From the NCBI GenBank assembly GCA_035529315.1, contig DATKWZ010000039.1, positions 1 to 52,113 of the forward strand: DNA of 52,113 nt. The letters are read 5' to 3'. How positions within the stretch are numbered: the first letter of the stretch is position 1; every line of letters starts with the position of its first letter. The notes under the pieces are model-generated. The model had not been told where the DNA came from and ran no database searches. It was given only the letters and a program-made list of their open reading frames with translations. This DNA is from Anaerolineae bacterium. GTDB taxonomy: Bacteria; Desulfobacterota; Desulfobacteria; Desulfobacterales; ETH-SRB1. Shown here one piece after another: positions 1 through 52,113 of the stretch. Both the position numbers and the translations under genes were made by a program.

Positions 1-141
1 GAGATGGTTATGCCTGGAGACAATGTAACCATTACGGCTGATTTGATAACGCCGATAGCTATGGAGAAGGAGTTGAGGTTTGCGATAAGGGAAGGCGGTC
101 GGACTGTCGGCGCCGGAGTGGTAAGTGAAATAATTGAATAA
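1..141 (+). CDS. tuf: Elongation factor Tu, C-terminal fragment (cut by window edge)
   Basis: The first 46 codons read as the end of domain III of EF-Tu, with the conserved stretches [28 protein letters not shown] and a final IIE before TAA. EF-Tu delivers aminoacyl-tRNA to the ribosome. The gene is incomplete only because the window starts inside it. It lies 10 bases before rpsJ, the usual tuf-rpsJ junction at the head of the S10 operon. Confidence 0.97.
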
Positions 142-151
142 AGAGAAATAG

Positions 152-460
152 ATGATGAGCTCAAAAATAAGAATTAGACTCAAGGCATATGACAATAAAC
201 TTCTGGATCAGTCGACATTAGATATTGTTGATACTGCTAATAAAACAGGAGCAAAGGTAGTTGGACCTATCCCGCTACCGACAAGCATCAACAAATATTG
301 TGTGTTGCGTTCTCCCCATATAGACAAGAAATCTCGAGAACAGTTTGAAATTAGAACACATAAACGGCTTTTAGATATTCTTGAGCCAACCCAGCAGACA
401 GTGGATGCTTTAATGAAACTGGATCTTTCTCCCGGAGTTGATGTGGAGATAAAATTATAG
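152..460 (+). CDS. rpsJ: 30S ribosomal protein S10
   Basis: This 102-residue protein has the S10 pattern: [16 protein letters not shown] near the N-terminus, VGPIPLPT in the middle and [19 protein letters not shown] in the second half. S10 sits in the 30S head and also acts with NusB in antitermination. Two adjacent ATGs (152 and 155) are possible starts. It is the first complete gene of the S10 operon. Confidence 0.97.
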
Positions 461-480
461 CAGAGGTGACAGCGGGAACC

Positions 481-1113
481 ATGTGTAAAGGATTAATAGG
501 CAAAAAATTAGGAATGACAGGCCTTTTTTCTCTTGAAGGCAAATACTTCCCGGTAACGGTATTGCGGGTTGGCCCGTGTGTTGTAACCCAGGTTAAGACG
601 GTTGCTACTGACGGATACAATGCTATTCAATTGGGTTTTGGCGAAAAAAAGAAATCTCGCACAAACAAGCCTATCAAAGGGCATCTCAAAAAAAGTGGAG
701 ATGGTTGTTTTAAGGTGCTTCGTGAATTTTCTGTGGATAATCCAGGAGATTACAAACCTGGCCAGACATTGGGGCCGGATATGTTTAAGGTGGGCGAACG
801 GATTGATGTTACCGCCAATTCCAAAGGAAGAGGTTTCTCGGGCGTTATAAAGAGGCATGGATTCCATGGTGGAGGTGAAACCCATGGAAGTCACAGTCAC
901 AGGGTTACCGGTTCTATTGGAAATAGTGCATGGCCTTCAAGGGTTATTAAGGGGAGAAAAATGCCTGGTCACTACGGAAATGAACAAAATACAATCAAGA
1001 ACTTGGAGATAGCTGACATAAGGCCTGATCAGAATCTTATATTTGTAAAGGGAGCTGTGCCGGGTTTTAGATCTGGATTAGTTTCAATAAAGAAACTGAA
1101 ATTTGTAAAATAA
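481..1113 (+). CDS. rplC: 50S ribosomal protein L3
   Basis: L3 binds 23S rRNA early in 50S assembly. The protein begins [12 protein letters not shown] and contains [13 protein letters not shown] and the glycine/histidine-rich [11 protein letters not shown] loop that reaches toward the peptidyl transferase centre. An in-frame GTG at 466 would add five residues. I prefer ATG 481 because the family normally starts MCKGLIGKK and an AGGTGA-like ribosome binding site precedes it. About 210 residues, normal length. Confidence 0.96.
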
Positions 1114-1169
1114 AGGGCGTTTTGCAAAGGTCTCGCAGCAGAAAGGCTGCAGGAGGAAACAAGAGAGAT

Positions 1170-1793
1170 ATGGCTGTTGTTGATGTTCAAAATATAAATG
1201 GTGAAAAGGTTTCGCAGATGGATCTTGCAGACAGCATATTTAACGTGCCCTTGAAAGCAAGTATTTTGCATGAAGTTGTGACAATGCAGCTGGCACGCAG
1301 GCGTGCAGGATCAGCATCTGTAAAACGTCGTAGCGACGTTAAGGGCAGTGGAAGGAAGCTTTTTCGTCAGAAAGGCACAGGAAAGGCGCGTAGCGGAGAT
1401 ATCACATCTCCCTTGCTTAGAGGTGGAGGCGTTATTTTCGGTCCAGACCCTAAATCATATTATTACAGTGTTCCCAAAAAGGTTAGAAAGCTTGCTCTTA
1501 AAATGGCTTTAAGCAGTAAATTCCAGGTGAATGTCATGGTAGTACTTGACAGGTTTGAGCTTGAGAAGATTAAAACAAGGGAATTCATAGAGGTTTTAAA
1601 CAGATTAAATGTGAAAAAGGCATTGATTGTAACTGATAAAAAGAATGAGAATCTGGAACTTTCCTCAAGGAACGTGCCTGGTGTGAAGGTATTAAGAGTC
1701 GAGGGGTTGAACGTATATGACATTCTCAAATACAAGAATTTAATCCTGGATGAGGCCTCTATAAAGGTTATTGAAAGGAGGCTGCTTGAATGA
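1170..1793 (+). CDS. rplD: 50S ribosomal protein L4
   Basis: L4 has an extended loop lining the exit tunnel; here it is seen as [19 protein letters not shown], with the N-terminal [13 protein letters not shown] fold start. An earlier ATG at 1122 is open, but ATG 1170 follows a clear AGGAGG at 1151-1156 and gives a normal 207-residue protein. In E. coli L4 represses the S10 operon; whether it does so here cannot be seen. Its stop overlaps the start of rplW (ATGA). Confidence 0.96.
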
Positions 1794-2077
1794 TCCAGTA
1801 TGATATTGTTAAACGTCCTTTAGATACGGAAAAAACCAATATTCAAAAAGAGAGTTTTCACCAGTTCTCATTTGAGGTGGGTCGAAGTGCGAACAGGATT
1901 GAGATCAGAAGGGCAATTGAAAAAATATTCAATGTCAAGGTAAGCGATGTCCGGACAATGCAGGTTAAAGGGAAAGTCAAAAAAAAAGGTCGGATTGTTG
2001 GGAAACGCAGGGACTGGAAGAAGGCGATTGTGACATTGATGCCTGGTGAACGTATTGATTTTTTTGAAGGGGCTTAG
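1790..2077 (+). CDS. rplW: 50S ribosomal protein L23
   Basis: A 95-residue protein of the L23 family, with [11 protein letters not shown] near the N-terminus and the [16 protein letters not shown] core. L23 lies at the tunnel exit and docks trigger factor and SRP. The start overlaps the rplD stop by four bases, suggesting translational coupling. Confidence 0.96.
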
Positions 2078-2101
2078 ACAACTTGATAAGTGAGGCTTAT
2101 A

Positions 2102-2929
2102 ATGGCGGTTAAGAAAGTAAAACCAACATCTCCTGGACGACGAGCGCAGGTATATTCAACATTTGACGAGATTACCACTACGACACCTGAAAAAAGTCTG
2201 CTTAAGCCGCTCAAGCATTCAGGCGGGCGTAATGCAAATGGACGTATTACATGCAGACACCGCGGAGGCGGGCACATCAGGCATTACAGAATTATTGACT
2301 TTAAACGCGATAAGATGGAAATACCTGCAAGGGTGGCAACAATAGAATATGATCCTAACCGCAGCGCAAGGATTGCTCTTCTGCATTATGCAGATGGTGA
2401 AAAACGGTATATTCTGGCGCCGCTCGATCTTTCAGTCGGCGATACTGTTATGTCTGGACCAAAGGCTGATATTAAACCAGGCAATACTCTCCAATTGATA
2501 AATATTCCGCTCGGCACTCATGTTCATAACATTGAACTGCGTTTGGGGAAAGGCGGCCAGATCGTAAGAAGTGCCGGAACATTTGCGCAGTTAATGGCAA
2601 AGGAAGATAAATATGCCCTGATAAAACTTCCATCAGGCGAAGTTCGGATGGTTCTTTTGAAATGCAAAGCAACTATAGGGCGACTGGGCAATGTTGTTCA
2701 TGAAAATATCTCTCTTGGCAAAGCAGGCCGCAATCGTTGGCTTGGAAGACGACCAAAGGTGCGGGGAGTTGCTATGAATCCTGTTGATCATCCAATGGGA
2801 GGCGGTGAGGGGAGATCATCAGGAGGACGGCATCCATGTAGCCCATGGGGCATGCCTGCAAAGGGTTATAAGACTCGTAATAAAAAGAAAAGTAATCGAT
2901 ATATTGTAAAAAAACGTTCAAGTAAATAA
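2102..2929 (+). CDS. rplB: 50S ribosomal protein L2
   Basis: L2 is needed for subunit joining and peptidyl transfer. The sequence shows the SPGRR start, the [12 protein letters not shown] motif, and the catalytic-region histidine in the [20 protein letters not shown] segment. I start it at ATG 2102 (MAVKKVKP), the family start, rather than the open ATG at 2090. About 275 residues, normal. Confidence 0.97.
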
Positions 2930-2955
2930 AACAGGTTGAAACGCCAGGAGAAATT

Positions 2956-3237
2956 ATGCCACGCTCTTTAAAAAAAGGTCCGTATGTTGACCCCAAATTA
3001 TTAAACAAGGTAATGGTAGCTCAGGAGACTCGAAGCACCAGAGTTATTAAAACATGGTCAAGGCGTTCGACGATTATTCCGGAGATGGTTAGTATTACTC
3101 TGGCAGTTCATAATGGAAGAAAATTTATTCCTGTTTTTATATCAGAGAACATGGTAGGGCATAAACTGGGAGAGTTTTCTCCAACACGGCTTTTTTATGG
3201 TCATGCCGGAGATAAGAGATCAAAATTAAAAAAATAA
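2956..3237 (+). CDS. rpsS: 30S ribosomal protein S19
   Basis: A 93-residue S19 with the N-terminal [11 protein letters not shown] motif and C-terminal [15 protein letters not shown]. It forms a complex with S13 in the 30S head. A good AGGAGA ribosome binding site lies just before the ATG. Confidence 0.97.
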
Positions 3238-3283
3238 ATTGTCTGATTTTTATTAATAGATTTAGGTTCGTGGAGAGAGGGTA

Positions 3284-3631
3284 ATGGCTGTAAGAGAGGT
3301 AAAAGCTGTATTAAAATATGTACGCATTTCTTCACAGAAGGTTCGGAAGTTGATTGAAGCCGTCAAGGGAAAGCCGGTTAAGGCTGGTCTGGATATTCTT
3401 CAATTTATGCCGCAAAAGGCGGCGAATATAATTGGAAAAATTATCCGAAGCGCCGTAGCAAACGCCGATCAAAATCCGGATATTGATGTAGATTCGCTCG
3501 TTATTCGCAATATAATTGCAGATCAGGGTTCCACTTTGAAACGTTTTCAAGCAAGAGCACGTGGCAGAGGCACAAGAATATTGAAAAGGACCGCACATAT
3601 TACTGTTATTTTAGCTGAAGAGTTAGCGTAA
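3284..3631 (+). CDS. rplV: 50S ribosomal protein L22
   Basis: A 115-residue L22: [11 protein letters not shown] near the start, and the tunnel-lining beta-hairpin near the end ([19 protein letters not shown]). It sits between rpsS and rpsC as in other S10 operons. Normal length. Confidence 0.97.
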
Positions 3632-3647
3632 AAGAGGAGGTAAAAGC

Positions 3648-4310
3648 TTGGGCCAGAAAGTAAACCCGATAGGACTGAGGTTGGGGATCGTTAAAACCTG
3701 GGAATCAAAGTGGTATGCTGGAAAGAATTACTCCAATTATATTCTGGAAGATTATAATATCAGAAAGTTTATTAAAAAGAAGCTTTATCATGCAGGGATA
3801 AGCAGGATTGAAATCGAAAGGTCATCCGAGCGTGCAAAACTCCGAATCTATACCTCCCGACCAGGCGTTGTTATTGGAAAAAAAGGATCTGAAATAGCCC
3901 TGCTTAAGAAAAGTATTGAAAATATGCTTGGCCAAAATAGAATACCGAAGGAAATCCTTATAGATATTCAGGAGGTAAGAAAACCGGAGATCGATGCCCA
4001 GCTTCTTGCCGAGAATGTCGCTCTCCAGATTGAGAGAAGGGTTGCATTTAGACGTGCCATGAAGCGCGCGGTTTCATCGGCTATGAGGTTTGGCGCCAAA
4101 GGTGTGAAAATTATCTGTTCCGGGCGTCTGGGCGGGGCCGAGATGGCCAGAACCGAATGGTACAGAGAAGGCCGTGTGCCGTTACATACCTTAAGAGCAG
4201 ATATTGATTACGGTTTTATTGAGGCTAATACATCATATGGACTTATTGGCGTAAAGGTCTTTATTTTTAAAGGCGAAATTTTGAAGAAGGACCTGATTAA
4301 AAGTCAATAG
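3648..4310 (+). CDS. rpsC: 30S ribosomal protein S3 (TTG start)
   Basis: S3 is part of the mRNA entry helicase. The family start [13 protein letters not shown] is present, followed by a KH domain with the [11 protein letters not shown] loop. The reading frame begins with TTG at 3648, preceded by a strong AGAGGAGGTAAAAGC-like site; no ATG is available at the conserved start. 220 residues. Confidence 0.96.
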
Positions 4311-4464
4311 ATGGATTTATCATATTCCAGGTGTTAAGTATTAGGCATTAGGTTAAATCAATTATTTGACTTCTCAGGCAGTTAACACCCTTTATCTTAC
4401 ATAAAATTGGTTTATTGTTTTTTTTGCGAAACCATTGGTTATTAGTATTTAGGAGAAATAAGTT
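4311..4464. repeat. Intergenic spacer rpsC-rplP with short inverted repeat
   Basis: No gene seen in this 154-base gap, which is unusually long inside an S10 operon. It contains the 8-base inverted pair GGTGTTAA (4330-4337) and TTAACACC (4382-4389), with an AT-rich interior, and ends with the ribosome binding site AGGAGA of rplP. It may be a palindromic insertion like those before rplX and rplR, but it does not share their core sequence. Confidence 0.4.
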
Positions 4465-4878
4465 ATGCTGAGTCCAAAGAAGGTCAAATTTAGAAAACAG
4501 CAAAGGGGTAGAATGAGGGGCTTAGCCACACGTGGTTGCAATTTGGATTTTGGTGAATTTGGATTGCAGGCAATAGAATGCGGCGCAATCAGCGCAAAAC
4601 AGATTGAGGCTGCCCGAATCGCCATGACACGGCATGTAAAAAGGGGCGGCAAGATGTGGATAAGGATATTTCCCGATAAGCCATTTACAAAAAAACCGGC
4701 TGAGGTAAGAATGGGAAAGGGAAAGGGCGCTCCTGAAGGTTGGAATGCAATAGTTCGTCCGGGAAGAATTCTTTACGAAATGCAAGGCGTCCCGAAGGAT
4801 ATGGCTAAGGAGGCGTTCCGACTTGCTTCACACAAGCTTTCGGTAAAGACAAAGTTTGTGGAAAGGAGCAACATATAA
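4465..4878 (+). CDS. rplP: 50S ribosomal protein L16
   Basis: 137 residues with the L16 hallmarks: [19 protein letters not shown] start, the [11 protein letters not shown] helix, and [11 protein letters not shown], whose arginine-containing loop lies near the A-site tRNA. It overlaps rpmC by one base (TAATG). Confidence 0.97.
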
Positions 4879-5060
4879 TGAAAGCAGCTGAGATTAGAGG
4901 GCTGAGTCTTGAAGAGAGACAACGGAAACTGGTTGACCTTAAAGAGGAGTTGTTTAATCTGTATTTTCAGCATGAAATAGGTCAGCTCGAAAATCCTAAA
5001 AAGATGAAGCAGACCAAATGTGATATTGCAAGGATTAAAACCATAATAAAGGAAGCTTGA
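4878..5060 (+). CDS. rpmC: 50S ribosomal protein L29
   Basis: A 60-residue helical hairpin protein with ELFNLYFQHEIGQLENP and IARIKTII, the L29 signature order. It sits beside L23 at the tunnel exit. Start overlaps the rplP stop. Confidence 0.95.
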   Translation: MKAAEIRGLSLEERQRKLVDLKEELFNLYFQHEIGQLENPKKMKQTKCDIARIKTIIKEA

Positions 5061-5077
5061 GGAAAATATAGATAAAC

Positions 5078-5344
5078 ATGGATACAATGAAAAAAAGAGG
5101 TAATAAAAGACAGGTGGCCGGGACTGTTGTGAGCAACAAGATGGATAAGACCGTAATTGTCCAGGTTGAGAGAATGATTAAATATCCACTTTATCATAAG
5201 TATATAAAGAGATGCTCCAGGTTTTCATCTCACGATGAAGGTAATGAATGCCAGATTGGTGATAAGGTGTTAATAACAGAGTCAAGGCCGATCAGCAGGA
5301 CAAAAAAATGGCGCGTAAGCAAGATTCTTGAGAAAGTTGTATAA
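5078..5344 (+). CDS. rpsQ: 30S ribosomal protein S17
   Basis: 88 residues with an OB-fold pattern: GTVVSNKMDKTVIVQVER, HDEGNECQIGDKVLI and SRPISRTKKWRV. It binds the 16S 5' domain. The first ATG (5078) is used; a second in-frame ATG at 5087 is also possible. Confidence 0.96.
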   Translation: MDTMKKRGNKRQVAGTVVSNKMDKTVIVQVERMIKYPLYHKYIKRCSRFSSHDEGNECQIGDKVLITESRPISRTKKWRVSKILEKVV

Positions 5345-5362
5345 TTAAGGGAATTCGCAAAA

Positions 5363-5731
5363 ATGATTCAGACAGAGACGAGATTAACAGCAGCGGACAA
5401 TTCGGGAGCTAAGATATTGTATTGCATAAAGGTTCTTGGAGGTTCCAGAAGACGGTATGCAAGTATTGGCGATATAATTGTTGTAAGTGTGAAGGAAGCA
5501 ATCCCTAATGCAAAAGTTAAAAAAGGGGATGTATTAAAGGCTGTCGTGGTTCGAACTAAAAAAGAAATCAGAAGGCCGGATGGATCATATATCAGATTTG
5601 ATAACAATTCAGCTGTGTTAATTAATGCGAATATGGAGCCTGTAGGCACACGTATTTTTGGTCCTGTTGCAAGAGAGCTAAGAGCTAAAAAGTTTATGAA
5701 AATCATTTCTCTGGCTCCAGAGGTTTTATAA
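5363..5731 (+). CDS. rplN: 50S ribosomal protein L14
   Basis: 122 residues starting [17 protein letters not shown] with the [13 protein letters not shown] and GPVARELR motifs of L14. It contacts L19 and 16S h14 at the subunit interface. Length is exactly the family norm. Confidence 0.97.
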
Positions 5732-5736
5732 AATGA

Positions 5737-5808
5737 ATTAAGGGATTGAGGGATTGAGGGATTAAAATCAATAGAATACATTCAATTCCCAAATTCCTAA
5801 ATTAGGAA
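5737..5808. repeat. Palindromic dispersed repeat, copy A (between rplN and rplX)
   Basis: The gap holds tandem GGATTGA-type units, a 19-base core (ATTAAAATCAATAGAATAC at 5761-5779), then inverted units (TTCAATTCCCAAATTCC). The same 19-base core occurs at 8078-8096 in the rplF-rplR gap. There is no T-tract, so it is unlikely to terminate transcription. Confidence 0.75.
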
Positions 5809-5826
5809 TTATATGAGAAACGGCTT

Positions 5827-6156
5827 ATGATAAGAAATAAATGTCTTATAAAGAAGGGCGATAAGGTTAAAATTATTGCCGGCAAGGATAACGGCAAGAT
5901 CGGAAAGATCCTTAAGATAATCAAAAAGGATAAACGGGTTCTTGTAGAGAAAGCGAATCTTGTAAAAAGGCATGTAAAGCCCAGCGCTCAGAACCGGCAG
6001 GGAGGGATTGTTGAGAGTGAGGCTCCATTAAGCCGTTCTAATGTCATGTTGATGTGCGGCAAGTGCATGTCGCCGGTACGTATCAAGATTAAGAGTCTCG
6101 AGGATGGGAAAAAGATTCGTGTTTGCATGAAATGTAATGAGATAATAGATTCTTAA
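5827..6156 (+). CDS. rplX: 50S ribosomal protein L24 with C-terminal zinc-type cysteines
   Basis: 109 residues. The N-terminal KOW motif is seen as [20 protein letters not shown]. The C-terminal half carries two CxxC pairs (MCGKCMSP and VCMKCNE) that could bind zinc, a feature of many but not all bacterial L24 proteins. L24 initiates 50S assembly. Confidence 0.96.
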
Positions 6157-6175
6157 GATCATGTCGGAGATAATA

Positions 6176-6715
6176 ATGTCGCAGTTAAAACTTTTTTATG
6201 AAAAAAATGTCGTTCCGGGATTAATCGAAAGATTTAAATACAAAAGCATAATGCAGGTTCCTAAGATCAGCAAAATTGTGTTGAATTTAGGTCTTGGAGA
6301 AGCGATTCATAATATTAAACTGATTGATTCTTCTGCAAAAGAACTTAATCTGATCACAGGGCAACGTCCGGTTGTAACCCGCGCTAAAAAATCGATTGCA
6401 GCATTCAAGCTAAGGGAAGGGATGCCGATTGGCTGTATGGTGACGCTTCGTCGCAAACATATGTACGATTTTTATTGTAAGCTGGTAAATATTGCCCTCC
6501 CTCGTGTCCGTGACTTTAGAGGTCTTTCAGGAAAGGCGTTTGATGGGAAGGGGAACTATACTTTGGGGATAAAGGAACATATCATTTTTCCGGAGATAGA
6601 TTACGATAAAATCGATAAGATCAAAGGCCTTAATATAACCATCGTTACCACGGCGCAGACTGATGAAGAGGGGAAAGAGCTTCTTAAACTTTTAGGCATG
6701 CCGTTTAGAGATTGA
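6176..6715 (+). CDS. rplE: 50S ribosomal protein L5
   Basis: L5 binds 5S rRNA and contacts P-site tRNA. The motifs [33 protein letters not shown] and the C-terminal [16 protein letters not shown] are present. ATG 6176 gives the normal 179 residues and has GGAG six bases upstream; the ATG at 6161 would add five residues and lacks such a site. Confidence 0.96.
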
Positions 6716-6736
6716 TTTTTAAACAAGGAGGATGAA

Positions 6737-6922
6737 TTGGCAAAAAAGGCTCTTAGAATTAAGGCACTTAAAGAACCTACGTTCAAGGTAAGGGCATACA
6801 ACAGGTGCCCGATTTGCGGCAGGCCGAGGGCATTTTTGAGGAAATTTGGGATTTGTCGTATATGTTTTCGAAATCTTGCTTCAATTGGTATGCTTCCGGG
6901 AGTAACTAAATCCAGCTGGTAG
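6737..6922 (+). CDS. rpsN: 30S ribosomal protein S14, zinc-binding short form (TTG start)
   Basis: 61 residues, the short type Z form, with zinc ligands C24, C27, C40 and C43 and the family ending [11 protein letters not shown]. It starts with TTG at 6737, preceded by AAGGAGG. Zinc-independent paralogs under Zur control exist in some bacteria; none is seen here. Confidence 0.96.
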
Positions 6923-6956
6923 GCTGGTAGTATATATAACTTAAGTTTGATGCAAC

Positions 6957-7042
6957 AGTTCAGCGACCAAGATACAAAGACATGTAAATAGTGGAGTAGT
7001 CGAGTAGTTAACCAGGTGTGTTAGTGCCTTTGTGGCTGAACT
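6957..7042. repeat. Palindromic dispersed repeat between rpsN and rpsH
   Basis: The 173-base gap carries inverted ends AGTTCAGC (6957-6964) and GCTGAACT (7035-7042). Inside are fragments of a GCCACAAAGGCAC/AAAGACA-type repeat that I recognise as widespread in bacterial intergenic DNA (TTAGTGCCTTTGTGGCT on this strand). No gene is visible. Confidence 0.6.
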
Positions 7043-7095
7043 ATTACGAATCATCTAATATAATATAAAAATGGTATGTTACGGAGAAGAAGAAG

Positions 7096-7494
7096 ATGTC
7101 AATGAGTGATCCAGTCGCTGATATGCTGACCCGAATCAGGAATGCTGAAAAGGCAAAATTCAATAGTGTTGATATCCCAGGGTCAAAGCTAAAAACAGAG
7201 TTGGCCATGGTCCTAAAGAATGAAGGATTTATCAGAAACTATAAATTTGTTAAGGATTCCAAGCAAGGTGTTTTGCGTGTATACCTTAAACGCGCTCAGG
7301 GTCAATCAAATGTGATTGTTGGGATTGAACGTGTCAGCAAGCCGGGCAGACGGGTTTATGTTAAGAGTAAAAATGTTAAGCCTGTATTAAACGGTATGGG
7401 CATAGCTATTTTATCCACATCCAGGGGAATAATGACAGACAAAGCAGCCAGGCATGAAAAGCTTGGAGGAGAAATTCTCTGCAATGTATGGTAG
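7096..7494 (+). CDS. rpsH: 30S ribosomal protein S8
   Basis: 132 residues beginning MSMSDPVADMLTRIRNA with the C-terminal RNA-binding motif STSRGIMTDKAARHEKLGGEILC. S8 is a primary 16S binder and the spc-operon translational repressor in E. coli. A purine-rich GGAGAAGAAGAAG precedes the start. Confidence 0.97.
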   Translation: MSMSDPVADMLTRIRNAEKAKFNSVDIPGSKLKTELAMVLKNEGFIRNYKFVKDSKQGVLRVYLKRAQGQSNVIVGIERVSKPGRRVYVKSKNVKPVLNGMGIAILSTSRGIMTDKAARHEKLGGEILCNVW

Positions 7495-7509
7495 ATGGAA
7501 GGGGTATAA

Positions 7510-8049
7510 ATGTCTCGAGTAGGTAAAAAACTGATTCCGATACCTGATAATACAAAAATATTATTTAAAAACAGGGTGGTTACTGTACAGGGTAAAAACG
7601 GCACACTTGAAATGACGATAGATCCTCTCGTGAACCTGAAGATAGATAAAGGATCTGTAAGTGTAAGTGTCGAAAAGAATGACAGGATCAGCCGATCTTT
7701 ACATGGTCTTACGCGCAGTCTTATAGCTAATATGGTCAGCGGGGTGAGCGAGGGCTTTGAACGCAGGCTGGAAATTAACGGCATTGGGTATCGTGCTGCA
7801 ATGCAGGGTAATTCAATTGTTTTAAATCTTGGATATTCGCATCCAATTAATTTTGATCTGCCTGATGGTATTTCAGCATTAATTGAAAAAAATAATGTTA
7901 TTAAACTTTTCGGTATTGACAAAGAGAAGCTTGGTCTTGTTTCTGCGGCAATTAGACGGTTAAGACCTCCTGAGCCATATAAAGGCAAGGGTATCAAATA
8001 TGCAGAGGAACGAATTCAGAGGAAAGCCGGAAAGACAGGAACTAAATAA
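7510..8049 (+). CDS. rplF: 50S ribosomal protein L6
   Basis: 179 residues with two repeated alpha/beta domains, MSRVGKKLIPIP at the start and the C-terminal RPPEPYKGKGIKYAEERIQRKAGKTG motif. It lies at the base of the L7/L12 stalk. Normal length. Confidence 0.97.
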   Translation: MSRVGKKLIPIPDNTKILFKNRVVTVQGKNGTLEMTIDPLVNLKIDKGSVSVSVEKNDRISRSLHGLTRSLIANMVSGVSEGFERRLEINGIGYRAAMQGNSIVLNLGYSHPINFDLPDGISALIEKNNVIKLFGIDKEKLGLVSAAIRRLRPPEPYKGKGIKYAEERIQRKAGKTGTK

Positions 8050-8053
8050 ACAT

Positions 8054-8128
8054 ATTGAGGGATTAAGGAATTTAAGAATTAAAATCAATAGAATACCTTC
8101 AATCCCTAAATTCGCAATCCCTAAATTT
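8054..8128. repeat. Palindromic dispersed repeat, copy B (between rplF and rplR)
   Basis: Shares the exact 19-base core ATTAAAATCAATAGAATAC (8078-8096) and the flanking inverted GGGATT/AATCCC units with copy A at 5737-5808. The rest of this 165-base gap is T-rich without a gene. Finding it twice inside an essential operon suggests mobility that is tolerated by transcription. Confidence 0.75.
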
Positions 8129-8214
8129 ATCGGATGTTTTTTCGGATTTTGTGTTTTATTGTTTTGACTTTTGTTCAGACAGTACTTCAATGGTAATGGT
8201 AAGGATATAAAAAA

Positions 8215-8592
8215 ATGGGTTCGTTAAATATAAAAAAGCAGGCTCGTTTAAAGAGAAAGAAAAGGATCAGAAAGAATTTGTCTGGTTCTACGCAGCGACC
8301 GAGATTGAGTGTGTTTCGAAGTGCCAAGCATATTTATGCGCAGATAATCGATGATACAACCGGACATACCATTGCTGCCGCATCAACTGTTGAAAAGGAA
8401 GTAAAAGAGCATTCCGCGGCTGAATCAAGTAAAGGGAAAATTATTACGGCAACCTATGTTGGGAAACTTGTAGCAGAGCGTGCTGTTGAGAAAGGGATTA
8501 AGAGCGTGGTGTTTGACAGAAATGGTTTTCTGTTTCACGGGCGGGTTAAGGCTGTTTCTGAGGGTGCGCGTGAAGCTGGTTTGAATTTTTAG
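8215..8592 (+). CDS. rplR: 50S ribosomal protein L18
   Basis: 125 residues: basic N-terminus followed by [20 protein letters not shown] and the C-terminal [26 protein letters not shown], all typical of L18, which bridges 5S rRNA to the 50S. Confidence 0.96.
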
Positions 8593-8625
8593 CCAATTTT
8601 ATGAAGAATAGAGGGGGCAGATTCC

Positions 8626-9120
8626 TTGATTAAACAGGATACAGGCGAGAATCAATTAATTGACAAGGTAGTTCATATTAACCGTGTTGCAAAAGTCGTC
8701 AAAGGTGGCCGAAGGTTCAGTTTTAGCGCTATAGTCGTAGTTGGTGACGGTAAGGGAAGTGTCGGGGCTGGATTGGGAAAAGCAGGAGAGGTCCCTGAAG
8801 CGATTCGTAAAGGGGTAGAAAAGGCAAAAAGGAGCATGACCAAAGTGTCTTTGGTTAACAGCACAATCCCCTACGAAATTATCGGTAAATTTGGCGCGGG
8901 AAGGGTTTTATTAAAGCCTGCTTCCATGGGTACCGGAGTCATTGCGGGCGGCGCTGTCAGGGCTGTGCTTGAGGCCGTAGGAGTTCAAAATATTCTGACA
9001 AAGTGTTTGGGGTCAAACAACCCTCATAATCTGGTTAAAGCTACTATTGCCGGGCTTAAACAGCTTCAAAGCCGTGAGCAGGTGGCTTCAAGGCGCGGCA
9101 TAAGTGTGCAAGACCTGTAA
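8626..9120 (+). CDS. rpsE: 30S ribosomal protein S5 (TTG start)
   Basis: 164 residues with an N-terminal double-stranded-RNA-binding fold ([35 protein letters not shown]) and a C-terminal domain containing [15 protein letters not shown]. It starts at TTG 8626 after a GAGGGGGC purine run. S5 acts with S4 in accuracy and mRNA entry. Confidence 0.95.
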
Positions 9121-9136
9121 TCTTAAGGAACGGTAA

Positions 9137-9334
9137 ATGGCTGGCATATTGAAAGTAACTCTTGTTAAGAGCATGATTGGAAGACCGGAAAAGCACCGCA
9201 GAGTTTTGCGTGGAATGGGGCTGACAAAACTCAATAAAACCGTTGAGCTTAAAGATATGCCTTCGGTCCGTGGAATGATCAACAAGGTATCGCATCTGGT
9301 GAAAGCTGAGGATAAGATCAATGAAGCTAAATGA
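9137..9334 (+). CDS. rpmD: 50S ribosomal protein L30
   Basis: A 65-residue L30: [25 protein letters not shown] then [12 protein letters not shown]. It overlaps rplO by 14 bases, which suggests coupled translation. Confidence 0.95.
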
Positions 9335-9764
9335 ATTGTCGCCACCAAAGGGTTCACGGAAGCCACGAAAGCGTTTGGGGCGTGGTGTTGGATCAGGAAC
9401 CGGGAAAACAGCTGGAAGAGGAACAAAGGGACAGAACAGTCGTTCTGGAGGAGGAGTGAGGCCCGGTTTTGAAGGTGGTCAGATGCCTATTCATCGACGT
9501 TTACCAAAGCGTGGTTTTATAAATATTTTTAGAAAAAATATTGCTACAGTTAATATACGTGATCTATCAAGATTTGAAACCGGCAGTGTAGTGGATGAAG
9601 CGGCCCTTATTGGTTGCGGACTTATTAAAGGCAGGAATGATGGGATTAAGCTTCTGGGCCAGGGCGATATAAAATATCCTCTAATAATCAGAGTTAACGA
9701 TATAAGCAAAGGGGCCAGAGATAAAATCGAAGCTATCGGCGGGAAGATAGAGGTCCTAAAATAA
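9321..9764 (+). CDS. rplO: 50S ribosomal protein L15
   Basis: 147 residues; glycine/arginine-rich N-terminal arm ([19 protein letters not shown]) that penetrates 23S rRNA, then the RRLPKRGF motif and a globular C-terminal domain. The stop shares one base with the secY start. Confidence 0.97.
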
Positions 9765-11080
9765 TGGTTGGTGGTGGTTTCCAGAATGTATTCAAAATAC
9801 CCGAACTAAAGAAAAGGATCCTTTATACACTGGCCCTTTTGATTGTTTACCGTATCGGTGTTCATGTTCCAACTCCGGGTATAGACGGAGTCGCGCTTGC
9901 TTCATTTTTTGCAAAGGTTGAAGGGACTATATTTGGGATTTTTAATATGTTTTCCGGCGGAGCCTTAGAAAGGCTGTCGGTTTTTGCCCTTGGGATAATG
10001 CCGTATATCAGCGCATCCATTATCCTGCAGTTGTTGACCGTGGCAATACCGCATCTTGAGCGGTTAAAAAAAGAGGGTGAACATGGCCGTAAGAAGATTA
10101 CACAGTATACAAGATACGGTACTGTTATATTAAGCATTATACAGGGCCTTGGCATCAGCGTCGGTCTTGAAAGTATGAGTTCGCCGGCCGGTGCTCCGGT
10201 AGTTATACACCCAGGCTGGGCGTTCAGGCTTATAACGATTATAACTCTGACAGCCGGGACGGCATTTATTATGTGGCTGGGCGAACAGATTACAGAGCGT
10301 GGTATCGGCAATGGTATTTCTCTTATAATATTTGCAGGTATTGTAGCCAATATCCCAAGTGCGATGGGGAATTCGTTCCGCCTTCTTTCAACAGGGGAAA
10401 TGGGAGTATTTGCCATAGTAATACTGCTCGTGTTGATGATACTTGTTGTTGGATTCATTATATTTGTTGAGCAGGGACAGCGTCGAATACCGGTTCAATA
10501 TGCCAAAAGGGTCGTCGGCAGGAAGATGTATGGCGGTCAAAGCACACACCTTCCTCTTAAAATTAATAGTTCAGGTGTAATACCGCCTATTTTTGCTTCT
10601 TCAATTATCATGTTCCCTGCCACTATAGCCAGTTTTATAGCAATTCCGTGGATACAGAGCATTGCTTCTTCAATCAGGCCGGGTAATGTTGCGTATGAAT
10701 TGTTGTTTGTAAGCTTTATATTCTTTTTCTGTTACTTTTACACTGCCGTTACCTTTAATCCTGTTGATGTCGCCGATAATATGAAAAAACAGGGTGGTTA
10801 TATTCCGGGCATCCGTCCGGGCAAGCGCACGGCGGATCATATTGACAGGGTTTTGACGCGGATTACTTTGGGAGGTGCAATATATGTTTCCGCAGTATGT
10901 GTACTTCCATCGATTTTGATATCTAAGTTTAATGTTCCTTTTTACTTTGGAGGCACTGCTCTTCTAATAGTTGTTGGAGTTGCGATTGATACTATTTCGC
11001 AAATGGAATCTCATATGCTATCCCGCCATTATGAAGGGTTTTTAAAAAAGGGCGGGGCAAAGATGAAGGGGCGGCTCTAA
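9764..11080 (+). CDS. secY: Protein translocase subunit SecY
   Basis: A 438-residue polytopic inner-membrane protein with ten predicted hydrophobic segments, the pore of the Sec translocon. Family motifs include TPGIDG in the first periplasmic loop/plug region, ITERGIGNGISLIIFAGI, GQRRIPVQYAKR (cytosolic loop for SecA/ribosome contact) and the NPVDVADNMKKQGG-IPGIRPGK loop. adk, which often follows secY, is absent: map follows directly. Confidence 0.97.
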   Translation: MVGGGFQNVFKIPELKKRILYTLALLIVYRIGVHVPTPGIDGVALASFFAKVEGTIFGIFNMFSGGALERLSVFALGIMPYISASIILQLLTVAIPHLERLKKEGEHGRKKITQYTRYGTVILSIIQGLGISVGLESMSSPAGAPVVIHPGWAFRLITIITLTAGTAFIMWLGEQITERGIGNGISLIIFAGIVANIPSAMGNSFRLLSTGEMGVFAIVILLVLMILVVGFIIFVEQGQRRIPVQYAKRVVGRKMYGGQSTHLPLKINSSGVIPPIFASSIIMFPATIASFIAIPWIQSIASSIRPGNVAYELLFVSFIFFFCYFYTAVTFNPVDVADNMKKQGGYIPGIRPGKRTADHIDRVLTRITLGGAIYVSAVCVLPSILISKFNVPFYFGGTALLIVVGVAIDTISQMESHMLSRHYEGFLKKGGAKMKGRL

Positions 11081-11089
11081 GGTGATGAT

Positions 11090-11878
11090 ATGGTGATTTT
11101 AAAATCACCCGAGGAAATTGAAAAGATATACTTAAGTAATCAAATTGTTGCGGAAATTCTTTCCGCGCTTGAATCAGAGGTCAGGCCGGGAGTTAATACA
11201 CTTTATTTAAACGATCTTTCGGAAAGATTAACTCGGGAGAGAAACGCAATCCCGGCCTTTAAAGGATATAGAGGGTTCCCATATTCAATATGTGCTTCAG
11301 TAAATAATGTGGTTGTCCATGGATTTCCTTCCCAAAAACCGCTTTGCGAAGGGGATATAATAAGCCTTGATTTTGGTGTCGTTGTTGATGGGTATTACGG
11401 TGATGCTGCTATAACCGTGGGTGTTGGAAAGGTGTCGGATTCTTCCAGACGGCTTGCCCGGGTTACAGAAGAGTCTCTTTACAAAGGAATTGAAAAAGCG
11501 GTTCCAGGTGGCAGGCTTTCAGATATTTCACATGCAGTTCAATCGCATGTGGAGGCTGCAGGTTTTTCGGTTGTTCGTAAATTTGTCGGTCATGGTATTG
11601 GCAACAAACTACATGAAGAACCTCAGATACCCAATTTTGGAGAACCCGGAATGGGGATCCGCTTAAAAGCAGGTATGACTTTTGCCATAGAGCCTATGGT
11701 TAATGAAAAAGGTTATGATATTGAAATACTTGAAGATGGATGGACTGCTGTAACAAAAGACGGCTGCTTGTCGGCTCATTTTGAGCATACGATTGCAATT
11801 ACGGAAGACGGTCCGGTTATCTTAAGTGAAATTGACAAGGGGTTAAGACATGCCAAAAGAAGAGGCCATAAAGGTTGA
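11090..11878 (+). CDS. map: Type I methionine aminopeptidase
   Basis: 262 residues, removes N-terminal Met from nascent proteins. Metal ligands fit D94 and D105, H168 (in GHGIG), E201 (in AIEPM) and E232, with substrate-binding H77. It lacks an N-terminal extension, as expected for type Ia. The gene overlaps infA by 29 bases; such close packing in the secY-map-infA-rpmJ order is common in this operon. Confidence 0.96.
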
Positions 11879-12068
11879 GGGGAAAGTGCTGGAGACGCTG
11901 CCTAATGCGATGTTTAAAGTCGAATTAGAGAATAAGCACCAGGTGCTGGCGCATATTTCCGGAAAAATGCGCATGCATTTTATCAAAATTTTGCCCGGTG
12001 ACAAGGTTACTGTTGAACTTTCACCATATGACATTACTCGTGGCCGAATAACTTACAGAGCAAAATAG
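11850..12068 (+). CDS. infA: Translation initiation factor IF-1
   Basis: A 72-residue OB-fold protein: [42 protein letters not shown] and [13 protein letters not shown] match IF-1 end to end. It starts inside the map 3' end in another frame. Confidence 0.97.
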
Positions 12069-12156
12069 TCGGACACAGGCATTTTAACGCTAATTGGGCA
12101 AAAGAGGGTGTTTTAGAAAAGGCTCTTATTTGGCTTTAAGATAAAAGGAGTATAAT

Positions 12157-12270
12157 ATGAAGGTCAGAGCATCAGTGAAGAAAATGTGCAGCAAGTGTAA
12201 AATAGTCCGTAGAAAAAGGGTTGTAAGAGTAATCTGCGAAAATAAACGGCACAAACAAAGGCAAGGATAG
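12157..12270 (+). CDS. rpmJ: 50S ribosomal protein L36, zinc-binding form
   Basis: A 37-residue protein, starting [15 protein letters not shown] and ending NKRHKQRQG. Ligands C11, C14, C27 and H32 form the classic L36 zinc site. ATAAAAGGAG precedes the ATG at a normal distance. It sits in the standard position between infA and rpsM. Confidence 0.97.
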
Positions 12271-12283
12271 AGGAGGAGTCGGT

Positions 12284-12667
12284 TTGGCAAGAATTGCGGG
12301 CGTAGACCTACCCAGGGATAAACGAATTGAGATTGGTTTAACATATATTTACGGTATTGGCAGAACCACATCAAGGCGTATACTGGATAAACTTGGCATT
12401 AGTTATGATATTAAGACGGATCAACTATCAGAATCCGATATCAATGATATTCGTAAAGTTATTGACAGCGAAGTCAAGGTAGAGGGTGAGCTTCGTACAG
12501 AAGTTTCGATGAATATTAAACGATTGATGGATTTTGGATCATATCGCGGACTTCGCCATCGCAAATCGCTTCCTGTGCGAGGGCAGAGGACAAGCACGAA
12601 TGCACGTACCCGCAAGGGGCCGAGAAGATCGGCGGTTAAAAAGAAAGGTGCAGCCACAAAGAAGTAA
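12284..12667 (+). CDS. rpsM: 30S ribosomal protein S13 (TTG start)
   Basis: 127 residues beginning (from TTG 12284) [25 protein letters not shown], with the [24 protein letters not shown] tRNA-contacting tail. AGAGGAGG precedes the TTG. Confidence 0.96.
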
Positions 12668-12716
12668 TGCTTAGATATAAAGTTCTTAATAACTCATAAT
12701 TACAGGGATGTTATAA

Positions 12717-13103
12717 ATGGCAAAAAGAATCGGTGCAAAAAGGAAAGAAAAGAAAAATATTCCAAATGGAGTGGTGCATATCCAGTCTACTTTTAATAAT
12801 ACAATTGTTACCATAACAGATCCAGCCGGTAATGTTGTGGCCTGGTCAAGCTCCGGAGTCCATGGATTTAAGGGCTCTCGAAAGAGCACCCCGTTTGCCG
12901 CACAAATGGCAGCGGAAGATGCTGTTAAAAAGGCGATGGAACAGGGAATGAAGACTGTGGAGGTATATGTCAAGGGTCCTGGGGCTGGTCGTGAATCGGC
13001 GCTTAGGTCATTGCAGACAGCTGGATTTAATGTCGTTATGATAAGAGATGTTACTCCTATTCCACATAATGGCTGTCGACCGCCGAAAAGGCGCAGGATA
13101 TAA
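12717..13103 (+). CDS. rpsK: 30S ribosomal protein S11
   Basis: 128 residues; [33 protein letters not shown] and the C-terminal [18 protein letters not shown] are diagnostic. It forms the 30S platform. Confidence 0.97.
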
Positions 13104-13115
13104 AAGGAGGATAAT

Positions 13116-13745
13116 TTGGCACGATTTACGGGTTCGGTTTGTCGGCTTTGCCGTCGCGAAAATTTAAAGTTATTTCTTAAAGGGGATCGATGCTATTCTG
13201 ATAAGTGTGCTTTTGATCGACGTAGTTATCCGCCTGGTCAGCATGGTCAGCGTCGTGGAAGAAAAAGCTCAGACTATGGTATACAGCTTCGTGAAAAGCA
13301 AAAGATAAAACGCATGTATGGTCTTTCTGAAAAACAATTCCACCTGTTTTTTGAAAAGGCTGAGCGACAAAAAGGCATTACAGGCATAAATCTGCTTACA
13401 TTACTGGAACGCCGGTTTGATAATGTTGTTTATCGCTTGGGTTTTGTGAACTCACGCTCTCAGGGTCGTCACTTTGTAAGACATAATCATTTTCTAGTTA
13501 ATGATAAAAAGGTTAATATACCATCATTCTTTCTAAAAATTGGCGATGTAATTAAAACCCGGGAAAAAAGCCATAAAATGCAGGCAATAGTTAATTCACT
13601 GGATGCTGTGGTTCGTAGAGGCGTTCCTCAATGGCTTGACCTGGAAAAGGAAGAGATGAAAGGAACGGTAAGGGCATTTCCGGTGCGTGAAGACCTTACT
13701 ATGCCTATGCAGGAGCAGCTTGTAGTTGAACTTTATTCCAAGTAA
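13116..13745 (+). CDS. rpsD: 30S ribosomal protein S4, zinc-type (TTG start)
   Basis: 209 residues with the N-terminal zinc motif C9, C12, C26 and C31, then the S4 RNA-binding domain ([33 protein letters not shown] region). It starts at TTG 13116 after AAAGGAGG. S4 is a primary 16S binder and a possible operon regulator. Confidence 0.96.
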
Positions 13746-13793
13746 CAGACAAAACGAGCGGATTCAAAGCTCTCAAAAATTGGAGTTATAACA

Positions 13794-14816
13794 ATGTCAT
13801 TAAATGAACTAATGTTTATGAACTGGCGAGAAATGATAAGGCCGGAGAAGGTGCAGGTGACCACCAGCATGCCTTCATACGGCAAGTTTGTTTGTGAACC
13901 TCTGGAAAGAGGATTTGGAATAACGATCGGGAATTCTTTAAGGCGTATAATACTTTCTTCCTTATATGGCGTGGCTATTGTATCTGTCAAATTCGATGAT
14001 GTTATGCATGAGTTTAGTGCTATTCCAGGTGTACTTGAAGATGTATCCGAAATTATTCTTAACTTAAAAGGTGTGCGCTTAAAACTTGCTGATGCTGAAC
14101 CGAAAACAATACGTATTGATGCTGAAGAAGAGGGCGAAGTCAAGGCCGGCGATATTATCAGCGATGACGGAAGGTGTGAGGTTCTTAATCCGGAGTTGCA
14201 TATTGCAACGCTTTCTAAAAAAGCAAAGTTAAAAATGACCATGATTGTTAAGGTCGGCAAGGGATATGCCTTGTCTGAAGCAAATAAGGATGAAAATGCG
14301 CCAACAGGCACAATACCTATAGATTCTATATTTTCACCTATTAAACGGGTAAACTATATTGTAGGTAATGCCCGTGTTGGCCAGAGGACCGACTATGACA
14401 AGCTGACATTAGAGGTATGGACCGATGGAAGCGTTCTCCCGGAAGACGCTGTTGCATATGCATCCAAAATATTAAAAGAGCAAATGGAAGTCTTTATAAA
14501 TTTTGACGAGGAGCTTGAACCGGAGCAGGGGAAAAAATCGGAAGAAATACAAATATCTCAGTTTAATGAAAATCTTTATAGAAGTGTTGAAGAGCTTGAG
14601 CTTTCCGTTAGAAGTGCCAATTGCCTTAAAAATGCCGGAATACATAAGATATATCAGCTGGTTGTTAAGACCGAGGGAGAGATGCTTAAAACCAAAAACT
14701 TTGGAAGAAAGTCGTTAAATGAGATTAAGGAAGTTTTAAATGAAATGAGCCTTTCTCTTGGGATGAAGCTTAATGGATTTGTGGCTCCTGAGGAAGACGC
14801 AGAGGAAGAGGAGTAA
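13794..14816 (+). CDS. rpoA: RNA polymerase alpha subunit
   Basis: 340 residues. The N-terminal dimerisation domain has the [20 protein letters not shown] motif; the C-terminal domain (roughly 265-320) has [16 protein letters not shown], which contacts UP elements and activators, and the [15 protein letters not shown] helix. The end is strongly acidic (EEDAEEEE). rplQ follows at once. Confidence 0.97.
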
Positions 14817-14826
14817 AGGGGACCCT

Positions 14827-15360
14827 ATGAGACATCGAAAGGCTGGTTTAAAATTAAACAGAACAAGCAGTCACAGGAATGCCATGTTTAGAAATATGGT
14901 CACCTCGCTTTTTAAGCATGAGCGAATCCTCACTACAGATGTTAAGGCAAAGGGCTTGAGGCAATGGTCAGACCATTTGATTACTCTGGCCAAACGTGGA
15001 GATTTACATGCCAGACGTCAGGCTCTTTCGATTATAAGAGAAACGAATATTGTTCATAAACTGTTTGATGAAGCTGCTGAGCGATTCGGCTCTATATCTG
15101 GAGGCTATACCAGAATTATTAAGATGGGAAGACGTTCCGGAGATGCCGCTCCTGTGTCTATAATTGAACTTGTAGGCGTTGAAAAGAGCAAAGAGAAGAA
15201 AACCAAGGACAAAAAGGTGGCCGGAGCAGAAGAGAAGAAAACCAAGGACAAAAAGGTGGCTGGAGCAGAAGAGAAGAAAACGGTAGAGAAAAAACAGGCT
15301 GTTGATAAAAAAGCCCAATTAGATAAACCGGAAGAAAGCGTAGAAAAAAAAGAGGATTAA
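14827..15360 (+). CDS. rplQ: 50S ribosomal protein L17 with lysine-rich repeat tail
   Basis: The first ~118 residues are ordinary L17 ([51 protein letters not shown]). A tail of about 60 residues follows, rich in K, E and D, built partly of a perfect 13-residue repeat ([13 protein letters not shown], twice) encoded by a 39-base tandem repeat. An earlier in-frame ATG at 14773 lies in rpoA; ATG 14827 is the family start. Last gene of the operon. Confidence 0.95.
15193..15270 (+). repeat. 39-base tandem repeat, two units, in the rplQ tail
   Basis: Units at 15193-15231 and 15232-15270 differ by one base (GGCCGG versus GGCTGG) and each encodes [14 protein letters not shown] third, partial unit begins at 15271. 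The near identity at DNA level indicates recent slippage or unequal exchange. Confidence 0.9.
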
Positions 15361-15430
15361 AGGATTAAAGGATTAAGGATTAGAGGTTTGTATGCAGATA
15401 ATCCTTATCCCTTTAATCCTTAATCCTTTT
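15361..15430. terminator. Palindrome between convergent rplQ and RNase Z-like gene, probable bidirectional terminator
   Basis: AGGATTAAAGGATTAAGGATTA (in two parts, 15361-15382) is roughly mirrored by the AATCC units at 15399-15427, ending in TTTT. The right arm also encodes the last residues (KRIKD) and stop of the minus-strand gene. The unit resembles the GGATTGA-type palindromes at 5737 and 8054, so it may be a repeat recruited as a terminator. Confidence 0.55.
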
Positions 15431-16423
15431 ATAAGCAGCCAGTGCTTCTTTCTGAAAAAGGTCTTCCATGCCTGAGTACCTTGGTGAAAAATGGAAAAGC
15501 GTGAATTGTTTTACCTTGGCCATGCCCGCTATCATTCCGGCATTCCCGGCTGTGAGATGAAATTTTTTTTTGGCAATATCTTTGTCTTTTTCGAGAAAAG
15601 CAGCTTCAATAAAAAGGTGGTCCGTATCTTTCGCAAATTCCACCGCTTTTTCAATATTGGGTTTGCAATATAACATATCGGTAATATAGGTAATTTTCTG
15701 GCCGGGAGTTATTATTGCAATCCGATTTGTAAGATCCCCTAATATAAATTCCTTTTTTCTTATATTTTCCCGCCCCGATTTAACCTCAAATTTTGAATCA
15801 GGATCTTGACGATTAAAGAGCGCCTGTTTAAATTCTTTAAGCCATGGGCCGATTTCAAGCCCGAGATCGATTAGCCTTTCTTTTATTATATTAACGTGAA
15901 ACCTTTCCTTAATTGTAAACCCAAGGCACGGAATTTTATGATTAAGCACTACTGCAGAGAAGGTCAGCGCAGGTTCTTTGAATAGGATACCGTTAAACGG
16001 TTGTTTTACAGCCTTTCCAGAAGCTGTAAATCTATTTTTACACCGGTACTCTCTGGTTATAAGCTGGTCGGCATGTACTTCGGTAATATGCAGAGAGAAT
16101 CGATTGTTGAAGTTTTCTACAAGGTTCCATGAATATCCTGCAAGTTTCCCCCCAACATTTTTTAAAAAGCCTTTGGGGCCGTACATGTAAAGTTTTTTTT
16201 CACGTCCCAGAAACAGGCGCAGCAGCCTGTCAAAGCCCACAAAATGATCCATATGGGTATGAGATATAAAAACATGACTAATTTTGAGAAGATCCTTTGC
16301 TGAAAGAGAATAAATATCGCCCAGATCGAAAATTACTGCACGTTTCTCAAAAAAAAGGGGTATAAAAAGGCCGGGGTCCTCAAACGGGCCATTTATTAGC
16401 CTGGGATGAAATAATGAGTGCAT
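15413..16423 (-). CDS. RNase Z-like metallo-beta-lactamase-fold hydrolase
   Basis: 336 residues. The zinc motif HTHMDH at 55-60 and the preceding FDLGD strand mark the MBL superfamily; ITYITDMLYCKPN and a C-terminal FHFSPRY resemble the later His/Asp ligand regions of RNase Z (tRNA 3' processing). The sequence differs from textbook RNase Z (no HGDH), so the substrate is inferred. It follows the 140-residue gene with a 3-base gap, so they form one minus-strand unit, convergent with the ribosomal operon. Confidence 0.75.
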   Translation of the reverse strand: MHSLFHPRLINGPFEDPGLFIPLFFEKRAVIFDLGDIYSLSAKDLLKISHVFISHTHMDHFVGFDRLLRLFLGREKKLYMYGPKGFLKNVGGKLAGYSWNLVENFNNRFSLHITEVHADQLITREYRCKNRFTASGKAVKQPFNGILFKEPALTFSAVVLNHKIPCLGFTIKERFHVNIIKERLIDLGLEIGPWLKEFKQALFNRQDPDSKFEVKSGRENIRKKEFILGDLTNRIAIITPGQKITYITDMLYCKPNIEKAVEFAKDTDHLFIEAAFLEKDKDIAKKKFHLTAGNAGMIAGMAKVKQFTLFHFSPRYSGMEDLFQKEALAAYKRIKD

Positions 16424-16426
16424 TGT

Positions 16427-16849
16427 TTATCGGGAAAGAAATTTTGCAACCTGACTGTTTATACAGATATATATATCTTCGTCGGAACCGAAAACATCAA
16501 CCACATCCTTGTGCTTTAAAAGCTGTTCTATAACAAAGGCTGTAGTATAAATGCTTACAATATTAGGATCCCGTGTGATGTGTCTGAATGGCGCTATCTG
16601 AAAGTCAACATCAAAATCTTCAGATCTGGTTAACTTATTGAGACATTGCACTATCTGTTCTTCGAGGGCATTTTTATTGGTGGTTTCAACGAGATTCTTT
16701 TCAATAAGTTTTGTCGCAATTGCATTGGAAAGAGGTTCAGCACAGTCTTTTACACTTCTTATTGCCTTTCTGCGCTCAAATTCCTTTGATGATTCTATCT
16801 TTGATAAGATGGTAGTTTCGCGGCTGCTTGGCCGGAATATTTTAGCCAT
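16427..16849 (-). CDS. Conserved protein of unknown function (140 aa)
   Basis: I do not recognise this family. The protein is soluble, begins MAKIFRPSSRETTILSKIESS, and has a charged helical first half (residues 10-75) and a second half with beta-like segments (VDFQIAPFRHITRDPNIVSIYTTAFVIEQLL). No cysteine metal site or signal peptide is seen. Tight linkage to the downstream RNase Z-like gene (3-base gap) supports co-expression. Confidence 0.7.
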   Translation of the reverse strand: MAKIFRPSSRETTILSKIESSKEFERRKAIRSVKDCAEPLSNAIATKLIEKNLVETTNKNALEEQIVQCLNKLTRSEDFDVDFQIAPFRHITRDPNIVSIYTTAFVIEQLLKHKDVVDVFGSDEDIYICINSQVAKFLSR

Positions 16850-17206
16850 TGATTAATCCTTTTTATGTGGTCTCAGTTTGCCATTTTTATTTGGCATGAT
16901 AATGGCAACATCGGCCGATTGCAAGGAAAATGTTTAACAAGTTTGTAAAAAGTCCAACTTCTATGTTGCGCTGCATTCCCTATAATCAGCGGCTAATCTC
17001 TCAAAGGGGATTTTTGCAAGGCAGCTTTCATCAATCATGCAAATTCTTTGAGTCTATTGATAAAATCAGAATTTTAGTGGGGTTGAATATAGAATATAAG
17101 ATAATCACACTTAAAGTTTGATTGCAGATAATTTGTTACATAAGGTTAAAATATTACAAAAATCCTTGATTCTATAATATAAATAATTTAAAAAGATAAA
17201 ATATAG
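16850..17206. other. Intergenic region upstream of riboswitch 1
   Basis: About 350 bases between a minus-strand gene start and the first cobalamin riboswitch. No convincing gene: the only open frame (63 codons from 16930) has no ribosome binding site or recognisable motif. The last 60 bases are very AT-rich and include TATAAT at 17173-17178, a candidate -10 for the riboswitch operon, with only a weak -35. Confidence 0.5.
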
Positions 17207-17392
17207 TTTAGGTGCTCATGTTGAGTTTAATAGGGAACCCTGTGTAAATCAGGGACGGGCCCGCCGCTGTAACTCCGCCCTTTTTTTCGAAAAGGGAACC
17301 TTTTTAGCATTTGCTTTAAACCACTGTTCACGTTGTGTGGAATGGGAAGGTCGCTAAAAAGGCGGGGGAGTCAGAAGACCTGCCTAAGCTAC
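17207..17392 (+). promoter_or_regulatory. Cobalamin riboswitch 1
   Basis: The aptamer hallmarks are in order: TTTAGGTGCTCATG at the 5' end, AATAGGGAACCCTGTGTAAATC, the CGGGCCCGCCGCTGTAA core, and the B12-box AGTCAGAAGACCTGCCT near 17369-17384. It precedes an intrinsic terminator and the corrinoid operon, so high B12 is expected to lower expression. The platform between box and terminator is about 180 bases. Confidence 0.95.
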
Positions 17393-17572
17393 AGTCTTTC
17401 AGGCAATTATTTCACAAGGCTAAAAGGAAAAATCCGAGTAAGTCGTGCTGAGTTGTACGTCGCCGAGGATTTTGACTGACAACTCAGTGAAATTATTTAT
17501 CTGAAAGTCTATATGGGCTTTATTTTCGAGGACGGAAAACAGGCCATGGTAGATCCAAAGGAAAAAAGGGAT

Positions 17573-17612
17573 ATCCCCGGATCGATTTAATATCGGTTCG
17601 GGGATTTTTTTT
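17573..17612 (+). terminator. Intrinsic terminator of riboswitch 1
   Basis: Hairpin ATCCCCGGATCG / CGGTTCGGGGAT followed by eight T's, 21 bases before the first gene. Nearly the same sequence, with the same AAAAAAGGGAT upstream, terminates riboswitch 2 at 34891-34929. This supports control by transcription attenuation. Confidence 0.88.
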
Positions 17613-17633
17613 ATAAATTGTTTGGAGGAAGTG

Positions 17634-18149
17634 ATGAAGGGATACATCCAGGTTTACACGGGCAATGGTAAGGGCAAAACAACCGCGGCTTTCGGACTTG
17701 CCCTGCGTGCAGCCGGCGCCGGCTTGAAAGTATATATCGCCCAGTTCGTCAAGGGGATGAAGTGCAGTGAGCTCAACAGCCTGGCAAAGCTGTCGGAGTT
17801 TGTTACAATAAAACAATACGGCAGGGACCGCTTCATTTTTAGAGAACCGGAGAAAGAAGATATTCAAGCCGCCCGGGAAGGGCTCAAAGAGGTCAAAGAG
17901 ATTATGTGCTCCGGCAAGTATCAGATGATTATTCTTGATGAGGCCAATATTGCCACCTGTTATAATCTTTTTTCCGTAGAGGATCTACTGGACTTTATCC
18001 AGGCAAAGCCGGAAGATGTTGAACTGGTTATTACCGGAAGGACGGCAGACCCGCGGATTATTGAAAAGGCTGATCTGGTGACGGAGATGAAGGAAATTAA
18101 GCATTACTATCAGAATGGCGTGCCGGCAAGGGATGGGATTGAAAGATAA
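17634..18149 (+). CDS. cobO: Corrinoid adenosyltransferase (CobA/CobO/BtuR family)
   Basis: 171 residues. Attaches the 5'-deoxyadenosyl group of ATP to cob(I)yrinic acid diamide or cobalamin. The P-loop GNGKGKT (residues 10-16) at the very N-terminus, MIILDEANIA and ELVITGR are typical of this family. I choose ATG 17634, with TTGGAGGAAG in front, over the TTG at 17622. It is the first gene after riboswitch 1. Confidence 0.93.
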   Translation: MKGYIQVYTGNGKGKTTAAFGLALRAAGAGLKVYIAQFVKGMKCSELNSLAKLSEFVTIKQYGRDRFIFREPEKEDIQAAREGLKEVKEIMCSGKYQMIILDEANIATCYNLFSVEDLLDFIQAKPEDVELVITGRTADPRIIEKADLVTEMKEIKHYYQNGVPARDGIER

Positions 18150-18206
18150 CATAATATCCAATTATGTGAGTCGTAAATAACCATTAAAACCAAGAAGGAT
18201 ATAATT

Positions 18207-19181
18207 ATGAAGAGGTTGAATTTGATTGTTGTTTTGTTTGTTTTGTCTCTGACATTGGTTGTTTCTTCTTTTGCCATGGGGCCGAAGAAGGATAAAAAGG
18301 CTATTGTTCTGGCCCAATTCGGCACAAGTTATCCTGCTGCGCTGGCAGCGATTACAAATACTCAAAACCAGGTTCAAAAAGCCTTTCCCGATATAACGGT
18401 GAAGATGGCCTTTACCTCTTACATTATCAGGGATATCTGGCATGAAAGGCAGAATGACAGGGAATTCCTGGAGAAAAATAAAGATATCCCCAGAGAAATT
18501 CTGTATATTAAAGGGCCCCTTGCGACAATAGCCGACCTGCAGGATGAGGGATATGATACGATCATTGTGCAGCCTACTCATGTTTTTGAAGGTGAAGAGT
18601 ATCTTGATTTGAAATCGTGTGTGGATGGTCTGGATGCTATCTTCGCGATCAGAACCAGGCATAAGCCTTTTAAAAAGCTAGTTCTGGGAAGGCCGCTGCT
18701 TGGAAAAAAAGGAGAAAAATATCCCTATCATGAGGATCTGAAAACCGCCGCAAAAGCGGTCAGCCGTGATATGGCTCTGGCTGAAAAAAATAATGCGGCC
18801 CTGGTTTACATGGGACACGGGAACAAATATTTATCTACCGGAGCATACATGGAATTTCAGGAAACTTTAAGAAAAATGTACCCGGATATTTCCATATACA
18901 CAGGTGTGGTTGAGGGGTTCCCATCCCCTGAATATGTTGTTTCGGAATTGGTTAAAGATGGGATAAGAAAGGTTGTATTAATGCCTTTAATGATTGTTGC
19001 GGGTGACCATGCGAGAAATGACATGGCCGGAGATGAAGATGATTCATGGAAGACTATCATCGAGTCAAAGGGAATCAAAGTCATCCCGGTGATTCAGGGG
19101 ATGGGTGAAAACCCTGAGGTCGCGAAGATCTTTATTCAGCACATAAAAGATGTAGCTTTAGACAATCAAATCGGGTTGTAG
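18207..19181 (+). CDS. cbiK: Periplasmic sirohydrochlorin cobaltochelatase (CbiKp type)
   Basis: 324 residues. Inserts Co2+ into sirohydrochlorin, the first committed step of anaerobic B12 synthesis. A signal peptide is clear (KR, a hydrophobic stretch at 4-20, cleavage likely after SFA at about 23). Likely metal ligands are H204 (GHGNKY), E236 and H268 (VAGDHARNDM). A periplasmic CbiK paired with a cytosolic one is known from Desulfovibrio, and the window holds both (see 42739). Its periplasmic role is debated and may be metal storage or transport. Confidence 0.92.
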   Translation: MKRLNLIVVLFVLSLTLVVSSFAMGPKKDKKAIVLAQFGTSYPAALAAITNTQNQVQKAFPDITVKMAFTSYIIRDIWHERQNDREFLEKNKDIPREILYIKGPLATIADLQDEGYDTIIVQPTHVFEGEEYLDLKSCVDGLDAIFAIRTRHKPFKKLVLGRPLLGKKGEKYPYHEDLKTAAKAVSRDMALAEKNNAALVYMGHGNKYLSTGAYMEFQETLRKMYPDISIYTGVVEGFPSPEYVVSELVKDGIRKVVLMPLMIVAGDHARNDMAGDEDDSWKTIIESKGIKVIPVIQGMGENPEVAKIFIQHIKDVALDNQIGL

Positions 19182-19218
19182 ATTAAGGCGTTGTTGATAT
19201 ACAGGCTAACACTATAAG

Positions 19219-20307
19219 ATGACAATAAAAATACAGGAAAAACCATACAGCTTCAAAAACAGGCTTCAAGAGGCAATCATGACCCAGATATTGCTATTGA
19301 GCATGGTTTTGTGCGGGTTAATTGTGATTTCCGCGTGCATGGGATACATCCATCTTTCCTTTATTGATGTGGTGAAAATTATTTTTGCTAAAATATCCGG
19401 GCAGGCAAGTCTTCTTAAAGGAATGGATGAAATTTTCCCTGTAGTTGTGATGGATGTGCGTTTGCCACGCATATTAACAGCCGCAGTCGTAGGAGGCGGA
19501 CTTGCAGTATCAGGGGCTGTTTTTCAAGGCATCCTGCTTAATCCTCTGGCTGATCCATACACACTGGGGGTATCTGCAGGCGCAGCCTTCGGAGCTTCTC
19601 TGGCATTTTTATTTAATATAGTACTTTTTGATCAAATTGGACTGGGCGCCTGCTGTGTACCTGTTTTTGCTTTCACAGGCGCTGCCGGAACCTTGTTTTT
19701 CGTTATCTATCTTTCATCCGGCAGCGGAGGTTTATCATCCAACAACCTGATCCTCTCCGGAATAATAGTTGCCGCTATTTTGTCGGCTGGAATAAGTTTT
19801 TTAAAGTATGTGGCTGACGAGCAGGTTTCAATAATTATTTTCTGGCTTATGGGAAGTTTTGCTTCAAGGACATGGGCGGATGTTTTTATGACATCTTCAT
19901 TTCTGTGTCTCGGGTTTTTAATCATTATTTTTTATGCAAGAGATCTTAATTTAATGTCTCTCGGCAATAGAACAGCTTCTTCCCTGGGCGTGGACACCGG
20001 AAGGTTGACCCTTATTCTTCTTGTTACTGCATCACTGATAACTGCTATCTGTGTATCCGTATCGGGAATTATAGGATTTGTAGGGCTTCTGGTTCCTCAT
20101 ATGGTGAGGTTTTTAACCGGTCCGGATAACCGAAAACTGATTCCGGTTTCAATGCTGGCCGGAGCCATACTGTTGTTGTGCGCCGATACCGTAACCAGGG
20201 CCATCCTTCCCAGCGAAATACCAATAGGTGTGCTCACGGCATTGATAGGCGGCCCTTTTTTCTGCTATATTTTTCGAAAACGGCAGGTGGCAGAGGCAGA
20301 TAGTTGA
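19219..20307 (+). CDS. btuC: ABC transporter permease, BtuC/FecCD family
   Basis: 362 residues with about ten hydrophobic segments. Typical motifs are DVRLPRILTAAVVGGGLAVSGAVFQGILLNPLADPYTLGVSAGAAFGA (in part) and GFVGLLVPHMVR, found in B12 and siderophore importers. A second possible start at ATG 19279, with AAGAGG before it, would give 342 residues, closer to the family norm. Next to an ATPase and a binding protein in a B12 operon, so corrinoid import is likely; cobalt-chelate or siderophore import is not excluded. Confidence 0.9.
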   Translation: MTIKIQEKPYSFKNRLQEAIMTQILLLSMVLCGLIVISACMGYIHLSFIDVVKIIFAKISGQASLLKGMDEIFPVVVMDVRLPRILTAAVVGGGLAVSGAVFQGILLNPLADPYTLGVSAGAAFGASLAFLFNIVLFDQIGLGACCVPVFAFTGAAGTLFFVIYLSSGSGGLSSNNLILSGIIVAAILSAGISFLKYVADEQVSIIIFWLMGSFASRTWADVFMTSSFLCLGFLIIIFYARDLNLMSLGNRTASSLGVDTGRLTLILLVTASLITAICVSVSGIIGFVGLLVPHMVRFLTGPDNRKLIPVSMLAGAILLLCADTVTRAILPSEIPIGVLTALIGGPFFCYIFRKRQVAEADS

Positions 20308-20309
20308 AC

Positions 20310-21083
20310 ATGGCAATTCAAATTAAAAATCTGTCGTTTTTTTATAAAGAGAGAAGGGTAATAGACGACCTTACTATCGAGATCAAAACCGGGAAATTTT
20401 ACGGAATAATAGGACCAAATGGTTGTGGAAAGACCACCTTTGTCGATCTTATTACAAAACACAAGAAACCTGTGTCCGGAAACATTACTTATAAAGGGAA
20501 GGATCTTTCTTTATATTCAAAAAAAGAATTATCAATGGAAATAGCTCTGGTACCTCAGAATTTTTATATAAACTTTCCGTTTACAGTTGAAGAAATTGTT
20601 ATGATGGGGCGATATCCATATGTTCCCAGGTTTTCTGCTCCGTCTCAGGATGATTACAAGGTTGTATATGACATTATGGAAAAAACCGGAATTTATAAAT
20701 TCAAGGATCGCTTTATTACGGAACTCAGCTCAGGAGAGAGGCAGCGGATAGTTTTTGTCAGGGCGCTTGCCCAGGACACGCCGGTTCTGATTTTAGATGA
20801 GGCGACCTCAAACCTGGATGTTAATTATTCCTTAAACCTTCTCAATATTGCAGCACAAAGGGTTAGTAAAGAGAAAAGGACCGTGATCGCAGTGCTGCAG
20901 GATATTAATCTTGCGGCGATCTACTGCGACTATCTGTTATTTATAAAACAGGGGAGTATTGTTGCCCATGGAAATACCGATGAAATTTTAAACAGGGATA
21001 CGCTTCAATCTGTTTTTAATGTAGATGCAAAGGTATATTTTGAACCCTATTCCGATTCCATGCAGGTTGTTTTTAAAAAATAA
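20310..21083 (+). CDS. btuD: ABC transporter ATP-binding protein, BtuD/FecE type
   Basis: 257 residues. Walker A GPNGCGKT at 35-42, Q-loop near VPQNF, signature LSSGERQRI, Walker B LILDEATSNLD. It energises the BtuC-type permease encoded just before. ATG 20310 lies 2 bases after the btuC stop; a TTG at 20304 would overlap it. Confidence 0.93.
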   Translation: MAIQIKNLSFFYKERRVIDDLTIEIKTGKFYGIIGPNGCGKTTFVDLITKHKKPVSGNITYKGKDLSLYSKKELSMEIALVPQNFYINFPFTVEEIVMMGRYPYVPRFSAPSQDDYKVVYDIMEKTGIYKFKDRFITELSSGERQRIVFVRALAQDTPVLILDEATSNLDVNYSLNLLNIAAQRVSKEKRTVIAVLQDINLAAIYCDYLLFIKQGSIVAHGNTDEILNRDTLQSVFNVDAKVYFEPYSDSMQVVFKK

Positions 21084-21086
21084 ACC

Positions 21087-22097
21087 ATGATTGTTTCATA
21101 TTTTAACTATATAAAAATACTGACTATTATTTTATTTTGTTTGCCTTCCGGAGTTTATGCTCATGACCATACAAAATCTTTTGGTGCTGCAGGTGAAAGG
21201 ATTGTAGTTGATCAAAACAGCAGGAGGATCTTGGTTGAAAAGAGGTTCTCGCGCATTATTTCTCTTTACGGCGCACATACTGAAAATCTCTTTGCATTGG
21301 GGCTGAATAAAGAGATAATCGGGGTTTCCAGACATGAAGTTTTTCCTCCTGAAGCTATGAAAAAGGCTGTTTTCTCATATCATGATGACCCTGAAAAATT
21401 TTTAGCAGCCGATCCTGATCTGGTTTTGATAAGACCAATGATTGATCGCGGATATCCTGACCTTGTGGCAAGGCTTGAAAAAAGCGGTATTACGGTTGTA
21501 TCTTTACAGCCCGGTACAATTGATGATTTGTTCAATTACTGGATGGCGCTTGGCATTCTTACAGGAAAGCAGGAAGAAGCGTCAGAGATGATCAGGGGTT
21601 TTAAGGAAAGTATATCTGTTTTTAAATCATTAACAAAGACTGTCGCAAGAAAAAAAAAGGTCTATTTTGAGGCTATAAACAGCAAAATGAAGACTTTTTC
21701 GCCGGATTCAATGACAATCTTTGCGCTTGAAACAGCAGGGGGGGTAAACATCGCCAATGATGCAAAATCGGTAAGAGGCACAAATATAGCTGCTTACGGA
21801 AAGGAGCGCATATTGTCTAAAGCTTGTGAAATAGATGTTTATCTTGCACAATCAGGCGCTATGAACCGCCCTGTAATATCTCTTATTAAAAAAGAACCGG
21901 GCTTTAAAGCAATAAAGGCGATAAAGGAAAATAAAATATATATTATCGATGAGATGATTGTATCGCGACCGACTTTAAGGCTTCTTAAAGGAATATATGG
22001 GATCGGCAAAATCCTTTATCCTGATATTTTCAGTGAAGATGTATTGAATGGGGTTCAAGGTTCAAGGTTCAGGGTTCAGGGTTCAGAATATCGGTAG
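21087..22097 (+). CDS. btuF: Periplasmic corrinoid-binding protein, BtuF-like
   Basis: 336 residues with a signal peptide (hydrophobic 8-20, cleavage near VYA at 25) and a PBP fold: RIISLYGAHTENLFALGLNKEIIGVS, then AADPDLVLIRP and the C-terminal lobe ending near ILYPDIF. The last 16 or so residues (NGVQGSRFRVQGSEYR) are encoded by a heptamer repeat (22051-22085) and are unlikely to be ancestral. Context makes it the substrate receptor for the BtuCD pair; ligand inferred. Confidence 0.87.
   Translation: MIVSYFNYIKILTIILFCLPSGVYAHDHTKSFGAAGERIVVDQNSRRILVEKRFSRIISLYGAHTENLFALGLNKEIIGVSRHEVFPPEAMKKAVFSYHDDPEKFLAADPDLVLIRPMIDRGYPDLVARLEKSGITVVSLQPGTIDDLFNYWMALGILTGKQEEASEMIRGFKESISVFKSLTKTVARKKKVYFEAINSKMKTFSPDSMTIFALETAGGVNIANDAKSVRGTNIAAYGKERILSKACEIDVYLAQSGAMNRPVISLIKKEPGFKAIKAIKENKIYIIDEMIVSRPTLRLLKGIYGIGKILYPDIFSEDVLNGVQGSRFRVQGSEYR
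22051..22086 (+). repeat. Heptamer GGTTCA(A/G) repeat at the end of btuF
   Basis: Five consecutive 7-base units (GGGTTCA/AGGTTCA) are read in-frame as the C-terminus of BtuF. Similar short-period repeats occur at 27191 and 46701 with a GTTCGAT theme. It seems a repeat array invaded or replaced the original stop region. Confidence 0.85.
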
Positions 22098-22114
22098 CCT
22101 CAACACTCAATATT

Positions 22115-22230
22115 GAAGATTCCCCGCCGCAAGCAGCGGGGAATCTTCGACCGTAAGGATGTTTGCTATTTTTGGATTCGCTCGCTAACCCCGCCGCAAG
22201 CAGCGAGGAATGCGCTCGCTTTTGCGGTTC
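22115..22230. repeat. REP-like palindromic element, copy 1 (btuF-cbiC gap)
   Basis: A near-perfect hairpin (GAAGATTCCCCGCC ... GGGGAATCTTC, 22115-22148) is followed by CGACCGTAAGGATGTTTGCTATTT and a second, imperfect CCCCGCCGCAAGCAGCGAGG palindrome. The hairpin plus flank recurs inverted at 49366-49418. REP elements of this kind are mobilised by RAYT transposases, a remnant of which lies at 51849-52103. Confidence 0.85.
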
Positions 22231-22249
22231 AATGATAGGTGACTTTTAC

Positions 22250-22867
22250 ATGAAACCGGAAGAAATTGAAGAATTAAGTTTTAAGATAATTGATGATGAG
22301 GCTGGCAGGCATAACTTTCCACCTGACCAGTGGTCTGTTGTGCGAAGGATGATACATACATCTGCTGATTTTGAATATATGAAATCTGTTTGCTTTCATA
22401 AACATGCCATAGCCAGGGGGCTGGAGGCTATAAAAAACGGAAAAAATATTATCACGGATACCAACATGGGGAAAGCAGGAATCCGTAAAAGCGATATAAG
22501 CTGTTTCAAGGTTACGGTAAAATGTTTTATAACCGATCCAAAAGTATGTCGGATCGCATCAAAAACCGGAACTACCAAGGCGAAAGCAGCAGTTGACGCA
22601 GCCATACCGGACATGGAAGATGGCATTTATGTGATTGGAAATGCTCCCACAGCCCTTTTGCGGCTTATTGAACTCGTGAAAGAAAAAAAGGCAAAACCGG
22701 CTCTGATTATAGGGCTTCCGGTGGGGTTTGTAAACGCTGCGGAATCAAAAGCTAATCTCATCGAAATGGGCTATCCCTATATTTCTAATATTGGAAGAAA
22801 GGGCGGTTCAAACATTGCCGCAAGCGTGGTAAATGCATTGGCAAAACTGGCTTTATTAAATAATTGA
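22250..22867 (+). CDS. cbiC: Cobalt-precorrin-8 methylmutase
   Basis: 205 residues. Moves the C11 methyl to C12, giving cobyrinic acid. The catalytic histidine is H36 in RRMIHTSADF; TDTNMGKAGI and GNAPTALLRLIEL are family motifs. The frame is open back to 22163, but that part is REP repeat. ATG 22250 has AGGTGA eight bases before it and gives the normal length. Confidence 0.94.
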   Translation: MKPEEIEELSFKIIDDEAGRHNFPPDQWSVVRRMIHTSADFEYMKSVCFHKHAIARGLEAIKNGKNIITDTNMGKAGIRKSDISCFKVTVKCFITDPKVCRIASKTGTTKAKAAVDAAIPDMEDGIYVIGNAPTALLRLIELVKEKKAKPALIIGLPVGFVNAAESKANLIEMGYPYISNIGRKGGSNIAASVVNALAKLALLNN

Positions 22868-22877
22868 CGAGGATATA

Positions 22878-23615
22878 ATGAACAAAATAAAAACAGGAAC
22901 CTTGTACGGCATAGGAGTCGGGCCGGGTGATCCGGAACTTATCACAATAAAGGCTTCTAAAATATTAAATAAGGTGGATGTGGTTTTTGCGGCAGCATCT
23001 ACAAAAAACAGTTACAGTCTGGCGGTGAGCATCGCCGGACCTCATATTCCTGAAACAACTTTAGTGAAAAAGCTCTCTTTTCCAATGACCATAAATAAAA
23101 AAGAGACTGAAAGGGCATGTAAAGATAATGCCATGACAATTATAAAAGAGCTTGAACTCGGGAAAGATGTTGCTTTTCTAAGTTTAGGAGATTGTATGAC
23201 CTATTCCACTTATGGTTATATATTAAAACATATCAGAAAAACAGCTTCCCACGTGAATATAAAAACCATACCAGGTATAACTTCATACCAGGCAGCGGCT
23301 TCCTGTCTGAATGTTCCGCTGGTAGAAGGGGAAGAATCACTTCTAATTGTTTCCGGAGCCAGAGGTGGGGACCATTTGCGGGAGCTTTCAGTCAAGCCGG
23401 AATCTGTTGTTTTTCTCAAAGCATACCGAAATATTAAGGATATAGATTCTGCGCTTAATGAATCCGGGTTATATAATTACAGCGTGGGAGTATTAAACTG
23501 CGGGCATCCTGAAGAAGAAATTGTAACAGATATCAAAGAGCTTAGTAAAAGACAGGCGAATTACTGGACACTTATTATTGCAAAACAGAAAAAAAATGAC
23601 TCAACAAAAAGCTAA
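22878..23615 (+). CDS. cbiL: Cobalt-factor II C20-methyltransferase
   Basis: 245 residues of the SAM-dependent tetrapyrrole methylase fold: GVGPGDPELITIKA near residue 13, FLSLGDCMTYSTYGY, and IPGITSYQAAAS. These are the CbiL/CobI versions of the motifs. Acts directly after cobalt insertion by CbiK. Confidence 0.93.
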   Translation: MNKIKTGTLYGIGVGPGDPELITIKASKILNKVDVVFAAASTKNSYSLAVSIAGPHIPETTLVKKLSFPMTINKKETERACKDNAMTIIKELELGKDVAFLSLGDCMTYSTYGYILKHIRKTASHVNIKTIPGITSYQAAASCLNVPLVEGEESLLIVSGARGGDHLRELSVKPESVVFLKAYRNIKDIDSALNESGLYNYSVGVLNCGHPEEEIVTDIKELSKRQANYWTLIIAKQKKNDSTKS

Positions 23616-24651
23616 ACCAAAATTTTGGTCTCTAACTGTCTCTTTGACGATTTCTGCTCTAATACTGATTTTTGGAATATATATAACTGATAATTTAAGC
23701 TTTCAAAAGGTTATATCTAGGCTTTTATGGCCGCTTTTTCGTCTTATGCTTTTTATCTGCGCGGGCCTTGTGGCAGGCCAGGTAATTGAAGCTTCGGGCT
23801 GGACAAAAACCCTTGCCGCATTAGCCAGGCCTTTTTTTAAATTCAGCAATCTTGGCGATAGGTGCAGCGCTGCTTTTACAACCGCTTTTTTTTCAGGCGT
23901 TGCTGCAAATGCAATGCTTCTGGACTTTTATAAAGAAGGGAAAATATGTCGAAGGCAGCTTTTTCTATCCAATTTCGTCAATCAGTTTCCGGCTTATTTT
24001 CTTCATCTCCCAACAACAATTTTTATTGTTTTACCACTTACAGGCCTGGCCGGAGCTTTCTATTTCATTATAACCTTTGCTGCTACACTTTTTAGAACAG
24101 CGCTCTTTCTGATTTACGGGCACATAAGACCGTCTGTGCAAGAGTGCGATTTAAAAAAAGAAGAAAAAGAACTTCCCATGCAGCACAATAAAAGGCAGGG
24201 GGAAATAGTAAAGAGTATAAAAAAGAGGCTGCCGGGTCGCATTATAAATATTGCTGTTTATGTAATACCTGTCTATGTTCTTGTTTTTGTTTTAAATGAG
24301 ATGGGTATTTTTAATACGCTGCGTGAATGGCTCGCGGGCTATTTTGTCACAACCTTTATGCCTGTTGAAGCCCTTTCAATTGTGATTTTAAGTTTTGCCG
24401 CTGAATTTACTTCAGGATTTGCGGCAGCAGGGGCGCTTCTTGATGCCGGAGTAATTACAATAAAACAGACTGTTTTAGCCCTGTTAATAGGAAATATAAT
24501 TGCATTTCCGGTTCGTGCTCTGCGTCATCAGTTGCCAAGGTATATCGGAATTTTTTCTCCGAAAATGGGGACTCAATTATTGATTATGGGCCAGGGCTTT
24601 CGGATTGTGAGCCTTGTTATTATTGGCACAATTTACTATTATTTAGGGTAA
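23596..24651 (+). CDS. Nucleoside-recognition (GATE) domain membrane protein, possible transporter
   Basis: 351 residues and about eight hydrophobic segments. The first half (LWPLFRLMLFICAGLVAGQVIE, then TTAFFSGVAANAMLLDFYKEG and NFVNQFPAYFLHLP) and the second half (ALSIVILSFAAEFTSGFAAAGALLDAG) look like the two repeated GATE-type segments of the nucleoside recognition domain. ATG 23596 overlaps cbiL by 20 bases. Set in the middle of a riboswitch-controlled cbi operon, it is a candidate cobalt or corrinoid-precursor transporter; no experiment is known to me. Confidence 0.75.
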   Translation: MTQQKAKPKFWSLTVSLTISALILIFGIYITDNLSFQKVISRLLWPLFRLMLFICAGLVAGQVIEASGWTKTLAALARPFFKFSNLGDRCSAAFTTAFFSGVAANAMLLDFYKEGKICRRQLFLSNFVNQFPAYFLHLPTTIFIVLPLTGLAGAFYFIITFAATLFRTALFLIYGHIRPSVQECDLKKEEKELPMQHNKRQGEIVKSIKKRLPGRIINIAVYVIPVYVLVFVLNEMGIFNTLREWLAGYFVTTFMPVEALSIVILSFAAEFTSGFAAAGALLDAGVITIKQTVLALLIGNIIAFPVRALRHQLPRYIGIFSPKMGTQLLIMGQGFRIVSLVIIGTIYYYLG

Positions 24652-24689
24652 ATCCGATTTTTTACGAATTCAGTATAGATGATGAATTC

Positions 24690-24812
24690 ATAAAAAATCG
24701 AAAAGTTCTCTTTTCCGTCATTCCGGCGAAAGCCGGAATCCAGTAAATTCAATGCGTTCTGGATGCCGGATCAAGTCCGGCATGACGATTTCGAGACTTT
24801 TTACGAGATTGT
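24690..24812. repeat. Palindromic dispersed repeat (TCATTCCGGCGAAAGCCGGAAT type) before cbiD
   Basis: Inverted arms TCATTCCGGCGAAAGCCGGAATCCAG and CTGGATGCCGGATCAAGTCCGGCATGA (each longer than shown pairing) are flanked by AAAATCGAAAAGT / ATTTCGAGACTTTTT. This is a repeat type I know from many proteobacterial genomes. It fills the 170-base gap between the GATE gene and cbiD; no gene there. Confidence 0.85.
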
Positions 24813-24821
24813 CATATATCA

Positions 24822-25931
24822 ATGGCTACAAAAAAAAAGCTAAAAACTGGTTTTACAACCGGCGCTGCTGCTGCTGCTGCTGCAAAGGGGGCTCTTTTAC
24901 TGATTTTAACCGGCGAAAAACCTTGTAGTGTTCAAATAGAGCTTTTAACCGGAGACAATATCATTATTCCCGTATTTACCTGTATATCCCAGGGAGAAAA
25001 TAAGGCAAAATGTACGGTAATAAAAGATGCGGGGGATGATCCTGATATAACGCATAAGGCGGAAATTGGAGCGACTGTTACATTGCTGGACAATGGAAAT
25101 CATGGAAGTGTATCTATAACAGGGGGAAAGGGTGTCGGCATGGTCACAAAGCCGGGTCTTGAAATCGAACCCGGAGAACCTGCAATAAATACGGGCCCCA
25201 GAAAAATGATTACGCAGGCTGTTGCGGGGCTATTAAAAAAATACAATAAAAATAAACTTGTAAAAGTCGAAATCTTTGTGCCTGAAGGGGAAAAACTGGC
25301 TGAAAAGACTTTGAATGCAAGGCTGGGCATCCTTGGCGGGATTTCTATTCTTGGAACAACAGGTGTAGAGAGGCCCATGTCTCATGATGCCTATGTTGCG
25401 ACGATAAGGTTGTCCCTGTCTGTTGCAAAGGCTTTTGGCCTAAAAAGTGTGGTGCTTACAACCGGCCGTCGCAGCGAAAGATTTGCCCAGGCTTTGTTTG
25501 AGAATCTTCCTGAAGAGGCTTTTATACAGATAGGTGATTTTTTCAAGATCTCTCTTGAGGATGCATCAAAAAACGGTTTTAAAAAAATCATTCTTGCTGC
25601 TTTTTTTGGAAAGGCGGTAAAGATGGCACAAGGGGTGCCCCACACTCATGCTGCCAGATCAAGTTTGAGTATGAAGAAGCTTTCAGACTGGTCATTTGAA
25701 ATCACAAAAAAACGGGAATTTGCGGAAAAGATATTATCTGCAAATACAGCAAGGCACGCGTTTGATTTTATTATCAATGAACACCCTCAAATTATTTCCT
25801 GCGTAGGAAGAAAAATGGTTAAAGCTGCCAGGATGTTTGCGGGTTCTGATATTGATATACAGGGTATTATCTTTGATTTCAGCGGGGATGTTGTATTTGA
25901 TTCAGATGTCATGGGGTTAAAACAAACATGA
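24822..25931 (+). CDS. cbiD: Cobalt-precorrin-5B C1-methyltransferase
   Basis: 369 residues beginning with the family motif KTGFTTGAAAAAAAKGA, then KDAGDDPDITHKAEI, GKGVGMVTKPGLEI and TTGRRSERFAQ. CbiD methylates C1 after ring contraction and is unique to the anaerobic route. Overlaps the next start by four bases (ATGA). Confidence 0.96.
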   Translation: MATKKKLKTGFTTGAAAAAAAKGALLLILTGEKPCSVQIELLTGDNIIIPVFTCISQGENKAKCTVIKDAGDDPDITHKAEIGATVTLLDNGNHGSVSITGGKGVGMVTKPGLEIEPGEPAINTGPRKMITQAVAGLLKKYNKNKLVKVEIFVPEGEKLAEKTLNARLGILGGISILGTTGVERPMSHDAYVATIRLSLSVAKAFGLKSVVLTTGRRSERFAQALFENLPEEAFIQIGDFFKISLEDASKNGFKKIILAAFFGKAVKMAQGVPHTHAARSSLSMKKLSDWSFEITKKREFAEKILSANTARHAFDFIINEHPQIISCVGRKMVKAARMFAGSDIDIQGIIFDFSGDVVFDSDVMGLKQT

Positions 25932-27145
25932 AACAGGTATCTATAATCGGAATGGGGCTTACTCCCGAAGATCTTACCGCAAAGCACCTGAAACTGATAA
26001 AAGATGCCGATGTCCTGGTAGGAGGAAAACGGCATCTTGAGTATTTTAATGATCATGCGGCAGATAAAAAGGAGATCAACAAAGATATTAAAGAGGTTAT
26101 CCGTTATATAAAAACCAGGATGCGCAAAAAAAATGTTGTAGTGCTTGCATCAGGTGATCCGCTGTTTTTTGGTATCGGTTCCTTGCTGATCAAGTCCATA
26201 GGGGCTGACAATGTTGTAATATATCCAAATATTTCTACTGTTGCTGCGGCTTTTTCCAGAATAAAGGAGCCATGGAATGATATCTCAGTCGTAAGCTTGC
26301 ATGGCAGGAATAGTGAAAGAGAACTTTTCAGCAGACTTGACAAAAATGAAAGCATAGCTGTTTACACGGATTCACAAAAAAATCCCGCATGGCTTGCAAG
26401 GCGTTTGCTTGAAAAGGGGATTAAAGGCATAAAAATGTGTATTTTTGAGCAGCTTGGAACTGAATCTGAATGTTTTGACTGGTATGAACCAGGCCAGGCT
26501 GCGGATATGAATTTTTCACAGCCCAACCTGATTATATTAAAACAACATCCTTTTCAGCCTGAAGGAAATAAGGATCTTCACCTTGGCATGCCGGATAACC
26601 GGTATGAATATCAGAAAGGTCTTATTACAAAATCAGAGGTTCGCGCTATTACAATTTCCAGACTTTGTCTTTTAAATGATCATATATTGTGGGATCTGGG
26701 AGCAGGTTCCGGTTCTATTTCGATCGAAGCATCTCTTTTTATAAAAAAGGGGAAGATATTTTCGGTTGAGCAGAATTTGAGCAGGATCAACAATATAAAG
26801 GCTAATAAAAAACAATATAAAGTAAAAAACCTGGAGATTGTCCAGGCTGTTCTTCCAGACGGTCTTGAGAATTTACCTGAGCCTGACCGGATATTTATCG
26901 GTGGTGGAGGCAGGGACCTGGTGAAAATCATAGATACAGCTTCAGAGTATCTAAAGCCAGGCGGAGTTATGGTTATAAATACCATTATCCTGTCGAATGT
27001 TGAAGCTGCTCTTAAGACACTTAAAAGCAGGGGATTTAAAACAGATATTGTTTTAGTCCAGATTCATCGGGGACAGGATATGCCATGGGGAGAGCGGCTT
27101 GAAGCGTTGAATCCTGTATGGATAATTTCCGCAAGAACATATTAA
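25928..27145 (+). CDS. cbiET: Cobalt-precorrin-7 C5-methyltransferase / C15-methyltransferase fusion
   Basis: 405 residues. N-terminal CbiE methylase (1 to about 205; IIGMGLTPEDL, VLASGDPLFFGIG) fused to C-terminal CbiT, a class I methyltransferase with SAM loop DLGAGSGSISIE at 256-267. CbiT also decarboxylates the C12 acetate. The fusion equals CobL of the aerobic route. Confidence 0.95.
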   Translation: MKQVSIIGMGLTPEDLTAKHLKLIKDADVLVGGKRHLEYFNDHAADKKEINKDIKEVIRYIKTRMRKKNVVVLASGDPLFFGIGSLLIKSIGADNVVIYPNISTVAAAFSRIKEPWNDISVVSLHGRNSERELFSRLDKNESIAVYTDSQKNPAWLARRLLEKGIKGIKMCIFEQLGTESECFDWYEPGQAADMNFSQPNLIILKQHPFQPEGNKDLHLGMPDNRYEYQKGLITKSEVRAITISRLCLLNDHILWDLGAGSGSISIEASLFIKKGKIFSVEQNLSRINNIKANKKQYKVKNLEIVQAVLPDGLENLPEPDRIFIGGGGRDLVKIIDTASEYLKPGGVMVINTIILSNVEAALKTLKSRGFKTDIVLVQIHRGQDMPWGERLEALNPVWIISARTY

Positions 27146-27190
27146 AAAGATGATGTTCATCTTTTTTAAGGTATTCTGCCAATTTATAAA

Positions 27191-27280
27191 CTGGTGGAGC
27201 GAAGCGATTTCATCATTCGATGTTCAACGTTCGATGTTCGACGTTCATCTTTTTTTTGTGTCTTTGCGCCTTTGCGTGAG
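27191..27280. repeat. GTTCGATGTTCAACG-type repeat in the cbiET-cbiFG gap
   Basis: GGAGCGAAGCGATTTCATCATTCG leads into alternating GATGTTC/AACGTTC octamers (to 27250), then GTGTCTTTGCGCCTTTGCGTGAG, another widespread repeat. The first part matches, in reverse orientation, the element at 46701-46765 beside glycerate kinase. No gene in the gap. Confidence 0.8.
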
Positions 27281-27302
27281 ATATTTCTTATAAAAGTAGA
27301 AT

Positions 27303-29159
27303 ATGAAAACTAAATCACCTATTAAAAATCAAGATGAACGTGTCCGGCATCCTGTAATATTTGCAGGGGCAGGGCCTGGTGATCCCGAATTGATAACGGT
27401 TAAGGGACAACGCGCGCTTGCTGATGCCGATCTTGTCATTTATGCGGGTTCTCTTGTGCCTGAGGCTGTATTAAAGTGGACAAAACCGGAAACAAGGGTT
27501 TTAAACAGCGCTTCCATGCATCTTGAAGAGATTATAGATGAAATTGAAAAAGCGTATAAAAAAGGAAAACATGTAGTTCGCCTTCATGCTGGAGACCCGA
27601 GTCTTTATGGCGCCATATTTGAACAGATGGCAAAGCTGGATAAAAAATCTATTCCCTGTAAGGTTATTCCCGGAGTAACTGCTGCATTTGCCGCTGCCGC
27701 AGCCATGGGAATAGAATATACTCTGCCTGAACTTTCACAGACACTTATTTTAACCCGTATGGCCGGTCGAACACCTGTGCCTGAAAATGAAGCACTGGAA
27801 TTACTTGCAGAGCATAAAGCTTCCATGGCGATTTACCTTAGCATATCCATGGTTGATAAAGTGGCGAGGGTTCTTGAAAAAGCATATGGAAAACATGCTG
27901 CATGCGCGGTTGTTTATCGTGTCAGTCAGCCTGAAGAAAAGATTATTTTTACAAGCCCCGGAGAGTTGCCGGAAATAGTGAGAAAAGAGAAGATAACAAG
28001 ACAGGCTCTTATTATCATCGGAAAAGCGCTGGATATCGGCAAACACAAAGAAAAATATAAATCAAAATTATATGACAAGAATTTTTCACACGGGTTTAGA
28101 AAGAAAAAAAATAACAGGATCGCCTTGTGGGCCATTACGCCCAAAGGCGTACTGATTGCCCGGAAAATCGCAGAGAATCTGCCTGATGCAAGATTGCACC
28201 TTTCTGCTGATCTGAACATAAATGATATTTCGGCTTCTTGTTTTGAAAGACTATCCGATGCTGTATCCAGTAACTTTCATGCATACACAGGACATGTTTT
28301 TATAATGTCAACCGGAATTGTAGTCAGGCTTATTGCTTCCTGTATCAGGAACAAGACAACGGATCCCGCAGTTGTGGTACTTGATGAAATCGGCAGGCAT
28401 GCTATAAGTCTTGTTTCCGGTCATCTGGGCGGGGCCAATTCCCTTGCGATAAAGGTTGCCGGGTTAATAGGGGCTGAACCCGTAATAACCACGGCTACCG
28501 ATGTGAACCAGGCGCCTGCTATTGATGTGCTGGCAAAACAGCACAATCTTTTTATAGAAAACCCGGAAGCCATAAAAAATATAAACATGGCCTTTATTAC
28601 CGGGAAAAAGTTTTATCTCCACGATCCATACAAACTTCTTTGTGACAGTATCAGCCCTGCACATATTCTTAAGGATTTTAAGAAAGGACAAATTACGGAA
28701 AATGAAGATATCCCCGGTGTGTTTATAGATGACGTGCTGGCCGATCTTTCAAAAAAGATGCTGATATTAAGACCTGGATCACTTGTCGCAGGAATCGGAT
28801 GCAACAGAAACACAAGCATGAAGGAGATTAAAGAATTTCTTAAAGAAGTACTTGAAGAATCGAAACTTGCCATAGCCAGTGTGATACGTATGGCAACGAT
28901 TAGTTTAAAAGCTGATGAACCCGGGCTTATAGCCCTTGCAGAAGAACTCAAGCTTCCCATTAGTTTTTACGACAAGGAAGAGTTAAACAAGGCAGACGGC
29001 ATTAAATCACCATCCGACATGGTGGAAAAACATACAGGAGTAAAAAGCGTATGCGAAGCAGCAGCAATTCTTGCGTCAAAAAACGGGAAACTGATTGTGC
29101 CAAAACATTCGACCAGAAATGTCACAGTGGCCATCGCCAGAATACCCTTTATATCGTAG
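27303..29159 (+). CDS. cbiFG: CbiF-CbiG fusion: cobalt-precorrin-4 C11-methyltransferase and cobalt-precorrin-5A hydrolase
   Basis: 618 residues. The CbiF part (about 18-262) has GAGPGDPELITVKGQ, RLHAGDPSLYGAI and IPGVTAAFAAAAA. A basic linker (FRKKKNN) leads to CbiG (about 271-618), with IALWAITPKGVLIA, VSGHLGGANSLA, the GIGCNRNTS domain and a C-terminal domain ending HSTRNVTVAIARI. CbiF methylates C11 and CbiG opens the lactone to release acetaldehyde, consecutive steps, so channeling is plausible. The last 109 bases are also used by cbiH. Confidence 0.94.
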   Translation: MKTKSPIKNQDERVRHPVIFAGAGPGDPELITVKGQRALADADLVIYAGSLVPEAVLKWTKPETRVLNSASMHLEEIIDEIEKAYKKGKHVVRLHAGDPSLYGAIFEQMAKLDKKSIPCKVIPGVTAAFAAAAAMGIEYTLPELSQTLILTRMAGRTPVPENEALELLAEHKASMAIYLSISMVDKVARVLEKAYGKHAACAVVYRVSQPEEKIIFTSPGELPEIVRKEKITRQALIIIGKALDIGKHKEKYKSKLYDKNFSHGFRKKKNNRIALWAITPKGVLIARKIAENLPDARLHLSADLNINDISASCFERLSDAVSSNFHAYTGHVFIMSTGIVVRLIASCIRNKTTDPAVVVLDEIGRHAISLVSGHLGGANSLAIKVAGLIGAEPVITTATDVNQAPAIDVLAKQHNLFIENPEAIKNINMAFITGKKFYLHDPYKLLCDSISPAHILKDFKKGQITENEDIPGVFIDDVLADLSKKMLILRPGSLVAGIGCNRNTSMKEIKEFLKEVLEESKLAIASVIRMATISLKADEPGLIALAEELKLPISFYDKEELNKADGIKSPSDMVEKHTGVKSVCEAAAILASKNGKLIVPKHSTRNVTVAIARIPFIS

Positions 29160-29923
29160 GGATAGGCCCGGGAAGTTATGAGCATTTATCCAAACGGGCA
29201 ACCGATGTTCTTGAATCCGTGGATACTGTTGCAGGATATACCACCTATATAGAGCTGATCCGCCCTTTTATTAAAGACAAGAATGTAATCAGCACGCAAA
29301 TGACCAAAGAGGTTGAACGTGTGAGAGCCGCCATTGATGTTGCTCTTGCAGGAAGATCATGCGCAATTGTTTCAAGCGGTGATCCAGGGATTTATGCAAT
29401 GGCCGGGCTTGTTTTTGAGATATGCAAAAAGGATAATATCCGGGTAATACCTCCTTTTGCAAGGGGGATGGCATTAAATGAAAAGTCCGCGTTAACAGTC
29501 GAAGTTGTTCCGGGAATACCCGCGCTCTGCGCCGGCGCCTCCCTTCTTGGAGCGCCATTAAGCCATGATTTCGCGGCCATAAGCTTAAGCGATCTTTTGA
29601 CCCCCTGGGAACTCATTGAAAAACGTATTGAAGCTGCTGCAAGCGCGGATTTTGTAATTGTTTTGTATAACCCTAAAAGTAAACGAAGAAACAGGCAGCT
29701 CGAGACAGCACAGAAGATTATATTAAAATACAGGGATAAAAAGACCCCTGCCGGAATTGTTGTAAGCGCCATGAGAAAAGATGAAATGGTAACGATTGTT
29801 CCCCTTGAAGATCTTCACAAGGCAGACGTAAACATGCAGACAATAATCTTTATCGGAAACAGCACATCGTTTACTTACCTGGATTTTATGGTTACACCAA
29901 GAGGGTATAAAGATAAGATATGA
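29051..29923 (+). CDS. cbiH: Cobalt-factor III C17-methyltransferase (ring contraction)
   Basis: 290 residues; the methylase core starts at TLYIVGIGPG (GIGPG 37-41), followed by SSGDPGIYAMAG and VEVVPGIPALCAGASLLGAPL. No ATG, GTG or TTG exists in frame between 29054 and the core, so the start must be ATG 29051, preceded by AGGAG at 29036-29040. That adds 31 residues of no known fold and makes a 109-base overlap with cbiG in another frame. Alternative: a programmed frameshift making a CbiG-CbiH fusion. Confidence 0.92.
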   Translation: MRSSSNSCVKKRETDCAKTFDQKCHSGHRQNTLYIVGIGPGSYEHLSKRATDVLESVDTVAGYTTYIELIRPFIKDKNVISTQMTKEVERVRAAIDVALAGRSCAIVSSGDPGIYAMAGLVFEICKKDNIRVIPPFARGMALNEKSALTVEVVPGIPALCAGASLLGAPLSHDFAAISLSDLLTPWELIEKRIEAAASADFVIVLYNPKSKRRNRQLETAQKIILKYRDKKTPAGIVVSAMRKDEMVTIVPLEDLHKADVNMQTIIFIGNSTSFTYLDFMVTPRGYKDKI

Positions 29924-30870
29924 AGAAGGATGAGAAATTTCTTTTTCATGAACTGAAAACAAGATTCGCTGAAGCGGTCAGCAGAAATAGGGGAGACGGG
30001 ATACTTTTTTCCGGCGGGCTTGATTCCGCGCTTGTGGCTGCCTATTCAACAAACTGTAAGGCCATCTCGGTCGGGCTTGAGTCATATGGAGAAGATCGGT
30101 ATTATGCCGGAGAAGTGGCAAAGTATCTCAAGCTGGACCATTACCACAAGACCGTTAAAATTGAAGAGACCCTTGCCGCCATACCAAAAGTCATAAAGAC
30201 ACTCAAAAGTTTTGATCCGGCTATTCCAAACGATATAACAGCCTGCCTGGGAATCAAACACGCGAAGGATACAGGCATAAAGAGCTTGATGACAGGCGAT
30301 GGAAGTGATGAACTTTTTTTAGGGTATAATTTCATGCTGAATAAAAAAGATTTAAGAAAATACCTGGATCGAATGTATCGTACAATGCGATTTAGTTCCA
30401 ATAAAATAGGGGAAAACCTGAAGATTAACATAAAACAGCCATTTCTGGATAAAGAGTTCATGGATTTCAGCCAAGGTATTGATGCTGACCTTAAGATCAG
30501 AAGAGAAAACGGAAAAACCTGGGGAAAGTGGATACTGAGAAAGGCATTTGAAGATGTGTTGCCGCAGGAAATATTATGGCAGAGCAAGAGACCTCTTGAG
30601 GTTGGCTCAGGTATGACAAAGCTAAGAAATATTATTGAATCAATGGTGACTGATGAGGATTTTGAGACCGGCAAAAAAAGTTTTCCAATAACATTCCGGA
30701 ACAAGGAACATTTCTATTATTACCGTATCTACCGGGAGGTGGTTGGAGAAATACCTGGTCCTCAAAAAGATGAAAAAACATGTAAGAGCTGCGGCGCTGG
30801 AATGGATCAAAGCGCTTTTCACTGTAGAGTCTGCGGGGATGTTATAGAATGGAAGAAAACAAGAAACTAA
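29920..30870 (+). CDS. Asparagine-synthase-like PP-loop ATPase with zinc ribbon, no glutaminase domain
   Basis: 316 residues. PP-loop SGGLDSA at 31-37 and GDGSDELFLGY from 126 match the AsnB C-terminal synthetase domain. The N-terminal glutamine amidotransferase domain (Cys2) is missing. A C-terminal zinc ribbon has C288, C291, C302 and C305. Start overlaps cbiH by four bases and the end overlaps the DUF71 gene by 22, so it is translated with the corrin enzymes. It may adenylate a carboxylate and amidate it with ammonia; the substrate (corrin side chain?) is inferred. Confidence 0.85.
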   Translation: MKKDEKFLFHELKTRFAEAVSRNRGDGILFSGGLDSALVAAYSTNCKAISVGLESYGEDRYYAGEVAKYLKLDHYHKTVKIEETLAAIPKVIKTLKSFDPAIPNDITACLGIKHAKDTGIKSLMTGDGSDELFLGYNFMLNKKDLRKYLDRMYRTMRFSSNKIGENLKINIKQPFLDKEFMDFSQGIDADLKIRRENGKTWGKWILRKAFEDVLPQEILWQSKRPLEVGSGMTKLRNIIESMVTDEDFETGKKSFPITFRNKEHFYYYRIYREVVGEIPGPQKDEKTCKSCGAGMDQSAFHCRVCGDVIEWKKTRN

Positions 30871-31535
30871 ACGCTTTTATTTCCTGGAGCGGAGGAAAGG
30901 ACGCGGCTCTTTCTTATTACAGGGCGATGAAAGATTTTCACATAACCCATCTTTTGAATATGGTTGCTGAAGACGGTCTAATATCCCGATCCCACGGTAT
31001 CAGGACGGAAATATTAAGGTTGCAGGCCGAGGCAATGGGTATTACGATAGTTCAGCCGAGAAGCTCCTGGGAAACATACGAGGCTGAATTTAAAAGGGCC
31101 CTGTCCGGCTTGAAGGATAAAGGGGTTAAAGCAGGCATCTTCGGGGATATCGATTTTGAAGGACACAGGGAATGGGTGGAAAGGGTCAGCAGAGAATCGG
31201 ACATGGATGTTGCCTTGCCCCTGTGGGGAGAAAAGAACAGAAAAAAGATCATAGAGGAGCTGATAGAAAGCAGGTTTAAAGCCGTTGTTGTGGCTACCGG
31301 AAAAGATTTGCTGGGTCCGGAATGGCTGGGGCGCATGATTGATCATGATTTTGTCAAAGATATCTCGAAAATCAAGGGGGTTGATATCTCCGGTGAAAAC
31401 GGGGAATATCATACTTTCGTGGTATCCGGGCCGATATTTAAGAAAAGGATCAACATCATAAAATCTGAAAAAATTACCCGGGACAAGCGCTGCTTTCTTG
31501 ACATATCGGAGTGTGAATTAGTAGAAAACTTGTAA
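30849..31535 (+). CDS. DUF71/COG2102 (diphthine-ammonia-ligase-like) PP-loop ATPase, B12 subgroup candidate
   Basis: 228 residues: PP-loop SGGKDAA from 14, SHGIRTEILRLQAEAMGI, and the family motif ENGEYHTFVV near 184. The eukaryotic relative (Dph6) amidates diphthine; bacteria lack diphthamide. Comparative genomics has proposed a DUF71 subgroup in B12 salvage, and the location between cbiH and cbiB fits. Substrate remains inferred. Confidence 0.87.
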   Translation: MEENKKLNAFISWSGGKDAALSYYRAMKDFHITHLLNMVAEDGLISRSHGIRTEILRLQAEAMGITIVQPRSSWETYEAEFKRALSGLKDKGVKAGIFGDIDFEGHREWVERVSRESDMDVALPLWGEKNRKKIIEELIESRFKAVVVATGKDLLGPEWLGRMIDHDFVKDISKIKGVDISGENGEYHTFVVSGPIFKKRINIIKSEKITRDKRCFLDISECELVENL

Positions 31536-31540
31536 TTAGT

Positions 31541-31637
31541 TAGCCACGGATTCACACAGATGAACACAGATAGGTTTAAATACAAAGAAATTATAGAACA
31601 TCAATCGGTGATGATCAGCGTAGATCTGTGGCTGAAT
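31541..31637. repeat. Palindromic repeat (TTAGCCACGGATTCACACAGATG type) before cbiB
   Basis: Arms TTAGCCACGGATTCACACAGAT and GTAGATCTGTGGCTGAA are inverted around a 55-base interior with AACACAGATAGGTT. I recognise this as a dispersed repeat family common in environmental bacteria. It fills the gap of 143 bases; no gene. Confidence 0.7.
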
Positions 31638-31678
31638 ATTTATGAAAAGTTAACAATAGAAAAAAGAGTAATTCCATA

Positions 31679-32623
31679 ATGACAGCGGCGGTTTTTCTTG
31701 GAGCATATATCGTTGATATAATAATCGGCGATCCTCGCTGGTTTCCTCATCCAGTGGTTATCATCGGCAAGTTTGTGAGGTTTTTAGAGGATAAGATTCG
31801 CGGCACTTCACTTATTGATAAAAGAAAGGGCGGAATAATTCTTTGGTTTGCCGTTGTTATCCCTGTTTATTTAATCACCTGGGGGGCGGTGGAAGGATGT
31901 CTCTTTATAAACCCCTTGTTCGGCACAATTATAACGGTTCTGCTTGCATCCTTTACTTTGGCGACCAGGTCTCTTTATGATGAAAGCAAAATTGTTTTAA
32001 ATGCCTTGAACCGTGGAAACATGGAACAGGCAAGAAAGAACCTCTCCATGATCGTTGGGAGAGATACAAGAGACCTTGATGAAAAAGAGATCTTCCGGGC
32101 TGTTATCGAAACAATATCGGAAAACCTGTCCGACGGGATTATTGCTCCCATGTTCTACCTTGCCATAGGCGGCGTTCCCCTTGCCATGGCCTATAAGGCA
32201 ATCAATACACTTGATTCAATGGTAGGATATAAAAATGCCGATTACAGGGATATTGGTTGGTTTTCCGCTAAAATGGATGATATGTGGAACTGGATACCGG
32301 CAAGACTCTCCGGGTTTTTTATTGTGATTGCCTCATTTGTTCTGATATACAACTGGAGGGATTCCTGGAAAATTATGAGAAGGGACGGCAGAAACCACTC
32401 AAGCCCAAACAGCGGCATGCCGGAGGCAGCGGCAGCCGGAGCCCTGAATATACAGTTGGGAGGAAAGATTCAGTATTTTGGAAAAATTTCTCACAAACCA
32501 ACGATCGGCAACAGGATAAAAGAAATAGATAAAGATGATGTAAAAAAGGCATGGTTTATCATGCTCTCATCATCCCTCTTGATGACCGTTGTCTGTGTGA
32601 CGACACTATGGATGATACAGTAA
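31679..32623 (+). CDS. cbiB: Adenosylcobinamide-phosphate synthase
   Basis: 314-residue inner-membrane protein; DIIIGDPRWFPHPVVIIGK at the start, GRDTRDLDEKEIFRAVIETISENLSDG (in part) and NTLDSMVGYKN in the middle, and a PEAAAAGALNIQLGG motif near 245. It attaches aminopropanol (phosphate) to adenosylcobyric acid. Four or five hydrophobic segments. Confidence 0.95.
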   Translation: MTAAVFLGAYIVDIIIGDPRWFPHPVVIIGKFVRFLEDKIRGTSLIDKRKGGIILWFAVVIPVYLITWGAVEGCLFINPLFGTIITVLLASFTLATRSLYDESKIVLNALNRGNMEQARKNLSMIVGRDTRDLDEKEIFRAVIETISENLSDGIIAPMFYLAIGGVPLAMAYKAINTLDSMVGYKNADYRDIGWFSAKMDDMWNWIPARLSGFFIVIASFVLIYNWRDSWKIMRRDGRNHSSPNSGMPEAAAAGALNIQLGGKIQYFGKISHKPTIGNRIKEIDKDDVKKAWFIMLSSSLLMTVVCVTTLWMIQ

Positions 32624-33699
32624 TAAAAAGAGATCATGGCGGCAATGTTAGTGAGATTTCAAGAATCTGCGGAATCGATGAAGATAAAATCATCGACTTC
32701 AGCGCCAATATAAATCCGCTTGGATATCCGCCAGGGTTAAAAGAAACGATAATTAAAGAATTTGATTCCATATTAAATTATCCTGATATTGATTCATTTG
32801 ATCTTGTTTCAAAGTTGTCGGAATACCATGGCATTAGTCGGGATTATATCCTTGCGGGGAACGGTTCCACCGAATTTATATACTGGATACCGATCCTGTT
32901 TAAACCTGAAAAAGCCCTTATTGTTACACCTGCCTTCAGTGAATACGAAAAGGGCCTTAAGATGGTCGGCACAAAAGTTTCATACTTCCAGACAGATGAA
33001 AAAGAAGATTTTTCCGTTGATATTGCCCGGCTTTGCAAACGTTTAAGAGATGGTTTTGATATCGTCTATTTTTGCAACCCCGCAAACCCTACCGGAGCTT
33101 TTATGTCAAAGGAAAATCTTTGCGGCATTATAGCTTGTGCGCAGGAAGCGGGAACATTATTTGTAATTGATGAGGCTTTTATAGATTTTGCAGAGCAGGG
33201 GTCTGTAAAAAAAGAGGTTTTAAGGTTTTCCAATCTGATAGTCTTAAGATCGATGACGAAATTTTTTGCTATCCCGGGCCTGCGGATAGGCTATGTGATT
33301 GCTTCCACGCCATGTATCGCAAAAATCAGGGAAACCAGACCACCGTGGGCGGTTAATTCGCCTGGACAAAAAGCTGCTGCTGTTGCCCTTTCAGACAGGG
33401 GTTATATCATGGATACGAGGCAATATATAACAGATGAAAGAGAGTTTTTAATGGCCTCGCTAAGTGAAATCCCAGGCCTTAAGATTTATAAAAGTGTGGC
33501 GAACTTTCTTCTCGTGTTCATGGATAACAGAATCAGCTTAAATTCCAGGGAGCTTAGAGACAGCCTGGCAAAAAACGGGGTGCTGATAAGGGATTGCAGT
33601 ACATTTCAGGGCATGGGAGACCGTTATTTTCGTGTGGCTGTTAAAAAACATGAGCAGAATATAATTCTTGTCAAAAACTTGAAACAGGTCGCAAAATAA
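32608..33699 (+). CDS. cobD: Threonine-phosphate decarboxylase (CobD/CobC-type, PLP)
   Basis: 364 residues from ATG 32608, overlapping cbiB by 16 bases; the frame is open to 32551 but that part lies in cbiB. A fold-type I aminotransferase-like enzyme: DFSANINPLGYP (28-41), NPANPTG at 157-163, VIDEAF, and PLP-lysine K218 in SMTKFF. With CbiB it builds the aminopropanol phosphate arm. Histidinol-phosphate aminotransferase is the main alternative, but HGGN near the N-terminus and context favour CobD. Confidence 0.92.
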   Translation: MDDTVIKRDHGGNVSEISRICGIDEDKIIDFSANINPLGYPPGLKETIIKEFDSILNYPDIDSFDLVSKLSEYHGISRDYILAGNGSTEFIYWIPILFKPEKALIVTPAFSEYEKGLKMVGTKVSYFQTDEKEDFSVDIARLCKRLRDGFDIVYFCNPANPTGAFMSKENLCGIIACAQEAGTLFVIDEAFIDFAEQGSVKKEVLRFSNLIVLRSMTKFFAIPGLRIGYVIASTPCIAKIRETRPPWAVNSPGQKAAAVALSDRGYIMDTRQYITDEREFLMASLSEIPGLKIYKSVANFLLVFMDNRISLNSRELRDSLAKNGVLIRDCSTFQGMGDRYFRVAVKKHEQNIILVKNLKQVAK

Positions 33700-33713
33700 G
33701 GAGCTATGATTAT

Positions 33714-34478
33714 ATGAAAAAGATTGAAGCAAGAGTACAATTGATCCGTTATACCGGCGCTCCGGAGGAGCTGATAGCTTCTGCTGCCAAGCTCTGTTAC
33801 GCAGAAGACACGGAAACAATTTTTGACCAGAAACCGGAGCAGGCAAAGAAGTTTGTTGGAATGTTGCGTAATATGGGACATATGAGTCCGATTGAGCATG
33901 CTGTTTTTACGTTTTATATCGAGGGAGTATCACGGGCAATGACCCACCAGCTTGTCCGGCACAGACTGGCCAGCTATTCGCAGCGGAGCCAGCGATACGT
34001 GACACACGGTGGTTTTGATTATATCATTCCGCCGCAGCTTAAAGGAAAGAAGGTTAAAGATAAAGGCGCAGATGTGGATGCTGAAAGGTATTTTGAGGAG
34101 ACAATGGAATACCTGGCTGAGCGTTATGTTAAGCTCAATGAGGCCTTGGGAGATAAGGGGGAATCAAGTAATGAGGATGCCCGCTATATTCTTCCAAATG
34201 CCTGTGAGACCAAAATTCTGATGACCATGAACGCCAGAGAGCTCCTGCATTTTTTTGGAGAGAGGCTCTGCATGCGCGCTCAGTGGGAAATCCGCGGCGT
34301 TGCCGACCAGATGCTGATGCTTGTGAGAGAGGTATGTCCAAGTGTTTTTGATGGGGTGGGCCCAAAATGCATACGTCTTGGGAAATGCCCTGAAAAAAAG
34401 ATGACATGCGGGGAGTTTGAAAAAATAAAACAACGCTATGCAAAATTAGAGGGATCGGGGACAATAAGGAAAAAATAA
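33714..34478 (+). CDS. thyX: FAD-dependent thymidylate synthase
   Basis: 254 residues. The ThyX motif RHRX7S lies at 82-92 (RHRLASYSQRS), with NMGHMSPIEHAVFTF before and RELLHFFGERLCMRAQWEIR after. It makes dTMP with methylene-THF and NADPH. It follows cobD with a 14-base gap and so may be read with the B12 operon. Some extra C-terminal residues (CPEKKMTCGEFEKIK). Confidence 0.95.
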   Translation: MKKIEARVQLIRYTGAPEELIASAAKLCYAEDTETIFDQKPEQAKKFVGMLRNMGHMSPIEHAVFTFYIEGVSRAMTHQLVRHRLASYSQRSQRYVTHGGFDYIIPPQLKGKKVKDKGADVDAERYFEETMEYLAERYVKLNEALGDKGESSNEDARYILPNACETKILMTMNARELLHFFGERLCMRAQWEIRGVADQMLMLVREVCPSVFDGVGPKCIRLGKCPEKKMTCGEFEKIKQRYAKLEGSGTIRKK

Positions 34479-34508
34479 TCAATAATTAATTGTTAAGTTA
34501 GTGCTTAT

Positions 34509-34627
34509 GACCCCTGAACCCGATCTCCTATTGATTGGATGATTGGAGAAAAATAATGCTGGAAATATTCATTAAAGGAGGACCTGTGATTTATTCACTT
34601 TTGGCCTGTTCGATTCTTGTTTTTTGA
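34509..34627 (+). pseudogene. Truncated exbB remnant (5' end only)
   Basis: ATG 34556 opens a 23-residue frame (MLEIFIKGGPVIYSLLACSI then LVF, stop) matching the start of the intact exbB at 43604 in 20 of 22 codons at protein level. The upstream leader (CCCTGAAC ... CTATTGATTGGA) is also shared. Of nine differing codons seven are synonymous, so this was a functional paralog before truncation. Homology stops about where the riboswitch region begins. Confidence 0.88.
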
Positions 34628-34659
34628 CATATTCAGGGAAAAGTGTAGCTTTAAAAATT

Positions 34660-34825
34660 GGTTTTAGGTGCCTTTAAGGCATAAAAGGAAATCCCGTGAA
34701 AATCGGGAGCGAGCCCGTCGCTGTAATCGGGGACGAAAACCGCAAAATGTCACTGTCCAGTTTAAGCTGGATGGGAAGGCGCGGTAAGTAGTGTGATCCG
34801 AGAGTCAGAAGACCTACCTGAAACA
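34660..34825 (+). promoter_or_regulatory. Cobalamin riboswitch 2
   Basis: Hallmarks: TTTTAGGTGCC, AAAAGGAAATCCCGTGAAAATCGGGAGC, GAGCCCGTCGCTGTAATCGGG, then the B12-box GAGTCAGAAGACCTACCT at about 34802-34819. It controls the TonB receptor / CobN-like operon through the terminator at 34891. More compact than riboswitch 1. Confidence 0.95.
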
Positions 34826-34890
34826 TTGTTTGGCAACCTCGCGGACAAGGGGGGGGCTATTCATTAAAAATCTGAGGATAAAAAAGGGAT

Positions 34891-34929
34891 ATCCCCGGAT
34901 CGATTAATTTCGATTCGGGGATTTTTTTT
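34891..34929 (+). terminator. Intrinsic terminator of riboswitch 2
   Basis: ATCCCCGGATCG / CGATTCGGGGAT stem followed by eight T's, preceded by AAAAAAGGGAT. Nearly identical to the riboswitch 1 terminator (17573-17612), so the two expression platforms share a recent origin or undergo gene conversion. Confidence 0.88.
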
Positions 34930-34952
34930 GTGAGGGAAGAAAGGAGGTTTCT

Positions 34953-37070
34953 TTGAAACGTTTTATTTTGTTTACGGCTGTTTTTTTCTGTGGTTTTTTG
35001 CTGGTTCTTTCATCGGTAAACAGAGCATCGGCCCAAAATGGAGATAAAGAGGTCTATAAGCTGGAAGAGGTTGTTGTAACCGCCACCCATAAAATGAAGA
35101 TGCTGGATACACCGATGAGTATTTCCATTATAACAGCCGGGGAACTGGAAGAAATGGGCGCGAAAAATATTGCTGAAGCCCTCAGAAAACTACCCGGTGT
35201 TATAGATGTAAGTGCTAAAGACGATGCCGTAGCCATACGCGGCATTCAGTCCTCCATGGCTGGAGGACCTGTAATACTTATTGATGGAGTTTCCCAGAAG
35301 ATAGGTGATTACAGGTTTGATCAGTTCAGTTTTATACCTGTCTCACAGGTCGAGCGGATTGAGGTCCTTCGTTCTGCCGGAATCACCTATGGCCCTGGTT
35401 CCGCACGGGGTGTTATCAATGTCATTACCAAAAAAAGCAAAAAAGCCAAGCCAATTAACCTTGATATTTCAGGAAGTTACGGTTCGTGGAACACTCATAA
35501 TGAATATGCAGGATCATCCGGCAAGGTGAATCAATGGGATTATTTTGTAAATGCCGCAAATTACAGCACTGACGGGTATAAAGAGGAAAAGCAAAACAGA
35601 ACCTCCGGCCTTTTGAAATTTGGCTGCAACCTGTCTGAACAAACCCGTCTTGGCATCAGCGGCAATATTCTAAAAAATCAACATGATACTGCATATGGTC
35701 TCTGGAAATATGATTATCAGCTGCAAAATTATCGGAGAGATATTCATTTCCCAAAAAGCGAAACAGACCAGAAGCTGATCTGGCATAATAAAACAGACCA
35801 GGATGTATCAATCTATGCCCTTGAGTTTTCCCATAAAGATTCTGAACTTTTTATGGATTCAGTACTCTCTTATACGAATTATAAGGAAACATATATAGAT
35901 AATCATGACCTTTTTACCTCGCCAAGCACTTCGCGTGGCGAAATCGATGATAAAGACCAGGACACATATACCTTCACAGTGTCAGGAGGCTATAATTTTG
36001 AGTTTGGAGATGTCGGTTATACTCCGACTATTGGTTTAAACGTAGAAAATATCGAATTTTGCCAGCGCAGAACATACCCTTTGGATCCAACCATAAGTAC
36101 TGCCGCATATGATTTTGATATTTATGAACAACAATACGGCCTGTTTTGGGATAATGACTTTCTTTTTGGGAAAAAATGGGGCTTGAAAATCGGGGCACGT
36201 GTGGATGAGGCAGAACTTAAATTTGAAGACAGAGTCCCGAATAAGGTTGACGTGGACGAGACTATGTATAGCTGGTCCGTGGCCCCTTCCTGCCACTTCA
36301 ACGACAAGGCTAACGTATATGTTTCTGCAGGAAAAAATTACTGGTTCCCGACACCGAGGTATTATGCCTGGGCAGCGGAAAAAGGCGGTAATGAGAATCG
36401 GCCGGAAGACCTGAAGCCTGAAGAGTCCCTGACATATGAAATCGGATACAAACATATGATCCACAGGGTTTTTAATATCAATCTCACCGGATTTTTTACA
36501 GAATATAAAGATAAATTTGCCGGTTATTACGAAGGCTCAATCTGGAAAGGGATGAAAAATACAGGTGAAGCGGAAATAAAAGGGGTTGAACTGGAAGCAG
36601 GTGGACGAGTGCTCCCCTGGTTCGGTTATCGTTTTTCCGGAACCTATCTCAATGCTGAATGGACAAAGGGAGAAATGCGTGTTTATGACCATCCGTCAAA
36701 TACGCTGGTTTTAAAGAATATTGAGGGATATGATATCATCCACATTCCCCAATACACGTATGTGGCCGGACTGGATTTTTATCCTCTGGAATGGCTTAAA
36801 TGCAGTATGGATATCAATTATTATGGGTCATATTACGTGGATTATCTAAACCGGATTAAATACCCATCAAAGGCTACTGTTGACGCCAACATGTCTTACA
36901 GTTTGAAAAATTGGAAGTTTTGGCTGCTCGGCAAAAACATCTTTGATGAAGAGATTGAAAATGTTCAGAACTCAACGGGCAAACTTACGGCGGCTAATGG
37001 TGAACCCAAGAACGCCTACTATGTCAAGGACGGAGCATATTTTGAAGCGGGCGTGAGTTATCATTTTTAG
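34953..37070 (+). CDS. TonB-dependent outer-membrane receptor (B12-regulated)
   Basis: 705 residues from a TTG start with AAAGGAGG before it. Signal peptide cleaved likely after ASA (about 27), TonB box EEVVVTA at 38-44, plug domain with IRGIQSSMAGGPVILIDGV and VERIEVLRSAG, then a 22-strand-type barrel of alternating aromatic strands ending in YHF (terminal aromatic F). The riboswitch suggests a cobamide, cobalt chelate or other tetrapyrrole ligand. By operon layout it corresponds to HmuR. Confidence 0.92.
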   Translation: MKRFILFTAVFFCGFLLVLSSVNRASAQNGDKEVYKLEEVVVTATHKMKMLDTPMSISIITAGELEEMGAKNIAEALRKLPGVIDVSAKDDAVAIRGIQSSMAGGPVILIDGVSQKIGDYRFDQFSFIPVSQVERIEVLRSAGITYGPGSARGVINVITKKSKKAKPINLDISGSYGSWNTHNEYAGSSGKVNQWDYFVNAANYSTDGYKEEKQNRTSGLLKFGCNLSEQTRLGISGNILKNQHDTAYGLWKYDYQLQNYRRDIHFPKSETDQKLIWHNKTDQDVSIYALEFSHKDSELFMDSVLSYTNYKETYIDNHDLFTSPSTSRGEIDDKDQDTYTFTVSGGYNFEFGDVGYTPTIGLNVENIEFCQRRTYPLDPTISTAAYDFDIYEQQYGLFWDNDFLFGKKWGLKIGARVDEAELKFEDRVPNKVDVDETMYSWSVAPSCHFNDKANVYVSAGKNYWFPTPRYYAWAAEKGGNENRPEDLKPEESLTYEIGYKHMIHRVFNINLTGFFTEYKDKFAGYYEGSIWKGMKNTGEAEIKGVELEAGGRVLPWFGYRFSGTYLNAEWTKGEMRVYDHPSNTLVLKNIEGYDIIHIPQYTYVAGLDFYPLEWLKCSMDINYYGSYYVDYLNRIKYPSKATVDANMSYSLKNWKFWLLGKNIFDEEIENVQNSTGKLTAANGEPKNAYYVKDGAYFEAGVSYHF

Positions 37071-37090
37071 GAAAGGGGAGGTCAATTTCA

Positions 37091-37840
37091 ATGTTAAAAC
37101 AACTATGGATAACCGGTATTCTGATCGCCTTTTCTGTTTTTGGGATAAAAGTGGGCTTGGGTCTGGGGGCTCAGATATACAACAGGACCGTGCCCCCTGG
37201 TAAAAAAGTCATTTTTCTTGTTGGATGCTTTTTTATCTATCTGATCCTTTTCTTTTGCCTGTATTATGTGATTACCCGTTTTAATTTATTAAATTATCTG
37301 GATCGGTTTGTAAATATGCTTCAATACGGCATGCTGCTTCATTTAGCAGTGGCTCTGGGGCTTCTTCTCTGGGGAGGCATGCTCCTTCAAAACCCTGCCG
37401 AAAATAAGCATCTTCCCCTTCGGGCCAGCTTGCTCCTGATTTTGCCCTGCCCGGTATGCGCAACGGTGATCCTGCTCAACCTCACCTTTGCCTATTCGCT
37501 TTTTACCTTATCACCGCTTTTAACCACGTTAACCCTTTTTGCCCTTTTCAGCAGCATAATTTTTGTTACATCTGCTATTATTTTCCCGTTTCGCCATAAA
37601 ATCGGTTCCGGGAATTCTTTTCTGGGCTTATCCATGGCTTTAGTTGCCCTTTACTTTCTTTTTACAGTTATCATCGCACCGATTTACCCGGAAATAAAGG
37701 CTGCGTTTACCATGGCCACTTCCAACAGCCCGGTAAGTCAGGTAGACCTTTTTTACACGGCTATTTTAGGAGTGATTGTCTTTATTCTTGGATGTGCCGG
37801 ATTCATAAAGACTTACATTGCAAAAGGAGGAATTAAGTGA
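37091..37840 (+). CDS. DUF2162-type polytopic membrane protein
   Basis: 249 residues, about seven hydrophobic segments, and a PCPVC motif at 119-123 inside or next to a membrane segment, which could bind metal or carry a redox pair. I recall DUF2162 proteins beside MotA-like, DUF2149 and CobN-like genes in anaerobes, the set called HmuT/U/V/S in haem operons. Overlaps the next start by four bases. Confidence 0.75.
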   Translation: MLKQLWITGILIAFSVFGIKVGLGLGAQIYNRTVPPGKKVIFLVGCFFIYLILFFCLYYVITRFNLLNYLDRFVNMLQYGMLLHLAVALGLLLWGGMLLQNPAENKHLPLRASLLLILPCPVCATVILLNLTFAYSLFTLSPLLTTLTLFALFSSIIFVTSAIIFPFRHKIGSGNSFLGLSMALVALYFLFTVIIAPIYPEIKAAFTMATSNSPVSQVDLFYTAILGVIVFILGCAGFIKTYIAKGGIK

Positions 37841-38487
37841 ATATCTTTCCCGCGTTTCAAACTATCCTGTACACAATTTCAACCGCCCTGCTCTATCCGG
37901 TGGTGATCATGCTCATTTTTCTGTGTCTTTGGCTGATTGTGTATGCTGGAGGATTTCTGGCTGAACTGGTAAAACGGAAACGTTTTCGTTCCGATAAGCA
38001 CCTGGCGAATTTTTTGGAGGATATTAAAAAAGCAGAACGTTTACCTCCTGAACTATCCGAAAATCTACCTCTTCACGTTACAAGCTATGCAAATGAACTA
38101 AACAATATTGTCCATGGTGGTATTCTGTTCCGTGATGAAAAAGTTGAAGATCTGAATCAACGGAAGGAACATTCACTTACAAGGGAGGTTGATAAGATAC
38201 GTCTTATCGTACGCATAGGGCCGAGTCTGGGTCTTATGGGAACATTGATTCCTATGGGCACCGGCCTGGCCGGATTAACTCAGGGGAATATGGCCCAGCT
38301 TTCATCCAGCCTTATTCTGGCCTTTACTACAACTGTTGTGGGCTTGGCTCTTGGAATTACGGCCCATTTATTTTCAGTTGTCAAAGAACGCTGGGTTATC
38401 GAAGATATGCGCTACATAAACCTGATAACAGAAGCTATGACTAAAAATATTAAGGACTATCCGGATAATGAAATACCTGAAAAATAG
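37837..38487 (+). CDS. MotA/TolQ/ExbB-family proton channel protein
   Basis: 216 residues, hydrophobic segments near 15-40, 125-145 and 158-185, with the family motif IRLIVRIGPSLGLMGTLIPMG and SSSLILAFTTTVVGLALG. Not a close copy of the ExbB at 43604. With the DUF2149 protein it would form a pmf-driven motor for the CobN-like protein or receptor. Confidence 0.88.
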   Translation: MNIFPAFQTILYTISTALLYPVVIMLIFLCLWLIVYAGGFLAELVKRKRFRSDKHLANFLEDIKKAERLPPELSENLPLHVTSYANELNNIVHGGILFRDEKVEDLNQRKEHSLTREVDKIRLIVRIGPSLGLMGTLIPMGTGLAGLTQGNMAQLSSSLILAFTTTVVGLALGITAHLFSVVKERWVIEDMRYINLITEAMTKNIKDYPDNEIPEK

Positions 38488-38812
38488 CCGCCTGGGACGT
38501 TTGGGAAAAGCAAAACAGGAAGATCCTTTGCTCGGTGTAGCGAATCTTTTTGACGTGGCGCTTGTCTTTATTGTGGCGCTCCTTCTTTCCCTCATGGCAA
38601 CTTACCAGATTTTGGATTTCTTCTCTGAAACGAGCGAAATAACTATTATAAAGAAGAATGAAGACGGACAAATGGAAATTATTACCAAAAAAGGCAAAGA
38701 GATTAAGGTGGAAAAAGTAACCGACAGGAAAATCGGCGGAGAAGAAGGAACCAAACTAGGGACGGCTTATCAACTAAAGAATGGGAGGATGATTTATGTG
38801 CCGGAAGAGTGA
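38468..38812 (+). CDS. DUF2149 protein, ExbD-like single-span partner
   Basis: 114 residues: short cytosolic N-terminus, one membrane span at about 27-48 (NLFDVALVFIVALLLSLMAT, with an aspartate at the start, as in ExbD/MotB), and a periplasmic domain with IITKKGKEIKVEK and TAYQLKNGRMIYVP. Overlaps the channel gene by 20 bases and the CobN-like gene by 17, indicating tight coupling. Confidence 0.8.
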   Translation: MKYLKNSRLGRLGKAKQEDPLLGVANLFDVALVFIVALLLSLMATYQILDFFSETSEITIIKKNEDGQMEIITKKGKEIKVEKVTDRKIGGEEGTKLGTAYQLKNGRMIYVPEE

Positions 38813-41800
38813 GCTTATAAATCAGAGGTTGGAAGTCAGAGGCCTGAAGCGAAAAAACAGGCTGCTATGGACATGTATAATTGTCCTCTGTCTATGTATT
38901 TCGCTATCTTTTCAGGCGATTGCGCAGGACAAAGAGAAAATTACCCTGCTTGTAGGCGCATCCAATTCCTGCAAGGTAAGCGATGCTATTTCCGATGTAG
39001 TTAAAATCCCTGAAGCAGCCGGTAGTTATGACTTTTATTTTTATACCAATAAGGATTTAGAAGAGGGAAAGATCGACCCAAAGATTATTGCCCAATCCAG
39101 GATTCTCGTTGTTGATGATATGCATCGAAAATTGGCGGATTATTCCCTGAAAAATGCGGATTTCGAAAAAACAAAGGTTTACGGCCTCTGCGGCGCAGCA
39201 AAAGAACCGGGAAAAATCATCTCTGACCCCAAAGTAAAACAATATTATAATCCTGCAACAAGCAAAAATATCAGGAATCTCCTCCTTTTTCTTCTTAATC
39301 GTGATTGCGGTCTTGATATTAACTACGAAGAACCAAAGACTTTGCCTGAAACAGGTATCTTTCATCCGGAAAGTGATAGAATCTTTACGAGATTTGAAGA
39401 ATATCTTTCCTGGTATAAAGAAAAAGGGTTCTATAAAAAAGATGGTTTCTGGGTAGGAATACCTGATTTATCTTCTTATGCTTTTCCTGGGGAAACAGGA
39501 GAAATCGTAAGTTCCCTTATTCGCGATCTGGAAAAATATAATATTAATGTCCTTCCTGTTTATTCCCGTCCATCACATCTTGCCCTAAAAAAATTCTTTT
39601 TTGATGAAAATGGAAACAGCCGGGTTGATATCATCTGCGCCTTTTCCTTTAAGTTCTCATCCGTTGATAATGAGAATACAATAAACAATTTAATGAAATT
39701 GGGAGTTCCCCTTTTAAACGTCATTAGAATACCATATCAAACTATTCCCGAATGGAAAGAATCCACCCAGGGTCTGGGACCGATGGTAATTTCGTATGCA
39801 ATATGCTTCCCTGAATTTAATGGACTGATAGAACCTTCTGTTTTAGGTGGAAAACTGGATCTGAAAGATGAACGCACCGGCAAAGAGGCTTACGTGCATA
39901 AGCCTATCGCAGAAAACATTGAATTTTTCGTTAAACGAATAAAAGCCTGGAGGAACCTTCAGACAAAAGCAAACAAAGACAAGAAGATTGCTATTATTTA
40001 TTACAACCATACCCCAGGCAAGCAGAATGTAGGGGCAACTTATCTTAATGTCTTTAGAAGTTTAGAGGTTCTTTTAAAAAGAATGAAAGAAGATGGTTAT
40101 GCCATTAATGGAGAGCTTCCTTCAGAAGAAGACATTAAAAATCTTGTTTTAAAAAGCGGTCGTAATATCGGCTCCTGGGCTCCAGGGGAACTCGATGAAT
40201 TGGTCGGGACCAAAAGGGTTGTCCGGCTACCTGTCTCTGAATATTTGCAATGGTGTAAAGAGATAAATGGGGACTACAGGAAGAAATTAGAAGCCGAATG
40301 GAACAATGTAGAAGATTCAAAAATTATGATTAAGAATAAAGAGATTATTATTCCTTGCATAGACTTAGGCAATGTCATCCTTCTTCCCCAGCCATCAAGG
40401 GGTTGGTGTGACGACCCGATAAAACTATATCATTCCACCCAGCTCTGGCCTCATCATCAATACACTGCCTTTTATCTCTGGCTGAAAAAGAAGTTTGGAG
40501 CAGATGCCATTATTCATCTCGGCACACACGGCACCCATGAATGGCTTCCCGGTAAACAGGCCGGCTTAAGCCAATCCTGCCCTCCCGAAGTTCTTATCCA
40601 GGACATGCCTAATCTTTATCCCTATATCATGGATGACACAGGAGAAGGAATACAGGCTAAACGCCGAGGAAGAGGAGTAATTATTGATTATCTTATTCCG
40701 GCAATGAAAAAGGCAGGGGCTTACGAAGAATATGGTGATTTAGCCGGCCTTATTGGTGAATATAACGATGCTCTTACTAAAGACAAGACCTTAGCCGGGG
40801 AAAAATTGAAGAGGATTGAAGTACTGGTGACAAAATTAGGCATTGATAAAGACCTTCTTCTCAAGGAGATAGACGAAGAGGCGGTTGAGGAAATTGAACA
40901 CTATCTTATTGAACTGCAGGAAAATAATATTCCCTACGGACTTCACACGTTTGGAATTTCGCCTGAAGGCGAGGCAATGGCGGAGTTTGGCCGGATAATT
41001 AAAGAAAGAAATAAAGACCTTGCTTTGAACGAAATTAAGAAAAAACTGGGTCTCTGCTCTTTAGAGATAGAGAGACTCATTGCCGGTCTTGAGGGGAAAT
41101 ATATTCCTCCAGGTGAAGGCAACGATCCTTTGAGAAATCCCGAGGCTATCCCTACAGGGAAAAACTTTTACGGTTTTGACCCGAAAAAGGTCCCTTCAAG
41201 GGACGCTTACAGCTTAGGGAAAAAGATGGCCGAGGGTATGATAGAAAAATATCTTAAGGAGAAAGGAGAGTATCCGGACAAAATCGGACTCATCCTCTGG
41301 AGCATAGAGTTGCAGCGGAATGAAGGGACGCAGGTAGGGACAGCTCTTTACCTTTTAGGGATGAAGCCTGTCTGGGATAAAAATGATAAAGTAATCGGGG
41401 TTGAGCCTATCCCTGGAGCTATACTTAAGCGGCCCAGGATAGATATTCATATTCAGGCTTCCGGACTTTTTAGAGACTGCTTTCCCAATGTTATTTTGCT
41501 TCTGGATGAGGCTGTGCGTCAGGCTTCCCAGCTCAAGGATGTGGAGAATTTTATCGCCGGACATAGCTTGAAGATAAAAGACTATCTTCTGAACAAAGGA
41601 TATAACGAAGAAGAGGCGGAAAACTTAAGCAAAATAAGAGTTTTTGCTCCCAAACCAGGCAGCTATGGAACAACGGTGGAGGACCTTATTTCAAGCAGTG
41701 GATTATGGGAAAGCGATGATGAAGTTGCCGATGTCTTTATCAATTTTGTTTCTTTTGGATATGGCAAAGGTGTTTGGGGAAAACCCCTTAAATCTGCGTA

Positions 41801-42737
41801 TAATAAAAATCTGGGGGATATTAAGATTACAATGCACACCAGGTCCAGTAACCTTTTCAGGAATATGGACACCGATGATGTGTTTGCATGTTTAGGAGGC
41901 CTTTCCCTGGCTGTAAAAAAGATAAGCGGCGAATATCCTGATGTTCTCATTTCCAGGCAGGAAGACAGAAAAAATCCCCATATAGAGGATATTGAAAAAG
42001 CCCTGGGAGAAGAGCTGCGCGCCCGTTATTTAAATCCTGAATGGATCGAAGGGATGAAAAAAGAAGGGTATGCAGGAGCCCGGGAGATGGATAAATTTGT
42101 GGAACATCTGTGGGGTTTTCAGGTCACAACTCCTTTTGCTGTTGATAAGACCAAGTGGGAACAGGTCTATGAGGTCTACATAAAAGATAAATACGGCCTT
42201 GACTTAAAAGAGTTTTTTGACAAAAACAACCCATGGGCCCTGCAATCCATATCGGCCCGGATGCTGGAAGCCGATCGTAAAAAATACTGGAAGGCCCCTG
42301 AAGAGATGAAGAAAAAACTGGCCCGAACCTATGCCATGAACGTAATCGAAAAAGGCGTTGCCTGCTGCGAGCATACATGCAACAATCCGATGCTCCAGCA
42401 GTTCGTTGCCAATATCATTTCATTATATGGCCTGCTTACCCCCCAGCAGTTAGACCAGTTCAAAACGGTAATTGCAAAAGCAACCGGCATGACCCAGGAA
42501 GAAAATGAAGCTAAGAGCAAAAAGACCAGGGAGAGTTTGAAAAAGACTATCGAGGAAATTCAAAAGGAAGAGAGCGTAAAAGCCAAAACAAAAGGGAAAA
42601 AGATTGAAGGTTTTGAGATGGTTGAAGAAAAACCGGAAGATACAAAAATAACCGCCTCCGGTTCGTCATGGGTAGTTATGGCCATTGTCATTGGCCTCCT
42701 GAGCCTTTTGGTCATCGGGTGGAGAAGAAAAATATAA
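38796..42737 (+). CDS. Exported, membrane-anchored CobN/HmuS-like chelatase
   Basis: 1313 residues. CobN-family core with HLGTHGTHEWLPGKQ around residue 574, KPGSYGTTVEDLI and HTRSSNLFRNMDTDDVFACLGGL. Unlike cytosolic CobN it has a signal peptide (h-region about 25-41, cleavage near AIA-QD at 44) and a C-terminal span (about 1290-1309) with RRKI after it. So the catalytic body is outside the cytosol. No cobS/cobT in the window. A CCEHTCNNP motif lies near 1190. HmuS relatives remove metal from haem; here B12 control suggests cobalt or corrinoid chemistry. ATG 38796 has GGGAGG before it. Confidence 0.87.
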   Translation: MCRKSELINQRLEVRGLKRKNRLLWTCIIVLCLCISLSFQAIAQDKEKITLLVGASNSCKVSDAISDVVKIPEAAGSYDFYFYTNKDLEEGKIDPKIIAQSRILVVDDMHRKLADYSLKNADFEKTKVYGLCGAAKEPGKIISDPKVKQYYNPATSKNIRNLLLFLLNRDCGLDINYEEPKTLPETGIFHPESDRIFTRFEEYLSWYKEKGFYKKDGFWVGIPDLSSYAFPGETGEIVSSLIRDLEKYNINVLPVYSRPSHLALKKFFFDENGNSRVDIICAFSFKFSSVDNENTINNLMKLGVPLLNVIRIPYQTIPEWKESTQGLGPMVISYAICFPEFNGLIEPSVLGGKLDLKDERTGKEAYVHKPIAENIEFFVKRIKAWRNLQTKANKDKKIAIIYYNHTPGKQNVGATYLNVFRSLEVLLKRMKEDGYAINGELPSEEDIKNLVLKSGRNIGSWAPGELDELVGTKRVVRLPVSEYLQWCKEINGDYRKKLEAEWNNVEDSKIMIKNKEIIIPCIDLGNVILLPQPSRGWCDDPIKLYHSTQLWPHHQYTAFYLWLKKKFGADAIIHLGTHGTHEWLPGKQAGLSQSCPPEVLIQDMPNLYPYIMDDTGEGIQAKRRGRGVIIDYLIPAMKKAGAYEEYGDLAGLIGEYNDALTKDKTLAGEKLKRIEVLVTKLGIDKDLLLKEIDEEAVEEIEHYLIELQENNIPYGLHTFGISPEGEAMAEFGRIIKERNKDLALNEIKKKLGLCSLEIERLIAGLEGKYIPPGEGNDPLRNPEAIPTGKNFYGFDPKKVPSRDAYSLGKKMAEGMIEKYLKEKGEYPDKIGLILWSIELQRNEGTQVGTALYLLGMKPVWDKNDKVIGVEPIPGAILKRPRIDIHIQASGLFRDCFPNVILLLDEAVRQASQLKDVENFIAGHSLKIKDYLLNKGYNEEEAENLSKIRVFAPKPGSYGTTVEDLISSSGLWESDDEVADVFINFVSFGYGKGVWGKPLKSAYNKNLGDIKITMHTRSSNLFRNMDTDDVFACLGGLSLAVKKISGEYPDVLISRQEDRKNPHIEDIEKALGEELRARYLNPEWIEGMKKEGYAGAREMDKFVEHLWGFQVTTPFAVDKTKWEQVYEVYIKDKYGLDLKEFFDKNNPWALQSISARMLEADRKKYWKAPEEMKKKLARTYAMNVIEKGVACCEHTCNNPMLQQFVANIISLYGLLTPQQLDQFKTVIAKATGMTQEENEAKSKKTRESLKKTIEEIQKEESVKAKTKGKKIEGFEMVEEKPEDTKITASGSSWVVMAIVIGLLSLLVIGWRRKI

Positions 42738-42738
42738 A

Positions 42739-43542
42739 ATGGATACATCGAAAACACCCATTGTTTTAACCGCCTTCGGCACCACCACAAGGGCGATGGA
42801 TACCTATAATTATATGGACAAGATTATCAGAGAAAGATTTTCTAATCATAAAATAGAATGGGCCTATTCATCAAGGATGGTCAGGGATTTCAGCAAAAAA
42901 AGAGAAAAAATCTATTTAAAGAGCCCTCAGCAGGTTTTGTCCGATCTTGTCGCTGAAGGTTATCCCTGGGCCGTTGTCCAGTCGATTCATCTTGTCTGCG
43001 GAAATGAGTTTGATCGTCTTGTTGAAGAAATTCAGCATGTACCGATTCGTACGTCAGTAGGACTTCCCCTTCTGCACAGTCCCAAAGATTATGATAGAGT
43101 AGCTGCCGGCATCGTTGATTTGCTGCCGGAATTGAAAGAAGAATGTGTCATCATTGTAGGTCATGGAACCGATCATCCTATGTGGGCGGCCTATATTGCT
43201 TTTGAACACAAGCTTCAGGTGCGGTATGGTCCTGACATCCATGTCGGGATGATCGAAAATGAAGACTCCTGCGAGCGGATTGTTCAGGCGGTTAGGGAAA
43301 GCGGGAAAAGGAAAGCTCTTTTAATACCTTTTATGCTTGTGGCCGGCGTCCATTTCAAGGAGGATCTTGTTGGAAACGGCGAAGATTCATGGAAAAACAG
43401 GATTGAAAGGGAGGGGATTGAGGTGCGAGCCATTGATAAGGGACTTGGTTTTCATCGGCCGATTGTCGAGATTTTTATGGATCATATCAAGGATGCCCTC
43501 GATGCCATTCCAAACACAGCCTCCTCAAGTTTCGCATCCTGA
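42739..43542 (+). CDS. cbiK: Cytosolic sirohydrochlorin cobaltochelatase (CbiKc type)
   Basis: 267 residues, no signal peptide. Likely ligands H142 (GHGTDHPMW), E173 (GMIENED) and H205 (VAGVHFKEDLVGNGEDSW) align with the periplasmic copy at 18207. Starts one base after the CobN-like stop, in the riboswitch 2 operon. This copy is the better candidate for making cobalt-sirohydrochlorin for CbiL. Confidence 0.92.
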   Translation: MDTSKTPIVLTAFGTTTRAMDTYNYMDKIIRERFSNHKIEWAYSSRMVRDFSKKREKIYLKSPQQVLSDLVAEGYPWAVVQSIHLVCGNEFDRLVEEIQHVPIRTSVGLPLLHSPKDYDRVAAGIVDLLPELKEECVIIVGHGTDHPMWAAYIAFEHKLQVRYGPDIHVGMIENEDSCERIVQAVRESGKRKALLIPFMLVAGVHFKEDLVGNGEDSWKNRIEREGIEVRAIDKGLGFHRPIVEIFMDHIKDALDAIPNTASSSFAS

Positions 43543-43603
43543 ATTTACTGTAAATTACTTTCTATAAATCCCTGAACCATGGACACTATTGATTGGAGGA
43601 ATA

Positions 43604-44236
43604 ATGCTGGAGATATTCATTAAGGGCGGGCCGGTAATGTATCCGCTTTTAGCCTGTTCGATTCTTGTTCTTACTGTAATAATAGAAAGGTCTTTATTCT
43701 GGATAAGTGTAAATATGCATCGCGATTATTCTATTATAGATGAGGTCCTTGAACTATGCAGAGCAGGAGATTGGGAGTCGGTGAGAATAAAGACAAAAGG
43801 ATCAAAGGATTTTATTATCAAAATACTTGTAACAGGCATTGTTCACAGAGAATTTTCAATGACCAAGGCCATGGAGTCGGCGGCAGCAGAAGAGATCAGG
43901 AGGTTGCGTCGATATATGGGCGTGCTGGATACCATGATTACCGTTGCGCCTCTGCTCGGTATTTTCGGAACAGTTATCGGTATTATAATGTCATTCGAGG
44001 CGCTGGGCTCAGCCGGAATAGAACATCCTCAGGCTGTTACCGCAGGAATAGCGCAGGCTCTTATAACCACAGCAACCGGACTTGGGATAGCTATTCTGTC
44101 TGTATTTCCATATAATTTTTTCAATTCCCGTATTGAGAAGGCTGCCCTTAACATAGAAAAATACGCTACAAGCCTTGAAATAGTCTATGAGAAATTAATC
44201 CAGCCTTCCACAACACAAAAGGAGAATAATGCATGA
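43604..44236 (+). CDS. exbB: Biopolymer transport protein ExbB
   Basis: 210 residues; three membrane spans near 13-32, 110-135 and 150-175, with the motif LDTMITVAPLLGIFGTVIGII. GGAGGA precedes ATG 43604 (a TTG at 43589 is also open). Forms with ExbD the motor powering TonB. Its 5' end and leader are duplicated at 34509-34627. Confidence 0.93.
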   Translation: MLEIFIKGGPVMYPLLACSILVLTVIIERSLFWISVNMHRDYSIIDEVLELCRAGDWESVRIKTKGSKDFIIKILVTGIVHREFSMTKAMESAAAEEIRRLRRYMGVLDTMITVAPLLGIFGTVIGIIMSFEALGSAGIEHPQAVTAGIAQALITTATGLGIAILSVFPYNFFNSRIEKAALNIEKYATSLEIVYEKLIQPSTTQKENNA

Positions 44237-44643
44237 AGCTCAACCTGAACGCACACAAAAGTGTACGTATTGAAATGCTTCCTTTGATTGACGTTGTTTT
44301 CCTTCTTCTAGTGTTTTTTATATATGCGATGCTTTCAATGGCTGTGCATCGCGGATTGCCGATTTTGCTGCCTGATTCTTCCACGGCAGAAATCGAAAAA
44401 AAGTCGGCATTATCCGTAACGGTGAAAACAGATGCAACGATTTATGTTGATGAAAAACTGATTTCCATTGAGAACCTGGCTGCTTTTTTAAAGAAAAAGG
44501 CTGAAATTGATAAGGATACCGGTATTCTCCTTTTTGTTGAAAAGACCCTTTCATATCAGAAATTATTCCGAGTTTTAGACCAGATAAGAATAGCGGGCCT
44601 GAACCGGATTTCTCTTCAAGCGGAGGCTGAACAGCAGCCGTGA
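44233..44643 (+). CDS. exbD: Biopolymer transport protein ExbD
   Basis: 136 residues, one span (about 16-38) with the proton-carrying aspartate D20 in LPLIDVVFLLLVFF, and a periplasmic domain. Overlaps exbB and tonB by four bases each. Confidence 0.93.
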   Translation: MKLNLNAHKSVRIEMLPLIDVVFLLLVFFIYAMLSMAVHRGLPILLPDSSTAEIEKKSALSVTVKTDATIYVDEKLISIENLAAFLKKKAEIDKDTGILLFVEKTLSYQKLFRVLDQIRIAGLNRISLQAEAEQQP

Positions 44644-45338
44644 AACGAATTCTGATTGCTGTAATAATGGCTGTTGGAATACATGGGCTTCTTCTGGGGG
44701 TAGAGTTTAACCGTATAAGAGGTGTATCCCTGGAAAGACCGAAATCCAGTATTGTGACTATGACACTGGTTTCCAGGCAGCCGGGAAAGGCGGAATCTAA
44801 ACCGGTTATTAACGAGCGAGCGTCTGTCGATAGAAATAAAAACAAGGCAGAAAAAAAAAGGCTTTTAGCTAAACCGGAAAAGAAAAAACATGTTATACGA
44901 TCATCAAACGCAGCAAATATTTATGATAAAAAGAAGAAAACAGAACCCGGAATAATTTCAAAAAAAGATAATTTTACCCGTGAACCAGCGAGGGGCATTT
45001 TAAAGGATAGAAGTTCTACTGAGGCAAAGCAGAGTTTCTCAGGCAGTCAGGGATTTAACTCTGTGAAAAAAGCCATTCCAATATATGATAAAAATCCTTT
45101 GCCGGAATATCCATTAATTGCCAGGAGAAGAGGCTTTCAGGGCACAGCAGTTCTTGAGGTTATGGTCGACCGAAACGGAAGGGTAGGGGATTTAAGGATT
45201 TTTAAGTCCAGTGGTTATAAAGTGTTAGACAGTGCTGCGGAGGAATCTGTCAGGGAGTGGATATTTAAGCCCGCGATAAAAGGGGATGAAAAAGTTGAAA
45301 TGTGGGTCAGAGTCCCTGTATGCTTTCAGTTGAAATGA
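44640..45338 (+). CDS. tonB: TonB-family energy transducer
   Basis: 232 residues: N-terminal anchor (IAVIMAVGIHGLLLG), a long K/E/R-rich periplasmic spacer (40-150) poor in the usual proline, and the C-terminal TonB fold (EYPLIARRRGFQGTAVLEV, then SAAEESVREWIFKPA). Starts with GTG at 44640. It ends overlapping the convergent glycerate kinase by 13 bases. Would drive the receptor at 34953. Confidence 0.93.
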   Translation: MKRILIAVIMAVGIHGLLLGVEFNRIRGVSLERPKSSIVTMTLVSRQPGKAESKPVINERASVDRNKNKAEKKRLLAKPEKKKHVIRSSNAANIYDKKKKTEPGIISKKDNFTREPARGILKDRSSTEAKQSFSGSQGFNSVKKAIPIYDKNPLPEYPLIARRRGFQGTAVLEVMVDRNGRVGDLRIFKSSGYKVLDSAAEESVREWIFKPAIKGDEKVEMWVRVPVCFQLK

Positions 45339-46684
45339 GAAATGCCGGCCAGAATTATCCTTAAATCCATAACATTTGTGTTTGTCGGGCCGGTTATCAG
45401 CAGGTCCCCAAGTTTTTGAAAAAAATGATAAGAGTCGTTGTCTGCCAGAAAATAGCCGGGATTAAGCCCCATGGCCATGGCTCTTGATAAGGTATTTGTA
45501 TCAGCTATTGCTCCTGCGGCATCTGTGGGTCCGTCTGTGCCGTCTGTGCCTCCGCTCAGAATGACAATATTTTTTGTGGCGGCAATATCAATAGCCGCGG
45601 CCAGCGCGAATTCCTGATTTCTTCCCCCAAGCCCTTTCCCCTTGACAGTTACTGTGGTTTCTCCGCCTGAAATAATGCACGCGGGCGACTTTATTGGATT
45701 GCCTGTTTTAATAATTTCTCTAACTATGGTGCTGTGAACATGCGCTACATGGGTTGTGTCACCTTCGATCATCGAGGAAAGAATGATGGTGTTATAGCCA
45801 AGGGTTTCAGATTTTTTCTTTGCCGCTGATATGGCTTCAATATTGCTGCCTATAATTATATTCTGTGCTTTTTCAAAGACCGGATCGCCCGGCTTCGGTG
45901 TTTCCGGGACCCTGCCCGAAATTCCGTTCTTTATATGTCTTACAACAGATATGGGTAATTTTTTCTGAATTTTATATTTTTCAATAATTTTCATGCAATC
46001 GTCGAAACCGCTTGAATCCGGGACGGTGGGCCCTGATGCGATAACATCCAGATTATCACCGACAACATCTGAAAGTATCAGCGATACGAGCGAAGCAGGG
46101 TAGGCAGCTTGAGCCAGCCTTCCCCCTTTTATCATGGAGATATGCTTTCTTAACGCATTAATTTCGTGTATAGACGCTCCGCAGGAAAGAAGTATTTTTA
46201 TTGTATCCTGTTTGTCTTTTAATGTGATGCCCGGCAAGGGAAGGGGAAGCAGGGCGGAACCGCCGCCTGAAATAAGACATAAAACCAGGTCATCCCTGCC
46301 TGCATTGTTTGCAAGATCAATAATAGCTTCTGCGCCCTGTTGCCCGTTTTTATCCGGAACAGGGTGTCCTGCCTCTATCAGTTTGATTCGGCCAAGTTTG
46401 CCTGTGTGCCCATATTTGACATTGACGATCCCTTTTGTAAACCTGTCTCCAAGAATGTTTTCTATCTCTGCAGCCATGGGGGCTGTTGCTTTTCCAGCCC
46501 CGATTACAAAGATATTTTTATATTTGGAAAGATCGTAACGCAAATCAGCGATAAAAAGATGGTTGTTTTCAAGCCTGCAATATCTCTTTACAGCAGCGCC
46601 CGGCTCGACAGCCTGCAGGCCCGAATAAAAGATTTCTTCAGCATCTTTTCTCATCTGAGTAATATTTTTTATTTTAGAGTTCAT
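45326..46684 (-). CDS. Glycerate 2-kinase, GckA/TtuD (MOFRL/DUF4147) family
   Basis: 452 residues. N-terminal DUF4147 with VIGAGKATAPMAAEIE and GHPVPDKNGQQGAE, LCLISGGGSALLPLP, and a C-terminal MOFRL-type domain with ISGGETTVTVKGKGLGGRNQEFALAAA and SGGTDGTDGPTDAAGAI. Phosphorylates glycerate to 2-phosphoglycerate. No functional link to the B12 genes is apparent. Confidence 0.93.
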   Translation of the reverse strand: MNSKIKNITQMRKDAEEIFYSGLQAVEPGAAVKRYCRLENNHLFIADLRYDLSKYKNIFVIGAGKATAPMAAEIENILGDRFTKGIVNVKYGHTGKLGRIKLIEAGHPVPDKNGQQGAEAIIDLANNAGRDDLVLCLISGGGSALLPLPLPGITLKDKQDTIKILLSCGASIHEINALRKHISMIKGGRLAQAAYPASLVSLILSDVVGDNLDVIASGPTVPDSSGFDDCMKIIEKYKIQKKLPISVVRHIKNGISGRVPETPKPGDPVFEKAQNIIIGSNIEAISAAKKKSETLGYNTIILSSMIEGDTTHVAHVHSTIVREIIKTGNPIKSPACIISGGETTVTVKGKGLGGRNQEFALAAAIDIAATKNIVILSGGTDGTDGPTDAAGAIADTNTLSRAMAMGLNPGYFLADNDSYHFFQKLGDLLITGPTNTNVMDLRIILAGISHFN

Positions 46685-46700
46685 AATATATGAAAAAGAT

Positions 46701-46765
46701 TAACGTCCAACATCGAACATTGAACATCGAACGTCGAATAATGATGTCGCTCCGCTCTTCAAATT
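46701..46765. repeat. GTTCGATGTTGG-type repeat upstream of glycerate kinase
   Basis: AACGTCCAACATCGAACATTG units followed by TCGAATAATGATGTCGCTCCGCTCTTC. The reverse complement matches the element at 27191-27250, including the GGAGCGA...TCAT lead-in. Short units of the same type also encode the start of the fragment at 46808-46927. Confidence 0.8.
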
Positions 46766-46807
46766 ATTCTAAAATCGAATAAAAAACCAATACAAATATT
46801 TAAACGA

Positions 46808-46927
46808 CTATTTCTGTTTCTTTTCAGCCGTTTTGATACTCGTAACGAAAATCTTAATTAATTCCTCTGTTTCTTCATCTTTTTTCATTCGACGTTCGAT
46901 GTTGGACGTTCGATGTTCGATGTTCAT
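46808..46927 (-). pseudogene. Four-helix-bundle (23S intervening-sequence type) protein, C-terminal remnant
   Basis: A 39-codon frame from ATG 46927 reads MNIEHRTSNIERRMKKDEE then ELIKIFVTSIKTAEKKQK. The last part resembles the C-terminal helix of four-helix-bundle proteins often carried by such repeats; the front is GTTCGATG repeat translated. The body of the protein is absent, so it is likely a relic. Confidence 0.55.
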
Positions 46928-46930
46928 TTT

Positions 46931-48163
46931 CTAAATTTTTAAAATAGTTTTTATCCGCTTTAAAACAGGCGGATGAGAATAGTTTAGAAACACATAAAAA
47001 GGGTGCGGCATTAGATTAGAGAGATTGCTGACCGAGAGCTTTTTAAGAGCATCGGCCATAGAGACAGGGTTTCCGGTTGTTTTGGCGGCAAACCTGTCGG
47101 CTTCATACTCGTTTTTGCGTGAATGCATATGTTTAAAGATCCCGATAAAAAAGTCGATTGGTGAATACAGCATACCAAAGAAAATCAGCCCCGTATATAC
47201 AGATATCTTATCCATGTAAAAAGCGTCAAAAAGCTCCTGAAAGGAAACAAACAAAGACAGGAGAAAAAGCATCAGCCCTGCCTGCAATATCCCGATAATA
47301 ATGGCCTGGAAAATATGCTTTTTCTTGTAATGTCCCATTTCATGGGCAAGCACCGCCACCAGTTCATTTACAGTTAAACTGTCTATTATCGTGTCAAAGA
47401 GAGCAATCCGTTTATTTTTGCCAAAACCTGTAAAAAAAGCATTTGATTTGCTTGAACGTCGCGAACCATCCATGACAAAGATGTTTTTGAGCGGAAAATC
47501 TATAGAATGCGCGTAAGCCATTATACTGTTCTTGAGCTCCCCATCTTTCAGCGGATTGAACTTATTAAACAGAGGCATAATCCATGAAGGCGCTATAAAC
47601 TGCAGTATCAGCATAAAAAGGGTGACACCTATCCAGCAATACCACCATGCATTGGCTCCGGCATATTCAAAAAAGATCAGTATCCCGGCCAGAAGCGGCC
47701 CCCCAAGCAGTATCGAAAGTATCAATCCCTTGATTATATCCAGGAAAAACGTGAGCCAGGTGGTTTTATTGAAACCAAAACGCTCCTCAATTACAAAGGT
47801 TGAGTAAATACTTAAAGGCAGAGACAAAATAGCTTTGATAAACAGCAGGATACCTATGTATATCAGGCCGGTGGTAATAGATCCATAGTCCAACGATCGC
47901 GCCCATTGATCCAGAAAGGGAAACCCCTTTCCGAACCAGAATATGAGAAGCACGGTGATATCAAACACGGATGCAATCCATCCGAAATGGGTGTTTGCCC
48001 GCAGATATTTTTGGGATTTTTTATAACGATCTTTATCATACAGGCCATGAAATGCTTCAGGAACTTCAGCCCGCAATTCTTTAAGGTTTAAACAATCAGC
48101 CCAGAAGTGCAGTATGAATTCGCTAACAATGGCAACAAGAATGATTACAGCGATAAAGTTCAT
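46931..48163 (-). CDS. M48 family (Ste24/CAAX-protease-like) membrane metalloprotease
   Basis: 410 residues from ATG 48163 (TTG at 48187 would add eight). About seven hydrophobic segments; zinc motif HEMGH at 274-278 and third ligand in NEYEADRFAA. The YSTFVIEERFGFN and PLFNKFNPL motifs are typical of Ste24-like bacterial proteases involved in envelope protein quality control. Confidence 0.92.
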   Translation of the reverse strand: MNFIAVIILVAIVSEFILHFWADCLNLKELRAEVPEAFHGLYDKDRYKKSQKYLRANTHFGWIASVFDITVLLIFWFGKGFPFLDQWARSLDYGSITTGLIYIGILLFIKAILSLPLSIYSTFVIEERFGFNKTTWLTFFLDIIKGLILSILLGGPLLAGILIFFEYAGANAWWYCWIGVTLFMLILQFIAPSWIMPLFNKFNPLKDGELKNSIMAYAHSIDFPLKNIFVMDGSRRSSKSNAFFTGFGKNKRIALFDTIIDSLTVNELVAVLAHEMGHYKKKHIFQAIIIGILQAGLMLFLLSLFVSFQELFDAFYMDKISVYTGLIFFGMLYSPIDFFIGIFKHMHSRKNEYEADRFAAKTTGNPVSMADALKKLSVSNLSNLMPHPFYVFLNYSHPPVLKRIKTILKI

Positions 48164-48356
48164 ATTAACGGTAATAGGAAAAAACAATTGGCTGGGTCAA
48201 CAGAAAAATCAAAATCGTTTTGTGAAAAGCCCTTGGCTATGCAATTCCAATTATTAACAATCAATAATTGAACCGCATATTACACACCGACAGCCACGGA
48301 GCTGTTACAATATCAACCGATGGGCAGTCTCTTGAAGTTTTGCCCTGAAATAATTC

Positions 48357-48384
48357 TTGACAACCGATCTTTATTTAGTATCAT
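48357..48384 (+). promoter_or_regulatory. Sigma-70-like promoter of toxin-antitoxin operon
   Basis: TTGACA at 48357-48362, 16-base spacer, TATCAT at 48379-48384, about 20 bases before the antitoxin start. The rest of the 240-base gap back to the protease start shows no gene. Confidence 0.6.
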
Positions 48385-48404
48385 ATTCGGACTGGAGGTG
48401 AAAA

Positions 48405-48686
48405 ATGCATATTACAACTGATATAAAACCGGTTACATACCTAAAATCAAAAGCAGCCGATTTGTTAAATCAAATAAACGATACCCATCGCCCTGTTATT
48501 ATAACCCAAAACGGTGAACCGCGCGCTGTTCTTCAAGACCCTGAAAGTTATGAGAATATGCGCAATGCAATCGGAATATTAAAGGCTCTTTCCCAGGGCG
48601 AATCAGATATTAAAAATGGAAAAATTAAATCTCAAGAGGAAGTATTCAAAGGAATAGAAAGCTCACTGAAAGATAAGCTTAAATGA
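48405..48686 (+). CDS. Phd/YefM-type antitoxin
   Basis: 93 residues. N-terminal DNA-binding/dimer domain (TTDIKPVTYLKSKAADLLNQI, then RPVIITQNGEPRAVLQDPESYENM) and a C-terminal toxin-wrapping tail rich in K/E. ACTGGAGGTG lies just before ATG. Probably represses its own promoter. Overlaps the toxin by four bases. Confidence 0.9.
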   Translation: MHITTDIKPVTYLKSKAADLLNQINDTHRPVIITQNGEPRAVLQDPESYENMRNAIGILKALSQGESDIKNGKIKSQEEVFKGIESSLKDKLK

Positions 48687-49015
48687 ATCGAAGTTATGAA
48701 ATTGCATGGGCGCGTGTCGCAGAAAACGATTTAAAAGAGATAATTGATTATATCGCAATCGATAGCCCGGCCAATGCATTAAAAATTTTCCAAAGAATCA
48801 AAAAAAAAGCATCAGGTCTATATACTATGCCTGAAAGATGCCGAATAGTTCCTGAGCTTAAGGACCAGGGTATTTTGCAGTATCGAGAATTAATTGTACC
48901 ACCCTGGAGAATTATTTTTAGAATAGCAGAAATAAAAATTTACGTTTTATCTGTTCTGGATTCAAGACGAAACATCGAGGATGTTCTGTTTAAAAGACTA
49001 ATTAATATTAAATAA
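48683..49015 (+). CDS. RelE/ParE-type toxin
   Basis: 110 residues: YEIAWARVAENDLKEIIDYIA, MPERCRIVPEL and YRELIVPPWRIIFRI with a final VLSVLDSRRNIEDVL, the ParE/RelE layout. Whether it targets mRNA or gyrase cannot be told. Complete, with no disrupting stops. Confidence 0.9.
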   Translation: MNRSYEIAWARVAENDLKEIIDYIAIDSPANALKIFQRIKKKASGLYTMPERCRIVPELKDQGILQYRELIVPPWRIIFRIAEIKIYVLSVLDSRRNIEDVLFKRLINIK

Positions 49016-49207
49016 CATAGCTGCGAACAAAGCCTTTCACACGAGTATGCCTGCTTCTGTTGCTGCCCGGAAAAGAATGCGAGACATCTTATATTATAAC
49101 ATTCGTTGCTAATATGATAGGAAACTTATATTATTAAAGGTTAGGCTACTTATGGCAAAAAAGACAAAGGATAGAGTGGTAACTCATCGAAAAGATAACA
49201 AATTGAA
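49016..49207. other. Intergenic region after toxin gene
   Basis: No gene or repeat I can support in these ~190 bases; AT-rich, with scattered stops in all frames. Confidence 0.4.
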
Positions 49208-49236
49208 TTGACTTGGATGTTTACATAATATACACT
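49208..49236 (+). promoter_or_regulatory. Candidate promoter of the small transcript at 49243-49360
   Basis: TTGACT (49208-49213), 17-base spacer, TACACT (49231-49236). About 85 bases downstream lies a strong terminator, giving a predicted transcript near 115 bases. Weak consensus, so tentative. Confidence 0.35.
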
Positions 49237-49270
49237 GCTTCAGATTAATTCCGGTCTGTTTTTTGAACCT

Positions 49271-49370
49271 CAAACAGGAGGATCACGTGGCCAGCCATAG
49301 TATTACAAAAAAAAATAAAGCCCCATTTCTTCAGCTACATGAAGGATGGGGCTTTTTGTTTCACAAATAG
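49271..49370 (+). repeat. Repeat copy 1 with mini-gene: AGGAGG, GTG-start 27-codon frame
   Basis: CAAACAGGAGGATCACGTG places a perfect AGGAGG five bases before GTG 49287. The frame reads 27 codons (MASHSITKKNKAPF, then LQLHEGWGFLFHK) to TAG 49370 and spans a terminator hairpin. A second copy at 51066-51155 keeps the leader and hairpin but its frame stops after nine codons. Either a mobile small element or an sRNA/leader; the peptide is unproven. Confidence 0.55.
49313..49358. terminator. Strong hairpin AAAGCCCCAT / ATGGGGCTTTTT
   Basis: Perfect GC-rich stem with A-rich left flank and T-run on the right, so it can terminate in both directions. Lies within the repeat copy 1. Confidence 0.8.
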
Positions 49371-49418
49371 CAAACTTCCTTACGGTCGAAGCTCCCCGCT
49401 GCTTGGCGGGGAAGCTTC
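49366..49418. repeat. REP-like palindromic element, copy 2 (inverted)
   Basis: AAATAGCAAACTTCCTTACGGTCG then GAAGCTCCCCGCTGCTTGGCGGGGAAGCTTC. The reverse complement matches the element at 22115-22172 including the CCGTAAGGA.GTTTGCTATTT flank. The conserved unpaired flank is typical of REP sequences. Confidence 0.85.
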
Positions 49419-49592
49419 AAACTATGATTAAGGTTATGAATAGATCAAGATTGCAGTTTTATCTGAACTGACCGGGCTTAACTCAGAATTCACACAAGAG
49501 AAACAAATCAGGAAATTTATTGCAGACAATAGTGGGTTTTTATTTTTTTTAAAGCTAATTTTAGATTTGACTTACTTATTTTTGTTTAGGAA
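49419..49592. other. Intergenic region upstream of MinD-like gene
   Basis: About 170 bases, no gene. Ends in a T-rich stretch and TTTAGGAA ribosome binding site. A promoter for the ATPase gene is likely here but no clear consensus is seen. Confidence 0.4.
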
Positions 49593-50510
49593 ATGACTAT
49601 GACAAAACAAAAAAAGGCTGAGAACACAAAAAAAATCTGGGCTATCGGCGGAGGAAAAGGTGGTATCGGGAAATCACTTTTTACAGTCAACATGGGAGTT
49701 GGCCTTGCAAACATGGGGAAGAAAGTGATTGTACTCGATTCCGATCTTGGGGGGGCCAACCTGCATACCCTGCTCGGAATAAAATTTGTTAAATATAATC
49801 TCAATGACTACATAAATAAAACCTGTGAATTAGAACAAACGATTCTTCCCACTTCGATTAATAACCTTTGGTTGATTAGTGGGGCAAATGGTATTCTGGG
49901 ATCAGCAAATCCCAGTTATTTTCAAAAAATGAAAACGATCCAATGCTTTAATCAGCTTGAAGCTGACTACATCCTGGTTGATCTCGGAGCTGGCTCATCC
50001 TACAATGTTCTGGATTTTTTAAACTCGGCAGATGAGAAAATTGTAATTTTCAGTCCGGAACCCACAAGCATTCAAAATGTATATGGGTTTTTAAAGAGTG
50101 CTATCTATAGAAAACTGATCAGAACGTTTAAAGAGAATAAGCCTGTAATGGATACAATTAAAAAGGCAATTGATCCTAAAAATGAAAGAAAAGTGTCCAC
50201 CATGAATGAGCTTTCCAAAAGAGTTTATGAGATTGATCAAGACGGGCACAATATTTTTATACAAACCGTAAAGAATTATCGTCCCAATACGATAATCAAT
50301 ATGCTGAAGAATAAGGGAGAACAAAATATAGCTCTTGGTTTGAATCTGACGGCCAAAAAATTTCTTAACCTGGATATGAATTATCTGGGATGTTTAGAAT
50401 CTGATGACATTGTTTCAGAATCGGTAAAAGCCATGACACCATTTATGAAAATGAACCCGGATGCTAGTGTGAGCAATTCCATAAATAAAATTATCCAGAA
50501 GCTTGTTTAA
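49593..50510 (+). CDS. MinD/ParA-family ATPase, orphan (FlhG/MotR-like)
   Basis: 305 residues. Deviant Walker A GKGGIGKS at 21-28, LDSDLGGANLHTLLG and DYILVDLGAGSS, as in FlhG-type MinD proteins. No flhF, fliA or minC/E nearby, so the cargo is unknown. The middle (170-235) is less conserved and helical. The zinc-ribbon gene follows by 51 bases. Confidence 0.9.
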   Translation: MTMTKQKKAENTKKIWAIGGGKGGIGKSLFTVNMGVGLANMGKKVIVLDSDLGGANLHTLLGIKFVKYNLNDYINKTCELEQTILPTSINNLWLISGANGILGSANPSYFQKMKTIQCFNQLEADYILVDLGAGSSYNVLDFLNSADEKIVIFSPEPTSIQNVYGFLKSAIYRKLIRTFKENKPVMDTIKKAIDPKNERKVSTMNELSKRVYEIDQDGHNIFIQTVKNYRPNTIINMLKNKGEQNIALGLNLTAKKFLNLDMNYLGCLESDDIVSESVKAMTPFMKMNPDASVSNSINKIIQKLV

Positions 50511-50561
50511 AGTCAGTGTAATGCTGGAATAGTGTATGAAAGAAGCAGTACAGGAGAAATC

Positions 50562-50888
50562 ATGAAAGTATATTGCATGGAATGCAAGCAACCCATTGAA
50601 GTCAATACTTCTCAAATAATCGATTCCTATATCCCTCCGGATCTTTGTAAATGTGATAATTGCAATCAGGAAAATGAGACTGACTTAGGTGAAAAAAAAG
50701 GTAAGGTCTATTATGATAGGCCAAAGATTTCCTATAGAGAACTCCGGGAAAAAGAACAGGAAGAAATAAGTAGACATAGATGGTTTATGAACGAAAAAAA
50801 GGGATATGATGTTGGAAAGGACGATTCCGAAGCTGACTGGAGAAAAAATTATGAAAATGATTTTTTAACACAATGGAATTATAGATAA
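50562..50888 (+). CDS. Small zinc-ribbon protein of unknown function
   Basis: 108 residues from ATG 50562 with CAGGAG before it. Two pairs of cysteines at the N-terminus (CMEC and CKCDNC) form a likely zinc ribbon. The rest is acidic and helical with REKEQEEISRHRWFMNEKKGYDVG and DWRKNYENDFLTQW. I do not recognise the family. Probably co-expressed with the MinD-like ATPase. Confidence 0.75.
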   Translation: MKVYCMECKQPIEVNTSQIIDSYIPPDLCKCDNCNQENETDLGEKKGKVYYDRPKISYRELREKEQEEISRHRWFMNEKKGYDVGKDDSEADWRKNYENDFLTQWNYR

Positions 50889-50897
50889 AAAAACAAA

Positions 50898-51056
50898 TGG
50901 GGTCAGGTCTACTATTGACCCATGAAAGACAATACGAGACGCAAACCTTAATAACAGAAGAGTTTTGAAGCTTAAAAAATACGACAGAAAAATTAAAAGA
51001 CAGATGGGAAAAATACCCGACAGCACCAATAAGGGTCAAGGGCAGACTTTACCCCA
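50898..51056. repeat. Small inverted-repeat element (MITE-like)
   Basis: Imperfect ~27-base inverted ends: AAATGGGGTCAGGTCTACTA (then TTGACCC) at 50898-50924 and GGGTCAAGGGCAGACTTTA (then CCCCATTT) at 51028-51056. The ~100-base interior has no gene. GGGGTCAGGTCT ends are often found around RAYT transposase genes; GTGACCCCAAAGTT at the window end is a related end. Confidence 0.6.
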
Positions 51057-51065
51057 TTTCGTGTT

Positions 51066-51155
51066 CAAACAGGAGGATCACGTGACCCATCATAATATTA
51101 CAAAAAAATAAAGCCCCATTTATTCAGTAATATGAAGGATGGTGCTTTTTGTTTA
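51066..51155 (+). repeat. Repeat copy 2 (degenerate mini-gene with hairpin)
   Basis: CAAACAGGAGGATCACGTGACC, then ATATTACAAAAAAA and the AAAGCCCCATTT / AAGGATGGTGCTTTTT hairpin match copy 1 at 49271-49370. The GTG frame ends after nine codons owing to a two-base loss in the A-run. The hairpin has one mismatch. Confidence 0.7.
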
Positions 51156-51359
51156 TGCAGGCCAGGACCTGAAATCATGAACTAAAAAAAAAGATTTAGC
51201 TGTTCTATTATTGACGATACAAACTTATAAGCTGAGGAGCATCACATAAACCGCGCTTTTTTTATTGCGTAACACCCCCTGATACTATAAATTAAATTAG
51301 CTATTCAAGGTGTCAACAAATTTAGGCCCCATCCAAACTAACAAAAAGGAGTAATCGCT
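51156..51359. other. Intergenic region upstream of BON-domain gene
   Basis: About 200 bases without a gene. Contains AT-rich DNA and ends with AAAAAGGAG, the ribosome binding site of the next gene. Confidence 0.4.
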
Positions 51360-51674
51360 ATGAAAAAGAGAAATATCGTTATTCACTGTTTAGTGCTTCT
51401 TATGCTTATCGCCACCTTTTCGGCCTGTGCATCGACACGCACACAGTCAAGCGCAGGGGAATACATCGACGATTCAGTCATCACGACCAAGGTGAAATCT
51501 CTGATTGCAGCGGATGATTTTCTGAAATCATTTCAGATCAGTATCGAAACCTACAAGGGCACCGTTCAACTGAGCGGCTTCGTTGGTTCTCAAAAGGCCG
51601 TCGATAAAGCGGATGAAATCGTAAAGAGCGTCAAAGGGGTTACATCCGTAAAGAATAATCTGATCGTGAAATAG
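51360..51674 (+). CDS. BON-domain (OsmY-like) periplasmic lipoprotein
   Basis: 104 residues. Signal sequence with a lipobox-like FSAC (Cys at about 23), then one BON domain (YIDDSVITTKVKSLIAADDFL, GTVQLSGFVGSQ, VKSVKGVTSVKNNLIVK). Such proteins associate with the envelope and are often stress-induced. Confidence 0.88.
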   Translation: MKKRNIVIHCLVLLMLIATFSACASTRTQSSAGEYIDDSVITTKVKSLIAADDFLKSFQISIETYKGTVQLSGFVGSQKAVDKADEIVKSVKGVTSVKNNLIVK

Positions 51675-51676
51675 GC

Positions 51677-51868
51677 GAAGTCGGAATCTTCGCGTTCGCG
51701 TATCAGGGTATTCCCTTCATGACCAGAGAAAAGGTCGTAGATATCGGGCCCATCCACATGACGGCTGAGAAGACGAGGACACTTCCGCTTCCGCCGATCG
51801 TGGGTGGCATTTCCCTCGTGGGCGGCATCGTGTTGCTGGTCGTAGGAAAAAGATGCTTTAGGATGTGA
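51677..51868 (+). pseudogene. Small membrane protein, C-terminal remnant without start
   Basis: The frame reads EVGIFAFAYQGIPFMTREK then VVDIGPIHMTAEKTRTLPL and ends with a hydrophobic segment (GGISLVGGIVLLVVG). This is the pattern of a short two-span membrane protein (YQGI.. TTREKV.DLGP..VTAEK) that I recognise from proteobacteria. The first span and start codon are missing, with a stop just upstream. It overlaps the transposase remnant at its end. Confidence 0.6.
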
Positions 51869-52103
51869 TCTTAAATCATTCAGAGAATCTTTAAGGATAC
51901 CGGAAAAAGATAAGGTGTCCAGAGATTTGATGATATATTTTTTGTGGCAAACAGGACGTTTTACAAACCAGAAGATATCAGGACTGTTCGGTCTGTCGTA
52001 CGCATCCGTTAGCAGACGAGTTGCTATTTTCAGAGAAAAACTTCGTGTCGATAAAACCTTTAAAAAGGAATATGATAGAATAAGTGCGTTAATCAAGATG
52101 TGA
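51849..52103 (+). pseudogene. REP-associated (RAYT) transposase, C-terminal remnant
   Basis: About 84 codons matching the C-terminal helix-turn-helix tail of RAYT proteins: SRDLMIYFLWQTGRFTNQKI, SGLFGLSYASVSRRVAIF and a final ISALIKM. The catalytic HUH/tyrosine part is absent. A GTG at 51915 gives a 62-codon frame but homology extends upstream to about 51849. The trailing GTGACCCCAAAGTT is like an element end. Confidence 0.75.
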
Positions 52104-52113
52104 CCCCAAAGTT

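Follow-up and report, generated by a model that had tools for sequence, protein, structure and literature searches.

The closest described counterpart of the locus analyzed here is the hmuYRSTUV operon of Bacteroidota, in which an exported, doubly anchored CobN-like protein (HmuS) is encoded together with a TonB receptor, a membrane protein (HmuT), and MotA/ExbB-like and DUF2149 partners (PMC12583661). As described for that system, HmuS strips haem with NADH and does not need ATP, and since the recombinant protein is active, the stator is not strictly needed there (PMC12583661). In a second arrangement, CobN operates with the AAA/VWA subunits CobS and CobT; a third CobN type, BtuS, is credited to Rodionov 2003 by a later paper (PMC6460266). 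Hmu-like operons that lack HmuY and follow a cobalamin riboswitch have been described in Bacteroides fragilis, and a cobalamin role was suggested in a passing remark that itself gives no mechanism and no DUF2162, CbiK, or CbiZ context (PMC10100974). One of these operons may correspond to the BtuS1 locus (PMC6460266). In addition, a 2012 report of a cobN-exbB-exbD-tonB cluster on plasmid pSZ77 (pGLOV01) of Geobacter (Trichlorobacter) lovleyi states that its exact role is unknown, and the treatment of the cluster there does not discuss MotA, DUF2149, or DUF2162 (PMC3403914). B12-riboswitch-controlled Hmu-like operons in Bacteroides and the G. lovleyi copy are therefore already known.

The window, by which we mean the whole 52,113-nucleotide stretch of DNA analyzed, contains a run of nine plus-strand genes (34953-45338) in which no overlap or gap between adjacent genes exceeds 46 bp. 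These encode, in order, a TonB-dependent receptor (34953..37070; PF00593 and PF07715, with a TTG start behind GGAGG), a DUF2162 polytopic membrane protein with a PCPVC motif (37091..37840; PF09930, 131 bits), a MotA/TolQ/ExbB-like stator subunit (37837..38487; PF01618, 40.8 bits), a DUF2149 protein with a single predicted membrane helix (38468..38812; PF09919, 110 bits), an exported CobN-like chelatase (38796..42737; PF02514, CobN-Mg_chel, 1075 bits), a CbiK-family cobaltochelatase (42739..43542; PF06180, 187 bits), ExbB (43589..44236; PF01618, 105.8 bits), ExbD (44233..44643; PF02472, 97.2 bits), and TonB (44640..45338; PF03544, 76.4 bits). Rfam and Pfam scores thus recover every component named in the original prediction, and the kinship with the Hmu set that it proposed is supported; the module does not end in CbiK, as had been claimed, but goes on through ExbB, ExbD, and TonB to 45338. 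Compared with hmuYRSTUV, the run has a B12 riboswitch ahead of it, includes CbiK and ExbB-ExbD-TonB, and encodes no HmuY among its nine genes, as judged by Pfam. The G. lovleyi plasmid has the same order from receptor to TonB, again behind B12 riboswitches, except that ExbB follows CobN without an intervening CbiK and that a second receptor gene comes last.

The cobalamin riboswitch aptamer (RF00174; 34649..34835, plus strand) scores 104.5 bits (E = 3.4e-25) against a gathering score of 31.5; its presence had been foreseen, although it begins ahead of the predicted position 34660. Between the aptamer and the receptor start at 34953 lies a terminator-like stem of 13 pairs followed by a T run (34891..34922, plus strand; pattern scan and sequence), which we predict to be the expression platform of the riboswitch. 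The pattern scan yielded two such sites in the region, compared with 0.7 in shuffles.

The CobN-like protein is the only PF02514 member in the genome. Hydropathy indicates a hydrophobic N-terminal stretch and a C-terminal transmembrane stretch, in line with the extracytoplasmic location originally proposed, and the absence of cobS/cobT is also borne out: TIGR02442, the AAA/VWA model for cobaltochelatases, which would report a CobS/CobT or ChlID partner, has a single match in the genome (97.8% complete), and this scores 25.8 bits where 779 are required. Nine NCBIfam CobN or BchH models match the protein, all below cut-off (the best at 969 of 1619 bits needed). We placed it in a tree of 65 of 131 CobN-family proteins, with three HmuS rows and rooted on BchH. 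HmuS and the 27-row clade of the window's protein are separate, each with an SH-aLRT of 100, inside one larger clade, and one clade (SH-aLRT 100) contains all 41 stator-linked rows. The window's protein falls outside the clade of CobN proteins with AAA/VWA partners, so the placement within functional CobN that would have told against the original prediction did not occur; this position, together with the lack of a detected AAA/VWA subunit, led us to reject a functional CobN. A plain HmuS was likewise rejected, given that three marks of that family are missing. First, the haem ligand motif His254-Gly-Arg is absent, the aligned stretch being SFKF. Second, the methionine-rich insertion is lacking (38 residues compared with 149, 254, and 338 in three HmuS proteins). 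Third, the His1209/Glu1212 site of HmuS (LSLDHxxEFMGG) reads MDTDDVFACLGG, with Asp1028 and Ala1031 and a pocket TDD instead of LDH. Opposite HmuS Met79 there is a Met, although the next Gly is unmatched, and Arg is found there in one of the three HmuS references. The catalytic His578, in HLGTHG, corresponds to His538 in the HFG(T/A)HG of HmuS, a feature kept superfamily-wide. By sequence, then, the protein is neither HmuS nor CobN and belongs to a clade of anchored relatives paired with MotA and DUF2149; it shares its family and its pocket Asp with CobN, from which it differs in the export stretch, the anchor, the clade, and the replacement of AAA/VWA subunits by MotA and DUF2149.

This pairing extends across the family. 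MotA and DUF2149 are encoded near 84 of the 99 CobN-family proteins with a C-terminal transmembrane segment and 1 of the 32 without, while for AAA/VWA subunits the counts are 1/99 and 12/32 (n = 131). The table of 131 proteins excludes the window itself, a near-copy, and presumed repeats of other loci (L001, L002, L097, L106, L108, L109, L115, L123, L124, L125, and L127; L115 is presumed only), as well as proteins shorter than 1040 residues or holding X. DUF2149 exceeds its cut-off in 30 of 247 genomes, and PF02514 is found in 28 of these 30 versus 43 of the other 217 (Fisher p = 2e-15, kinship ignored). From 34 DUF2149 stretches picked regardless of CobN, we removed five (L126 and L128 for internal stops; L129-L131 as below cut-off and ExbD by models); the remaining 29 loci have a CobN-like gene in 25 cases. 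That count and the similar gene orders in many loci led us to reject chance clustering.

Copies of the module turn up in Desulfobacterota-type genomes and in others, mostly behind B12 riboswitches: 15 of 20 same-phylum DUF2149-centred loci with at least 400 bp upstream have RF00174 no more than 500 bp from the first gene, a count that leaves out the 9 of 29 with less (L099, L100, L101, L104, L106, L115, L119, L121, and L127). It is absent from that interval in L102, L116, L117, L118, and L124, the last having one about 4 kb upstream. Same-phylum genomes, by comparison, have only about 1-17 cobalamin riboswitches each (47 of 48 genomes). A Comamonadaceae plasmid has the order riboswitch (40.2 bits)-MotA-DUF2149-CobN; its 16 kb stretch read holds no receptor. 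CbiK is encoded near only 18 of 46 well-flanked relatives and an exported fusion of BtuF with the corrinoid amidohydrolase CbiZ near 26 of 46, which counts against the proposal below; both domains of the fusion are present in all 33 full-length members. The predicted link to cobalt/corrinoid metabolism is supported.

We propose, with a probability of roughly 0.4, that the periplasmic anchored CobN-like protein pulls cobalt from captured corrinoids, driven by the proton motive force through MotA-DUF2149 in place of the ATP motor of CobN. At low B12, termination would be lifted, and the receptor, powered by the run's own ExbB-ExbD-TonB, would import a corrinoid, which in many relatives the BtuF-CbiZ fusion would trim. 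Force from the stator, transmitted across the membrane to the CobN-like body, would then strain it and free the metal near His578. From a C-terminal CCxHxC motif the cobalt would move to PCPVC in DUF2162 for import, and the cytosolic CbiK would supply the cbi pathway by inserting this metal into sirohydrochlorin. Several points tell against the proposal: chemical removal of cobalt from corrins is very hard, to our knowledge no enzyme is known to perform it, and HmuS, as noted above, does not strictly need its stator. The literature searched, with most subscription papers outside its scope, contains neither the exchange of an AAA motor for a stator, nor the pocket mark, nor the metal-permease reading of DUF2162. 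If the proposal is true, the module would explain how anaerobes recycle scarce cobalt, HmuU/HmuV would gain another role, and the question left by the 2012 G. lovleyi plasmid would be answered.

The riboswitches and the BtuF-CbiZ fusion would fit equally well with import that involves no demetallation, in which the CobN-like pocket binds a corrinoid and the stator and DUF2162 move it, intact or as a fragment, across the inner membrane; metal release is, after all, itself a prediction. We consider this unlikely. The window already encodes BtuC-, BtuD-, and BtuF-like ABC importer genes (19219..22097, plus strand; FecCD, ABC_tran, and Peripla_BP_2), the first two with vitamin B12 permease and corrinoid ATPase models ranked top, below cut-off, and the third with a weak BtuF match (39.7 bits against a cut-off of 234). 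Moreover, all but one of the 131 family members retain the catalytic His. DUF2162 is small, and its residues P119, C120, P121, and C123 are invariant in 24 of 24 aligned proteins; we take PCPxC to be a type of motif found in metal transporters, and DUF2162 is a putative metal permease. PCPxC distinguishes it from three HmuT proteins, one of which has CYLC instead. In Runella, a weakly nickel-permease-like HX4DH protein occupies the DUF2162 slot, in a NiFe-hydrogenase (hyp) cluster with the receptor and core. The predicted DUF2162 structure, of fair quality (mean pLDDT 80.4), gave no clear fold match in a structure search. CbiM is encoded in the genome as well, so cobalt may enter by another route.

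A different reading of the stator is that MotA-DUF2149 energizes the TonB receptor only and the chelatase acts alone, as has been proposed for HmuU/HmuV (PMC10100974 and PMC12583661, in their treatment of these subunits). In the window, however, as in 8 of 77 relatives, ExbB, ExbD, and TonB are encoded alongside DUF2149, within 12 kb and on one strand, and with these three in the run the MotA-DUF2149 pair would be redundant for the receptor. Three cores (L096, L087, and L111) have no receptor in the stretch read. Methanosarcina acetivorans lacks an outer membrane but has both DUF2149 and PF02514 somewhere in its genome. We therefore regard energizing of the receptor only as improbable. The partner pair does look to be of the pmf-linked kind expected: DUF2149 may serve as an ExbD-like partner of the MotA-like subunit, its Asp29 being kept in 71 of 72 proteins. 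This likeness to ExbD consists of the transmembrane Asp only; an hhalign comparison of the two profiles returned a probability of 1.1%, that is, no homology (0.4% for a DUF2149-DUF2162 control). The predicted structure of DUF2149 is poor (mean pLDDT 59), and its profile found nothing in the PDB (best 17.6 bits); that of the MotA-like subunit weakly matched the MotA/TolQ/ExbB protein 8vvn (22.7 bits).

The pocket bears on the direction of the reaction. At column 1028 the window's protein has Asp (DSDD or near variants), the CobN-like state. So do 90 of the 96 anchored proteins other than HmuS and all seven rows that we labelled CobN (of which Kovacikia is unannotated and Marinobacter, on a very long branch, groups within the stator clade), whereas His is found in 3 of 3 HmuS and 2 of 2 BchH. 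This column and the partner type (stator or AAA/VWA) would provide simple sorting tests for many CobN-annotated proteins. CobN inserts cobalt, and insertion into imported cobalamin has been guessed for Chlorobaculum in one paper's remarks (PMC8620254), so a periplasmic cobaltochelatase could restore cobalt to scavenged metal-free or wrong-metal corrinoids. HmuS, a relative of known structure that shares these partners, is nevertheless described as removing metal (PMC12583661), and the adjoining CbiK gene and permease-like partner suit release better, which makes insertion rather improbable.

Haem would be the substrate if this were an HmuS-type iron dechelatase whose regulation drifted to B12 control. 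HmuS is the best solved structure for the whole protein (477 bits, CobN 458), and the partner families are the same. By thirds, the nearest solved structures are ChlH (N-terminal), CobN (middle), and HmuS (C-terminal), which counts against our own proposal. The receptor scores higher with the haemin model (113.9 bits) than with the B12 model (92.4), and higher still with the siderophore model (149.9); none of the NCBIfam receptor models shown attains its cut-off, and because these three each match 44 of 44 receptors, its substrate cannot be read from the families. The separate clade, the three failed HmuS marks, the missing HmuY, and the three HmuS loci read, none of which has a B12 riboswitch, all weaken this alternative, which the original prediction had entertained and which we now hold very unlikely. 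Equally doubtful is the harvest of another metal from tetrapyrroles (nickel of F430-type compounds or siroheme iron), with B12 control reflecting pathway competition: one copy by a NiFe-hydrogenase cluster (L081) and one adjoining nifH-D-K-E-N-like-B (L102), with no B12 riboswitch found at either, suggest that some copies may act on something other than a corrinoid, but each is a single case, and most assessable copies lie behind B12 riboswitches, many with CbiZ or CbiK. More broadly, and with considerable doubt, the MotA-DUF2149 stator could be a second, pmf-based energy source that replaces the AAA+ motor for bacterial and archaeal class I chelatases outside the cytosol, the B12-controlled branch taking corrin cobalt and sister branches haem iron and the nickel of nickel-tetrapyrroles.

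The window has a second cobalamin riboswitch (17193..17401, plus strand; 94.1 bits) ahead of a cbi operon that includes a second CbiK (18207..19181, plus strand; PF06180, 259 bits) with a signal-peptide-like N-terminus. Desulfovibrio has a periplasmic CbiK, which this second protein resembles in its signal-like start; here it belongs to the other B12-riboswitch operon, and the CbiK of the module, starting at 42739, has no signal-like stretch, as anticipated for a cytosolic enzyme. The second CbiK, ExbB-ExbD-TonB, and the BtuF-CbiZ fusion in relatives did not feature in the original prediction.

The nine-gene run stands behind a cobalamin riboswitch (RF00174, 104.5 bits, 34649-34835), which is followed by a stem of 13 pairs with a T run (34891-34922) and then by the first start codon, a TTG at 34953 with GGAGG ahead of it. 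The genes, all on one strand and either overlapping or separated by gaps of at most 46 bp, encode a TonB receptor, DUF2162, a MotA-like protein, DUF2149, a CobN-like protein, CbiK, ExbB, ExbD, and TonB. The original prediction of a B12-controlled module related to haem utilization had the genes as far as CbiK right but ended the run too early, overlooking ExbB, ExbD, and TonB.

The module is widespread and lies mostly behind B12 riboswitches. Scanning species genomes and keeping the best 80 of 311 left 77 distinct loci; 46 had sufficient flanks, with a partner counted if within 9 kb on the same strand. MotA and DUF2149 each accompany the CobN-like gene in 44 of these 46 loci, DUF2162 and the TonB receptor each in 43, and CbiK in 18, with ExbB (8), ExbD (6), and TonB (5) less frequent. 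An extra gene, complete or partial, is found in 26 of the 46 and encodes a fusion of Peripla_BP_2 and CbiZ; all 33 full-length copies contain both domains and a hydrophobic stretch within the first 70 residues. Because CbiZ belongs to the adenosylcobinamide amidohydrolase family, corrinoids appear to be handled at the same place as the module.

RF00174 was found in 47 of 48 genomes searched, which were chosen through their loci, at 1 to 17 copies each. Of 20 assessable DUF2149-centered loci, 15 have the riboswitch no more than 500 bp from the first gene, and of 16 assessable named loci, 13 have it no more than 700 bp away, the misses among the latter being L005 (2.3 kb), L006, and L026. In Azospirillum it is downstream of DUF2149, and on a Comamonadaceae plasmid (40.2 bits; gathering threshold 31.5) it precedes MotA-DUF2149-CobN, with no receptor in 16 kb. 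The sequence read around Runella, Pseudoalteromonas, Diaphorobacter, and three HmuS loci yielded no B12 riboswitch. In Bacteroides fragilis, cobalamin riboswitches have already been noted ahead of Hmu-like operons (PMC10100974).

The partnership is also visible from DUF2149: of 247 genomes from the window's phylum, 30 have a match above the cut-off. PF02514, the CobN-like family model, is matched in 28 of these 30 versus 71 of all 247. In the remaining two genomes, G120 and G184, the DUF2149 match carries internal stops (L126 and L128, respectively) and no PF02514 match was found; the module was likely lost in G120, a member of the window's genus. After removal of these two and of three under the cut-off, 29 of 34 DUF2149-centered stretches remained, and 25 of them contain a complete or partial CobN-like gene. 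Of the other four, L099, L100, and L119 are truncated where the contig ends next to the module; the L120 stretch contains no CobN-like gene. Among 72,556 plasmids, 11 records match DUF2149, and in ten of them the sequence read includes a CobN-family gene; the eleventh, from Paracoccus alcaliphilus, has DUF2149 and a short receptor-model match, with no CobN-family gene in 12.5 kb.

The MotA-like/DUF2149 stator pair occupies the place of the AAA/VWA partner of cytosolic CobN. A C-terminal transmembrane stretch is present in 99 of 131 CobN-family proteins and absent in 32. The stator pair is near 84 of the anchored proteins and AAA/VWA near one (L067, which also has the stator); AAA/VWA is near 12 of the unanchored proteins and the stator near one (L041, where a contig end cuts the protein). 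Many blanks in these counts are explained by flank limits, and p-values for the linkage are only rough, the rows being kin. In a 65-row tree (quick method, SH-aLRT only, BchH root), a single clade (100) contains every one of the 41 stator-linked rows and three further rows, among them Marinobacter on a very long branch. A second clade (100, 17 rows) contains 10 of the 11 rows linked to AAA/VWA; the remaining one, L151, pairs with L146 outside both. The window's protein sits outside the AAA/VWA-linked clade, as expected if it is not a functional CobN, and its own 27-row clade (100) is apart from the HmuS clade (100). The original remark that no CobS/CobT accompanies the protein was borne out across the window's genome, where no AAA/VWA cobaltochelatase subunit exceeds the cut-off and no PF02514 gene exists beyond that of the module.

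The window's phylum also has unanchored CobN (L135-L154), with AAA/VWA genes in 9 of 20 stretches and several CobN genes adjoining TonB receptors and BtuF-like genes, which would be a parallel ATP-driven arrangement. An unannotated Cupriavidus plasmid (L092, 3428-11184) carries in succession a CobN-like gene for an anchored protein, a CobW gene, and another CobN-like stretch, with no stator genes found in 11 kb.

The CobN-like proteins of the module form their own clade with a CobN-like pocket residue. The column of HmuS His1209, position 1028 in the window's protein, is His in three HmuS and two BchH rows and Asp in seven rows labeled CobN here; in 96 anchored non-HmuS proteins it is Asp in 90, Gly in five, and His in one. 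This mark is not absolute, since the position varies among the remaining cytosolic relatives (Asp, Cys, Ser, Gly, or His). Compared in full with solved structures, the window's protein is closest to HmuS; taken in thirds, it is closest to ChlH, CobN, and HmuS. His578 is conserved in 130 of 131 CobN-family rows, and of 82 stator-linked non-HmuS proteins, 71 have a CCxHxC motif near the C terminus and 77 an additional His at 553, with a putative role as a metal hand-over site. Among the membrane partners, 71 of 72 DUF2149 rows keep the helix residue Asp29, which Runella replaces with Glu, and profile comparison of DUF2149 with ExbD gave no homology; the published resemblance of HmuV to ExbD is structural (PMC10100974). 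The PCPxC motif of DUF2162 is kept in 24 of 24 rows but absent from three HmuT proteins, one of which has CYLC at that place.

We infer that the CobN-like protein would release cobalt from corrinoids in the periplasm, that the proton motive force would drive the chelatase module, and that cobalt could then pass through DUF2162 to CbiK. The haem dechelatase HmuS requires NADH and not ATP (PMC12583661), HmuU and HmuV are assigned to energizing the receptor (PMC10100974), and a study of P. gingivalis HmuS leaves HmuT, HmuU, and HmuV open (PMC13227078); a cobN-exbB-exbD-tonB cluster of G. lovleyi, lacking CobS/CobT, is given an unknown role (PMC3403914), and Methanosarcina barkeri has two BtuS proteins with the full operon absent (PMC10846266).

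On the evidence of two single cases, the module may supply metal to an adjoining metalloenzyme. On a Runella slithyformis plasmid (L081, 5563-13597), the receptor and module core lie within a NiFe-hydrogenase maturation cluster, among hypABF, hypCDE, and hydrogenase genes. Its DUF2162 slot is filled by a weakly nickel-permease-like protein that matches NicO and DsbD_2, in both cases under the cut-off, and contains a HAFEADH stretch that fits HX4DH, a mark of nickel/cobalt permeases. In the second case (L102, 4974-15460; L155, 421-10320), a module copy with no B12 riboswitch found is followed by nifH, nifD, nifK, nifE, a NifN-like gene under the cut-off, and nifB, with ORFs of 118 and 126 residues between nifH and nifD; that genome also carries the module at L103, this time with two B12 riboswitches.

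Upstream of the module, a second riboswitch at 17193 heads CobO, CbiK, BtuC/D/F-like, and cbi genes. This second CbiK (18207-19181), the second gene behind that riboswitch, has a signal-peptide-like start, as do CbiK genes in L040, L041, L049, L057, L060, L069, and L077. Known cobalt transporters are said to be absent from CbiK-bearing delta-proteobacteria, for which CbtX is predicted (PMC545781). The window's genome encodes CbiM on another contig and gave no NicO match. A 357-residue protein inside the cbi operon (23578-24651), with a nucleoside-recognition (Gate) match under the cut-off, could be the predicted transporter CbtX. In the cobalamin gene run, CbiH and CbiB are separated by an asparagine-synthetase-like gene and a Dph6-like ATP-pyrophosphatase gene (29920-31535), which may encode an unusual amidation step.
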